Position numbers and translations under genes: made by a program. From contig JAFGIU010000065.1 of assembly GCA_016929445.1 (NCBI GenBank), forward strand, positions 1 through 47,522: a stretch of 47,522 nt of DNA, given 5' to 3'. Below the pieces are notes generated by a model. The model was given only the letters and a program-made list of their open reading frames with translations, did not search any database and was not told the origin of the DNA. Origin of the DNA: Candidatus Omnitrophota bacterium. Its GTDB lineage: Bacteria > Omnitrophota > Gorgyraeia > JAFGIU01. This document shows, in pieces, positions 1-47,522 of this stretch (within the stretch, counting starts at the first letter, position 1; each line of letters opens with the position of its first letter).

Positions 1-2422
1 CGCAACTCAGGTCCGGCCCGGCATTGGCCAATGGCGGCGTATTGATGGAAATTTCCATCTGAGCCAGAGCCACCGAACCCGGGAGGCCCTGGGCATCATC
101 CACCTGCAGGCGAACCTTGTAGCTGCCGCCCTTGAGATAGGTATGCTTGACGCGCCTGCCCTCCGCAGTCTGGCCATCGCCAAAGTCCCAGGCAAACTGG
201 AGCCGGTCCCCGTCCGCGTCCACGGAACCCGAGGCATCAAACTCCACTTCCATGCCCACCGCGCCCTTCAAAGGCGCGTTGATTACGGCGGACGGAGGCG
301 TGTTCACCTTTACCGAAACCGTAGCACTCACCACACTGCCGTCCATGCCGCGGCCGTCATCCACCCAAAGCGTGGCCAAATAATTCCCGCCCTTGGCGTA
401 CTTGTGCTGCGCCTTCTGGCCCTCGGCAGACTGGCCGTCCCCAAAGTCCCAGCGGTAGGTCAATGAATCACCGTCCGGATCCGAGGACTGGGAAGCGTCG
501 AACTCCACCGGCTCACCCACGGCCACGGTGCGGGCCAAACCGGCCACGGCCACGGGCGTGTGGTTGAGAGTCACCTTGACTGCATCCGTTGCCGAGTCGC
601 AACCCGTGCCCGAGTCATCGCTCACCAGCAGATTAACCAGATACACCCCGCCGCGCGGGTATTCGTGCCCCACACTGCGGCCCTGGCCTGTCTGGCCATC
701 TCCAAAATCCCAGTAGTAGGAAAGCGCATCGCCGTCCACATCCTTGGAAGCAACCGCATCAAAACGCACTTTAAAGATTTCATCCGGCTTGCTTGCCACA
801 ATCATCACATCCTTACCGGCATCGGCCACAGGAGCGGTGTTCACCCGGATCTTGCTTGTATAGGTAGAGGTATCACAAATCGTGTGGCTATCGTCTTGCA
901 CCGTCAAAGTCACGGCATACACGCCGCCTTTCTTGTAAAGATGCTCGGCACTCACCCCGGCGGCCTTTTCTCCGTCGCCAAAGTCCCACACATAAGTCAG
1001 GACCTGTCCCTGGGTGTCCGTGGTGCCTGTGGCGTCAAAGAAAACAGAATTCCCCACACAAGCCACATCCGGAATACGCGCCGTGATCTTGGGCGGGTGG
1101 TTGACAAAAACCCGCTGCGTGGCCTGGGACGAGGCCGTCCCGTCAGCCACCGTCAGAGTCACTGTGTAGAACCCGGGCTCCGCATAGCGGTGTTCCACCT
1201 TAGGCTTGTCCTCACTTTGCCCGTCTCCAAAATCCCAGTTAAAGACCAGGCGCTGATTGTCCGGATCAAAGGACTTGGTGGCGTCAAAATTAAAGGTGTC
1301 GCAAGGCCCTTTGGGCTGCGTTTTGGAAGGCATTCCTGCGGACACGGCCTGGGTTGGGGGCGGTGTCTTGGGGCTGGGCCCGGCACTCCCAGGAGCCGGC
1401 TTTTGCACAGAGGCAGCCGCCTTGGGCTGCTCTCTTTCCATGGGTGCCGCGGATTCCGGAGTCTCTTCAGGCTTTGGACTCAGGAGCTCCGCCAAAATAC
1501 TCTCGGATTTGGGGGCGGGCTCCTCGGGAACAAAATAGACCGGCACCGGATACCCCTCATAAGTTTTGAGGAAGAAGGACATATTGACCCGGCGGTCGGA
1601 TTCCTTAGTCATGCGGTAATAGAGCCGGCCGTCCTCGGCCGTGGGTTGGATCTCCAAAAGGGTGTGGGCCCATTTGGCTGGCTCCGAACCCTCGGCCAAG
1701 TGCCAACGCCGGCCGTCAAAAATCTGCACAATGCCCTCGCTGGCCCCGAGATTGAAATTGTACTGGTATAAACGCTCGGTCCCCTCGGGCAGCTCCGGAT
1801 AAAAATGCATGCGCTCGCCCTTAGCCTGTGCCAAGTAGACATTCCCCCTAAAGAAGAACTGCTCGACTTCGGCTCCCAGAACCCGTATTCCGAAAAGATT
1901 CCCGTCATCCCCGCTCAGGCCCTCGGCCACCACCCTGAAATAGCTGTAGGGACCGATACGCTCCCCGCGATCCATCGTGTACTTGCCCAAGGTGACCCAT
2001 TCCTTGTCAAAATCATCACTTTCCGCAGTTTCGAGCTCCTCGAGCAACTGGCCGGAGTGGATGTTCTTTGCCTGCTCTTCCCCGCCCGGCTCAAACTCGG
2101 TTAACGCACCCTTGCCGCCGTAAAGCGAAAAGCGGGTCCGCGTGTTCCAGGAACCCACGGGATCATCCACACCGCCGCCCGTGTCCGGATCAAAAAGCTG
2201 GATTTCAAGAGGCGCAGCCTCCTTAGTGGAGACCCGCACAAACAGAACCTGCTGGGTTCCGGAAGCCCCAAAATAGGGACTCCCTTCCGAACCAAAGACA
2301 TAGAAGTACTTTACGTTGCTCGACCTCATGCCGGCCGCCCCGGCAGGGCCCATACCCATACCCAAAAGCAAAGCTGCCGCAATCAGTAACATTGCCAAAA
2401 TATTGGTTTTACCCGGCTGCAT
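1..2422 (-). CDS. Secreted multi-PKD-domain protein (3' end outside window)
   Basis: The reading frame runs open from 2422 to the left edge of the window, so at least 807 residues are encoded and the C-terminus is missing. The N-terminus is a signal peptide: a basic start (MQPGKTN), a hydrophobic stretch, then an Ala/Gly-rich cleavage region near residue 30. Residues about 35-370 form a beta-rich region I do not recognise, followed by a Pro/Ala-rich linker. Five PKD domains follow, each with the WDFGDG hallmark, and a sixth begins at the edge. PKD repeats are extracellular Ig-like spacers, often in adhesins or surface enzymes. I chose ATG 2422 over an in-frame ATG at 2440 because GGGGAGG lies 9 bases upstream of it. 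A candidate promoter precedes it. It lies downstream of the flavoprotein gene on the same strand. Its exact role is unknown; surface attachment or glycan binding is only inference. Confidence 0.85.
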   Translation of the reverse strand, partial: MQPGKTNILAMLLIAAALLLGMGMGPAGAAGMRSSNVKYFYVFGSEGSPYFGASGTQQVLFVRVSTKEAAPLEIQLFDPDTGGGVDDPVGSWNTRTRFSLYGGKGALTEFEPGGEEQAKNIHSGQLLEELETAESDDFDKEWVTLGKYTMDRGERIGPYSYFRVVAEGLSGDDGNLFGIRVLGAEVEQFFFRGNVYLAQAKGERMHFYPELPEGTERLYQYNFNLGASEGIVQIFDGRRWHLAEGSEPAKWAHTLLEIQPTAEDGRLYYRMTKESDRRVNMSFFLKTYEGYPVPVYFVPEEPAPKSESILAELLSPKPEETPESAAPMEREQPKAAASVQKPAPGSAGPSPKTPPPTQAVSAGMPSKTQPKGPCDTFNFDATKSFDPDNQRLVFNWDFGDGQSEDKPKVEHRYAEPGFYTVTLTVADGTASSQATQRVFVNHPPKITARIPDVACVGNSVFFDATGTTDTQGQVLTYVWDFGDGEKAAGVSAEHLYKKGGVYAVTLTVQDDSHTICDTSTYTSKIRVNTAPVADAGKDVMIVASKPDEIFKVRFDAVASKDVDGDALSYYWDFGDGQTGQGRSVGHEYPRGGVYLVNLLVSDDSGTGCDSATDAVKVTLNHTPVAVAGLARTVAVGEPVEFDASQSSDPDGDSLTYRWDFGDGQSAEGQKAQHKYAKGGNYLATLWVDDGRGMDGSVVSATVSVKVNTPPSAVINAPLKGAVGMEVEFDASGSVDADGDRLQFAWDFGDGQTAEGRRVKHTYLKGGSYKVRLQVDDAQGLPGSVALAQMEISINTPPLANAGPDLSC

Positions 2423-2460
2423 TAGATGAATCCTCCCCATAAAATCACACAGTGGGCGCC

Positions 2461-2489
2461 AGAATAGTCCAGAGCGCCCTTTCAGTCAA
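2461..2489 (-). promoter_or_regulatory. Candidate sigma-70 promoter for the PKD protein
   Basis: On the minus strand, TTGACT (2489-2484) is followed by a 17-base spacer and TATTCT (2466-2461). Predicted transcription would start near 2454, about 32 bases before ATG 2422. A GGGCGC/GCGCCC inverted repeat (2454-2479) overlaps the element and could act as a weak terminator for the upstream flavoprotein gene or as an operator. This is pattern matching only. Confidence 0.4.
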
Positions 2490-2499
2490 GACAGGGTGC

Positions 2500-3876
2500 T
2501 TAAAGAGGCAAGAAGCCGCCCAGAATCCGGTCCGGGTCATACTTCTCTTTGAGGGATTTGAGGGCGGGCCAAAGATTCCCGAAATGCTTCTCCCAATGCT
2601 CCTCGTCAAAGTCCACAATGCCCGAGAGATACCGTTTGCCGCCGAACTGCATACTCAAGTCACTGGCAAGCCGCAGTTTCGCCAGGGCCATGTCCAGAAC
2701 ATCACGAGGCACGCCGGGCAGCAAACCAAAACCGATCACATACTCGGATTCCGGCCGCATGAAGAGAGGCAACTGTGAAGTGTTTCCGCGCGAAGGCCAT
2801 AAGAGAATATGCCCGCCTCCCAAAAAATGCGGAGGCAATTGACTCAGCACCATTGAGATATACGCGGGCGCGGCATCCCACGGCAAGAGGGTCTCCATCC
2901 ACGGATGCGGCCGGTCCCAATAGCCCATTCGCTTCCACAATTCAAACAAGGACTCCAGGCGCCGCACAAAGCCGGCCATGGGCCAGTCTTCCACATGCGC
3001 CTTGCGGTAAAAAGACAGGCCCCTCAACAGCGCGTTCTCATCCAGGGTCACATCGGGATCCAACTCAACAGAAACATGCAAGGGATAGAACCACTCGGCA
3101 AAAGCCTGGCGCTCCTCCCCCTGGCCTCTAAAGCCCTGCGGACAAGGCGAACACCAGGCCTCCAAATAATCAAAGCGGTCTTCTTCCATCAGAAGCTTGG
3201 AGTCGGCCATAAAGGTTTCCAAGTCATCATATAAGAGGTAGTAAGTGCGCACGCGCGAAAAACAGGGCTTGAGTTTGAGTTTGGCCTCGGTGATGACCGC
3301 AAACTGGCCCAGGCCCGAGCGCGCCGCATTGAAGAGTTCCAGGTTTTCCCCGGCTGAACAATCAAGCATCTGCCCGGCGCCGGTCACCACTTTCAGACTC
3401 AGCACATTGTCGCCCTGCGCACCATAGCGAAAGGAAGAAATTCCCAAGCCGGCCACTGAAAGCGTGCCGCCCACAGTCACGCCCAAATTGTTCGTAAGCA
3501 CCGGAGGGACCGCACCCTGTTGCAGCACTTCGCCCACCAAATCACTCCACACCACCCCGGCTTGCACACGCACCCAAGTGCGGTCTTTGCTGATTTCCAA
3601 GATCTTGTTCAGGGTTGTCATGTCAATCAAAATCCCGCCGTCGCTCAGGGACTGACCGCTCTGCGAATGGGCCTGGCCGCGCACCGCAAGAGACGTGCGC
3701 GTCTCGCGAGCAACCTGCACTGCCACGGCTACGTCCTCGGTGGACTCGGGACGCACAACGACTCTGGGTTTTTTACGCGCCATGCGGCCGAAGTCCGCGC
3801 TATGCGCTTCCAGATCCGCACCATCGGTGCTGACTTTGCCGCCCAGTTGATTTCGAAGTTTTTGGATGAAGTCCAT
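2500..3876 (-). CDS. FAD-binding oxidoreductase, cytokinin dehydrogenase-like
   Basis: A 458-residue flavoprotein of the PCMH/FAD_binding_4 type. Residues about 15-195 form the FAD domain: PESTEDVA opening strand, then VRGQAHSQSGQ, whose His sits where 8-alpha-histidyl FAD is attached in cytokinin dehydrogenases, then NNLGVTVGGTLSVAGLG. The C-terminal substrate domain carries DRPHPWMETLLP, very like the PHPW signature of the cytokinin-binding domain, and ends with a WEKHFG...KYDPDRILGGF tail typical of that family. Such enzymes oxidise secondary amines or alcohols, using oxygen or a quinone as acceptor. The substrate here is unknown, and a true cytokinin is not implied. A longer in-frame start exists at 3939, but ATG 3876 has GGGAG 7 bases upstream and begins at the family N-terminus. 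No signal peptide, so cytoplasmic. Confidence 0.8.
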   Translation of the reverse strand: MDFIQKLRNQLGGKVSTDGADLEAHSADFGRMARKKPRVVVRPESTEDVAVAVQVARETRTSLAVRGQAHSQSGQSLSDGGILIDMTTLNKILEISKDRTWVRVQAGVVWSDLVGEVLQQGAVPPVLTNNLGVTVGGTLSVAGLGISSFRYGAQGDNVLSLKVVTGAGQMLDCSAGENLELFNAARSGLGQFAVITEAKLKLKPCFSRVRTYYLLYDDLETFMADSKLLMEEDRFDYLEAWCSPCPQGFRGQGEERQAFAEWFYPLHVSVELDPDVTLDENALLRGLSFYRKAHVEDWPMAGFVRRLESLFELWKRMGYWDRPHPWMETLLPWDAAPAYISMVLSQLPPHFLGGGHILLWPSRGNTSQLPLFMRPESEYVIGFGLLPGVPRDVLDMALAKLRLASDLSMQFGGKRYLSGIVDFDEEHWEKHFGNLWPALKSLKEKYDPDRILGGFLPL

Positions 3877-3890
3877 TAGCCAACTCCCAT

Positions 3891-3973
3891 CGTCATGGCG
3901 AGGCAGGCACTGCGAGCCGTAGCCGCCTATGTTCCGCAAAGACCGCCACGTCGCTTACGCTCCCCGCGATGAC
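3891..3973. repeat. REP-like imperfect palindrome
   Basis: The left end GTCATGGCGAGG (from 3892) and the right end CCCCGCGATGAC (to 3973) are inverted copies matching at 10 of 12 positions. The interior contains CCGCCACGTCGCTTACGC. This closely resembles a dispersed palindrome seen in many genomes, whose core reads GCCACGTCGCTTCGCTCC. It lies between the flavoprotein and the small membrane protein gene and supplies the last codons and stop of the latter. Confidence 0.6.
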
Positions 3974-4344
3974 AACAGTACCCACAAACTGCACACCCCC
4001 AAGACGGCAATGGTAATCCACTCGGGAGCAGGGAGGCCCGCGCGAATCGCTTGAAAAAGAAAAACCCCGAAGCTCGAGAAACCCCCGATAAGCAGCATGT
4101 GAATCACCGTGCGGTGCCCGGCCGGATCCGCAGCCGCCTTCCATGCGCCGTAAGCGTATCCCAAAGCCAAAGCCGCAATCAAATAAGTGGCCAGCAGGGT
4201 GAAGCCGGAGTCTGCCGGATAGCTCCCAAAGCCCATAAAACGATGATAAGCCACTGGAAAAAACCAGTGGCTTATACACCAAAACACGCTAATGATCGCG
4301 GTGACGCGCAGTGCCAAACGAAGGGATTGGGAGTTTGAGCTCAT
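3955..4344 (-). CDS. Small four-helix membrane protein of unknown function
   Basis: 129 residues with four predicted membrane helices, at about 10-32, 45-68, 78-100 and 107-124. The loops contain HWFFPVAYHRFMGFG and YAYGAWKAAAD. I do not recognise a characterised family. Its start codon overlaps the stop of the universal stress protein gene in an ATGA arrangement, so the two are probably translationally coupled and may act together. The last residues (SSRGA) and the TAA stop lie inside a REP-like palindrome, so the original C-terminus may have been altered by insertion of that element. Hydrophobic conserved-length proteins of this sort are often annotated as hypothetical or DoxX-like, but no signature confirms that. 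Confidence 0.75.
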   Translation of the reverse strand: MSSNSQSLRLALRVTAIISVFWCISHWFFPVAYHRFMGFGSYPADSGFTLLATYLIAALALGYAYGAWKAAADPAGHRTVIHMLLIGGFSSFGVFLFQAIRAGLPAPEWITIAVLGVCSLWVLLSSRGA

Positions 4345-5195
4345 TCTCGAATAAGGATCACACTCGCGGCCATCTGATCCAGGAGATCGCTTTCAAGCCT
4401 GCGGGCCACCACACTCTTCCCTTTGATACCCATGGATTCCATGAGCACCACCTCGGCTTGTGCTTCTGCAACCGCTTGTTTCACGGCGTCTACAGCATCC
4501 TTTTTGGCCGACACGTGTGTGGTCGGAATCTCGCCCACGCCCAGGATATCCTGGATCGTGGACTGCACCTTGGCGGATTCCCCGGAATCCACCAACAGGT
4601 TCACCAAATGAAGTTTCACATTCCCCTGCGTCGCCAAAGTCTTGGCAAAGTGAAGCGCCCCTTGACCAAAGTCCCCGTCCACGGAGACAAGCAGGCAGTT
4701 CTTCCAATCCGGAGATACATTCTTTCCCACAAGCACCAGGGTCTTCTTCAGCGAGTGGATCACCCGCACGGCCGAGGAACCCAGCCAGGGCCGGATCCAC
4801 TGCCCGTGCTCTCCGCGCTTGCCCATGACCACAATATCGCAGTCCTCGGCCACATTGAGAATCTCCTGGGCTACCAGGCCGCGCTTAGCCAGAAAGGTTT
4901 CCTTGGCACCAAACACGCCGGCGCACTCCTTAAAGTACTTTCTCACAGCTGCCGAGCGCTCTTTGAGCCGCTTTTCAATCTCCTTGGAATCCCCCTGATA
5001 AAAGGGATTCATGGAAATGGTCATGGGGTCCTTAATCACAGCCGGCCCCTCGCTGATGCGTATGTCCTCGACGTGCAAACCCACGAGCTCGGCGGTAAAG
5101 TCGCGCGCCAGGCCACAGGCCACTTTCAAAGTCGGAACGTTGTAATCCGAACCGCCCAAAGGAACCAAAATTTTCTCAATCGCTGTCGTTGTCAC
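4341..5195 (-). CDS. Tandem universal stress protein (UspA family)
   Basis: 284 residues with two Usp modules. The first (about 7-155) starts KILVPLGGSDYN and ends with the ATP-loop-like GKRGEHGQWIRPWLGSSA, fitting the G-2x-G-9/10x-G-S/T nucleotide signature. The second (about 165-284) begins NCLLVSVDGDFGQGALHFA and ends MAASVILIRE; its loop GIKGKSVVARRLESD lacks the full signature, so probably only the first module binds nucleotide. Members are cytoplasmic stress or energy-status proteins, sometimes regulating membrane partners. The start is GTG 5195 with GGAG 6 bases upstream. A strong candidate promoter and a 100-base leader precede it. It heads a minus-strand unit with the small membrane protein (ATGA overlap) and possibly the flavoprotein. 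Confidence 0.85.
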   Translation of the reverse strand: MTTTAIEKILVPLGGSDYNVPTLKVACGLARDFTAELVGLHVEDIRISEGPAVIKDPMTISMNPFYQGDSKEIEKRLKERSAAVRKYFKECAGVFGAKETFLAKRGLVAQEILNVAEDCDIVVMGKRGEHGQWIRPWLGSSAVRVIHSLKKTLVLVGKNVSPDWKNCLLVSVDGDFGQGALHFAKTLATQGNVKLHLVNLLVDSGESAKVQSTIQDILGVGEIPTTHVSAKKDAVDAVKQAVAEAQAEVVLMESMGIKGKSVVARRLESDLLDQMAASVILIRE

Positions 5196-5241
5196 TGGAA
5201 TCTCCTAACCCGCGTTCTTTTGCCATCCACGCCCTTTGCCC

Positions 5242-5284
5242 TGTCATCCTGGGCAGCCTGCCCAGCGCAGCCGGGGGAAGGATA
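5242..5284. repeat. REP-like leader palindrome upstream of usp
   Basis: The stretch opens TGTCATCCTGGGC and ends GGGGGAAGGATA, resembling the dispersed TGTCATCCTGAG...GAAGGATC class of genomic palindromes. Inside it, 5249-5265 is a perfect 8-base inverted repeat around one base (CTGGGCAG/CTGCCCAG). It would lie in the transcribed leader of the usp gene, where it could form a hairpin. Confidence 0.4.
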
Positions 5285-5304
5285 AGCGGAATTATTAATA
5301 GGGT

Positions 5305-5333
5305 AGTTTAGTGCGGGGCGGAGGTGGTGTCAA
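5305..5333 (-). promoter_or_regulatory. Strong candidate sigma-70 promoter for usp operon
   Basis: On the minus strand, a perfect TTGACA (5333-5328) is followed by a 17-base spacer and TAAACT (5310-5305). Transcription would start near 5298 and run through the 5249-5265 palindrome to the GTG start at 5195. Confidence 0.5.
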
Positions 5334-5392
5334 TTGCCGAAAGGCAGCCTCATTGTGCACAGAGCGCCATGTGTCCAGTGCCCAGCCAAGCC

Positions 5393-5421
5393 TTGAAAAT
5401 GCCGCCGGGCTGGCCTAAATT
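5393..5421 (+). promoter_or_regulatory. Candidate promoter for the 5434 radical SAM gene
   Basis: TTGAAA (5393-5398), a 17-base spacer and TAAATT (5416-5421). The predicted start point near 5428 leaves almost no leader before GTG 5434, implying a near-leaderless message unless the real start is ATG 5479. Confidence 0.35.
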
Positions 5422-5433
5422 GGGCCATGCGCA

Positions 5434-6906
5434 GTGCGCAAACGAAAGAGGTTTCGTCTGAAGACAGTCCTTTCCCTTATGCCCGTTTGGCGCGCATGCA
5501 CTCCGTCTTTGACTCTTGGGTACCTCAAGTCAAGCGTCATCCAGGCTGGACATGAGTGCATTGCCCTGGACTTCACTTCGCAATACAATCCAGGCACCCT
5601 TTCACCCATGGGCGATCTGCCGGCCGAAGAATATATCGCGCAGCATCCTGGAATCTACCAAACATGGGCCAAGCAAATCCGCCGGTTTCAACCTCAAGTA
5701 GCTGGATTTAGTCTATGCCATTCCAATTTCAAGACGGCTGCCCTCGTTGCCGCAGAGGTGAGGAGGATGCTGCCTAATATCTTCATTGTCTCGGGAGGTT
5801 CAATGTTCACTGCCCACGAAATGAACCATATTTCCTCTGCCCTGGACTTTTCAGATGTTGTGGTCGAGGGGGAAGGAGAGCAGGCCATTGTTGATCTTCT
5901 CCAGGCCCTCGACAGCGGCAGTTCCCCAGACCAGGTCAAACAGCTGTGGTTCAAATCAGAGACGGGCAGTTACAACTACACAGGCCCCGCTCCTTTGCCG
6001 GATATCCACCAGATCCCCATACCGGATTACTCGGATTTTGACTTTGAATATCATCAGGGCCAGCTTGCTATGCTCTTTTCTCGCGGGTGTGTCCTCGATT
6101 GCAGCTTTTGCACCAACAAATGGAATCACCGTACCCAGCGCACCCGCACCGGAGAATCCGTATTTGCCGAACTCAAGCAGCATCTCAACAGCTATCCTGT
6201 GAAAAGCTTGCTCTTCAATGATGACTCTCTGATTTCTCCCATCACCTACCGAGAACTTGAATCCTTTTGCGACCGCATCATTGCCGAGGGTATCAATGTT
6301 CCATGGACCATCTACGGCACAAGAGTGGAAAAGCTTCTCACACCCGAGTACGTTCGGAAGCTCCAAAAAGCAGGTCTGTATCAGGTTTCGATCGGGGTGG
6401 AGAGCTTTTCCTCGCGAGTCCAAAAAGACATGGGCAAATCTTCCACCTTTGAATTAGCAAACCGGACGGTCCGCTTCTTTGCCGATGCGGGAATAAGGAC
6501 GGGGGTTTGGATCATTTACGGGTATCCCACTGAAACCGAAGAGGACTTCGAAGAGACACGCAGATGGTTTCTGGAACATCCGAATGCGGTATCAAACGTC
6601 TGCGCAAATCCTTTTCACCCGAACCAAAAATATCTCAACTCCAGACCCGGGACTCTGGTCGAGGGCCATCCGCACTGGGCATGGAAATCAAATGAGTCCA
6701 CCCTGCTGACTCGGAAATTGCGCTTCTTGCGCCTGATCGAGGTGTTGGAGTGGCAAAGACAAAGAGATCCCGATAACTTCAGCTATCAAATCGCCGATCC
6801 TATTGACATCAAATATTTCAACCGCTGGAATCAGGAGGAAAAGGATTTCATCTTGGATCTATGGGAAGAGATGGCACCCTCCCCATGTTTGTCCAACCAA
6901 AGCTGA
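5434..6906 (+). CDS. B12-binding-type radical SAM protein
   Basis: 490 residues. Residues about 8-160 form a Rossmann-like cobalamin-binding (B12-binding) domain: KTVLSLMPVW first strand, then GFSLCHSN, IVSGGS and VVEGEGEQ. The rSAM core follows, with its 4Fe-4S cysteines at 219, 223 and 226 in SRGCVLDCSFCTNKW, then GVESFSSRVQKDMGKSS and the conserved IYGYPTETEEDFEE. Families of this architecture perform methyl transfer or other radical chemistry on unreactive carbons; the substrate is not readable here. From the rSAM motif on it is strikingly similar to the C-terminal half of the fused protein at 12504-15101 (shared CTNKWNH.TQRTR and RVQKDMGKSS), so the two are paralogues. The GTG start has no Shine-Dalgarno. 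ATG 5479 is an alternative but would remove the first beta strand. Its 3' end overlaps the convergent asparagine synthase gene by 76 bases. Confidence 0.85.
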   Translation: MRKRKRFRLKTVLSLMPVWRACTPSLTLGYLKSSVIQAGHECIALDFTSQYNPGTLSPMGDLPAEEYIAQHPGIYQTWAKQIRRFQPQVAGFSLCHSNFKTAALVAAEVRRMLPNIFIVSGGSMFTAHEMNHISSALDFSDVVVEGEGEQAIVDLLQALDSGSSPDQVKQLWFKSETGSYNYTGPAPLPDIHQIPIPDYSDFDFEYHQGQLAMLFSRGCVLDCSFCTNKWNHRTQRTRTGESVFAELKQHLNSYPVKSLLFNDDSLISPITYRELESFCDRIIAEGINVPWTIYGTRVEKLLTPEYVRKLQKAGLYQVSIGVESFSSRVQKDMGKSSTFELANRTVRFFADAGIRTGVWIIYGYPTETEEDFEETRRWFLEHPNAVSNVCANPFHPNQKYLNSRPGTLVEGHPHWAWKSNESTLLTRKLRFLRLIEVLEWQRQRDPDNFSYQIADPIDIKYFNRWNQEEKDFILDLWEEMAPSPCLSNQS

Positions 6907-8762
6907 AACATGAGGAGGGCCCAGAGCTGCCTGGAATGGTCCGCTTTAGCACTAAAATGCTCGGCAAGCAGCCGGCTGACGTAAACGGGACTAAAGAGAC
7001 CCCCGGCTTCGAGCCGGTCCCGCCCCAACAGGGATGCAACCATAGTTCTAAGCGGCCCTGATATCCATCGGGCAATGGGAACCCCAAGACCGTGCTTTCT
7101 GCGGTTCAAAATCTCTCTCGGCAATTCCTGGCAAAAGGCTCTTCTCAACAAAGACTTAGTGGTGATCCCCCGTATTTTCATGGCTGCAGGAACAGCGGAC
7201 GCAAATTTGACCATCTCCTGATTCAAGAATGGGGAACGCACCTCGAGCCCATGTGCCATCGAAGCGCGATCCACTTTGGTCAGCATGTAGCCGGGCAGAA
7301 AAAATCGACGTTCCAGCGCAAGCAATCTTTCCAGCCAATCTTCATCCCTCGAAGAAGGAAGCTCTTTATAGAAGCGCTCGAATAGTTCCCCGGCCCCATC
7401 GGCAGGCATCCCCGGCTCGCTGAGCAAAGCTTCTTGCATTTCCGAATTAAAGCAGCTCATCCAACGATAGTGCCTCTCTGGATTGGTAAACCCGGCATGA
7501 TCCACAAAGCGTTTTAGGCAAAAATCCAAGCTCAAATACGAGTGGGAAACGGGCAGCCTGGCTATGCCGGCTCGAAGCACTCGGCGCAAATTCTGTGGCA
7601 GCTTCACATAAGCTTCCGCCATCTTGTGCGCTACGTAGGTTGGGTAACCCGCAAACAACTCATCCCCTCCGTCTCCTCCCAAAACAACAGCCACATCTCT
7701 GCTCGCAAACTCCGAAAGTAAATAGTTCGGAATAAACGCATAGTCGGCAAAGGGCTCGTCCAGCACATCATAAAGCCTGGGCAGAAGCTGCTTGACGGCA
7801 TCGATCTCCAGCGTAATCTCGTGATGATCTGTGCCAAAAATCTTGGCAACCTGTTTCGCGTAATCGGATTCATCGAATCCCCTGCCCTGCACACGAATAC
7901 AAAAAGACTTCATTCCTTTTTGCCCCGCCCTGGATTGGCAGGCCACAATGGAGCTCGAATCAAGACCTCCACTCAAGAACACCCCCAGTGGACGATCTGA
8001 GACAAGCTGTGCCTCCACAGCGGACTGAAGGGTCTGCCTCAAGAGTTGCGCAGCGCCCCGTTCAGTGAGACCGGGGTCCAATTCCGCCGGAGCTTCCCAA
8101 TAAGCCTTCTCGTAGACCTCGCCGTTCTCAAAGACCAGGTAGTGGGCGGGCAGCAGCTTATGAACTCCCTGATAGATGGTTTGAGGCGCGGGAATGTAGC
8201 CCAAGCCCAAGTAAGTGCGCAACGCGGGAGTGCTCCTTTCCAACGGGAGTTCGGGCACCGCTCTTAATGCTTTGAGTTCCGACGCGAAGGTGAAACCCCC
8301 TGCAAATTGAGCGTAATGGAGCGGTTTTTCGCCCATGCGGTCCCGAGCCAGCAAGAGACGCTGCCGTTTCTCATCCCAGAGAGAAACAGCAAACATCCCA
8401 AGCACCGGCTTCAAGAAATCGCAACCGAGCTCTTCATAGAGATGAAGCAGAACCTCCCCGTCGGACTGGGACCGAAACCGATGACCTTTTGCGGCCAAAC
8501 CCGCCCGGAGTTCGCGGAAATTGTAAATTTCGCCGTTATAGGAAAGCCACAAAGTTTGATCTTCGTTGGCCATGGGTTGGTGAGCAGCCGGAGAAAGGTC
8601 AATGACCTTGAGCCGGCAATGACCCAAACCCATGGATCCACTCAAATGGATTCCCTCGTCATCCGGGCCGCGGTGGCGAAGGGCTTGAGTCATGTTCAGG
8701 ACTATTTGGCGGGTGCGCTCCGGAGAGGAGATGGGATTGTAGTATCCCGCAATCCCGCACAT
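6831..8762 (-). CDS. asnB: Asparagine synthase (glutamine-hydrolysing)
   Basis: 643 residues, the usual length. The mature N-terminus MCGIAGYYNP presents Cys2, the nucleophile of the glutaminase (GATase II) domain, at residues about 1-210. The synthetase domain carries the PPi loop LSGGLDSSS near residue 265 and VVLGGDGGDELFAGYP near 360. It makes asparagine from aspartate and glutamine with ATP. In surface-glycan loci, homologues instead amidate sugar carboxylates or act in exosortase-associated clusters, and that is the likelier role here from context. It starts 1 base after the stop of the upstream GT2 gene (TGA-G-ATG), so the two are co-translated. The 3' end overlaps the convergent rSAM gene at 5434-6906. 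Confidence 0.9.
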   Translation of the reverse strand: MCGIAGYYNPISSPERTRQIVLNMTQALRHRGPDDEGIHLSGSMGLGHCRLKVIDLSPAAHQPMANEDQTLWLSYNGEIYNFRELRAGLAAKGHRFRSQSDGEVLLHLYEELGCDFLKPVLGMFAVSLWDEKRQRLLLARDRMGEKPLHYAQFAGGFTFASELKALRAVPELPLERSTPALRTYLGLGYIPAPQTIYQGVHKLLPAHYLVFENGEVYEKAYWEAPAELDPGLTERGAAQLLRQTLQSAVEAQLVSDRPLGVFLSGGLDSSSIVACQSRAGQKGMKSFCIRVQGRGFDESDYAKQVAKIFGTDHHEITLEIDAVKQLLPRLYDVLDEPFADYAFIPNYLLSEFASRDVAVVLGGDGGDELFAGYPTYVAHKMAEAYVKLPQNLRRVLRAGIARLPVSHSYLSLDFCLKRFVDHAGFTNPERHYRWMSCFNSEMQEALLSEPGMPADGAGELFERFYKELPSSRDEDWLERLLALERRFFLPGYMLTKVDRASMAHGLEVRSPFLNQEMVKFASAVPAAMKIRGITTKSLLRRAFCQELPREILNRRKHGLGVPIARWISGPLRTMVASLLGRDRLEAGGLFSPVYVSRLLAEHFSAKADHSRQLWALLMFQLWLDKHGEGAISSHRSKMKSFSS

Positions 8763-8763
8763 C

Positions 8764-9792
8764 TCAACTTATCCACTTTTCAACAATATAATTCTTGTGG
8801 CGATTTCCTTGATAGGCCAGGCGCACATTGAGTTCCGCAAGCAGACCCAGACAGCCGAGTTGAGTGCCCACAAAAATAAGGAAGACGGATAGAAAGAACA
8901 GCTCCCCCTGATCCCGGATCATGTAGACCCCGCGGAAGAACCGCTCATATAGAAGAAATGCGGCCAGCCCAGATCCGCTAAGAAAAAAACCGAGTCCCAG
9001 CCCGCCAAAGAACCGGAGAGGCTGAGCCAAATGCCGGTTCAAAAATTGAATTCGGATTAGATCGAAAAAGACCGTGGGGACCCTTTCCAAACCATATTTG
9101 GATTTGCCTTTGGGGCGAAGCCCTTGCTTGATCGGGATCTCACACACGGACATCTTGAACGACCCGGATAGAACCGGAATAAAGCGATGGAAGTCTCCAT
9201 AGAGCGGCAGGTGTTGGATCACATCCCGCCGGTAGGCTTTGTATGTGGTCCCGAAATCGCGCAGCCTCATGCCCGAGATGCGGGCCATTAACCGGTTGGC
9301 AATCCAGGAAGGAAACCTTCGTTTCCAAAACGGATCCCCTTTCCTGTCTGTGCGGTACCCACTGACAAGATCCCAACCCTCCTCCATTCTTGCCAGGAAC
9401 TCCGGGAGGTATTTGGGATCGTGCTGAAGATCCCCATCCATGGTAATGACAATTTCACCCTTGGCCCGCTCGCATCCCGCGGCAATTGCAGCAGTCTGGC
9501 CAAAATTCCAGCGCAATTTTACCAACTTGAGGTGAGGATCTTTTCTTTTTAGTTCCTCCATTTTGCGAAAAGTCGCATCCTCGCTCCCGTCATCCACAAA
9601 GAGAATCTCAAACGCACAGGGAAGGCATTCAGCCTCTTCCACCAACCTGGAGTAAAACTCCTCAATGACGTCTTCTTCATTATGAAAGGGAACAATGATG
9701 CTCAGGTAGGGTGTCCCGGCAACCTTATCCGCAAAGTCCGTACGAAACTTAGTTGCGGCTGGGTCCACGGCATCCACACTCGGACGGGGCAT
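8764..9792 (-). CDS. GT2 family glycosyltransferase, dolichyl/undecaprenyl-phosphate sugar synthase-like
   Basis: 342 residues. The GT-A domain (about 30-240) opens YLSIIVPFHNEED and has FVDDGSED, the metal-binding MDGDLQHDP and GTTYKAYRR, the pattern of DPM1/GtrB/ArnC enzymes that transfer a sugar from a nucleotide donor to a polyprenyl phosphate. Two C-terminal membrane helices (about 250-272 and 290-315) anchor it at the inner membrane. Its product could feed the GT-C enzyme at 10564-12378, which uses lipid-linked sugars in characterised relatives. ATG 9792 has a strong AAAGGAGG at 8 bases. It is divergent from the polysaccharide deacetylase, whose listed start overlaps it by 40 bases. Confidence 0.85.
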   Translation of the reverse strand: MPRPSVDAVDPAATKFRTDFADKVAGTPYLSIIVPFHNEEDVIEEFYSRLVEEAECLPCAFEILFVDDGSEDATFRKMEELKRKDPHLKLVKLRWNFGQTAAIAAGCERAKGEIVITMDGDLQHDPKYLPEFLARMEEGWDLVSGYRTDRKGDPFWKRRFPSWIANRLMARISGMRLRDFGTTYKAYRRDVIQHLPLYGDFHRFIPVLSGSFKMSVCEIPIKQGLRPKGKSKYGLERVPTVFFDLIRIQFLNRHLAQPLRFFGGLGLGFFLSGSGLAAFLLYERFFRGVYMIRDQGELFFLSVFLIFVGTQLGCLGLLAELNVRLAYQGNRHKNYIVEKWIS

Positions 9793-10724
9793 ACAGGCGT
9801 CCTCCTTTCGGATATCATAGCATTACCAAGCCGGAGGGTCTGCGCATCAATACACCAAAGCATCCAGTCACACCCAAACTACTCCTCACATTTGACTTGG
9901 AAGAGTTCGCCGCTGCGGACGTGGGACTGAGCATGCCCTGGAACGAATGCTGCAGGATTTCTATTCTCGGAACCCAACACATACTCAGTCTTCTGGATGA
10001 ATTCCCGATCAAGGCAACCTTTTTTGCCACCTGGACCTTCGCAAAAGAATGCCCGGATCTTATCGGAAGGCTTTTGGCGCAAGGCCACGAACTCGCATGC
10101 CATGGATTGGACCATGCAGATCGCTACGGCCAAATGCCCGATTCTCAAGCAATAGACGCGCTCGGCACCGCGAAGGACCAATTGGAGAATCGATTTGCCT
10201 GCTCCATCAAAGGCTTTCGAGCCCCACGCATGCAGGGCCCCAAGCCTGCGGTCTTGGCCAGTGCAGGTTTCTTATACGATTCCTCACTTCACCCCACATG
10301 GGTGCCCGGACTTTACAACTCCTTCGCTACCGCGCGGACTCCTTCTTTCCACAGTAACGTATGGAAAGTCCCGGCTTCAGTGACTCCCCTGTTGAGGCTG
10401 CCGGTTTCCTGGGTCTGGGCACGAAATTTCGGACTCACCTATCAGAAACTTTGTTCGTCGTGGGTTATGAGAACTACACCCTATCTGAGCCCCTATTTTC
10501 ATCCGGTGGATTTTGTAGAAGTGGATTCTGGGGTCCAGAATTCCTGGCGGAACCAGCTTATTTTCAGGCGGAGCGGGAAAGCATTTTTGAATCAGATGCA
10601 GCACTTTCTCGGATGGTGTCGCGAAAAGGGGTTCCAAGCCGAAACAATCCAAAGCTACGTCTTTCACTCATTGATTCAGGAGCAATCCGCTCCGGAATCA
10701 CACTCAGATTCTGAAACAGGATAA
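9753..10724 (+). CDS. Polysaccharide deacetylase (NodB-like)
   Basis: Up to 323 residues. The NodB fold is recognisable: motif 1 LLLTFDLEEF with the catalytic and metal Asp, motif 2 HELACHGLDH with the two metal-binding His, motif 3 GFRAPRMQ, then FLYDSSLHP. It resembles the subgroup linked to polysaccharide export loci. It would remove N- or O-acetyl groups from a glycan. There is no signal peptide, so it may act on a cytoplasmic intermediate. The start is uncertain: the only ordinary codon is TTG 9753, inside the divergent GT2 gene and followed by about 40 residues that do not look family-like. GGAGGG near 9833 is followed by CTG and ATC but no standard start. The last 161 bases overlap the convergent GT-C gene. 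Confidence 0.75.
   Translation: MRLGPRHPHSDGAYRRPPFGYHSITKPEGLRINTPKHPVTPKLLLTFDLEEFAAADVGLSMPWNECCRISILGTQHILSLLDEFPIKATFFATWTFAKECPDLIGRLLAQGHELACHGLDHADRYGQMPDSQAIDALGTAKDQLENRFACSIKGFRAPRMQGPKPAVLASAGFLYDSSLHPTWVPGLYNSFATARTPSFHSNVWKVPASVTPLLRLPVSWVWARNFGLTYQKLCSSWVMRTTPYLSPYFHPVDFVEVDSGVQNSWRNQLIFRRSGKAFLNQMQHFLGWCREKGFQAETIQSYVFHSLIQEQSAPESHSDSETG
9814..9822 (-). promoter_or_regulatory. Possible extended -10 element for the GT2/asnB operon
   Basis: TGCTATGAT on the minus strand fits an extended -10 (TGn-TATAAT). No convincing -35 is present. Transcription would begin near 9807, right at the Shine-Dalgarno of ATG 9792, so this is tentative. Confidence 0.25.
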
Positions 10725-12378
10725 CCCTCATGCCGTTTGGCAGCTCCCAACTCCCCACATCGACAAACTGGGCCCCAGAGGACTTCATTTGCTCTCTCAA
10801 AACGGCCGGTTCAACGGCCAAGTGCTGGGTGAATCGCCGCTCATAGGAGCTCTTATCTCCATATGAGACCACGAAATGAACTCGAGAAAGGTTTTCTTGC
10901 AGCCATTCTTTGCTTGGAGGGTGATTGCTGACAATCTCAATGGGATACTGATTCTCCGCTCGAAGATAGAGCATGCTGCAGGGTGAGAAGTACAATTCCT
11001 CCACCAAGAACATCAGTCTGGGAGACTCGACGGCGGACGCGCCTAATACAGCCGATGCGAGATCTTGAAGGTGCCAATTCCTGTCTCTATGCACATCACC
11101 GTTAGGATAGGCCGCTAGCATATGCGAAACAGCCGCTGAGTCACTCCCAACAATCCAGCGTGATTTAGACTCAAGTAGTTCCTGTCCAAACATGAGCTGT
11201 GAGACATTGACCCCCGCTGCAGCCAATACCAACAGAGTACAAGCAGCAAAGACGACCCTGCTCAAACGCCTGAGGCGCGCGAGGCAGCCGCCGATCAGTA
11301 GCGCCATTGGTGGCATTAGACCCACGGTAAACTCAATATGCCAATCTCGTGTGCTAATAAGAAAAAGCAACGGAATAACCAACCAAGCCAGGATGAGATA
11401 TCGCACTTGCTTAGCTTCGGGGTCCTCAACAAAAGATTGCCTTTTCAAGACAAGGGTAACGACACATAGAAAAAGACTTAAACAGAGGAAGGCTGGAGAG
11501 AGCCCAGTAAGAAACACCCCCTTAAGAACCTGGACCACGTGCTCTGCAAACCCTGGTTCTATCTGCCCCAATGTCACATAAAGCCAAGTTCGCCCCCCGT
11601 ATCCATAACCCAACAAGTAATCAAGGGCAGGGCCTAGATTGGGCAACCACCACAAGGACGCCAGAACACACCCAATCCCCAAGGCAAGGAATAGATTTCC
11701 GAGAACTCTGCGCTTGTGCGCAGACTGGGAGAGCCCCAAGTACAGGCCCATACCTAGTGGACCAATATAATAGGCTGGGGCCATCGTCCTCGTGAGAAGA
11801 CAGAGGCCAAGAGCGACTCCAAGAGCAGCACTCCATGGCACTGACTCAAAATACCATGATTTGATGACCAAGAGGAGGGTAAGCCCTACAAAAGTAACCA
11901 AAGGGATCTCGGTCTGAAAAAACCTGGAATAGCTAATAACAACAGGGAAGGAAAGAAGGACTAGAGCAGCAGAAACCCCGGCAATCTGACTTTCAAAAGC
12001 CTTCCTTCCCAAGGCATAGACTGTGAGCAACAGAACGAACAGATAAGGCAGGTGACTCCAAAGAGCTGCCTCCCGGCTAGGCTCTCCGAAGAAAAGATAC
12101 GTCACAACAGCCATATGTTCGAACCAAGGCGCTCTTATGGAAGAACTTGCGGCCGCAAATTTTAGAAATCCGGAAAAACCTTCCTTCACCAGTACGTGGT
12201 ACCCTTCCACACTCTGATAGAGGTAAAGCGCTGCATCGAACACAGGGGGGATTTCTAAAATGCCGAGTTGCTTAAGATGTGAGATGTTGAACCATTGATA
12301 GGCAACCGCCACAACTCCAAGAGAAATGCCCACAGCAAGATTGCGGCTCAAATTGCGCAGTTCAGGCCCCCTTTCCAC
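10564..12378 (-). CDS. GT-C fold integral membrane glycosyltransferase (ArnT/PMT-like)
   Basis: 604 residues. About ten hydrophobic helices fill residues 10-410, with FDAALYLYQS in the first periplasmic loop, where GT39/GT83 enzymes carry acidic catalytic residues. The last 190 residues are a soluble, probably periplasmic domain. Enzymes of this type move a sugar from a polyprenyl-phosphate donor onto lipid A, protein or glycan outside the inner membrane. GTG 12378 has GAGG 10 bases upstream. A candidate promoter lies at 12420-12448. The recognisable fold seems to end near MRVILFQNLS; the remaining 50 residues read antisense through the deacetylase gene and may be non-native. Sampled lines look more AT-rich than the neighbouring 14-18 kb. 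Confidence 0.8.
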   Translation of the reverse strand: MERGPELRNLSRNLAVGISLGVVAVAYQWFNISHLKQLGILEIPPVFDAALYLYQSVEGYHVLVKEGFSGFLKFAAASSSIRAPWFEHMAVVTYLFFGEPSREAALWSHLPYLFVLLLTVYALGRKAFESQIAGVSAALVLLSFPVVISYSRFFQTEIPLVTFVGLTLLLVIKSWYFESVPWSAALGVALGLCLLTRTMAPAYYIGPLGMGLYLGLSQSAHKRRVLGNLFLALGIGCVLASLWWLPNLGPALDYLLGYGYGGRTWLYVTLGQIEPGFAEHVVQVLKGVFLTGLSPAFLCLSLFLCVVTLVLKRQSFVEDPEAKQVRYLILAWLVIPLLFLISTRDWHIEFTVGLMPPMALLIGGCLARLRRLSRVVFAACTLLVLAAAGVNVSQLMFGQELLESKSRWIVGSDSAAVSHMLAAYPNGDVHRDRNWHLQDLASAVLGASAVESPRLMFLVEELYFSPCSMLYLRAENQYPIEIVSNHPPSKEWLQENLSRVHFVVSYGDKSSYERRFTQHLAVEPAVLREQMKSSGAQFVDVGSWELPNGMRVILFQNLSVIPERIAPESMSERRSFGLFRLGTPFRDTIRESAASDSKMLSRSA

Positions 12379-12419
12379 CAGGCGAATACCTCACGGGATG
12401 TGACGAAATCCCTGGCATC

Positions 12420-12448
12420 TTGATAAACCAGATTGACTGGAAGATCAA
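12420..12448 (-). promoter_or_regulatory. Candidate promoter for the GT-C glycosyltransferase
   Basis: Minus-strand TTGATC (12448-12443), a 17-base spacer and TATCAA (12425-12420), with a start near 12413 about 35 bases before GTG 12378. The rest of the 12379-12503 gap shows no gene. Confidence 0.3.
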
Positions 12449-12503
12449 ATCACCGCTCTCGAAACATCGCGCTTGACCGGGAGCACTAATTGGCCGTGCG
12501 TAT

Positions 12504-15101
12504 TCACACAATGATCTCCGAAACTCCTAATTTAAAGAGCTCGTTGCGCCAGGCCTGCTTTAGCTGTTCAGATTCTTCCGGCCCCCAAGACTCCAAGTAT
12601 TGAGTATAGAAGGGATCTCCAACCAAATACGAAAATTCTCCCCCACGCCTAATTCGCTCCCGGTCCAGCAACTCCAACAGTTTGAAAAATCTCTCTTTGC
12701 GTTGTTCCAATTCAACCTGATCCGAACTCCATGTCCACCAATACTCCCAATCAAAATCCCTTACCACACCTTTCCGATCTGCCAAATACTTTTTGTTAGG
12801 AGAAAAACAATTCGCACTGACATGATCCAACACCCCGCTATTTTCACCAAGCCATTCGCAGCCCACTTCAAAATCCGTCTCGGTTTCTGTTGGGTACCCA
12901 TAAATAAGCCAGATCCTGACTCGAACTCCTGCTTTGTGAAACATGTGTATGACTCGGTTCGTCATTTCTAGGTTGGAAGACTTTCCCATATCCTTCTGAA
13001 CCCTTGTAGAAAAGCTTTCCACTCCTAGCTGCACTTCCTCCAACCCCGACTTCACCAGTTTGTAGACAAATTCTTGGGTAAGAAGCCGATCAATCCGTGT
13101 TCCATAAATAGACCAGGAAAACTGCACTGGGGAGCTGCACAATAAGTCAGCGAAAGCATCGAGCTCAGGAAAAGTTAAATGTGATATCAAAGAGTCGTCG
13201 TTCATCATGAATCTAGCGATCCCAAATTCCCTATAGTTTCGCATAACTTCCTCAAAGGCGTTCTTTCCGCTTCTTGTCCGCTGCGTTTTATGGTTCCATT
13301 TGTTCGTACAAAAAGTGCAGTTCAAAATACAACCTCTGGAAAACAGCAGGGGTAGTCCCTTAAACGTGTAGTCATCCAGGCTGAAGTCGCTGAAATCTGG
13401 AAACGGGATTTCATCAATTGGCCCAAGCTGCCCAGAGCCTGAATAAACCGGATTTCCATCCTTGTCCTTGGACCAGACTTGCGAAAGGGTCTGCGGATCT
13501 TCCCCACGATCAATGGCATCAACAATTCTTGGGAGCACAAACTCACCTTCACCCTCAATAACAACATCGGCAAACTCCAGGCAGCATAGGATGTTGTTCA
13601 TATGCCCCTGAACCACGGCAGGCCCGCCGCACACAATCAAGACACCAGGACACTTCTGACGCAGAACCGTGACGACTTTTTCTGTGTTTCGAATATTTGA
13701 GTCATAGATAGTAAAACCCACTACACCTGGACAAGCTTTGGCAATTTCTGTCGCCCACTCTTCAACAAGCTCCGGCCTTGATTCGAGCTCCGCTTCAGCC
13801 ATTTTGTCGCCCAAAGCACAAGCCATCAAAGACCGAAATCGAGGTGTGAAGTCAAAGCATTGGCATTCATATCCCTCTTGAATCAGGCTCGCCTTGAGAT
13901 AAGCCAAACTTAGCGGCGGCGTATTCGTGTCAAACACGGGAACAAGACAGACAGCTGTCCGAATAGTTCTGCCTCCGGCCGGATTCTGTAGATCCCTGCT
14001 TTGAACCTTGATTCCTTCCTTTTTGGCTTGTTTTAGTGTTTGCGCAATCTTCTCATCCGGTAACCAGTGCGCACCTGAAAAGGCATTTTGATAAGGACAG
14101 TCACAGTAGTCACAGCGCGGATAATCTTCCAGAATCCCCTGCAGGTGAGCCACCCTCAGCTCCAAAGCTTTCTTCCCTGTGTAGATTTCGCGTAGCGACT
14201 GCTGATGCACATTGCCGATTTCCAGATCGCACTTCGTGTCAATGCAGCAGGGTGTGACTCGCCCATCCCAGCAAACCGTCAACTGCCAAGCCATGCCGCA
14301 GGGTTTCCTCTCCTGGGGGCCGGCTGGTTTCAATGGACCGGGTGATTCAGGATATTGTTCCATTAGGGTCATGCCCGACGTGTAGCAAGCACCGCGGTGC
14401 AGCTCGTCCGCGTCCTGCTGCCAGTCCGCTCCCACACAGGACTTAAGCCACACATAATCTTTGTGAATATACGGCGACCAGTCCGTACCCACCACATACC
14501 CAATCCCCCGCCCGTCTAACACAGATTCCCAGTGGTTCACAAAGTCAGAGGACCTCCCCACATTTTCCGGCATCACCACCATCTGGTAGATCAGATGGAG
14601 ATTAGGCACGGCTCGCAGAGCACGCGCATCAAGCATGGAATGGATGTTCTCCAGCATCTGCCCGCTGCCCTTCATCCTTTTGACCTGGTTGACCCCGGCC
14701 TCGTCCAGAGCGTCAATCCCATAGTTGATGAAAAACTGGGCCTTGGGGTGTGCCTCGGCCCAGTCCAAGAGAATCTCCACATAGCGGGCATCCAAATGAG
14801 CCCCATTCGTGGCCAAGAGCATTTCGTCCAGGAAATCGTTCTGCATGGCGTACTTCAGCATCTGATCAAATTCGGGATGCAGAAAGGATTCGCCAAACCA
14901 GTACGGCCGGAAATCAATGCGCTCGGTGATCGTGCCGTCCGCCTTCATAGCGGCCAGATCTTCTATAACTCGCTTCCAGATCTCCAACTCCATAAAGCCC
15001 TTGGGCCTTCCGTGCGGGGACTCATCTGTGGTATGCACGCAATACTGACACTTGGCATTGCAGACATCTGTTGGCTCGACATAGACAGTCAATGTGGCCA
15101 T
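12504..15101 (-). CDS. Two-headed radical SAM protein: rSAM/SPASM fused to B12-type rSAM
   Basis: 865 residues with two complete rSAM enzymes. The first has cluster cysteines C14, C18 and C21 (TDVCNAKCQYC), a YWFGES motif in the GGE position, and a SPASM cysteine module at about 268-335 (CGMAW...CWDG...CC...C..CDC). A charged linker (about 340-378) joins it to the second half, which repeats the layout of the protein at 5434-6906: a B12-binding Rossmann domain (about 380-525) and an rSAM core with C591, C595 and C598. SPASM modules hold auxiliary 4Fe-4S clusters; the second half would bind cobalamin if the family rule holds. The ATG shares its A with the stop of the SGNH/TPR gene upstream (TGATG), so the two are translationally coupled. 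Two different radical reactions in one chain suggest successive steps on one substrate. This is a real fusion and not two genes: there is no stop or start near the junction at about 13970. Confidence 0.85.
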   Translation of the reverse strand: MATLTVYVEPTDVCNAKCQYCVHTTDESPHGRPKGFMELEIWKRVIEDLAAMKADGTITERIDFRPYWFGESFLHPEFDQMLKYAMQNDFLDEMLLATNGAHLDARYVEILLDWAEAHPKAQFFINYGIDALDEAGVNQVKRMKGSGQMLENIHSMLDARALRAVPNLHLIYQMVVMPENVGRSSDFVNHWESVLDGRGIGYVVGTDWSPYIHKDYVWLKSCVGADWQQDADELHRGACYTSGMTLMEQYPESPGPLKPAGPQERKPCGMAWQLTVCWDGRVTPCCIDTKCDLEIGNVHQQSLREIYTGKKALELRVAHLQGILEDYPRCDYCDCPYQNAFSGAHWLPDEKIAQTLKQAKKEGIKVQSRDLQNPAGGRTIRTAVCLVPVFDTNTPPLSLAYLKASLIQEGYECQCFDFTPRFRSLMACALGDKMAEAELESRPELVEEWATEIAKACPGVVGFTIYDSNIRNTEKVVTVLRQKCPGVLIVCGGPAVVQGHMNNILCCLEFADVVIEGEGEFVLPRIVDAIDRGEDPQTLSQVWSKDKDGNPVYSGSGQLGPIDEIPFPDFSDFSLDDYTFKGLPLLFSRGCILNCTFCTNKWNHKTQRTRSGKNAFEEVMRNYREFGIARFMMNDDSLISHLTFPELDAFADLLCSSPVQFSWSIYGTRIDRLLTQEFVYKLVKSGLEEVQLGVESFSTRVQKDMGKSSNLEMTNRVIHMFHKAGVRVRIWLIYGYPTETETDFEVGCEWLGENSGVLDHVSANCFSPNKKYLADRKGVVRDFDWEYWWTWSSDQVELEQRKERFFKLLELLDRERIRRGGEFSYLVGDPFYTQYLESWGPEESEQLKQAWRNELFKLGVSEIIV

Positions 15102-16591
15102 CAGCGGCCTCCCCCAAATTCCCCATGTTCAAAGCTCTGCGTCAGATTGTCCCCAACCGCCTGCGCCAGCACCCAGTACCCTCTTTCGGAGCAATGTCCA
15201 TCCTGTCCATATAGCTGTACTTCGGCCTCCTCCTGTTGGGCTTTGGCAAAAGCAAGGCTCGGATGCACTACCGCAACCCCCTTCTTGTCAGCAACTCTGG
15301 AAATAATCGCATTCAAATCCTGCTGAGGTTCCCAGAAGGGGTAGGTTATGAGAAGAGGTTCCGCGCCGGACTGCCGGCAAAGATCCACCATCCCTTTCAG
15401 ATTACTCTCCAGAACTAGCGGAACGTTATGCTGAGCTGATAAGCGCGCCGCGTAAAGTCGCAGGAGCTCTTTCGGATTCCATCCGTAAGTGCGACACATT
15501 TCCTCGAGTTCGCCGATGACCTCCTTGACCTGATCGAGCGTCAATCTCTGGACCATAGATTCATCCAAAACCAAATCCAAGTAATACTCAACGTCCCCCT
15601 CACCCATGCCAAGAATGATGGCTTTAAAAACACCCCGGACCGCCCTGGTGGAATCTTGATAATGTCTGGCCAACAGCACCTCCAAACAATAGGTTTGAGA
15701 GGAACCCGCGTTCATGGCAATCACCTTGGCAAGCCGTGATTCCGCCTCATCAATATCTCCCGCGTCAAAAGCCGCCCAAGCAAGCTCCGTAAGAGGCCTG
15801 GCATCCTTGGGATGATGCCGCAAATATCGTTCGAGTTCCTTCTGCGCATCACTAACCGCGCCCACTTGACGCAGTCCACACGCAATTTCGAAACGCAACG
15901 GATCTTCCTCGCTCCGAAGTGCACTCAAAGCGGAAAACAATGCCTCTCGGGCCCTTCCCATATTGTGCCGCGCCAGCCAATACCAGTACTCGCTCATATG
16001 TGCCGAAACAGTGCCGTCATTGGGCGGCAGTCTCTTATCGGCTTTCTTCTCTTCCTGTTCGGCCAAAACTGGGCTGTGAAAATGAGGCCTCAGCAACTGC
16101 TTTAGGAGATATGCCGTCCTCCACCTCCAAGTCCAACCAGTCGACGTTGCAGTAGTGTTTGTCTGACTCAAGAGTTCCTTCGCTTCCCCAACTGAGGCTC
16201 TACTCCCCTGGTCGTTCAGCCCGGCCAAAATGCAAACAAACTGTGGACTACTTGATGCCAGAGTCCGCCGGAGAGCAACGAGATTTTGCGAGGAGTTCCA
16301 TCCGGGAATGCCAGAATTGACGACTTCCCATTCATGCTCCGGCATTCTTTGGTTCAGAATCTTTTCGAGCTGTGTGGGATAGGCGGACTCCAACTCCTTG
16401 ACTCCAATCCCTCGGGTAAATGAGTCTCCGATGCAGAGAACGGTCCTTCCCCTTTCTGCATCTCGCCCTAAACTTCGCTGTGACAAAACCTGCGACTGGG
16501 CAACAAAGGAAGAAACTTGCAAGGCTAGTTCGAGGACAACGCCGGCGAGCAGAACACCAACCAGGATGCTAAGAAGACGAAAGGGTCGCAA
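15101..16591 (-). CDS. Membrane-anchored SGNH hydrolase with TPR insert
   Basis: 496 residues. One N-terminal membrane helix (about 5-25) precedes an SGNH/GDSL hydrolase whose blocks are split. Block I (IGDSFTRG), block II (NSGIPGWNS) and block III (LAGLND) lie in the first 130 residues; block V (DGHCSERG), with the catalytic Asp and His, is near the C-terminus. Between them is a helical TPR-like region (about 205-370). SGNH enzymes cleave or transfer acyl esters, and in glycan loci they often acetylate or deacetylate the polymer. The active site probably faces the periplasm. The start is TTG 16591, supported by GGGAGGG 8 bases upstream. It overlaps the rSAM gene before it by 23 bases and is coupled to the two-headed rSAM gene after it. 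A paralogue lies at 39438-40715. Confidence 0.8.
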   Translation of the reverse strand: MRPFRLLSILVGVLLAGVVLELALQVSSFVAQSQVLSQRSLGRDAERGRTVLCIGDSFTRGIGVKELESAYPTQLEKILNQRMPEHEWEVVNSGIPGWNSSQNLVALRRTLASSSPQFVCILAGLNDQGSRASVGEAKELLSQTNTTATSTGWTWRWRTAYLLKQLLRPHFHSPVLAEQEEKKADKRLPPNDGTVSAHMSEYWYWLARHNMGRAREALFSALSALRSEEDPLRFEIACGLRQVGAVSDAQKELERYLRHHPKDARPLTELAWAAFDAGDIDEAESRLAKVIAMNAGSSQTYCLEVLLARHYQDSTRAVRGVFKAIILGMGEGDVEYYLDLVLDESMVQRLTLDQVKEVIGELEEMCRTYGWNPKELLRLYAARLSAQHNVPLVLESNLKGMVDLCRQSGAEPLLITYPFWEPQQDLNAIISRVADKKGVAVVHPSLAFAKAQQEEAEVQLYGQDGHCSERGYWVLAQAVGDNLTQSFEHGEFGGGR

Positions 16592-17765
16592 CCTGATAGC
16601 CCTCCCCGATCCGTTTCAAAAAGGAATCGATCAGATCTTCACGCCCGATGTCCTTGAGGTATCTAAGGACGTGTTCTTTGGGAACCACACCGCCTGGCGG
16701 TTTGTAGCAGGTGGAACAAACTGCGTACTTGCTGAAGTTGCCCTGGATTTGGTCCAGCCGCATTTGGCGCAGCTTCTTTCCCCTCCATAGCTGTGCAAAA
16801 CCGCTCTTGTAGGCATTTCCTAAACTCAATTCAAACAGCCGGTCTTTGCAGCAAGGCACAACCGTTCCGTCTTTGGACATGACCATCATGTTCCACAACT
16901 GAAAACACGGTTCCCGGGTATCCACTTCGCCACTAGGGTGTTCCTGCTGATCAGGTGAATCGGCTCCTTCCTCCCCTTCCAGAAGCAGGCCCACCCGCTG
17001 CAAGACCTCTTGATGATTCCGCCGGCAACGCATCACCAGTTCATAGTCCGGGTGATCCTCAACCCTGAAGAAAATCGCATCGCGATCCCGGAAATATTGC
17101 ACATCACTGATCGTGGCAAAGGGCACATCGTAGGAGCGGAGCATGGAACTCCAGTGAAGCCAAAAGTCCTGCGCTTCCTCCTTATTGATATCCATGACCA
17201 CAAATTGATAGGTCAGATTGGGCAGACGGAGGCCTCTCTCACGGCGACGGGCCAACAAATATCGAATATTGTTTTCCACTCTCAGGAGTTGATTCCCGTC
17301 CACCAGCCGGATGGCCTTGTAGGTTTCTGGAAGCAGCGCATCGATCGAAAGTGTGATGTTGATCTGCATGTCCTCATAGCCACCGGATTCGATATACTCC
17401 GCGTAGTCCAGAAGCACATCGGACACGGCGGGATCCATAAGCACCCCGTTTGTATTCATATGGAATCTGAGGAAAAACCGGTCCTGGCAGTTGGCATCAA
17501 AAAGATATCGGAGTATCTCCACCCGCTGGTGGTGAAGCATGGGTTCTCCCAGCCAATAGGGCGTGAAGGACTCAAAACGCATGTCCGAGGACCTCATCCC
17601 GTCCACAACCTTCTGGAATGATTTGAGATCCATGAACTCCCGCTCAAAGCCCTCCCCGTGCATATTGTCCACCTTGCGGCTCTGGAAACAGTAGGTGCAG
17701 GCCTGGTTACAGTAGTCGGTGATTTCAACGGAAAGGTTATTGCAGTGGAGATGATCGTGTGGCAA
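16569..17765 (-). CDS. Radical SAM/SPASM protein
   Basis: 398 residues. The rSAM cysteines are C19, C23 and C26 (TDYCNQACTYC), followed by PYWLGEPMLHH in the GGE position and SIDALLPETY. The C-terminal SPASM module reads CFQLW...DGTVVPCCKDR...SLGN...C.TC, which would hold one or two auxiliary clusters. SPASM enzymes modify peptides, proteins and some sugars or lipids; the substrate here is unknown. It is clearly a paralogue of the 17895 gene and of the first half of the fused protein (shared QLW/EIY-RG-K-R-M-RL..IQG pattern before the last cysteines). The start is TTG 17765, with GGAGGAG 5-8 bases upstream. It is the first gene of a three-gene minus operon and is divergent from the plus-strand rSAM array. 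Confidence 0.85.
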   Translation of the reverse strand: MPHDHLHCNNLSVEITDYCNQACTYCFQSRKVDNMHGEGFEREFMDLKSFQKVVDGMRSSDMRFESFTPYWLGEPMLHHQRVEILRYLFDANCQDRFFLRFHMNTNGVLMDPAVSDVLLDYAEYIESGGYEDMQINITLSIDALLPETYKAIRLVDGNQLLRVENNIRYLLARRRERGLRLPNLTYQFVVMDINKEEAQDFWLHWSSMLRSYDVPFATISDVQYFRDRDAIFFRVEDHPDYELVMRCRRNHQEVLQRVGLLLEGEEGADSPDQQEHPSGEVDTREPCFQLWNMMVMSKDGTVVPCCKDRLFELSLGNAYKSGFAQLWRGKKLRQMRLDQIQGNFSKYAVCSTCYKPPGGVVPKEHVLRYLKDIGREDLIDSFLKRIGEGYQVATLSSS

Positions 17766-17778
17766 TAGGGGCTCCTCC

Positions 17779-17805
17779 TTGACGGGCCATGCTCTTTTAT
17801 ATAAC
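17779..17805 (+). promoter_or_regulatory. Possible plus-strand promoter for the rSAM array
   Basis: TTGACG (17779-17784) and TATAAC (17800-17805) are separated by only 15 bases, shorter than ideal. The -10 overlaps the minus-strand -10, so the two directions could compete. The leader to GTG 17895 would be about 80 bases. Confidence 0.25.
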
Positions 17806-17824
17806 CTGGCTCATAGATACGCAA
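17796..17824 (-). promoter_or_regulatory. Candidate promoter for the 16569-12504 operon
   Basis: Minus-strand TTGCGT (17824-17819), a 17-base spacer and TATAAA (17801-17796), with a start near 17789 just upstream of the GGAGGAG ribosome site for TTG 17765. Confidence 0.4.
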
Positions 17825-17856
17825 CTTCTTGCCGCTTCACCGTTCTTGAATAGGCC

Positions 17857-17874
17857 CCGGCCCGTGGGGGCCGG
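17857..17874 (+). other. GC-rich hairpin in the leader of the rSAM array
   Basis: CCGGCCC (17857-17863) pairs with GGGCCGG (17868-17874) around a GTGG loop. It sits about 20 bases before the GTG start at 17895. There is no T-run, so it is not a classical terminator; it could affect translation of the first gene. Confidence 0.4.
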
Positions 17875-17894
17875 ACCTCACCCGAGCAGGCTTC

Positions 17895-19028
17895 GTGGAA
17901 ATCACCTTTTCCGTTGAACTGACTGACCTGTGCAATGCCCGCTGCAATTACTGCATTATCGGGACCGGCCAAGCCCCGCATGGCACGCGCCTTGGTTACT
18001 TGAGCCTCGAAGACTTTCACCGCCTATTCGAACGCTTCGATGAATTTCTCGCTGATGCGGCCTGTACACCGGCCGAACACCCGGAAGTCTACCTGCGCCT
18101 CTGCGGCATTGGAGAGCCGACTCTCCACCGGGACTTTCTGGAATTCTTTGAGATTGCCATGGCCCAGCCGCATATTCGCCAGCTCGCCCTTGTCACCAAC
18201 GGATCCTATCTCCCCAAAGAGCGCGTTGACGCTATGGCCGAAGTCATCCGGCGCCACCCTGAAGTCACGGTGGAAGTCCTGCTCGGACTGGACGCCGTGG
18301 ACACCAGGGCCCAGCGCGCAATCAAGAAGGTTTCGAATATCTGGAAGGTCAACTCCGATGTGGAATATTTTCTGGGTTTGAAACGCCGGCACGGACTCGA
18401 CAATCTGAAGTTCGTACTCCAACTCGTTGTGACCGACGAAAATCTCGACCAGGTGATTCCCTTCTGCCGTTTCTGGTCCCATGCGCTGCAGGAACGCGAC
18501 TTTTCCTTCACACTCACCGGAGATTGGGGATATCTGGACCACATCCAGGACTATGACGCCTTCATCTGGATCAAGTGCCGCGATGCCGGCCCTGCGGAAC
18601 AGCCTCGTTTCGACGAGCTTCACCGCTATGCCCTCGCGCAAATGGGAATCCCGCAGGCAGGCAACAAACCTTCTGCGCTTCCCCAAACCGTTCAGCAGCG
18701 TCACAGCGAGACAAACTCGTTGTCAAACTCAATCAAGATTTGCGGCGTCTTCTGGTATGGCATTAATGTGAACGCGGCCGGCGATATCAGCCCCTGCTGC
18801 ATAGACAACGCCTTTGAACTCAAGATCGGAAATATCCGCGAAGCCCCTCTACCGGAAATTTACCGCGGCGAGATCATGCGCCGTATGCGATTGGCCCATA
18901 TTCAAGGGGACTTTTCGGAAGTGCCGCTTTGCGCCGCATGCACCTCAGTCCACCGGTACAAGTATGTCTCGCGCGAGGCAGTCGAGCGCTATCTAAGCGC
19001 AGTGGGCGAGGAGCTTTCCGTCCCATGA
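17895..19028 (+). CDS. Radical SAM/SPASM protein
   Basis: 377 residues in the normal order: the rSAM core first, with C13, C17 and C20 (TDLCNARCNYC), then LCGIGEPTLH as the SAM-binding GEP motif and LVTNGSYL. The C-terminal SPASM module contains ICGVFWYG, DISPCCIDN, KIGN and a final CAAC. It is paralogous to the 16569 protein and to the N-terminal half of the two-headed protein. The start is GTG 17895 with only a weak GCAGG upstream; there is no better candidate, because the first strand (EITFSVELT) begins at once. Its stop overlaps the next start in an ATGA arrangement, making it the first gene of a six-gene coupled rSAM operon. It may supply a conventional rSAM activity alongside the five SPASM-first paralogues. 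Confidence 0.85.
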   Translation: MEITFSVELTDLCNARCNYCIIGTGQAPHGTRLGYLSLEDFHRLFERFDEFLADAACTPAEHPEVYLRLCGIGEPTLHRDFLEFFEIAMAQPHIRQLALVTNGSYLPKERVDAMAEVIRRHPEVTVEVLLGLDAVDTRAQRAIKKVSNIWKVNSDVEYFLGLKRRHGLDNLKFVLQLVVTDENLDQVIPFCRFWSHALQERDFSFTLTGDWGYLDHIQDYDAFIWIKCRDAGPAEQPRFDELHRYALAQMGIPQAGNKPSALPQTVQQRHSETNSLSNSIKICGVFWYGINVNAAGDISPCCIDNAFELKIGNIREAPLPEIYRGEIMRRMRLAHIQGDFSEVPLCAACTSVHRYKYVSREAVERYLSAVGEELSVP

Positions 19029-20146
19029 CAACGCTTCCGGATTGGGCCCCCCAGTACGATCTCGACCGTCCTCTGCACAACAAAGCTATGCGGAGTGTCT
19101 GTTACGCTCCGTTTACCACTCTGGATTTCGGACCCTTTGGAGACGTGATCGTCTGCTGCGCCAATCATGCTCAAAGGGTAGGCAATGTCCGGGAGCAAAG
19201 TTTGCGCGAAATCTGGCACAGCAAAGCAATGGAGGAACTCCGGGATGCGCTGACACAATACGATTTTTCCAAAGGCTGCGATCGCTGCGCATGGTATGTG
19301 GCCCAAGGCGATTTTAAGACCAGTTTTTCCAAGAAGGACGACGTGTACGACATTGGGCCTGAATGGATCAAGGGGCCTCTCAAAATGGACTTTCGATTGA
19401 GCAATATCTGCAACTTTGCCTGCATCATGTGCCACGGCGACTGCAGTTCCCGCATCCGCAAAGAAGTGCAGAAACTCCCGCCTATTGAGAGCCCCTATGC
19501 GGAGCCCTTTTTTTCACAGCTCAAGGAGTTTCTGCCCCGGCTGCAGTACAGCTGGTTCACCGGGGGCGAGCCTTTTCTGGTCGAAGATAATTATCGAATC
19601 TGGGACATGATGATCGAGTGTGCGCCCCAAATCCGCCTGCGCATTACCACCAATGGCTCGATTCTCACGCCTCGGGTCCAGGAGATTCTTGAAAATCTAA
19701 CGTTGGTTGATTTGTGCGTTTCCATTGACGGGGCCACCAAGCAAACTTTCGAGAAGGTGCGACGCGGGGCGCATTTTGAAAAAGTGGTGGAGCATCTGGA
19801 CTACTTTTCCGAATATTGCCGGCGCACCGGTGCCAATCTACGATTCAGCACTTGCGGCCTGCTGCAGAATTGGCATGAGCTGCCGGATATTTTTTTACTC
19901 GCCGCACGTTATGGCGCCAGTGTGTGGATGAACACGGTATTGCCCGGAGGCAACCATCACGCGGGCCCGGTCAGCATTCATGACGCTCCGCCGCGGCTTA
20001 AAAAGCGCATTTCCGAATTCCTGGCATGGAGCTACCCCCAGATCCAGGGCAGCATCGACGACCACAGCGACGGGAACTATCAGATGCTCATGAATACGCT
20101 GGGTGCGCCATTGGAGCCAGACGAGGCCGGAGCGCTGATTCTATGA
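19025..20146 (+). CDS. SPASM-first radical SAM protein, array copy 1
   Basis: 373 residues. A SPASM/twitch-like cysteine module occupies about 20-95: C26 in SVCYAPF, C44-C45 in VIVCCANH, GN at 53-54, then C85 and C88 in GCDRCAW. Only after it comes the rSAM core with C129, C133 and C136 (NICNFACIMC), TGGEPF for SAM, ITTNGS and SIDGATK. The usual rSAM/SPASM order is therefore reversed. Proteins with an N-terminal twitch module before the rSAM domain are known but poorly characterised. I chose ATG 19025, which overlaps the preceding stop as ATGA; an upstream in-frame start at 18929 would lie deep in the previous gene. Catalytic motifs all look intact. The substrate is unknown. Confidence 0.85.
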   Translation: MTTLPDWAPQYDLDRPLHNKAMRSVCYAPFTTLDFGPFGDVIVCCANHAQRVGNVREQSLREIWHSKAMEELRDALTQYDFSKGCDRCAWYVAQGDFKTSFSKKDDVYDIGPEWIKGPLKMDFRLSNICNFACIMCHGDCSSRIRKEVQKLPPIESPYAEPFFSQLKEFLPRLQYSWFTGGEPFLVEDNYRIWDMMIECAPQIRLRITTNGSILTPRVQEILENLTLVDLCVSIDGATKQTFEKVRRGAHFEKVVEHLDYFSEYCRRTGANLRFSTCGLLQNWHELPDIFLLAARYGASVWMNTVLPGGNHHAGPVSIHDAPPRLKKRISEFLAWSYPQIQGSIDDHSDGNYQMLMNTLGAPLEPDEAGALIL

Positions 20147-21282
20147 CTCTGCTAAAGACTAATTACATCCAAGATTGGATTTTAAAGTACGACTCCACGC
20201 GACCATTGCATAATAAAGCCTTTCGCTCTGCCTGCTACGCACCCTTTGTGAATTTGGATTTTTCACCCAACGGCGAGGTTTTAGTGTGCTGCGTCAATAC
20301 CCGTTATGTTGTGGGACGTGTGCCCGATCAGACTATCAGTGAAATTTGGAGCGCTGAGCCCATCCAGCTCCTGCGCCAAGCTCTGAAGCAGTATGATTTT
20401 TCTTTGGATTGCGAACGCTGCCGGTGGCAGGTGGAGTTGGGAAACCTAAACGGCGTCTTTGCGAGAAGGGACGACCGTTTCCGTGTTACGGAAGAATGGC
20501 CCAAGGGCCCTCAAAGAATGGACTTCCGTCTGAGTAATATCTGCAACTATGCCTGCGTCATGTGCAATGGCGACTACTCTTCGGTTTTAAGGGCGCAGGA
20601 AGGCAGGCGGCCCTTTCCCAAAGTCTATGGAGACCCCTTTTTCAATCAGCTGAGGGATTTTATTCCCAATTTGAAATTCGCTATGTTCGGTGGAGGAGAG
20701 CCTTTTCTCATACCCGAACACCACAAGGTTTGGGACTTGTTCATTGAATCCGGACCGCACATCAAGTGCACAATCAACACTAACGCTTCGATTCTAAATG
20801 ACACGGTCTGGCACTATCTGGAAAACATCCATTTTGAGAATATCGGCGTTTCCTTTGACGGCGCTACGGCTCACACCTTTGAGGCCGTGCGCCAGAAAGC
20901 TTCCTTTGAGCAAGTGTATTCCAACTTGAAGCAAATCAAGGCTCATGCTAACAAAAAGCGGCGTAAAGTTCACTTGGCCGTGTGCGTGACCCGGCAGAAC
21001 TGGATGGAGTTTCCGGACATCGTGCGCTTGGGGGAAGACTTGGGCTGTCCGATTAACGTCAACCTGGTCCACCATCCACCCGATTGCAGTCTTTATGAAC
21101 TCCCTGCAGACCAGATCCAAGAGGTTCACACCTATTTGGATCTGCATTTCAAGCGCCTTCAAAACCGCATCAGTCAGGAAAGCGCTGCGCATTACGGACT
21201 GCTTCTGGAAAGCCTTCAGGGCGCTTCCACTCAAAATTCACACCGGCCGTTTTTCTATAAACCTATCGCGGAGAAACAATAG
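20143..21282 (+). CDS. SPASM-first radical SAM protein, array copy 2
   Basis: 379 residues with the same reversed layout. The N-terminal module has C31 (SACYAPF), C49-C50 (VLVCCVN) and C90/C93 (DCERCRW). The rSAM cysteines are C134, C138 and C141 (NICNYACVMC), followed by GGGEPF, INTNAS and SFDGATA. ATG 20143 overlaps the preceding stop (ATGA), so translation is coupled. Copies 1, 2 and 5 keep every cysteine and the SAM-binding motif. Divergence in the C-terminal third, where this copy has HHPPDCSLYELP, suggests different substrates or partners rather than simple redundancy. Confidence 0.85.
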   Translation: MTLLKTNYIQDWILKYDSTRPLHNKAFRSACYAPFVNLDFSPNGEVLVCCVNTRYVVGRVPDQTISEIWSAEPIQLLRQALKQYDFSLDCERCRWQVELGNLNGVFARRDDRFRVTEEWPKGPQRMDFRLSNICNYACVMCNGDYSSVLRAQEGRRPFPKVYGDPFFNQLRDFIPNLKFAMFGGGEPFLIPEHHKVWDLFIESGPHIKCTINTNASILNDTVWHYLENIHFENIGVSFDGATAHTFEAVRQKASFEQVYSNLKQIKAHANKKRRKVHLAVCVTRQNWMEFPDIVRLGEDLGCPINVNLVHHPPDCSLYELPADQIQEVHTYLDLHFKRLQNRISQESAAHYGLLLESLQGASTQNSHRPFFYKPIAEKQ

Positions 21283-22403
21283 TGAACCTGGCAACGCGTG
21301 TGGCATACGATCAAAATCGCAATTTTGACGGCAAGGCCTTCCGCGCAGCCTGCTATGCACCCTTCACAACTTTGGAATTCAACGTCAACGGAGAAGTGGT
21401 TGCTTGCTGGAAAAGCGCCCGCTACGTGTTGGGCCGGATTGGAGAGTCTTCGCTGGATGAGATTTGGAAAGGAGAGGCTCTGCGCAACATGCGAACCCGG
21501 CTTCTGAATTACGACTTTCCGGAAGAATGCGAGTGGTGCGCCTGGCAGATGAGAGCCGGGGATCTAACGGATATTCTCGCCCGCCGGTACGATTTTCTCG
21601 ACGTGGAGCCGGAATCGCAATGGCCCCAGCAGTTCTACTTCAATTTAGGGAATGAATGCAACTACGCCTGTATCATGTGTAGTGGTGAGGTCTCCTCAGC
21701 CTATCGCAAACATATAGAAGGAAGGCCGCGGAAACCCATCATTTATACGAACCAATTCTTTGAGCAGCTTGACAGGTTTCTTCCGCACATCCGTCATGCC
21801 AGTTTTTTCGGAGGGGAGCCCTTTCTAACACCTGGCAACTATCGCGTCTGGGATCGACTCGTGGAGATAAACCCTGCTGCACGGATTCATATCAACACCA
21901 ACGGGTCTGTTCTCAGCCAACGTGTAAAAGACTACCTTGGCCGGCTGAACGTGGGAAGTATGGCCGTTTCTATTGACGGCGCCACCAAAGAAACCTTTGA
22001 GCGCGTGCGCCGGTTTAGCAAATATGAGGTAGTCATGAAGAACTTGGAGTATTTCTCTTGCCAGGCCAAGGCCTTAGGATGGGATTTCCAGATCGTTGCC
22101 TGCGTTTTGCGTGAGAACTTCCATGAGCTGCCCCAAATCTACGAACTCGCGGTGCGATTGGGAGCACGAGTCACTTTGAACATGGTCACTTATCCGGAGG
22201 AGCACAGTGTCTACACCTTGCCACGTGACGAACGGCTGCACATCCACGTATACCTTCATAGAGCATACACACGACTAAGAGAGCAACTAAACCCGGCAAG
22301 TCAAATCTCATACGAAGGTCTCCTAAAGAGACTTAGCGGAGAAGAATCATGGAGCCTTGGGCCCCACAGTGGATCACTGAATACGACCGCAACCGCGATC
22401 TAA
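21282..22403 (+). CDS. SPASM-first radical SAM protein, array copy 3
   Basis: 373 residues. The rSAM cysteines are intact (C126, C130 and C133, NECNYACIMC), as are FGGEPF, INTNGS and SIDGATK. In the N-terminal module the CC pair of the other copies is reduced to a single cysteine (VVACWKS, C42-W43), while C24, C83 and C86 are kept, so its auxiliary cluster may be altered. GTG 21282 shares its G with the previous TAG stop (TAGTG). The shorter N-terminus lacks the W-I/D-x-D segment seen in the other copies. The C-terminus runs 55 bases into the next gene, where a different frame encodes that gene's start. Confidence 0.85.
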   Translation: MNLATRVAYDQNRNFDGKAFRAACYAPFTTLEFNVNGEVVACWKSARYVLGRIGESSLDEIWKGEALRNMRTRLLNYDFPEECEWCAWQMRAGDLTDILARRYDFLDVEPESQWPQQFYFNLGNECNYACIMCSGEVSSAYRKHIEGRPRKPIIYTNQFFEQLDRFLPHIRHASFFGGEPFLTPGNYRVWDRLVEINPAARIHINTNGSVLSQRVKDYLGRLNVGSMAVSIDGATKETFERVRRFSKYEVVMKNLEYFSCQAKALGWDFQIVACVLRENFHELPQIYELAVRLGARVTLNMVTYPEEHSVYTLPRDERLHIHVYLHRAYTRLREQLNPASQISYEGLLKRLSGEESWSLGPHSGSLNTTATAI

Positions 22404-23443
22404 GCCAGAAACCCTTTCGCGCGGCTTGCTATGCGCCGTTTGTCTCGCTCGAGTTCGGGCCGCGCGGGGATGTCCGTGTCTGCAGTCTGCGCCGCGGCGC
22501 TGGCGTCGGGGATATCCGGTACCAGACAATCCAGCAGGTCTGGAACGGTTTCAAGATGGACCAGCTCCGCACCTACCTCAAACACTACGACCTCTCCAGC
22601 GGTTGCGACCGTTGTCGCTGGTATATTGATCAAGGCTCCTCGGACATCCCGGCAAAACGCAGCTACGATTGGATCCCCATTCCTTCCGGCTCCCTCATGC
22701 CGCGCCGTTTTACCTTTCGTTTGGCCAATACTTGCAAAGTAAGGTCTGTGCTGTGTGCCCCATATTCGTGTTCGGTCTTATCGGAGGACGCCGGGGAGAA
22801 GCCGGATCCGCGCAATCCCTACGGAGAGTCGTTTTTTCAGGAGCTTCGGGAACTGTTGCCCAATACGCTCCAATGTGATTTCCAGGGTGGGGACGCCTTT
22901 CTCATCGAACCTCACTACCGCATCTGGGACCTGCTCATCTCTCAGCGATATGAAGCATCCATCAGCGCATTTACTTATGGAACCCATCTGGACAAGCGCG
23001 TCCAGTCGTATTTATCGGCCCTAAACTTTTCCGATCTGGTAGTTCCGTTTTTTTCGCTCGACAAAACCCGCTTTGAAACTCTCTGTCAAGGCGCCCGCAT
23101 GGAAGAGGTGACCGCCACGCTCCGTCTTTTTGCCGAGTATGCTCAAGAGCGCCCTAACTCCAGAAAGCTGTATCTCCAGTTCCCCATTACTCGAAACACT
23201 TGGAGCGAATTCGCAGGCATGCTCGAATTTGCGGAGCCTCTCAACGCCCAGCTGGAAACTTACGTTGTAAGAACACCCGGGTCCCTTTGTGCACTGGATC
23301 TTCCGGCGGCAGACCGAATGGAGATGCTCCAAGTCCTCGCGAAGGACTTGGAGCGCCTCGAGGGCAGAGTGCGCCCGAGTAATCTATCCCGCTTAAAGGA
23401 GTTTATCCAATTGTTGGAACACTCTGCGAAGAAGGTTGGCTGA
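22349..23443 (+). CDS. Degenerate radical SAM paralogue, array copy 4 (probable pseudoenzyme)
   Basis: 364 residues, full length and clearly homologous to its neighbours, but the catalytic motifs are eroded. The cluster motif is C129-x3-S133-x2-C136 (NTCKVRSVLC) in place of CxxxCxxC. The SAM motif GGEPF reads GGDAF, TNGS reads TYGT, and SIDGATK reads FFSLDKTR. The N-terminal CC pair reads CS (VRVCSLRR), although C27, C86 and C89 remain. It should not bind the 4Fe-4S cluster or cleave SAM in the normal way. The frame is uninterrupted and the gene sits in phase within the operon, so it is probably expressed and may serve as a partner or scaffold for the active copies. ATG 22349 follows GGAGAAG. 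Confidence 0.8.
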   Translation: MEPWAPQWITEYDRNRDLSQKPFRAACYAPFVSLEFGPRGDVRVCSLRRGAGVGDIRYQTIQQVWNGFKMDQLRTYLKHYDLSSGCDRCRWYIDQGSSDIPAKRSYDWIPIPSGSLMPRRFTFRLANTCKVRSVLCAPYSCSVLSEDAGEKPDPRNPYGESFFQELRELLPNTLQCDFQGGDAFLIEPHYRIWDLLISQRYEASISAFTYGTHLDKRVQSYLSALNFSDLVVPFFSLDKTRFETLCQGARMEEVTATLRLFAEYAQERPNSRKLYLQFPITRNTWSEFAGMLEFAEPLNAQLETYVVRTPGSLCALDLPAADRMEMLQVLAKDLERLEGRVRPSNLSRLKEFIQLLEHSAKKVG

Positions 23444-23444
23444 T

Positions 23445-24575
23445 ATGGAATCCTGGATCCTCGATTTTGATAGGCGTCGCGACTTTTCAGCAGTCGGGTT
23501 TCGATCCGCGTGCTACGCGCCCTTTGTCAGCATGAATTTCACGCCTTGGGGGACTGTGCAGGTTTGCTGCGAGAACAGTGACTACATTATTGGCAATGTG
23601 GCCGAGGACACATTGATGGATCTGTGGAATGGCCCTGCCATCAACCAAATCCGTTCGCACTTGGTTCGATATGAATATGGGATGGGGTGCGAAGGATGCG
23701 CCAGGCTGGCAAGGATGGGGGCCTATCCCTATTCTTTCCACTACGAACCCGCCAATGCCCCCACGCTCGTCCCTAAGTGGCCATATATAATGGAATTCCG
23801 GCTCACCAATGATTGTAACTTCGCCTGCATTATGTGCAGCGGGAGTTACTCTTCACAAATAAGAGCCAAGAGGGACAAACTGCCTCCTCTTCCCCGCGCT
23901 TACGGAGACCGCTTCTTCGAGGAATTGGAAGAATTTGTGCCTCATTTGAGACATACCGTTTTTGCCGGCGGCGAACCCTTGATTATCCCCGAGCATTTTC
24001 GTGTCTGGGACATCATGCTTCGCACTAATCCTAAGTGCACCGTGACGATCAGCACCAACGGGTCCGTGGTCAGTGGTAAGGCCCTCGACTATATGCAGCA
24101 GCTTCATGTCAATCACTTGGATGTCTCTGTGGACGGAGCCACCAAGAAGACCTTTGAGGCCATACGTCCCCGATCCTGTTTTGAAAAAGTCATGGCAAAC
24201 TTGGGGCCGCTTTCAAAAATTCCTAAGCGAATTAATGACATTTTCTCCTTGACTCTGTGCGCGATGCCCCAGAATTTTTTTGAGATCAAAGATATCTTCC
24301 TGCTTGCCGAAGAATACGGAGCGCACGTGTATATTAACCTTGTGAGAGTGCCCAATTCTTGCAGTCTCGCATCGCTTGCCCCGAAAGAGCTTGAAACTGT
24401 TTTCCGCACACTGGATTCGGATTTCTCCTCGATCGCGCCCACCCTAAGCCCATTCAACAAAGAGCGCTTTTTGGAATTGCTGAGCGCGGTCAAGCACATG
24501 AGGGCAGGGCAAAACCCGGTAGGCCTGAGTGCCGGTGTCCCGGATACGCCCACACCCGCGCCCGTGCTACCGTGA
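23445..24575 (+). CDS. SPASM-first radical SAM protein, array copy 5
   Basis: 376 residues with complete motifs. The N-terminal module has C23 (SACYAPF), C41-C42 (VQVCCEN), GN and C82/C85 (GCEGCAR). The rSAM cysteines are C124, C128 and C131 (NDCNFACIMC), followed by AGGEPL, ISTNGS and SVDGATK. ATG 23445 lies one base after the preceding stop (TGA-T-ATG) with GAAGG 9 bases upstream; a TTG at 23436 is less likely. The C-terminus ends in a Pro-rich tail (TPTPAPVLP). It closes the coupled six-gene operon. A promoter-like sequence follows, so the next gene may be separately expressed. Confidence 0.85.
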   Translation: MESWILDFDRRRDFSAVGFRSACYAPFVSMNFTPWGTVQVCCENSDYIIGNVAEDTLMDLWNGPAINQIRSHLVRYEYGMGCEGCARLARMGAYPYSFHYEPANAPTLVPKWPYIMEFRLTNDCNFACIMCSGSYSSQIRAKRDKLPPLPRAYGDRFFEELEEFVPHLRHTVFAGGEPLIIPEHFRVWDIMLRTNPKCTVTISTNGSVVSGKALDYMQQLHVNHLDVSVDGATKKTFEAIRPRSCFEKVMANLGPLSKIPKRINDIFSLTLCAMPQNFFEIKDIFLLAEEYGAHVYINLVRVPNSCSLASLAPKELETVFRTLDSDFSSIAPTLSPFNKERFLELLSAVKHMRAGQNPVGLSAGVPDTPTPAPVLP

Positions 24576-24593
24576 GGCCGGATCCGGCAGGCC

Positions 24594-24622
24594 TTGTGCG
24601 CCCTGGGGCGATCCCTTATGAT
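24594..24622 (+). promoter_or_regulatory. Candidate promoter for the glycan assembly/export operon
   Basis: TTGTGC (24594-24599), a 17-base spacer and TATGAT (24617-24622). The start near 24629 precedes ATG 24668 by about 40 bases. This supports that ATG over the GTG at 24572, which lies before the promoter. Confidence 0.45.
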
Positions 24623-24667
24623 GTTAGCCGTTCTAGCCTGAACATCGGAGAAATCCCTAGACCATCC

Positions 24668-27160
24668 ATGAAGAACAGCCACCCTCACCCCCAAGTTGCC
24701 GTATCCGTCATTAACTATAATGGGGTCAAGCATTTGGATAAATGTCTGGCTTCATTGGAGGCTTTGAATTATCCACGGAGCCGCCTCCGGCTAAGCCTGG
24801 TGGACAACGGATCCACCGACACCTCCCTTGAATTTGTTCAGACCCGCTACCCGAATGTCCGAATCCTCCAAAACGACCAAAACAATTTTTCCCGCGCTCT
24901 CAATTTGGCGACCCGGGAATGCCCGGGAGAATATGTGGTCTTTCTCAACAATGACACCACGGTAGAGCGCTCCTGGCTCAAGGAGCTGGTCAAGGCCGCC
25001 CAAGGCCGGCCTGAAGTCGCGGGGGTGGGCAGCAAAATCCTGCTGTCTGATGGCCGCATCAACAGCGCAGGCCATCAGGAACTCCCTTCTTTTTATTGGG
25101 AGGACCGGGGATTTGAAGAAAAGGACATCGGCCAATACGACGAGGTCACTGAAGTCTCAAGCCTATCTGGTTGCGCCGCAATGTACCGTAAAGAATATTT
25201 GGAGGAATTGGGCGGTTTTGACGAAGACTTCAATATCTTCCTCGAGGATATCGAAATCGGGTTACGCTGTCGCAAGAAAGGCTGGAAGCTGCTTTACGTC
25301 CCGTCCAGCGTCGTCCACCATCACTTCCACGGCACAGTGAGCGGTCAATTCGCAGATACCATGGTGGAACGAAATCGCCTGCTATTGGTGGCCAAGCACT
25401 ATCCGGAAAGACTCGGGGAGGTGCTCCCCGGGAACACGCTTCTCACGGACGGCTCCCACCTCCCTTATGATGTGGCCTACGACCATGTTGTCCAGTGCAT
25501 TCAGAAATTCCTCGCCTCCCACGACCGGGAAACAATCTTAAGAACCTCGCCCTCGCTGGCTGCAGGGATTCGCAGGAGTCTTATCTGGCAACGCAAGATG
25601 CTTCGAAAGACTTTTCGTGAACACTTCTCCTTCCGTTATAGCGCGGGCTCGAACGGTAAGGACTCCGCGGAGGAACGGGACCGGATAATCACCCAACTCG
25701 TCGAGGCTAAAGAACGCCTGGCACGAGAACTACAGGATTCACAGAACTCGATCCAATTCATACGCAATGAGCTATATTCACGAGACATTCAGCTTGCAGA
25801 AGAACGGGCGCGCGCCAATGAGCGCGCCCAACGAATAGACGAGCTCCGGTCGGAACACAACGAACTATCCCAGCGTCTGAAAACCTCTCTACAGGAGACA
25901 GAGGACCGCCACCGCTACGCAAAATCCCAGGAAGAGCGCTTGGAACTGGAATTAAAAAAGCTCTGGACCAACGAGCAGGAACTGGCAGGGCTCCGGGTCC
26001 TGCTGAACGAGCGGGAAGCACAGCTCGAAGAGGCGCGCGCGCAGACTCGAGAGATGGCGGATTTTCGACATGAACTGACCCGCAGGGCCGCAGAAACTGA
26101 GAAGCTTGAATCGACACTAAACGAAACAAATCGGCGGCTCCAAGAAACTTCTACCGAACAGGAGCAGTTGCAACAGAGACTCGAAGCAGGCATCCGCCAA
26201 GTCTCCCGGCTCAACCTCGCCCTGGCCGACAAGGTGCAGGAAATCAAAAAAATCCGGGAAGCTTACGACCACAAGAGTGCACAGCTCCGGGATAAGGATT
26301 CGGAATACTCCCAGCTCCGGATTCACTGCCAGAACCTGAGCGACGCCAACAAGAAGTGGGCCGACCTTGCAGAGCAAGTCAACGAAGAAAAAGAGGGTCT
26401 GCGTATCCACCTGGAGGAGGAGGTATCAAACCGGCAAAAGCAACTAGATGAGGTGCGCCGGGAGCTGGGTTCGGCCGGAGCCAATGTCGCAGAGCTAAAA
26501 GCGCAGATCGAAGGGCTGCAGGTTTTCTACAAAACAAATACTTACCGGCACCTCGTGATCCCCGTATGGAAGACAGCCAACTTCTTCAAGCAGATGGCCA
26601 GGCTCTTCCTCCGTTTTGAAATTTTCGCCGCATGGGCCCGGGCCAGGCAACAGGTGGTAGTGCTCAAGCCGAAACAGGTAAGCCCGGGCCAGGCCGAGGC
26701 CGCGCTGCGGCGTATCGAGGGTCTTTACCCCGGAATCCCCATCGAAGTGATCACCCAAATTTACGGCGAAGAGATCGACTGGGTCGAACACAGCCGCAGG
26801 CCGAACCGGCGATACCGGATTTACATCCACGAGAAAAACCCGCTCAATCTGTTTCGCCTAATCCTTCTCAGTTTGCGCTGGCAATGCCGTCCCTCTTTCC
26901 AAAAAGCAATCGTTCTCTGTCACCCGGCAATTCCCGGCGCCTGCCGCAAACAGAAATTCCTGGGCGCTTGCCTGAGCGGCTCGCGCAGCACCGAAGTCTA
27001 CTTCCCCGAGAACGATCATTCCGAACCGCTCGTCATTCGCCGGGTGATCGGGCACTTACTCTGGTTCGGATTGGCCGGCCTGGCCGTATCTCTGCTGCTC
27101 GTTCCACGCACCCTTATCCGCAAGATCCGGCTCCGGCGTCACAGAAGTTCAAACGCATGA
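24668..27160 (+). CDS. GT2 glycosyltransferase with long coiled coil and C-terminal membrane helix
   Basis: 830 residues. The GT2 domain (about 8-260) opens VAVSVINYNGVKHL, has LVDNGSTD, LNNDTT at the metal/donor site, SGCAAMYR and the acceptor-side LEDIEIGLR, as in rhamnosyl- or N-acetylglucosaminyl-like enzymes. Residues about 333-618 are an almost unbroken Glu/Arg/Leu/Gln-rich coiled coil. The remaining 200 residues are a globular region ending in one membrane helix (VIGHLLWFGLAGLAVSLLL) and a basic tail. The coiled coil would extend roughly 40 nm if fully helical, so it could space or count chain length, as coiled coils do in O9a-type O-antigen systems. That is inference. An in-frame GTG exists at 24572. 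The stop overlaps the next start (ATGA). Confidence 0.85.
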   Translation: MKNSHPHPQVAVSVINYNGVKHLDKCLASLEALNYPRSRLRLSLVDNGSTDTSLEFVQTRYPNVRILQNDQNNFSRALNLATRECPGEYVVFLNNDTTVERSWLKELVKAAQGRPEVAGVGSKILLSDGRINSAGHQELPSFYWEDRGFEEKDIGQYDEVTEVSSLSGCAAMYRKEYLEELGGFDEDFNIFLEDIEIGLRCRKKGWKLLYVPSSVVHHHFHGTVSGQFADTMVERNRLLLVAKHYPERLGEVLPGNTLLTDGSHLPYDVAYDHVVQCIQKFLASHDRETILRTSPSLAAGIRRSLIWQRKMLRKTFREHFSFRYSAGSNGKDSAEERDRIITQLVEAKERLARELQDSQNSIQFIRNELYSRDIQLAEERARANERAQRIDELRSEHNELSQRLKTSLQETEDRHRYAKSQEERLELELKKLWTNEQELAGLRVLLNEREAQLEEARAQTREMADFRHELTRRAAETEKLESTLNETNRRLQETSTEQEQLQQRLEAGIRQVSRLNLALADKVQEIKKIREAYDHKSAQLRDKDSEYSQLRIHCQNLSDANKKWADLAEQVNEEKEGLRIHLEEEVSNRQKQLDEVRRELGSAGANVAELKAQIEGLQVFYKTNTYRHLVIPVWKTANFFKQMARLFLRFEIFAAWARARQQVVVLKPKQVSPGQAEAALRRIEGLYPGIPIEVITQIYGEEIDWVEHSRRPNRRYRIYIHEKNPLNLFRLILLSLRWQCRPSFQKAIVLCHPAIPGACRKQKFLGACLSGSRSTEVYFPENDHSEPLVIRRVIGHLLWFGLAGLAVSLLLVPRTLIRKIRLRRHRSSNA

Positions 27161-28338
27161 ACCTGGCTTTCCTTTCCAAAGATTACCCTCCGCAACAGGT
27201 CGGCGGTGTCGGCACTTATGTAACGGAGATGTCCCGCCTTCTGGCCCGTAAGGGACACCAAGTATTCGTCATCTCCCAAGGCGACTCCGTGTATGAAGAA
27301 CTACTTGTTCCCGGCGGACAAAGCATCCGGGTAATCCGGGTGCAGCCGGCCCGGCTTTCGTTCATGGACTTAGTCCGGGATTCCCATCCGGGACTTGTCG
27401 AAAGATTGGAATATTCCTGGTCGGTATCCCAAGCACTCAAGAGATTGCACAAGGACATTAGGCTGGATGTCGTCGAGGCCTCCGAGGCCCGAGCCGAAGG
27501 GTTCTGGTATTACCTGACTCACCGGAATCCTCCTCTGCTGATCAAGCTGCACACGCCCGAGTATGTGGCCGTAAAGCTCAATCAAACTCACCGTCTTCCG
27601 TATTGGCGCGGAGCTCATTCCTTGGAAAAGCATTGGATCTTCAGCGCGCACCAGCTGGTTGGCATCACTCAAGCGGTGGTTGATAAGGTTGCCGAGAGTT
27701 ACCGGGTGAGACTTCAAGGAATCCCTCTGGTTCGCAATCCCATTGATCTGGACTTCTTCTCCCCCAACGGAGTCGCCCCCTCGGATAGCCAGCCGGAAAT
27801 TCTATATGTGGGCCGCTTGGAGTTCCGCAAAGGGGTTCAGGTCCTGGCCCGGGCAATTCCCAAAGTTCTCTCACAGTGCCCAACCGCAACATTCACTTTC
27901 CTAGGCGATCCCTGCGGCATGGAATCCTACGTTTCTGAAACTCTCGCGCCCTATATGGAACGCGGGGCAGTCCAGTGGCTTCGCGGCATACCCCGCGAGG
28001 AATTGCTTGGTTACTATCGCCGCGCGACCTTGGTCGTCATCCCCTCTCTTTGGGAAAACAGCCCCTACACCTGCCTCGAGGCCATGAGCTGCGGCAAACC
28101 TGTTGTGTGTTCCAGCGGCGGCGGACTCTCGGAGCTTGCGGAGCACGGCGTAAACGGATGGCTCACGGCTCCGGGCTCCAGCGCCGAGCTGGCCCAAGGC
28201 ATCATTCATTTACTGGAACACCCCGATACCCGGATGCGCTTGGGTCGCAATGCCCGCAGTCACATCATCAAGCAGTACGACGAAAAAAGCATTTATGAGC
28301 AAGCATTGGCCGTCTATGAAAATACAGCGACCCGGTAA
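27157..28338 (+). CDS. GT4 family glycosyltransferase
   Basis: 393 residues with the GT-B fold. The N-domain opens MNLAFLSKDYPPQQVGGVGTYV with the Gly-rich loop. The C-domain has ILYVGRLEFRKGVQVL and the nucleotide-sugar motif SLWENSPYTCLEAMSCGKPVV, containing the E-x7-E pair of retaining GT4 enzymes. It would add a sugar to the growing glycan at the cytoplasmic membrane face. ATG 27157 overlaps the previous stop (ATGA); an upstream in-frame extension lies inside the coiled-coil gene in another frame and is not credible. The last 23 bases overlap the rSAM gene that follows. Confidence 0.85.
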   Translation: MNLAFLSKDYPPQQVGGVGTYVTEMSRLLARKGHQVFVISQGDSVYEELLVPGGQSIRVIRVQPARLSFMDLVRDSHPGLVERLEYSWSVSQALKRLHKDIRLDVVEASEARAEGFWYYLTHRNPPLLIKLHTPEYVAVKLNQTHRLPYWRGAHSLEKHWIFSAHQLVGITQAVVDKVAESYRVRLQGIPLVRNPIDLDFFSPNGVAPSDSQPEILYVGRLEFRKGVQVLARAIPKVLSQCPTATFTFLGDPCGMESYVSETLAPYMERGAVQWLRGIPREELLGYYRRATLVVIPSLWENSPYTCLEAMSCGKPVVCSSGGGLSELAEHGVNGWLTAPGSSAELAQGIIHLLEHPDTRMRLGRNARSHIIKQYDEKSIYEQALAVYENTATR

Positions 28339-29329
28339 CGGGCTTCATTTAGACCGGCCGCCGCGCCGGTTCAGGCTTCCGCGCCCCCAGGTGCTTGTCC
28401 TGTTCACAAGCTATCAGTGCGATGCTCGCTGCGCCATGTGCTCCACCTGGGTCAAACAGAAGTCCGAACCCTCAATTTCTCATGAACAAATCGAGAAGCT
28501 CTTCAACGACCCTCTGTTGAAGTCCTCTTTGGAAATTCTCAATCTCACGGGCGGCGAACCCACACTCAATCCGGATCTGGTATCGAATGTGAAGACCGCG
28601 GTGGAGACATGCTCCCGATTGCGCCGGGTCGACCTGCCCACGAATGGAATGAACACCGGTCAAGTCGTCGATCAAATAGAGCGCCTTGCGGCAGCGATCG
28701 CCGATTGCGAAGTGCATCTCGGTATCACTGTTTCCATGGATGGGCTCGGGCCGGTTCATGAAGCTGTGCGCAACCGCAAGGGCGTGTTTCCTCAAGTGGA
28801 GCGGACTCTGATGGAAGTCCAGGAACTGACGCGCGCCTATCCCTTCATGAGCGTGGGCATCAATATGACAGTGGGGAACCAAAACGCGGACGAGCTGTTC
28901 CGTATGCGCAACTACGCAAGAAAAAGGAATATCGGGATCAATTTCACGCCCGCGGCAATTTCGGAAATCGGAGTGGAAAGCGCGCTGATGAAAGATGACT
29001 TCCTGCCCTCCGAAGTTCAGCGGGCCAAGATTGCAGACTTTTTTGATATCTTGGAGGAGTCGGGAGAGATGTTGGCCAACCACGCTCAATTTGCGGCAAA
29101 TTGGCTCAGAACCGGTCGCCGCACTTTGGATTGCAGCTTTCGCCAGGGGCGCAACTGCCTTTTAGAACCGGACGGCAGTCTGTATTTGTGCGGCAACTTC
29201 AAAGAATTCAAGCTGGGCAATGTCTGGGAAACATCTTTTACCCGGGCATGGCGCAATATGCGCCGGATTCCCTCGACAGCCTGGAGAAAATGTGTGGGAT
29301 GCGAGAGCAACTGTTATCTAAACCCATAA
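28316..29329 (+). CDS. Radical SAM protein with SPASM-like tail, inside the glycan operon
   Basis: 337 residues. The cluster motif is C35, C39 and C42 (YQCDARCAMC), followed by LTGGEPTLN for SAM and PTNGMNT. The C-terminal tail has CSF..GRNCLLEPDGSLYLCGN, KLGN and CVGCESNC, a SPASM-like set of cysteines for auxiliary clusters. It belongs to a different branch from the array proteins: its order is normal and the tail differs. It lies between two GT4 genes of the operon that ends in the Wzm/Wzt exporter. Its product therefore probably acts on a sugar, carrier or glycan, although a protein substrate cannot be excluded. ATG 28316 lies 23 bases inside the preceding gene; an upstream start at 28250 would overlap more. 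Confidence 0.85.
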   Translation: MKIQRPGNGLHLDRPPRRFRLPRPQVLVLFTSYQCDARCAMCSTWVKQKSEPSISHEQIEKLFNDPLLKSSLEILNLTGGEPTLNPDLVSNVKTAVETCSRLRRVDLPTNGMNTGQVVDQIERLAAAIADCEVHLGITVSMDGLGPVHEAVRNRKGVFPQVERTLMEVQELTRAYPFMSVGINMTVGNQNADELFRMRNYARKRNIGINFTPAAISEIGVESALMKDDFLPSEVQRAKIADFFDILEESGEMLANHAQFAANWLRTGRRTLDCSFRQGRNCLLEPDGSLYLCGNFKEFKLGNVWETSFTRAWRNMRRIPSTAWRKCVGCESNCYLNP

Positions 29330-29355
29330 ATACGCAACGACAGACCTCTCCCCGG

Positions 29356-30585
29356 ATGCGGATCTGTGTGATTTCGCGGGAATACCCTCCCGAGACTTGT
29401 TGGGGCGGCATTGGCGTATACAGCACTCTGCTTTCAAAAGAACTGGCTCTGCGGGGACACCGGGTCCATGTGATTTGCCAAACTCTGGGCCAAGAGCGCA
29501 CTGTGGAACGGGGAAATCTTACGGTACACAAAATTCGGAACAGCTACTATTTTTTTCCGCGTATTGCCACAACGGAATTTGCGCAGCGGATCAACTACAT
29601 CCGGGCGGTTCGCAGAAGGTTTCTCAAAATCCACTCCCAGCAGCCTTTTGACGTGGTTGAGGGCCCTAACTTTTCCGCTGAAGGGCTGGGAGTTAGTTTT
29701 ATCAAAGAGGTCCCTTTGGTGACTCGACTTCACAGTTCTCTAAACGAAGTCGCCAAGGCCTATGGCAAACGCCCCACATGGGATTCTCAACTCAGCGCCT
29801 CCCTTGAGAACTGGACTCTTTATAGAAGCCAAGCCGTGACTTGCTCCACGCGCGCGCATGCCGAATTGGTCGGCCAAACGGCCGGCTACAATCCCGCCAG
29901 CATTCATATCCTTCCGCTCGGCGTACCCATCCCCGAGGATACCCGCCCTCCTTCATCTGAGAAAGCAAAGGAGCCGCTTGTGCTTTTCCTGGGGCGTTTG
30001 GAACCTCGAAAAGGCGTGGATACTTTGGTACGCGCAATTCCTCAGGTTCTTGAGAAGGCTCCAAAGACAAGCTTCCTTTTCGCAGGACGCGATATCTATA
30101 TCAACGGCGAAACCCATTCTGTGATCGGACCGCCCCGCCTGAGCTACAAACGGCATTTGGAGAGACTGCTTCCGGATTCCGCGCGCAATCGAGTTACGTT
30201 TCTCGGCCATGTGAGCGATATTCAGCGCCGCGAACTGTTGGCAGACTGCGATCTCTTTGTCGCGCCCTCCACTTATGAGAGCTGCGGCTTCGTATATCTG
30301 GAAGCGATGTCCTATGCGCGGCCCGTAATCGGCTGTAACGTCGGCGGAGTCCCTGAAGTCGTCAAGCACGGAGAAACCGGACTCCTGGTGCCTCCCTCGG
30401 ATCCCGGAGCTCTCGCCCGGGCCATTCTCGATGTGCTTAGCCGTCCCGGTCAAACCTCGAGGATGGGCGCCCAAGCACGGGCGTGGGTGGAGACTCATTT
30501 CTCTTTGGATCAAATGGTTACCCGTACAGAGCAATTGTATGCGTCGCTAGTCAAAGATTTTTCCGCAAGAAAGAAAGCTCGATGA
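29356..30585 (+). CDS. GT4 family glycosyltransferase
   Basis: 409 residues, GT-B fold. It opens MRICVISREYPPETCWGGIGVY; the C-domain has VLFLGRLEPRKGVDTLVRA and the donor motif STYESCGFVYLEAMSYARPVIG. It is most like the 38257 protein: both have EYPPET.GGIG openings and GRLEPRKG, and both carry an insert with RDIYING or QETFLGAGE before a SYK segment, so they are paralogues, probably with related specificities. The start is uncertain. ATG 29356 begins at the first strand but has no Shine-Dalgarno; an in-frame ATG lies about 20 codons upstream. The stop overlaps the ABC permease start (ATGA). Confidence 0.85.
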   Translation: MRICVISREYPPETCWGGIGVYSTLLSKELALRGHRVHVICQTLGQERTVERGNLTVHKIRNSYYFFPRIATTEFAQRINYIRAVRRRFLKIHSQQPFDVVEGPNFSAEGLGVSFIKEVPLVTRLHSSLNEVAKAYGKRPTWDSQLSASLENWTLYRSQAVTCSTRAHAELVGQTAGYNPASIHILPLGVPIPEDTRPPSSEKAKEPLVLFLGRLEPRKGVDTLVRAIPQVLEKAPKTSFLFAGRDIYINGETHSVIGPPRLSYKRHLERLLPDSARNRVTFLGHVSDIQRRELLADCDLFVAPSTYESCGFVYLEAMSYARPVIGCNVGGVPEVVKHGETGLLVPPSDPGALARAILDVLSRPGQTSRMGAQARAWVETHFSLDQMVTRTEQLYASLVKDFSARKKAR

Positions 30586-31424
30586 ACCCTCTGCCCTTTT
30601 CACAGAAACTCATTGCCAGGCTAACCCCGATCCGGCAGTATGCGGCGCTCATCTGGCACCTGGCCTTGGCTGATATGCGCGTGCGTTACAAATCCCCTCT
30701 GCTCGGATTCTTGTGGGCCTTTTTAGTCCCTCTCCTGCTGAGTGGTGTGTTTTGGGTGGCTTTCACCTATATCTTCCCCATGTCCTCAGGACGCTATCCG
30801 TTTTTCATCTTCTTGATTGTGGGCATGTTTCCTTGGAGTTTTTTTCAAGCCGCGATCTCCGGTTCCACCATGAGCATCCTCCACGGGGCCCATCTGATAA
30901 AGAAGGTCAACTTCCCCCGGGAGGTCATTCCCCTGTCGGTTGTGGGCGCAAACCTTATCCATTTCCTGCTAACCTATTTTGTGGTGCTGGTATTGGCGTT
31001 TGCCGTGGGGGTTCCCCTGAGCCTTTGGGTGTGGACGCTTCCCCTTATCATCCTTGTACAAGTCATTATGATGGCCGGGTTGTCTCTCATGGTAGCCGGA
31101 ATGCAGGTCAAATACAGAGATGTTAAGTATGTGGTGGACCTCCTCCTGACACTCTGGTTCTATGCCACTCCAGTCCTCTATCCGTTCCAAGCCCTGGCGA
31201 ATCTTCCCCGTCCCCTGTACTTATTGGGTCTGCTGAACCCCATGAGCCACCTCGTGTATCTTTATCGCGTGGCTGTGCTAAAGGGGTATCCCACGGAATT
31301 CCCTGCCCCATGGAGCACCCCGGAAGTCGCAGCCGCGGCCATTCTATCGGCGATGATTCTTTTCTGGGCAGGATCACGAATTTTCAACTATTACGAACCG
31401 TCTTTTGCCGAGCAGGTACACTGA
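30582..31424 (+). CDS. wzm: ABC-2 type polysaccharide export permease (Wzm-like)
   Basis: 280 residues with about six membrane helices after a short cytoplasmic N-terminus. LALADMRVRYKSPLLGFLW is the conserved amphipathic gate segment of Wzm/TagG/KpsM permeases, and FFQAAISGSTMSI and LINPMSHLVYLYR-like segments (here LLNPMSHLV) also fit. It pairs with the ATPase encoded next to move a lipid-linked polysaccharide across the inner membrane. ATG 30582 overlaps the preceding GT4 stop (ATGA), and its own stop overlaps the ATPase start (TGATG), so exporter and transferases are co-translated. Confidence 0.9.
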   Translation: MNPLPFSQKLIARLTPIRQYAALIWHLALADMRVRYKSPLLGFLWAFLVPLLLSGVFWVAFTYIFPMSSGRYPFFIFLIVGMFPWSFFQAAISGSTMSILHGAHLIKKVNFPREVIPLSVVGANLIHFLLTYFVVLVLAFAVGVPLSLWVWTLPLIILVQVIMMAGLSLMVAGMQVKYRDVKYVVDLLLTLWFYATPVLYPFQALANLPRPLYLLGLLNPMSHLVYLYRVAVLKGYPTEFPAPWSTPEVAAAAILSAMILFWAGSRIFNYYEPSFAEQVH

Positions 31425-33064
31425 TGTCAGATAAGCCAACCCCAGTGATCGAAGTCCAGCGTCTGGGCAAACAATTCAACGTGCCTCACCAAAAAGGGGC
31501 GTTGATTTTCGCTCTGCTGCCCCAGCTGCTCCGCCGCCAGCGGATCGAAGAATTCTGGGCCCTGCGCGAACTCTCCCTTAGCATTGCTCCGGGAAACTCT
31601 TTAGGGATTCTGGGAACCAACGGCGCTGGCAAAACCACTCTGCTGAGTTTGCTCGCCGGTATTCTCACTCCCACTGAAGGCACCCTGACCGTCAACGGTA
31701 ACATTTCCTGTCTCCTGGGGTTGGGAAGCGGTTTTGAACCGGAGCTGACCGGCGAGGAAAACCTCCTGCTCAACGGCCTCATTCTAGGAATGCCGATGAG
31801 CGAGATACGCGAGAAATACCAGAGCATGGTATCCTTTGCCGAATTAGACGGCTTCCTGGACACACCCATCAAGATCTATTCTTCAGGCATGCAGGCGCGG
31901 CTGGGTTTTGCCATTGCTGTGCACAAAAATTTCGACATCTTGATGGTGGACGAGATACTGAGCGTTGGGGATCTGGCATTTCAAGAAAAGTGCCGCCGGA
32001 AATTTCTGGAATTTCGTGCAGAACAAAAGACTCTCATTATCGCCACGCAGTCCCCGGATATGTTGCAGGGTCTGTGCGACGAAGTTCTGGTCCTGGACCG
32101 GGGACACCTGGCCTATCTGGGGCACCCGGAGGCCGCCTCCACATTCTATTCAGAATTCATTCTCCGGCGCCGCAGGCGCTCTGCTTCGGCGGATTCACGC
32201 CTATTGTCCCCGGACCTCAAGCTGGCATGGACAGAACGCAGGCACCTTTGCGGACCGTCCAGAATCAAGGCCTGGTGGGGGGAGCGCAAGGGCAGTCGCA
32301 ATCTGTGCGAGATCATCTCAGTGCAGTTGTCTGGTTCCCCGGGAAAAGAACCCGGCACGGTCTCTGTGGGAAAGCCGCTTGAGGTACAGGTCCGATTTCG
32401 ATGCCACAACGCTCTAAAGGATCCTCACTTCGGAATCGCCCTGTTTCGCGAAGATCAGACCTACGTGTTCGGCCCAAACACCCGCTATGACCGCTACCAA
32501 ATCGAAACCCTCGCTCCCGGCAACGGCGAATTCTGCTTGCGATTTCCCCGGCTTGCACTTGCGCCAGGACGCTATCGGGTCTCTGTGGCGATCTGGGATG
32601 AGGATGAGCAAAATCCTTACGATTACCTTTGTGCAACGATTCCCCTCACTGTCGCAGGTTCTGCGAAAGGCTCGGGTCTGTGCCTACTGACTTGTAAACC
32701 GCGCCGCAGATCCGCGCTGCCATTACTCGAAATGAAGGAGGCGATCGTGACCACCGGGGACTTTTTGAGTTTACCCTTGCCCAAGAGGCCACAGTCCGGG
32801 GATGTCCCGATACACGTTCGCATAATTCGCCAGTGGGATCGCTTGGTTTGCTTTGAAGCGGAAGTCAAACCCGGGTTTATTTCTTTGGAATTCCCTAAAT
32901 TTGATCTTCTCCCCGAGGAGTATGGGTTGGAGGTGGATGACAAGTTGCACACGCGTATATTCGTTAAATCGGGGAGAAGGGACCACGGCGTCTTATGGAT
33001 GCCCCACCGTTGGACATTGAAGCTTCCTAAAGGATCTATTGTTCGCAGGCTGCGGAAGCAGTGA
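31424..33064 (+). CDS. wzt: ABC transporter ATPase with Wzt-type carbohydrate-recognition domain
   Basis: 546 residues. The nucleotide-binding domain (1-250) has Walker A GTNGAGKTT at 64-72, the signature IYSSGMQARLGFA near 151-163, Walker B ILMVDE at 172-177 and a QSPDML switch where His is more usual (ATQSPD). Residues about 285-410 form a beta-sandwich like the Wzt C-terminal domain, which in O9a-type systems recognises the capped end of the chain before export. A further 135-residue beta-rich domain follows, longer than standard Wzt proteins and of unknown role. ATG 31424 shares its A with the permease stop. The 3' end overlaps the convergent SDR gene by 29 bases. Confidence 0.9.
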   Translation: MSDKPTPVIEVQRLGKQFNVPHQKGALIFALLPQLLRRQRIEEFWALRELSLSIAPGNSLGILGTNGAGKTTLLSLLAGILTPTEGTLTVNGNISCLLGLGSGFEPELTGEENLLLNGLILGMPMSEIREKYQSMVSFAELDGFLDTPIKIYSSGMQARLGFAIAVHKNFDILMVDEILSVGDLAFQEKCRRKFLEFRAEQKTLIIATQSPDMLQGLCDEVLVLDRGHLAYLGHPEAASTFYSEFILRRRRRSASADSRLLSPDLKLAWTERRHLCGPSRIKAWWGERKGSRNLCEIISVQLSGSPGKEPGTVSVGKPLEVQVRFRCHNALKDPHFGIALFREDQTYVFGPNTRYDRYQIETLAPGNGEFCLRFPRLALAPGRYRVSVAIWDEDEQNPYDYLCATIPLTVAGSAKGSGLCLLTCKPRRRSALPLLEMKEAIVTTGDFLSLPLPKRPQSGDVPIHVRIIRQWDRLVCFEAEVKPGFISLEFPKFDLLPEEYGLEVDDKLHTRIFVKSGRRDHGVLWMPHRWTLKLPKGSIVRRLRKQ

Positions 33065-34061
33065 GCCCTTCTTTCATCCACGCCAACAACCTGGACACCC
33101 CTTCAGCCACAGAGGTCTTCGGAGCCCACCCAAAATCCCGCTTTGCTTTCCCAATATCCGCCACAAAAAAACGCTGGTCTCCGAGGCGCGCCGGGGCCCA
33201 TTCAGGGAGGATCTTGCATCCAAACTTGTTGTCCAGAAGTTGAAGGTATTCCAGGATGGAGATCGAGTTTTCGATACCCCCGCCAATATTGTAGATCTGG
33301 CCGCTGGTTCTGGAGATGTTCTGAATGACAAGGTCACAGGCCTCAACAAGATCTCCGATGTATAAGACGTCACGCACCTGGCGGCCACTTCCGAAGACCG
33401 TGACCGGTTTCGACTCCATGGCTGCCCGGAGCATCCAGGACACCCAACCCTGCTCCACTGACCCATGCTGACCCGGGCCGTAGATACAGCTTTGCCGCAA
33501 AACCACCGTGCGCAAATCATACAGACGCGCGTAATCCCGCACATATTGATCGCCGGAGCCTTTGGAACACGCGTACGGTGAATGGAAATCCAAGGGACAA
33601 GACTCATCAATACTCTGCAGACCCGTCGCCGGCTCGTAGCGCAGGCCCTTAACCTCCAGCGGAAGACGAGCCAGGTCTCCGTAGACCTTATTCGTGGAAG
33701 CGTAAATCAAAATTGGCTGGGACCGGGACTGGCGAACGGCCTCGAGAAGATTCAGTGTTCCCAAGGCATTAACCTCAAAATCTGCGAGCGGATCCACGAT
33801 GGAGGTTGTGACCGCAACTTGCGCGGCCATGTGGAAGACAACATCCTGTCCTTCAACGGGTTGGGGAAAGGCCTGGCCATCCCGGATATCTGTCTTTAAG
33901 AACCGGAGCTGCGGAAAATCGCGCTGAAGCGCCTGGAGATTGCGCTCCACACCGGGCCGGCTCAGGTTATCAAGAATTGTAAGTTCTTCCCCTCGTTTGA
34001 GATAGTGTCGAGCCAGATTGGAGCCGATGAATCCGGCCCCACCGGTAATGAGAATCTTCAA
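33036..34061 (-). CDS. NAD-dependent epimerase/dehydratase, CDP-paratose 2-epimerase-like
   Basis: 341 residues of the extended SDR family. The N-terminal NAD motif is KILITGGAGFIGSN; the active site has YASTNKVYGD and the YACSK (YxxxK) pair. The NKVYGD string and the QGWVSWM segment are typical of CDP-paratose/tyvelose 2-epimerase-like enzymes, so it probably epimerises or dehydrates a nucleotide sugar for the glycan. The exact sugar cannot be fixed from sequence alone. I prefer TTG 34061: it gives a family-length N-terminus, has GGAGGG 10 bases upstream, and lies about 30 bases after a good promoter. The longer starts (ATG 34100, GTG 34145) fall inside or before that promoter. Confidence 0.8.
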   Translation of the reverse strand: MKILITGGAGFIGSNLARHYLKRGEELTILDNLSRPGVERNLQALQRDFPQLRFLKTDIRDGQAFPQPVEGQDVVFHMAAQVAVTTSIVDPLADFEVNALGTLNLLEAVRQSRSQPILIYASTNKVYGDLARLPLEVKGLRYEPATGLQSIDESCPLDFHSPYACSKGSGDQYVRDYARLYDLRTVVLRQSCIYGPGQHGSVEQGWVSWMLRAAMESKPVTVFGSGRQVRDVLYIGDLVEACDLVIQNISRTSGQIYNIGGGIENSISILEYLQLLDNKFGCKILPEWAPARLGDQRFFVADIGKAKRDFGWAPKTSVAEGVSRLLAWMKEGLTASAACEQ

Positions 34062-34098
34062 TGCGGGAAAACCCTCCAGATTGCTGCTAGTGGAACCC

Positions 34099-34127
34099 AT
34101 TCTTGCAGTTCCAACCAACCCGGTCAA
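34099..34127 (-). promoter_or_regulatory. Candidate promoter for the SDR gene
   Basis: Minus-strand TTGACC (34127-34122), a 17-base spacer and AAGAAT (34104-34099). The start near 34092 leaves a 31-base leader with GGAGGG before TTG 34061. Confidence 0.4.
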
Positions 34128-34160
34128 GCCATCTTGATGTTCCACAGCACCGTTTCACAG

Positions 34161-34197
34161 TGCCAGGCACCGGTGCCAGGCACCGGTGCCTGACACC
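34161..34197. repeat. Tandem self-complementary repeats
   Basis: The 12-base perfect palindrome GGCACCGGTGCC occurs twice, at 34166-34177 and 34179-34190, with a 13-base period, followed by GGTGCCTGACACC (34185-34197). A near-copy of the last motif lies at 34854-34866, on the other side of the next gene. The end of the array overlaps the -35 of the promoter that follows. Confidence 0.7.
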
Positions 34198-34218
34198 GGG
34201 ACCGAGATGGCATATACT
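34190..34218 (+). promoter_or_regulatory. Candidate promoter for the coiled-coil membrane protein
   Basis: CTGACA (34190-34195, inside the repeat motif), a 17-base spacer and TATACT (34213-34218). The start near 34225 is only about 3 bases before ATG 34228. Confidence 0.4.
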
Positions 34219-34227
34219 CGTATAGCC

Positions 34228-34845
34228 ATGCCCAATAAGCCTTTGAAGTCATCCGAGTCAACTCACGACCCCGCTGATCGCCGCCGCGATCAAATCACCA
34301 TTGCTGCCCTGCGCCAGGCTGTCGAGCGCCTTGCCGAACAGCACGATCAGGATCTTCAAACCCTTTCTGAATTACGTGCGCAACTCGAGCAATTGCAAAA
34401 ATCGCCAAGCTTATTCAGTCTGTTCAAGAGTCGCAAAGCACTCCCTTCGAAACCCGTTTCAACCAATCCAGCACCCACACAGGAGAGGCCGCCTCAAGCT
34501 TCCCCCCCTATGGCTGCTCCAAGGAGAGATCATATGATGCGAACCGCCCAACTTTTGAAATGGGCCGGCTATGGTGTTGCTGTGGCCGGTCTCTTGCTAA
34601 GTTTCTGGAATTTCCGAAGCTCGTGGACGCTTCTGTTATTCGGCATCACGGTCAGTGTGGCCGCTGGACTTTTATTGAGAATCACCGGCAATATTGCGCA
34701 GATGATCTTCGACATCAAAGGAGAGCTTATCCGCTCCCTCGGAAGTATCGAACGGGGCGTATACCAAAACGGCGCCATGACGCGCGAGGTGCGGGATATT
34801 TTGAAAGAGCAAAGCCGAGAAATTCGTAAGGCAGGGGTTCAATGA
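34228..34845 (+). CDS. Coiled-coil membrane protein of unknown function
   Basis: 205 residues. A short coiled coil (about 20-62, QITIAALRQAVERLAEQHD and following) leads into a Pro/Ser linker, two adjacent membrane helices (about 108-128 and 132-152) and a C-terminal amphipathic helix rich in Glu, Arg and Ile. I do not recognise a family. It could be an inner-membrane scaffold for the glycan machinery, but that is a guess from position. ATG 34207 is an alternative, with GGGA 5 bases upstream; I chose 34228 because the candidate promoter -10 lies between the two. The gene is flanked on both sides by copies of a GGTGCCTRACACC motif. Confidence 0.6.
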   Translation: MPNKPLKSSESTHDPADRRRDQITIAALRQAVERLAEQHDQDLQTLSELRAQLEQLQKSPSLFSLFKSRKALPSKPVSTNPAPTQERPPQASPPMAAPRRDHMMRTAQLLKWAGYGVAVAGLLLSFWNFRSSWTLLLFGITVSVAAGLLLRITGNIAQMIFDIKGELIRSLGSIERGVYQNGAMTREVRDILKEQSREIRKAGVQ

Positions 34846-34853
34846 CAGACTGT

Positions 34854-34866
34854 GGTGCCTAACACC
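34854..34866. repeat. Second copy of the GGTGCCTRACACC motif
   Basis: GGTGCCTAACACC, differing at one base from 34185-34197, lies 8 bases after the stop of the coiled-coil membrane gene. The two copies bracket that gene. Confidence 0.6.
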
Positions 34867-34867
34867 C

Positions 34868-34975
34868 ATGCGGACTTTACTCTACATACGATTACTCCTG
34901 CTCACGTTCTTAATGGAGGCATATTTATACTCGGGCCGGCGCATCCGCGGCTGGCGCGTATTCCCAGGACACTAG
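34868..34975 (+). CDS. Possible 35-residue single-helix membrane peptide
   Basis: An ATG at 34868 opens a 35-codon frame. Its product begins MRTLLYIRLLLLTFLMEAYL, one hydrophobic helix, and ends in a basic tail with SGRRIRGWRVF. The TAG stop is one base before the ATG of the GT4 gene at 34977. There is no good ribosome site, and a frame this short can arise by chance, so it is tentative. The hydrophobic-then-basic layout and tight spacing are what a small membrane protein translated with its neighbour would show. Confidence 0.35.
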   Translation: MRTLLYIRLLLLTFLMEAYLYSGRRIRGWRVFPGH

Positions 34976-34976
34976 A

Positions 34977-36143
34977 ATGAAAATTCTGATGGTACACCCA
35001 CACGATATTTTTTCCATGGAAGAGCCCTGGACCTTGCGCATCAAGGCCTTGGCCCGGGAATTTTGCGGCCGCGGAGACGAGGTGCGCTTGGCCTACTTTC
35101 CCCTGACCGCAGCAGCCGCCGCATCCGACAAAACGCACGGCGAACCCTTCGAGTGCTTCCCCTTGCAACGCCCCTCAGGCTGGGGCCTGGCCTGGCGCAA
35201 CATGCAAATCCTCAGACGCCACGCGCAGTGGGCGGATATTGTTCATTTGCAGAAATGTTTTCATTGGGCCAGCCGGCCTGCCGCCTACGCGGCCCGGACA
35301 GCAGGCAAACCCCTCCACTATGATTGGGATGATTGGGAGGAGCAAATCTATGTGGCCTGCGCCGATCCCCTCTCCCCCCACATCCGGTGGTTCCTGCGGC
35401 GCTTGGAATCGGACCTGCCCCGCATTGCCGACACCGTGTCCGTGGCCAGTGATCACTTGCGGCATCTCTGCATACAATTTGGTGTGAAGCCAAAAAACAT
35501 ATGGCCGGCACCGGTGGGCGCGGATCTCAATCTTTTCGGCAATGCCAACCCCGCCCACATTCAACAACGCTACGGCCTCAAGGGCCCTGTGGTTTTGTAT
35601 CTGGGCCAGTTGCACGGGGCGCAATACGCGGATCTCTTTCTCAAGGCCGCCAAAGCAGTTTCGGAGCAAGCTCCCTCGGCCCATTTCCTGATTGTAGGTC
35701 ACGGATACCAGGCTGAGCGCCTTCAACATATAGCCCAAGAGCTGCGTCTCCCCAACACCACCTTTACCGGTGCCCTGGCGCATTCGGAAATTCCCCAAGT
35801 CTTGGCCGCAGCGGACGTGTGCGTGGCTTCTTTTGAAGATAATGCCGTGACTCGATGCAAAAGCCCGTTGAAGATCGCGGAGTATATGGCGGCAGGCAAG
35901 GCCGTGGTGGCTAGTAATGTGGGTGAAGTCAGCCACATGCTCGGCGATGCGGGAGTGCTCGTCCCGGCAGGAGACTCCGCTGCATTGGCTAAGGGTGTGA
36001 CCGGACTTTTGAGGAACGATACACGTCGTCAAGAACTCGGCCGGCAAGCACGCCGTCGCGCCGAAGAAGTTTACAACTGGCCCCAAACCGCAAGAAACTT
36101 ATCGGAAGCCTATGAATCGGCCCTTAGTAAACACCTCAACTGA
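34977..36143 (+). CDS. GT4 family glycosyltransferase
   Basis: 388 residues, GT-B fold. It opens MKILMVHPHDIFSMEEPWTLR; the C-domain has VVLYLGQLHGAQYADLFLKA and a donor-site segment SPLKIAEYMAAGKAVVASNVGE, with the Glu pair shortened relative to the other GT4 proteins here. HYDWDDWEEQ in the N-domain recurs as LDLDDWEMRE in the next protein, so the two genes are related. AGGA lies 7 bases before the ATG. It would transfer a sugar in the cytoplasm, probably to the same polysaccharide. It ends 32 bases inside the next gene. Confidence 0.85.
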   Translation: MKILMVHPHDIFSMEEPWTLRIKALAREFCGRGDEVRLAYFPLTAAAAASDKTHGEPFECFPLQRPSGWGLAWRNMQILRRHAQWADIVHLQKCFHWASRPAAYAARTAGKPLHYDWDDWEEQIYVACADPLSPHIRWFLRRLESDLPRIADTVSVASDHLRHLCIQFGVKPKNIWPAPVGADLNLFGNANPAHIQQRYGLKGPVVLYLGQLHGAQYADLFLKAAKAVSEQAPSAHFLIVGHGYQAERLQHIAQELRLPNTTFTGALAHSEIPQVLAAADVCVASFEDNAVTRCKSPLKIAEYMAAGKAVVASNVGEVSHMLGDAGVLVPAGDSAALAKGVTGLLRNDTRRQELGRQARRRAEEVYNWPQTARNLSEAYESALSKHLN

Positions 36144-37326
36144 TCTCGCACTGCCCGCGGCAAGCACCCGCGCCCTGGAACATGACGCAGTGGCAAGGCG
36201 GGAGCGCGCCCTACGCCTCTCTCAGTCACCGGCTCTTCTCTTTGTCACTCGCGAAGGCTACCACATGCCCGGCGCCCGGGTGCGCTGCTATGGTTTTGCC
36301 ACGGAACTCAACCGGCGCAAAATCCGTTCGGAGGTCCTTTCCTATAAGGACACCCTCGGCGCTTTGGATGCGGATCAAGAGCACCTGATGGGCACTCCTT
36401 TGCGTATTAGATACAACCTCCGGGCGCTCCGGGAAATCCTCAGACTCAAACCGCGCATCCTTGTGCTGCAGCGCTTCAACTACCACGCGCTCGGCCCCTA
36501 TCTTTCACTATGGCTCCTTCCAGGCACAAAGCTCGTGCTGGATCTGGACGATTGGGAAATGCGCGAGAACCCCCAATACCTGATGGGCTGGTACCCCACT
36601 TCAAAAGCCCATTGGCTGACCGGCCGACTCGCGCGCCGCAGCGTAGCCACGATCGCGGCCAGCCGCTTCCTTCAATCTGAACTCAGCCAGTGGTCCCCAA
36701 ACACATACTACGTGCCCACAGGGGTTAACACGCGCGTTTTCAAAGCCCGGCCAAGACCCTCCACAGACCGTTTTGTTTTTGGGTGGGTCGGAACTTTCAA
36801 CCACCGTAGCTATGTCCTTAATATCGCCATGGCCGTGCGCTGCTTCAGCCGGCTGCGCCGCCGCTTCCCGCACATCGAGCTGCGCATCATTGGGGATGGG
36901 CTCTATCGCAAAGAGGTCGAACGCACGCTTGAACGCATTGGCTGGGAGCGTGTTTGTTGGGAAGGCTGGCAGAACCCGGATACAATCCCCGAACGCCTGC
37001 ATCATATGGACGTGGGTCTGCTGCCGCTTGTGGACAACACAAAGTTCAATCGTTCCAAGAGCCCTACAAAACTTTTCGAATACATGGCCTGTGCCAAGCC
37101 GGCTATTGCCTCCAATATCGGCGAAGCCTCGGAAATCTTGGTGGACGGCATTAACGGCATGCTGGCTTCCAACGAAAGTGATTTTGAATACAAGATGAGG
37201 CAATTGATCGAGCAGCCCTTGCTCACGCGCACGCTGGGCGAAGAGGCCCGCAACACTGTGTGCCGCAGCTATTCCATGGATGTGCTGGGAGAAAGACTCT
37301 ATGACATCTTCAGTCCGCTCCTCTGA
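36112..37326 (+). CDS. GT4 family glycosyltransferase
   Basis: 404 residues. The first 40 residues are a polar extension; the GT-B fold begins ALLFVTREGYHMPGARVR. LDLDDWEMRE, FGWVGTFNHRSYVLN and the donor segment SPTKLFEYMACAKPAIASNIGE place it in GT4 with the upstream gene product. ATG 36112 lies inside the previous gene with GGAA just upstream; the polar extension may mean the true start is later. It ends 26 bases into the GT2 gene that follows, so the four transferases 34977-39459 form one coupled unit. Confidence 0.8.
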   Translation: MNRPLVNTSTDLALPAASTRALEHDAVARRERALRLSQSPALLFVTREGYHMPGARVRCYGFATELNRRKIRSEVLSYKDTLGALDADQEHLMGTPLRIRYNLRALREILRLKPRILVLQRFNYHALGPYLSLWLLPGTKLVLDLDDWEMRENPQYLMGWYPTSKAHWLTGRLARRSVATIAASRFLQSELSQWSPNTYYVPTGVNTRVFKARPRPSTDRFVFGWVGTFNHRSYVLNIAMAVRCFSRLRRRFPHIELRIIGDGLYRKEVERTLERIGWERVCWEGWQNPDTIPERLHHMDVGLLPLVDNTKFNRSKSPTKLFEYMACAKPAIASNIGEASEILVDGINGMLASNESDFEYKMRQLIEQPLLTRTLGEEARNTVCRSYSMDVLGERLYDIFSPLL

Positions 37327-38260
37327 TATCTCGCTCGTTCTGACTACGTGGAACTCCAGGCACTGCATTGGGGAATGCCTGGAGAGCTTGCGCAGACAAA
37401 CCCTTCCCCCAACAGAAATCCTGCTGGTGGACAACGGCTCTGAAGACGGAACTGCAGACTACATTCGTCTGGAGTATCCTTCGGTGCGGCTCATTGCCCT
37501 GCCCAAGAACAGGGGCCCTGCGCACGCGCGCAATATCGCAATTCCGCAAACCTTGGGTGATCAGATTGTGATTCTGGATTCGGATGTGCGCCTCCACCCC
37601 CATTATTTGGAAAGATTGGCATCCCAGGCGCATCGCCCCGGGATTGGAATGCTCGGCGGCCGCATCTTGTCCTATGACGGCTCCACCCTTGACTCAGCCG
37701 GCCTGATTTTGTCCCGTTCCTACCGCTTTCTGGACCGTGCTCATGGCGAACCCGACACCGGCCAGCACAGCCACTTCGAATGGGTCTTCGGCGTGTGCTC
37801 TTGTGCTGCGTGGTATTCACGCGAGTGCCTCGAAGATCTTCGCTCGGGCGAGGAATACTTTGATGAAGATTTCTTCTATCTGGTAGAGGATGTAGATTTG
37901 GCCTGGAGGGCACAACGCCGGGGATGGAAGGTGGGCTACGAACCCCGGGCCATTGCCTATCATCAACGCAACGGCTCAAGACTCAAACGGCGGCAACGCC
38001 AATATCTTTCCTTTAGAAACCGCTATTTGATGCTCGCCAAGAATGGGGCCCTTGAAAATAAGTGGGAATATCTACAGCGCGCGGGACTCTACGATGCAAC
38101 GCGACTCCTCTATATGCTGGGAACCAATACTCGGCTGACTCTGAAGGCGCTGCGAGAATTGCGCCGGCTCTCTCCCCGAATGCAGGAGAAGGGACGGTTC
38201 TCACAGAACCCGTTGCCACCAAAGGCGTTGGCAAGAACCGTCCCTGGTGGGGAGCTATGA
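37301..38260 (+). CDS. GT2 family glycosyltransferase
   Basis: 319 residues. GT-A motifs: ISLVLTTWNSRHCIGECL, LLVDNGSEDGT, VILDSDVRLHP at the DxD site, and FYLVEDVDLAWRAQRRGWK at the acceptor/catalytic site. It is of the rhamnosyl- or sugar-transferase type found in O-antigen loci, with no membrane helix. ATG 37301 has GGGAG 10 bases upstream; an earlier in-frame start at 37280 is less likely. The last 23 residues (RFSQNPLPPKALARTVPGGEL region) are encoded by a REP-like palindrome that has been read through, so the natural C-terminus probably ended earlier. The stop overlaps the next start (ATGA). Confidence 0.85.
   Translation: MTSSVRSSDISLVLTTWNSRHCIGECLESLRRQTLPPTEILLVDNGSEDGTADYIRLEYPSVRLIALPKNRGPAHARNIAIPQTLGDQIVILDSDVRLHPHYLERLASQAHRPGIGMLGGRILSYDGSTLDSAGLILSRSYRFLDRAHGEPDTGQHSHFEWVFGVCSCAAWYSRECLEDLRSGEEYFDEDFFYLVEDVDLAWRAQRRGWKVGYEPRAIAYHQRNGSRLKRRQRQYLSFRNRYLMLAKNGALENKWEYLQRAGLYDATRLLYMLGTNTRLTLKALRELRRLSPRMQEKGRFSQNPLPPKALARTVPGGEL
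38191..38244. repeat. REP-like palindrome inside the end of the GT2 gene
   Basis: GGGACGGTTCT (38191-38201) and its exact inverse AGAACCGTCCC (38234-38244) flank an inner TTGCC/GGCAA pair (38213-38217 and 38230-38234). The element is in frame and codes for the C-terminal tail of the GT2 protein. Similar GGGACGGTTCT palindromes are familiar as dispersed repeats, in some genomes linked to REP-associated tyrosine transposases. Confidence 0.65.
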
Positions 38261-39459
38261 ATATTTGCCTGATCTCACACGAATATCCCCCTGAAACCGG
38301 GCTGGGCGGCATCGGCACCTACACCTATCACCTCGCCCACGGGCTTGTGGATCTTGGACACGAAGTCCACGTGCTCTCCATGAGTCCGGGCGGGCATAAC
38401 CAGGATTCTGAGGACAACGGGGTACACGTGCATCGGATTCCGCGTTCCGAACATATCCCAGATAAGGGCCGGCTGCGGGATTTTTACCGGCGCATGGAAT
38501 ACAGCCTGGCCGTGGAGCGCGGCCTGCAGCGCCTTTGCGGCGACATCGAATTTGATATTATCGAAGGCCCCAATCTGGAGGCCGAAGCCTTTGCCTATTC
38601 TTTCAACGAAGGCCCGCCCCTGGTCACGCGCATCCACACGCACTCTTCCAAAATTCAGGAAACCTGGGGCCTACAGGAAGACAGCAACGCGCTGCTAGCC
38701 AACTGGATGGAGAAGACCCTCATTGAGCGCTCCGACCTGGTGCTCTCTTCCACTCAAACGCATGCAGACACCGTCGCGCGCGAACAAGACCTGAGCTATC
38801 AACGCCTGGCCATTGTGCCACTGGGCATCCCTCTGCCCGAATTTCACCCCAACACACAGGACACGCGCGATACACCCCAAGTTCTGTTTGTAGGAAGGCT
38901 GGAACCGCGCAAGGGCCTGCACACGTTGATGCAGGCTGTACCCTTGGTGCTCAAGCGCTTCCCAAACGCAGAGTTTCAGATCGTGGGCCAGGAAACCTTT
39001 CTCGGCGCAGGAGAAGTCTCTTCGGAAGGCGATGCGCAGAGTTCTTACAAGACTCAACTCCTGGGGCTCTTGCCGGAGTCTTCACGCGAACGCGTGCATT
39101 TCTTGGGGAGGGTTTCTCAGGAAGACTTGGAAGATCTCTACCAGAACTGCGCCTTTCTGTGCGTGCCGTCTTGGTACGAGTCCTGCGGCCTGATCTTTAT
39201 GGAGGCCATGGCGCGCTCCAAAGCCGTTATCGGCTGCCTGGCAGGCGGCATGCCCGAAATTATCCGGCACGGTGAGACCGGGCTAATCGTGCCACCCAAG
39301 AATCCCGCCCTTCTAGCCGAGGCCATCAATCAGCTGCTTTCAAATCAGATTCTTTGCGAAGAGTTCGGGCGAAAGGGCCGGGCGCTTGCTGAGGACTACT
39401 ACAACCGCGAACGCTTTGCCCAAGACACGATTAAGGCCTACCTCCAAGTATTGGCGTAG
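38257..39459 (+). CDS. GT4 family glycosyltransferase
   Basis: 400 residues, GT-B fold. It opens MNICLISHEYPPETGLGGIGTY. The C-domain has VLFVGRLEPRKGLHTLMQAVP and SWYESCGLIFMEAMARSKAVIG with the E-x7-E-type donor site. It is a close paralogue of the 29356 protein, including the QETFLGAGE...SYKTQLLGLLPESSRERVHFLG insert region. ATG 38257 overlaps the GT2 stop (ATGA); an in-frame extension upstream to 38062 would run antisense to the logic of the GT2 gene and through the palindrome. Its 3' end overlaps the convergent SGNH/TPR gene by 22 bases. Confidence 0.85.
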   Translation: MNICLISHEYPPETGLGGIGTYTYHLAHGLVDLGHEVHVLSMSPGGHNQDSEDNGVHVHRIPRSEHIPDKGRLRDFYRRMEYSLAVERGLQRLCGDIEFDIIEGPNLEAEAFAYSFNEGPPLVTRIHTHSSKIQETWGLQEDSNALLANWMEKTLIERSDLVLSSTQTHADTVAREQDLSYQRLAIVPLGIPLPEFHPNTQDTRDTPQVLFVGRLEPRKGLHTLMQAVPLVLKRFPNAEFQIVGQETFLGAGEVSSEGDAQSSYKTQLLGLLPESSRERVHFLGRVSQEDLEDLYQNCAFLCVPSWYESCGLIFMEAMARSKAVIGCLAGGMPEIIRHGETGLIVPPKNPALLAEAINQLLSNQILCEEFGRKGRALAEDYYNRERFAQDTIKAYLQVLA

Positions 39460-40715
39460 CAATCCAGGATCACCCGGGCAATCTCGCGCGCCATCACTTC
39501 ATAACCAAGACCATTTAGATGTTCGCCATCCACACCCAGGAGCTCTTCCGCTTCCCTCATATCCTTTGGAATTACCTGAGTCACATCGACAAAGACTAAC
39601 CCTTGCTCTTTGGCGAGCCCTTCAAGCGCCATATTAACCGGCTCATTCCCCCGGGGGTAAGACAGCAAAAGGACTTCAGCCCCCCGCATCTGTGCTGCAT
39701 CGACGATTGCATTAATGTCCTTCTTGAACAGCCGGATCTCCTCAAAATCAAACCTGCCTGCCTCTTGGGGATCAGGCACTCTTTCAGGGTCCCTCATCAC
39801 AGTCGCAAGCCCGCTGGCCAAGGTCTCACTGCCAGGCGAGGCAGCCAAGCACGCCCGGAAGATCTGTTCTGCATAATCCCGATCCCCGACCTGCGCACTC
39901 AAATAGGCCAAGTCTTCACTGAGCGGAAACTCTTCCCCAACCACTCTCTTGATCTTCTTTTGAAAACTTCTGGCCAAGGGAAGATCCCCCTGGGCAACAG
40001 CCACCCGGCCTCGGCCAATTAGAGCAAATAGATTTTCCGGATTATCCAAAAGCACTGCATCATAGACTCTGGCAGATTCTTGAAGCTTCCCAAGGCTGCA
40101 AAACACCCAGCCCAGTTCTACCTGGGCCTCAATCCAATCGGGATTGCGTCGAGTCCATTCTTCCAGGCGCTCCAGATCGGGCAGCATCGGATTGGATGGA
40201 TCCGTTCTCTGCAACTTAGCTGACTCACTCCTCTTTCGCAGCAGTACGGACGCTTCTTCAAAACCGGCCTTCAATACTCTTGAGATCTTCAAAATCTTCC
40301 AGGCACTCCAATTATTTCGTTCTCTCGTTTTTCGTGAGTTATTCGACCCGATAAGCACCAGGACAATCTGGGGATGAATCCGGTCCAGCAGATTGTCCAG
40401 CTTTTCGCGGAGTTCCCAGGAGCTCATCCCCGGAATCCCGGCATTATAGACACGAATTTCGTCCTGCAGGCCGGCTGGAGCCTGCTCCCGAAGCATCGTT
40501 TCCAGGTAATTTGGATAGGCCTGTCCCCAAGGGGCGCCTACACCAAAAGTGAAGCTGTCTCCCACACACAAAATCTTGGTCTGCGCTCCTGCTGGGCCTT
40601 TCCCTGAATGATAAGCCACTCGTAAGACCGCCCCCGCTGCCCACAATCCGGCTTCCAGAAGACCTGCTCCAAGAAGAAGCGCCAGCAGCGGGAACAAGAG
40701 CCTTCTTTTCTTCAT
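39438..40715 (-). CDS. Membrane-anchored SGNH hydrolase with TPR insert (second copy)
   Basis: 425 residues. A basic start and one membrane helix (MKKRRLLFPLLALLLGAGLL) are followed by block I VGDSFTFGVG, block II NAGIPGMSS, block III IGSNNS, a TPR-like helical middle (about 150-290), and block V DGEHLNGLG with the catalytic Asp and His. The layout is the same as at 15101-16591, but overall identity looks modest. It is probably a periplasmic acyl-esterase or acyltransferase acting on glycan. ATG 40715 overlaps the preceding stop (ATGA); a longer start at 40739 is unlikely. It is the last gene of the minus operon headed by the second two-headed rSAM protein. Confidence 0.8.
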   Translation of the reverse strand: MKKRRLLFPLLALLLGAGLLEAGLWAAGAVLRVAYHSGKGPAGAQTKILCVGDSFTFGVGAPWGQAYPNYLETMLREQAPAGLQDEIRVYNAGIPGMSSWELREKLDNLLDRIHPQIVLVLIGSNNSRKTRERNNWSAWKILKISRVLKAGFEEASVLLRKRSESAKLQRTDPSNPMLPDLERLEEWTRRNPDWIEAQVELGWVFCSLGKLQESARVYDAVLLDNPENLFALIGRGRVAVAQGDLPLARSFQKKIKRVVGEEFPLSEDLAYLSAQVGDRDYAEQIFRACLAASPGSETLASGLATVMRDPERVPDPQEAGRFDFEEIRLFKKDINAIVDAAQMRGAEVLLLSYPRGNEPVNMALEGLAKEQGLVFVDVTQVIPKDMREAEELLGVDGEHLNGLGYEVMAREIARVILDCYANTWR

Positions 40716-41377
40716 CTGCCGGAATCCCCGCGAAACCATGCACCCACACGGTAGACTCGCCCCTCTTCAACTTGAGTGAAGACAGACAACGCCTCGCGGT
40801 TCTGCAGCCTAATACAGCTCATTCCGCTGCGCGCCTCGGTGCCGTCCCGGCTCACCCGGGAATACATACCCCAGTCCCGGATTCTCAGCCCGCCGTCAAT
40901 CACTTCCAATCCCGGATTCGGCAACATGAGATTTTCAGCCCACAAGTCATCCACCCAGATGCCATCGGATTCCTCCTGCGCGCCATCGGGCACTTCACCA
41001 CATAACCGGATCAGAATCTCACCGCTGCCTTGGGGCACAAATTCCATCACTATTTCCCGCCACTCGCCGCCCACCTCCCCTTGCACAACCCATGCGGTAT
41101 TTGGAAATCTCTTAGGAATCCATTCAGAAGGCCGGCACTCCAGGCCTTGGGACGTGCGCGCCGTCAACTCGAAGGCCTGATTCAAACTCACCACATCGAT
41201 ACGGCCGGTGCGAACAGGAGAGACTTGAGAAGAGGGCTCTGTGGCAGATGCAAACCCACAGCACAACCACACCCCAAGGAGGATTGGCAGACAAGCTTTC
41301 TTGATTGTATCGCTAGGCGGTGGTGAGGCGCTTCCGCTGCTTTTCGTGCGCCTCTTCGTATGCGTAATTACAGACAA
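40712..41377 (-). CDS. Secreted carbohydrate-binding-like protein, apparently truncated
   Basis: The credible part begins near IKKACLPILLGVWLCCGFASA, a signal peptide, and runs about 200 residues. The first portion (WVVQGEVGGEWREIVMEFVP to GIWVDDLWAEN) looks like the end of a CBM4/9-type beta-sandwich. NPGLEVIDGG then starts a second such domain, which stops abruptly at AWFRGDSGR with about half the fold missing. The start is unclear: no ATG/GTG/TTG lies just before the signal peptide, TTG 41377 is inside the upstream rSAM gene, and an ATG at 41488 would overlap that gene by 176 bases. The stop overlaps the SGNH/TPR start (ATGA), so the pair is coupled and may form a glycan-binding plus glycan-modifying set in the envelope. 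Confidence 0.5.
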   Translation of the reverse strand: MSVITHTKRRTKSSGSASPPPSDTIKKACLPILLGVWLCCGFASATEPSSQVSPVRTGRIDVVSLNQAFELTARTSQGLECRPSEWIPKRFPNTAWVVQGEVGGEWREIVMEFVPQGSGEILIRLCGEVPDGAQEESDGIWVDDLWAENLMLPNPGLEVIDGGLRIRDWGMYSRVSRDGTEARSGMSCIRLQNREALSVFTQVEEGRVYRVGAWFRGDSGR

Positions 41378-42851
41378 CTCCCAGCTCCAACTCCCGCAGA
41401 AGCCCGGCCAGACGTTCCTGCCGTTCTTGCCGGATCTCCGGAGTATTTTGGCCGTCGGCCATGCGCCACTGCCGGTGCCAGTGTTCACCTTCGACTTTCA
41501 CTCCGTACTTCTGAGGATTGCGCTCAACAGGAGATCCATAAGTGAGAGTCATGGTTGAAAAAGCCGCGACTGACTGGATACAGGATCGATTTCGACTTAG
41601 GAAATCCAGGGTTTGGCCGAAATCCTCTTCAGTCTCCCCGGGGAACCCGACCATCAGGTTGACATACACATGAATCCCGGCCTCCTGTGTCCACCGGAAA
41701 ACACGCTCCATCACCTGCACCGTGGAAAACTTGTCCATTAGGCGCAGAACCTTGTCACTAAAGGTCTCCGCTCCGTAAATCAGCGCTGTGCAACCGGATT
41801 CGCACAGGAGCTTTAGTAGGTCCGGTGTCATGGTACGCGCCAATGCCTGGCCTGTCCACCTGAAGCCGCGGTCTCGAAGACCGGCGGCGGTCAACTGCTC
41901 GCACACTTTCTTGAGCAAAGGCAAATCACCATTGACTAAAAGGTCGTTGAACTGGAATCGATAGACACGGTGGCGCTCCATATTGCTCAGAATCTCCAAC
42001 ACAATTTTGGATGCGGAACGCGAGCGATAACTCTTGGCCATCACAAAGTCATTGCAGAAGGTGCAGCGCCCGACACAGCCCCGGCTCATCATAACCGGCA
42101 GTTTGGGGCGCGTGAAGGGCTCCTCGTAATCCCCGACTTCAAACTGTTCGAATGTGGGCAAGGGAAGCGCATCCAAGTTCTCGATGATTCGGGGCCTCAC
42201 AACGGATCCGCTGGAATCCTCCGGCACGAGAACCCCTTCAATCCCGGCCAGGCTCTTTCGTTGGGCGATGTTTCGCAGCACTTCCACCAAGGATTCCTCC
42301 GCTTCCCCGATAAGAAAGGCATTGACCCATTCACGGGGGATGAGTTCCTTTCCCGTCTTTCTATTGATCAGTGAAACCGGCCAGCGCATCTCTTGATCCA
42401 GCCAATAAACCTCCGGGCCGCCCATCAATACTGTGCGCTTGGGGTCCTCTTGCCTCAAAATTTTGAGGACTTCCAGAGTAAAAGCCAAACTGGACTGATG
42501 CACGGAAAATCCCACCACCGGATGCGGACTCTCCAAAATGTGATTGGCGCAACGCTCCACCCAGTGCGCCATTTTGTCTTGGAGCAGACGCGGGAATTCC
42601 TCTAAGGACCAGCATTCCAGACTGGCCGGGTCCTCCCACAAACTCTTGAGTTCTTCCGGAGCCTCGCGGTAGGCCCGCACATTGAAGTCCAAAACATTGC
42701 AGTGAAAGCCCGCGGCCTTCAGACTACTCGCAAGGGAGGCCAAACCCAGCGGCGGCATATCCACCCCCCAGGCCGGGCAACTGACTAGGAGAATCCTCGG
42801 CCGCCTCCGCAAAAAACCAGGGACAGGTCTCGCCATCCCTTTACCCCGCAT
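41313..42851 (-). CDS. B12-binding-type radical SAM protein
   Basis: 512 residues. The B12-binding domain (about 18-190) opens RILLVSCPAWGVDMPPLGLA, with GFSVHQSS and VLMGGPE. The rSAM core has C259, C263 and C266 (SRGCVGRCTFC), YGAETFSDKVLR and MVGFPGETEEDF. It belongs to the same broad class as the 5434 protein and the first half of the 42856 protein, but is not a near copy of either. Such enzymes typically methylate unactivated carbons or phosphinates. ATG 42851 lies just after the upstream stop at 42856; TTG 42863 and ATG 42836 are alternatives, the latter with GGGG 6 bases upstream. It is the second gene of the minus operon. Confidence 0.85.
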   Translation of the reverse strand: MRGKGMARPVPGFLRRRPRILLVSCPAWGVDMPPLGLASLASSLKAAGFHCNVLDFNVRAYREAPEELKSLWEDPASLECWSLEEFPRLLQDKMAHWVERCANHILESPHPVVGFSVHQSSLAFTLEVLKILRQEDPKRTVLMGGPEVYWLDQEMRWPVSLINRKTGKELIPREWVNAFLIGEAEESLVEVLRNIAQRKSLAGIEGVLVPEDSSGSVVRPRIIENLDALPLPTFEQFEVGDYEEPFTRPKLPVMMSRGCVGRCTFCNDFVMAKSYRSRSASKIVLEILSNMERHRVYRFQFNDLLVNGDLPLLKKVCEQLTAAGLRDRGFRWTGQALARTMTPDLLKLLCESGCTALIYGAETFSDKVLRLMDKFSTVQVMERVFRWTQEAGIHVYVNLMVGFPGETEEDFGQTLDFLSRNRSCIQSVAAFSTMTLTYGSPVERNPQKYGVKVEGEHWHRQWRMADGQNTPEIRQERQERLAGLLRELELGVVCNYAYEEAHEKQRKRLTTA

Positions 42852-42855
42852 TGGG

Positions 42856-45660
42856 TTACGCAAGGTCCGTCCCCTTCCCGGCGTATTGGAGCACCGTATC
42901 CAGCAATCGCCTTTCCCAAGGCCGCAACCTGTCCATCACGTGCTTCATCCCAAGATTTTCTCCAAGATTGTCGCAGCTTTTGTAACAACCCACGCGGCAC
43001 TTCGGGTCGTTGCCGATAATTTTGAAAAACGGATCCTCGGCTTTACTGGGCACCAAGGCATGCCGCCGAAACTCTTTTTGGCGTTCGCCATTCCAAATTG
43101 TTGAGAAGTCTGATTCGTAGATATTGCCGATCGGAAATTTGTGGCTCTTAAGACAGGAACTCACATTGCCCTCGGCTGTAATACGCGCATAGGTCCAGCC
43201 CACGTAACAAGGCAGGTTATCCACAAAGCCGCTATCATACTCCGCCTGCTCCGCCCGAGGATCTGCCAGACGGCGCGTGAAGTGTTCCCAGTTCAGGACT
43301 TGGCAGGTCCCCACACGGCAAGCGTCTTCCATGCGCGTTTCAATGCGCCGGCACAATGCGCGCGCCTCTTCAAGCTGTTCTGCGTTAAGCAAAAGAGAGT
43401 CCGTAAGCCCCCCCACGGTGTCGGTTACCGTAAACTCCACCGCATCGGAGCCGGTCTCCAGGGCAAAATCAAGCATGGGCTCCAGATCCAGGTAATTGAG
43501 GTTGTTCACCACATGGTAAACCTTGGTGTATCCCGTTCCGCGCGGTTTAAGTTGATTGAGGAGGTTGAGATTTCTCTTGAGACGGAGAAAGGCAGCCTCG
43601 TCCTTGTTCGGATGCGTGAGCGCATAAATCGACGGCGTGCCCGCCCAAACACTCACCGTATAGGAATCAATCCCAATTTCGCCCAAGCGTTGGATTGTTT
43701 CCTCCCCTCTTATGAGCGTAAAATTGGTGTTCAAGAACAGCTTAAGACTGTGTTGCCTCTTGGCGTATTCGAGAAAGTCCAGGATGCGCGGATGCATCAT
43801 AGGCTCCCCACCGCCCGCAATGTACAGAGCCCGTGTGCCGGATCCCGCCAGTTGATCCACCACCCGCGTCAGAAGCTCATAAGGAAGCATCTGGCCTTTG
43901 ACCGGCGCTCTGAACTTGTGCTCGCCCAGAAGATCCGAATGGCACCAACACCCCACGCAGTTGCTGTTGCAATCATTCGTAGGATCAATCTGCACGAGGT
44001 CCGGGCCTTTGAATGCGTGCTGCCCGTGAAGCACTCCCAGCACAGTGAGATAACGGCTGAAAATCCGTTTGAGGCTTAAACGCTCTCGAAGCTTCCGGAA
44101 GAGCTTCCGGAATGAACCGAGGAAGCCGTGACGTTGCAGGCCGGAACGAAGACGCCTCAAGCCCCCTCCTCCCCATCGCATTCGCACATAATCCATACCG
44201 GTGATCAGCGCGGCGCGCAAGCCTTCCTCTTTAATAGAGAGGATCAAACGCTGCCCGAGCCGCACGGGCGTCAAGGCAGGAGTCTGCCCCGTGCCGCGCA
44301 TCCAAACATGTTGCCGCCAACGCCGGTAAGCTCCCTGCTTGGCCTGCTCCAGCTCCTTGGCACTTACGTGCGCAGTCTCAATCACGCTGTTGTGGTTCCC
44401 GTCGTAACGCGACCAATCCAGTGTATTAATCAGTCCCTCGCGCTTGAGGTCTTCAAAATACCAAGTGCCGGGAAAGGGTGTGGTGATGGAAAACTGGAGC
44501 GTATCCGGACTCACGTGCATGGCATAATCCACAGTGCGTTTCAGCGTCTCTTGAGTCTCCCCGGGCAAGCCCAACGTAAAGGTAAGATGAGTCTTGATCC
44601 CCGCCTTCTGCGTGCAACGCACCATCCGGTCGTTTTCCTCAAAATTCATATTCTTGCGAATCGCATCCAAGAGCTTCTGATCCGCGGATTCCACGCCGTA
44701 CTTGACCGCGGCCAGGCCGGAGGCGGCGAGAGCCTCGAGAATCTCTTCGGTCATCAGGTCCGCGCGCCCCATCATGGCCCAGGGCACTCGGATCCGGCCG
44801 TTGCGCCGGCGGTCCTGAAGCCTGCGCGCAAATTCCAGGGTGCGCTGCCGGGAAATATTGAAAGTGTCGTCATCAAAATAGACGGATTGGAAGCCGAGCG
44901 TGTGCACACAGTATTCCATCTCGTCGAGAATATCCTCCACAGAACGCATGCGGTAATTGGAGCCTCCGTACATAATCTGCGGCCACGCACAAAAGCCGCA
45001 TTGATAAGGGCAGCCGCGGGAAGCGAGCATCTGCACACCAGGGTGCGGGATGCCCCCCGGGTTGTCCTTATAAGCATGCATGGGGAGACCGTCGCGCATG
45101 GGCCAGGGCAGCCAATCCAAATCCTCGATGAGTTTTTGGGAGCCGTTGTTCACCACAATCGCGCCGTTGTAGCGAAAGCTCATACTGGGAATAGATTCAA
45201 ATTGCCTTTTGCCTTCGAGCTCACGCACCAGATTCAGCAAGGTATGTTCGTACTCGCCGTGCATCACAAACTGCACGCGTTTTTGACGCTCGAAAAATTC
45301 CTTTTCCCGGATGGTGACTTCCGGCCCGGCCAAAGCAATGGGCAAGTCTTTAGGAAGGCCGTTCAGGAGCCGCAAGTCGTGGGCGAGCGACGGCGTTGAG
45401 GTCTCGGCAACCAACAAATCCGGAGCCTCGGCCCGGACCTTGTCCAGAAATAGTGACTCGGGCATCTGCCCGGCAAGGGCATCGATTAGGCGCACTTGAT
45501 GGCCCTCGCGTTCCAGAAGGGCGGCACTGTAGGCTAAATAGAAAGGAAAGGGCTGATAATCGCGCTCATGGGCTTCTTTGAGGTGAGGCCAGCGGGAGCC
45601 GGCACGCACTCCCCAGCGCCCGCGCCGATGCCACGGAGGATTTGTCAGAAGAATCTTCAT
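42856..45660 (-). CDS. Two-headed radical SAM protein: B12-type rSAM fused to rSAM/SPASM
   Basis: 934 residues with two full rSAM enzymes in the order opposite to the 12504 protein. The N-terminal half has a B12-binding domain (KILLTNPPWHRRGRWG start; AGPEVTIRE; FVMHGEYE) and rSAM cysteines C217, C221 and C224 (SRGCPYQCGFC), with YGVESADQ and LGLPGETQETL. A basic linker of about 60 residues (roughly 485-545) leads to the second core, with C564, C568 and C571 (TNDCNSNCVGC), AGGGEPMMHP, LNTNFT and a SPASM-like tail (CYVGW...EGNVSSCLKS, PIGN, CRVGCYKSC). ATG 45660 has no Shine-Dalgarno, and a good promoter ends right at it. It heads an operon with another rSAM, a secreted binding protein and an SGNH/TPR protein. 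Consecutive radical steps on one substrate are a fair inference. Confidence 0.85.
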   Translation of the reverse strand: MKILLTNPPWHRRGRWGVRAGSRWPHLKEAHERDYQPFPFYLAYSAALLEREGHQVRLIDALAGQMPESLFLDKVRAEAPDLLVAETSTPSLAHDLRLLNGLPKDLPIALAGPEVTIREKEFFERQKRVQFVMHGEYEHTLLNLVRELEGKRQFESIPSMSFRYNGAIVVNNGSQKLIEDLDWLPWPMRDGLPMHAYKDNPGGIPHPGVQMLASRGCPYQCGFCAWPQIMYGGSNYRMRSVEDILDEMEYCVHTLGFQSVYFDDDTFNISRQRTLEFARRLQDRRRNGRIRVPWAMMGRADLMTEEILEALAASGLAAVKYGVESADQKLLDAIRKNMNFEENDRMVRCTQKAGIKTHLTFTLGLPGETQETLKRTVDYAMHVSPDTLQFSITTPFPGTWYFEDLKREGLINTLDWSRYDGNHNSVIETAHVSAKELEQAKQGAYRRWRQHVWMRGTGQTPALTPVRLGQRLILSIKEEGLRAALITGMDYVRMRWGGGGLRRLRSGLQRHGFLGSFRKLFRKLRERLSLKRIFSRYLTVLGVLHGQHAFKGPDLVQIDPTNDCNSNCVGCWCHSDLLGEHKFRAPVKGQMLPYELLTRVVDQLAGSGTRALYIAGGGEPMMHPRILDFLEYAKRQHSLKLFLNTNFTLIRGEETIQRLGEIGIDSYTVSVWAGTPSIYALTHPNKDEAAFLRLKRNLNLLNQLKPRGTGYTKVYHVVNNLNYLDLEPMLDFALETGSDAVEFTVTDTVGGLTDSLLLNAEQLEEARALCRRIETRMEDACRVGTCQVLNWEHFTRRLADPRAEQAEYDSGFVDNLPCYVGWTYARITAEGNVSSCLKSHKFPIGNIYESDFSTIWNGERQKEFRRHALVPSKAEDPFFKIIGNDPKCRVGCYKSCDNLGENLGMKHVMDRLRPWERRLLDTVLQYAGKGTDLA

Positions 45661-45666
45661 TAGCCA

Positions 45667-45695
45667 GTTCTAACACGGGGTCCAAATGCGGTCAA
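45667..45695 (-). promoter_or_regulatory. Candidate promoter giving a leaderless message for the two-headed rSAM gene
   Basis: Minus-strand TTGACC (45695-45690), a 17-base spacer and TAGAAC (45672-45667). The predicted start point coincides with ATG 45660, and no ribosome site lies before that ATG. Confidence 0.4.
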
Positions 45696-45750
45696 GAAAA
45701 CAGTACCGTTTTAGTCCTACATCCACATATGATATAGTGTCAAGGCTTCC

Positions 45751-46851
45751 ATGGATCACCTTGAATCTCCAATGATTTTATTCATTGAGCCCTTTTACGG
45801 AGCTTCGCATCGCGCACTGGTTGACGGCTTGCGCGAACGCTTGGACTTGCCCTCCGCACTCCTCAGCCTCCCCCCCTGGAAATGGAAATGGCGTATGCGC
45901 GCGGCCGCTCCGGTCTTCCACTTAACGGAACCGGCCCTCGAGCACGAATACGATGTCCTCTTTGCCTCCAGTTTCCTCAACCTAGCCGAGCTGCTCGGGC
46001 TCCGCCCCAATCTCCGGCGCGCGCGAAAGATCCTCTACTTCCATGAAAACCAAGTAATCTATCCCACGCTGGAAGATTCCGAACGCGACTATCATTACAT
46101 CATGACGCAAATCACCTCAGCCCTGGCCGCAGACCAAGTCCTCTTCAACTCTGAATTCAACCGCAGCACCTTTCTGGACGGCATCCGCACTTTTCTCAAA
46201 CGCATGCCCAAACCTCGCCCCGACACCGCGCCGGACATTATTGCCGCCAAGTCTCAAGTCTTCCGCGTTCCTATTGAAGCGCCTCCTGCATCTCAGGCCT
46301 GGCCTGATTCCGCCAAAGCGCCGATGATCCTGTGGAACCACCGGTGGGAGCACGACAAGAATCCAGAGGACTTCTTTCTCTTGATCAGACAACTCAAAGC
46401 CAGCGGCACTCCCTTCCGGTTAGCCGTGATCGGAGAGTCCTATCGCTATGCGCCCGAAGTCTTTGGCCAAGCTGAGAAAGAGTTCGCGGATGAAATCGCG
46501 TACTGGGGATGGCGCGAATCACGCGAGGAATACTGGAGTGTTCTTCACGAAAGCCAAGTGGTCCTTTCCACCGCACATCAGGAATTCCAGGGCTTGTCGG
46601 TAATGGAGGCCGTAACCTGCGCCTGCATTCCCCTGCTCCCCAAACGCCTGGTATATCCGGAGATCTATCCAGAAGAATTCCTTTACAGCAGTCCCGGCGA
46701 CGCGCTCCGGAAACTCCGGGCCATGTTGGCATCACCTGAACAGTTCGATACGGAAACCCTGCGCAGCAACATCCTCGACGACTTTTCTTGGGATTTGTGG
46801 TTGGAGAGGTACCGGGATATAATCTGCCCATGCCCAGACCCAATCTTGTGA
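45751..46851 (+). CDS. tRNA-queuosine mannosyltransferase-like GT4 (QTMAN/DUF3524 family)
   Basis: 366 residues. The N-terminal DUF3524 signature is clear: ILFIEPFYGASHRALVDGL, FASSFLNLAELLGLRP and YFHENQVIYP, then a GT-B C-domain with WNHRWEHDKNPEDF and STAHQEFQGLSVMEAV. In animals the family adds mannose to queuosine in tRNA-Asp; bacterial homologues are widespread but mostly untested, and other acceptors are possible. It stands apart from the glycan genes and overlaps the thrH start by 22 bases. ATG 45751 has AAGG 5 bases upstream; ATG 45772 would begin directly at the conserved domain and is an equal alternative. TATGAT at 45728-45733 may be a -10, without a clear -35. Confidence 0.8.
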   Translation: MDHLESPMILFIEPFYGASHRALVDGLRERLDLPSALLSLPPWKWKWRMRAAAPVFHLTEPALEHEYDVLFASSFLNLAELLGLRPNLRRARKILYFHENQVIYPTLEDSERDYHYIMTQITSALAADQVLFNSEFNRSTFLDGIRTFLKRMPKPRPDTAPDIIAAKSQVFRVPIEAPPASQAWPDSAKAPMILWNHRWEHDKNPEDFFLLIRQLKASGTPFRLAVIGESYRYAPEVFGQAEKEFADEIAYWGWRESREEYWSVLHESQVVLSTAHQEFQGLSVMEAVTCACIPLLPKRLVYPEIYPEEFLYSSPGDALRKLRAMLASPEQFDTETLRSNILDDFSWDLWLERYRDIICPCPDPIL

Positions 46852-47441
46852 CTTTAGATCTCGAAGGAGTCCTGGTCCCGGAGGTGTGGATCAATGTCGC
46901 GGAACGCACCGGCATTGAAGCCCTGCGCCGCACAACCCGCGACGAACCCGATTACACCAGACTCATGCAAGGGCGTTTGAATATCCTGGACGAGCACGGT
47001 CTCAAGCTCCCGGACATTCAAAAGGTGATCGGCACGCTGGAGCCCCTGCAAGGCGCATTGGAATTCTTGGATTGGCTGCGTGCCGAGGTCCCGCTCGTGA
47101 TCCTCTCGGACACCTTTTACGAGTTTGCAGATCCACTGATGCGCAAACTCGCGCGGCCGGCGCTCTTTTGTAATTCGCTCGTCGTTTCGGAAGATGGACG
47201 GATTACAGGATTTGAACTCAGGCAGCCTGATCAAAAACGGCAATCGGTCATCGCGCTCAAGCAACTCAACTTCAAAATCATCGCGGCGGGCGACTCTTAC
47301 AATGATACGGGCATGCTGAAGGAAGCCGATGCCGGAATCCTCTTCAGGCCGCCGGACAACGTAATCCAAGACTTCCCGCAGTTTCCCGTGACGACCACTT
47401 ATGCGGAACTGCGCGCCGCAATCGAAGCGAATCTTGGCTAG
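46830..47441 (+). CDS. thrH: Phosphoserine phosphatase / homoserine phosphotransferase (ThrH)
   Basis: 203 residues, the family's usual length. HAD motif I reads VTLDLEGVLVPEVWI, with DLEGVLVPE characteristic of ThrH. Motif II is LVILSDTFYEF, motif III includes the Lys in DQKRQSVIALK, and motif IV is AAGDSYNDTGML. ThrH dephosphorylates phosphoserine and can move the phosphate to homoserine, linking serine and threonine pathways. ATG 46830 lies 22 bases inside the queuosine mannosyltransferase-like gene; a longer frame from 46788 is not needed. No functional link to the glycan genes is evident. The final 80 bases of the window after it contain no complete gene. Confidence 0.9.
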   Translation: MPRPNLVTLDLEGVLVPEVWINVAERTGIEALRRTTRDEPDYTRLMQGRLNILDEHGLKLPDIQKVIGTLEPLQGALEFLDWLRAEVPLVILSDTFYEFADPLMRKLARPALFCNSLVVSEDGRITGFELRQPDQKRQSVIALKQLNFKIIAAGDSYNDTGMLKEADAGILFRPPDNVIQDFPQFPVTTTYAELRAAIEANLG

Positions 47442-47522
47442 CCCGGATATTGCATGAGAGTTCGAGCAAAAGGGACGCAAAGGACCGGTAATGCGAGACG
47501 TGCGACCGAGGACCCCGCAGGC
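47442..47522 (+). other. Window edge, no complete gene
   Basis: An ATG at 47454 opens a basic frame that is still open at the window end after 23 codons (MRVRAKGTQR start), too short to judge. The stretch also contains GGGACGCAAAGG, a string found in the core of GEMM-I (cyclic di-GMP) riboswitches, but the expected flanking stem before it is not present. Confidence 0.25.

Follow-up and report, generated by a model that had tools for sequence, protein, structure and literature searches.

The closest described relatives of the genes considered here belong to the NCBIfam family NF033640 (N_Twi_rSAM), in which a twitch precedes the radical SAM domain. The family definition includes neither a five-copy operon nor a member that lacks the catalytic core. 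No characterised member of the N-twitch radical SAM family was found in the literature, and no description of a five-gene array of such proteins was found in the open-licence literature. Among PDB entries, the twitch dehydrogenase BtrN of butirosin biosynthesis gives the best sequence match, through its twitch. BtrN has an auxiliary cluster with four cysteine ligands and catalyzes a two-electron oxidation (PMC9012708); the role of the auxiliary cluster is called largely open in the same review. Electrons have been shown in vitro to pass from one radical SAM protein to another (PMC10470005). In phages, the host recognition cluster of pelagimyophages contains radical SAM gene cassettes and glycosyltransferases (PMC7029224), and a single T4-like genome encodes 12 radical SAM genes (PMC5332604).

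The window analysed here, a stretch of 47,522 nucleotides from an uncultured Candidatus Omnitrophota bacterium, harbors five N-twitch paralogues in tandem. The array is a real and unusual arrangement of a family that is already named and uncharacterised. The genes of the array and its surroundings are as follows.

17895-19028, + strand: conventional radical SAM protein with a C-terminal SPASM domain; 377 aa, GTG start; Pfam Radical_SAM 8-187, SPASM 283-350; opens the run
19025-20146, + strand: array copy 1, N-twitch radical SAM protein; 373 aa; CNFACIMC core intact; Pfam SPASM 26-88, then Radical_SAM 125-291
20143-21282, + strand: array copy 2, N-twitch radical SAM protein; 379 aa; CNYACVMC core intact
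21282-22403, + strand: array copy 3, N-twitch radical SAM protein; 373 aa, GTG start; CNYACIMC core intact; CW replaces CC
22349-23443, + strand: array copy 4, pseudo-radical-SAM paralogue; 364 aa; Pfam SPASM match, no Radical_SAM match
23445-24575, + strand: array copy 5, N-twitch radical SAM protein; 376 aa; CNFACIMC core intact; Pfam SPASM 23-85, then Radical_SAM 120-258
24572-27160, + strand: family 2 glycosyltransferase; Pfam Glycos_transf_2; long charged C-terminal region; GTG start overlaps the copy 5 stop; alternative ATG start at 24668
27157-28338, + strand: glycosyltransferase, GT4 type; Pfam Glycos_transf_1, Glyco_transf_4; ATG start at 27157
28250-29329, + strand: further radical SAM/SPASM protein; Pfam Radical_SAM, SPASM
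29101-30585, + strand: glycosyltransferase, GT4 type, start uncertain; Pfam Glycos_transf_1, Glyco_transf_4
30582-31424, + strand: ABC-2 type permease (Wzm-like), polysaccharide exporter; Pfam ABC2_membrane
31424-33064, + strand: ABC ATPase with a Wzt C-terminal carbohydrate-binding domain; Pfam ABC_tran, Wzt_C; closes the co-directional run

The run extends from 17895 to 33064 on the + strand with no gap above 60 bases, and ends in the ABC permease followed by the Wzt-type ATPase. By Pfam, the Wzm-type permease, the Wzt-type ATPase and the glycosyltransferases on one strand make this an ABC-transporter-dependent glycan export locus. It resembles the Wzm/Wzt loci for O-antigen or capsule, which likewise have glycosyltransferases, an ABC-2 permease and a Wzt_C ATPase in one run. 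Unlike those loci, the window encodes about a dozen radical SAM proteins in 47 kb, which is far from usual for an O-antigen locus. A search of the window against Rfam gave no match.

An earlier note, made from the DNA alone, had reported five head-to-tail open reading frames at 19025-24575 (+), and both coordinates and strand are correct. The junctions also read as it gave them: ATGA at 19025 and 20143, TAGTG at 21280-21284, a 55-base overlap of the C-terminal tail of copy 3 with copy 4 at 22349-22403, and TGA-T-ATG at 23441-23447. The ATGA at 19025 is a true junction, but not one internal to the array. It is the overlap of copy 1 with the conventional radical SAM gene at 17895-19028, so that six radical SAM-related genes are coupled. 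Purine-rich stretches resembling Shine-Dalgarno sequences precede all five array starts. Pairwise identity among the five copies is 27-42%, far above chance, and within its own genome the five array genes are the only strong matches to the family. The twitch regions are 35-53% identical between copies, versus 16-29% after residue 300, consistent with the divergence of the C-terminal parts noted before. The tree gave no settled branching order among the copies, and the order of duplication is therefore left unclaimed.

The order of domains had been noted as the reverse of the usual one. Pfam places SPASM N-terminal of Radical_SAM in copies 1, 2, 3 and 5, and copy 4 aligns to NF033640 over its full length. 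The order itself is not new, since NF033640 already names a twitch-then-radical-SAM architecture and matches at full length. NF033640 is the best NCBIfam match for all five copies. Against its curated whole-protein cut-off of 170 bits, copies 2 and 3 score above (174.8 and 173.3), copies 1 and 5 slightly under (164.6 and 159.8) and copy 4 far under (83.7). The N-terminal module had been likened to SPASM; its position was read correctly, but it is not a full SPASM. The pattern C-x17-C-x40-C-x2-C is invariant in the five copies and in all 44 aligned homologues, with no further SPASM cysteines, and only four conserved cysteines indicate a one-cluster twitch. Other motifs described as common to the array are less uniform. 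The CC pair is present in copies 1, 2 and 5, but reads CW in copy 3 and CS in copy 4, and GN occurs in copies 1 and 5 but not in 2, 3 or 4. The CxxxCxxC core, which in the radical SAM superfamily binds the SAM-cleaving 4Fe-4S cluster and had been claimed for all five, is present in copies 1, 2, 3 and 5 but not in copy 4.

The core of copy 4 reads C-KVR-S-VL-C (C-x3-S-x2-C). An alignment of 44 rows shows no variation at the twitch cysteines (C27, C45, C86 and C89 in copy 4), the first and last core cysteines or a GG pair, and copy 4 is the sole exception at C133 (the middle core cysteine), N130, E182, N210 and S233. All three core cysteines are kept in 394 of 394 viral matches; in the same set three twitch cysteines are likewise invariant, and the fourth, part of the CC pair, at which the alignment register is not secure, is kept in 92%. 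The loss of the catalytic core is thus unique among 44 homologues and absent from the viral matches, and on its sequence copy 4 is a pseudo-radical-SAM paralogue. This selective loss of the catalytic cluster, which the earlier note missed, is the most interesting point about the array. At columns invariant in the other four copies, copy 4 keeps 16 of 16 in the twitch versus 24 of 50 in the barrel (Fisher p 8e-5). Its twitch is 35-49% identical to those of the active-looking copies, similar to their mutual identity, and it retains 39 of 45 hydrophobic barrel columns, versus 40-42 in the active-looking copies. The AlphaFold2 models of copy 4 (pLDDT 88.2, pTM 0.87) and copy 2 (pLDDT 90.4, pTM 0.88) are both full-length and confident. 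Taken together, these observations suggest that copy 4 is non-catalytic and, as judged from its paralogues, that its fold and auxiliary cluster site remain constrained. Sequencing error was considered as the source of the loss and rejected, with many barrel residues changed in frame. Judged by its name, the pseudo-radical-SAM/SPASM family TIGR04347 is a comparable case of a radical SAM fold with an auxiliary-cluster domain and without a working core cluster. Copy 4 differs in being an N-twitch paralogue within a tandem array, and it does not match TIGR04347.

It seems reasonable to propose, with a probability of about 0.5, that the array is a lineage-specific expansion of N-twitch proteins in an ABC-exporter glycan operon, comprising four glycan-tailoring enzymes and copy 4 as a non-catalytic partner. 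Copies 1, 2, 3 and 5 are most likely active enzymes that use the barrel cluster to cleave SAM and would then abstract a hydrogen from a nucleotide-activated or lipid-linked sugar. The electron left on the substrate would probably pass to the four-cysteine twitch cluster, so that a C-OH is oxidised as by BtrN or a related tailoring step takes place. The best PDB sequence match is to the twitch of BtrN, which likewise has one auxiliary cluster site with four cysteines and a context that is carbohydrate-like; BtrN has its twitch after the barrel, whereas the twitch of the array proteins precedes it. Each active copy may act on a different residue or position, as the C-terminal third differs between copies. 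Copy 4 cannot hold a normal SAM-cleaving cluster but retains both its fold and the site for the auxiliary one; most likely it assists one of its neighbours without catalysing a reaction itself, as a scaffold or an electron relay. The tailored glycan would be exported by the Wzm/Wzt pair. The glycan reading is favored because the run ends in the ABC permease and Wzt, and because homologues in Methylomagnum, in a genome of the same class and in phages adjoin sugar or exporter genes. It is limited by an Elusimicrobia homologue whose locus is not a glycan locus, and by the many phage neighbour genes that lack any Pfam match. Fold comparison adds little. The best fold match is BlsE, and DesII is also among the matches. 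Both enzymes act on sugars. They say little about the substrate, because the alignments cover mainly the barrel: PDB fold matches reach a TM of about 0.47, mostly over the barrel only, with rmsd above 11 for longer alignments. Whole-length fold matches are viral predicted proteins (TM up to 0.77).

Of the alternatives, the one that survives best, though it appears somewhat unlikely, is that the five proteins, paralogues from tandem duplication, work independently as single chains, each on its own sugar residue, in an operon that does not encode a complex, with copy 4 recruited elsewhere, for example to bind a sugar or glycosyltransferase. The divergent C-terminal parts agree with this, and so does the occurrence of relatives that function as lone genes in other glycan loci. 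In the tree, genes at matching positions in three phage loci (L033, L041 and L048) are orthologues across contigs, which is what specialised enzymes should show; these phage arrays are thus old and ordered. Division of labour between copies, as the sequences stand, fits the C-terminal divergence and these phage orthologues. However, the tight overlaps of the five genes and the twitch site retained in copy 4 fit a shared assembly better, without proving one. A multi-subunit complex of the array proteins is possible, and the presence of copy 4 makes it more likely. A further step, that the array forms a hetero-oligomeric machine in which the auxiliary cluster of copy 4 relays electrons to or from catalytic copies that tailor a glycan at successive positions, is a doubtful extension. 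Given that electrons can pass between separate radical SAM proteins in vitro (PMC10470005), a paralogue suited to such transfer would be of interest.

It is improbable that the array instead matures a ribosomal peptide or modifies a surface protein. SPASM/twitch radical SAM enzymes often modify peptides, several NCBIfam peptide maturases match the barrel weakly, and SuiB and SkfB are among the fold matches. However, the earlier note saw no precursor peptide gene, and the present search agrees: neither the array nor the single 129-base gap upstream contains a convincing precursor ORF, so that the precursor gene beside a maturase that marks a RiPP locus was not found there. The Pfam-annotated genes include no peptide-recognition domain or peptidase, and the neighbours are glycosyltransferases and a polysaccharide exporter. 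Least probable is that copy 4 is a decaying pseudogene in a functional array of four, for although it lacks the catalytic cysteine and many barrel invariants and has the longest branch of the five copies, it has 364 open codons behind a Shine-Dalgarno-like stretch, all 16 twitch invariants, 39 of 45 hydrophobic barrel columns and a confidently predicted full-length fold, and decay would not spare one domain.

The array had been called a conserved five-member array, which the available genomes do not bear out: three overlapping samples, of 58 relatives, 383 genomes of the phylum and 383 of the class, none of them nearer than class, gave no instance of it. The array is absent from the sampled relatives, but its homologues do have neighbours in common, and the glycan setting recognized earlier recurs in the loci of relatives on a Methylomagnum plasmid and in a genome of the same class. 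Four genomes of the class sample have weaker matches. The strongest, spanning both domains, is in a genome (G374) where the neighbours encode conventional radical SAM/SPASM and B12-binding radical SAM proteins, NeuB, cytidylyltransferases and a DegT aminotransferase. A search of plasmids gave one good relative, a single gene 34% identical (K5658_RS21510) on a plasmid of Methylomagnum ishizawai RS11D-Pr, a cultured strain, with neighbours homologous to window genes (asnB, 37% identical; GT4, 31%; ABC permease, 33%; Wzt, 32%). Scanning the genome collection with the four active-looking copies recovered only loci in Elusimicrobia and Prolixibacteraceae, both distant, and the same scan with copy 4 found no relative.

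Relatives are abundant on viral contigs, and pattern matching picked out at least 586 viral stretches that code for kin of the phage group. The idea that the window array came from a phage was considered and rejected. The tree places its five copies with the Methylomagnum plasmid gene (99/94) and away from those of phages, and the window array is thus a separate expansion. A viral scan with the Methylomagnum protein as query gave no match. The marine and freshwater phage arrays (IMG/VR; Vibrio phage K566) are similar in having two to five N-twitch genes side by side, in many cases close to genes for sugar-nucleotide enzymes or glycosyltransferases, but their copies form separate clades, and none of the viral matches shows the core loss seen in copy 4. 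Such recurrent tandem arrays near sugar genes point to an undescribed use, in bacteria and phages alike, of radical chemistry on cell-surface glycans, and a copy that keeps the auxiliary cluster site alone provides a natural test of the role of that cluster. Among 119 phage loci with N-twitch genes, a count that is not dereplicated, 70 have runs of at least three adjacent copies and 12 have five. Neighbour clusters supported by Pfam include NAD-sugar epimerases (24 loci), UDP-glucose/GDP-mannose dehydrogenases (21) and carbamoyltransferases (18), and in Vibrio phage K566 the N-twitch genes are interleaved with GT8 genes.

The window encodes 12 radical SAM-related proteins in 47 kb (within 5434-45660), an unusual density. 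The 12 proteins comprise the five array copies, three radical SAM/SPASM proteins, two B12-binding radical SAM proteins and two fusions:

12504-15101 (-), radical SAM/SPASM, then B12-binding radical SAM
42856-45660 (-), B12-binding radical SAM, then radical SAM/SPASM

Domain order is reversed between the fusions. Stand-alone genes similar to the halves of both fusions are also found in the window; for example, gene 5434-6906 and the B12 half of the fusion at 12504-15101 match at 42%.

Within the array, the bases at 22349-22403 encode both the C-terminal tail of copy 3 and the start of copy 4. It is the start of copy 4 that is conserved, indicating that copy 3 probably gained the tail through the loss of an earlier stop.

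The viral loci provide a candidate partner, a protein family represented by one protein from L039, a viral locus carrying N-twitch radical SAM genes:

L039:3356-5362, 669-aa protein, family representative

Of the 120 viral loci that were retrieved for their N-twitch radical SAM genes, 83 encode a member of this family, which has no match in Pfam or PHROGs.

Additional genes in the window are also of note:

2500-3939 (-), FAD-linked oxidase
15101-16591 (-), GDSL/SGNH hydrolase with TPR repeats
39438-40739 (-), GDSL/SGNH hydrolase with TPR repeats
45751-46851 (+), tRNA-queuosine alpha-mannosyltransferase-like protein (Pfam QTMAN_N, E 3.8e-58)

The oxidase matches a cytokinin dehydrogenase binding domain, which is unexpected for such a locus. 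The two hydrolases are mutually related and lie on either side of the radical SAM and glycosyltransferase genes. The mannosyltransferase-like gene lies at the margin of the glycan locus.
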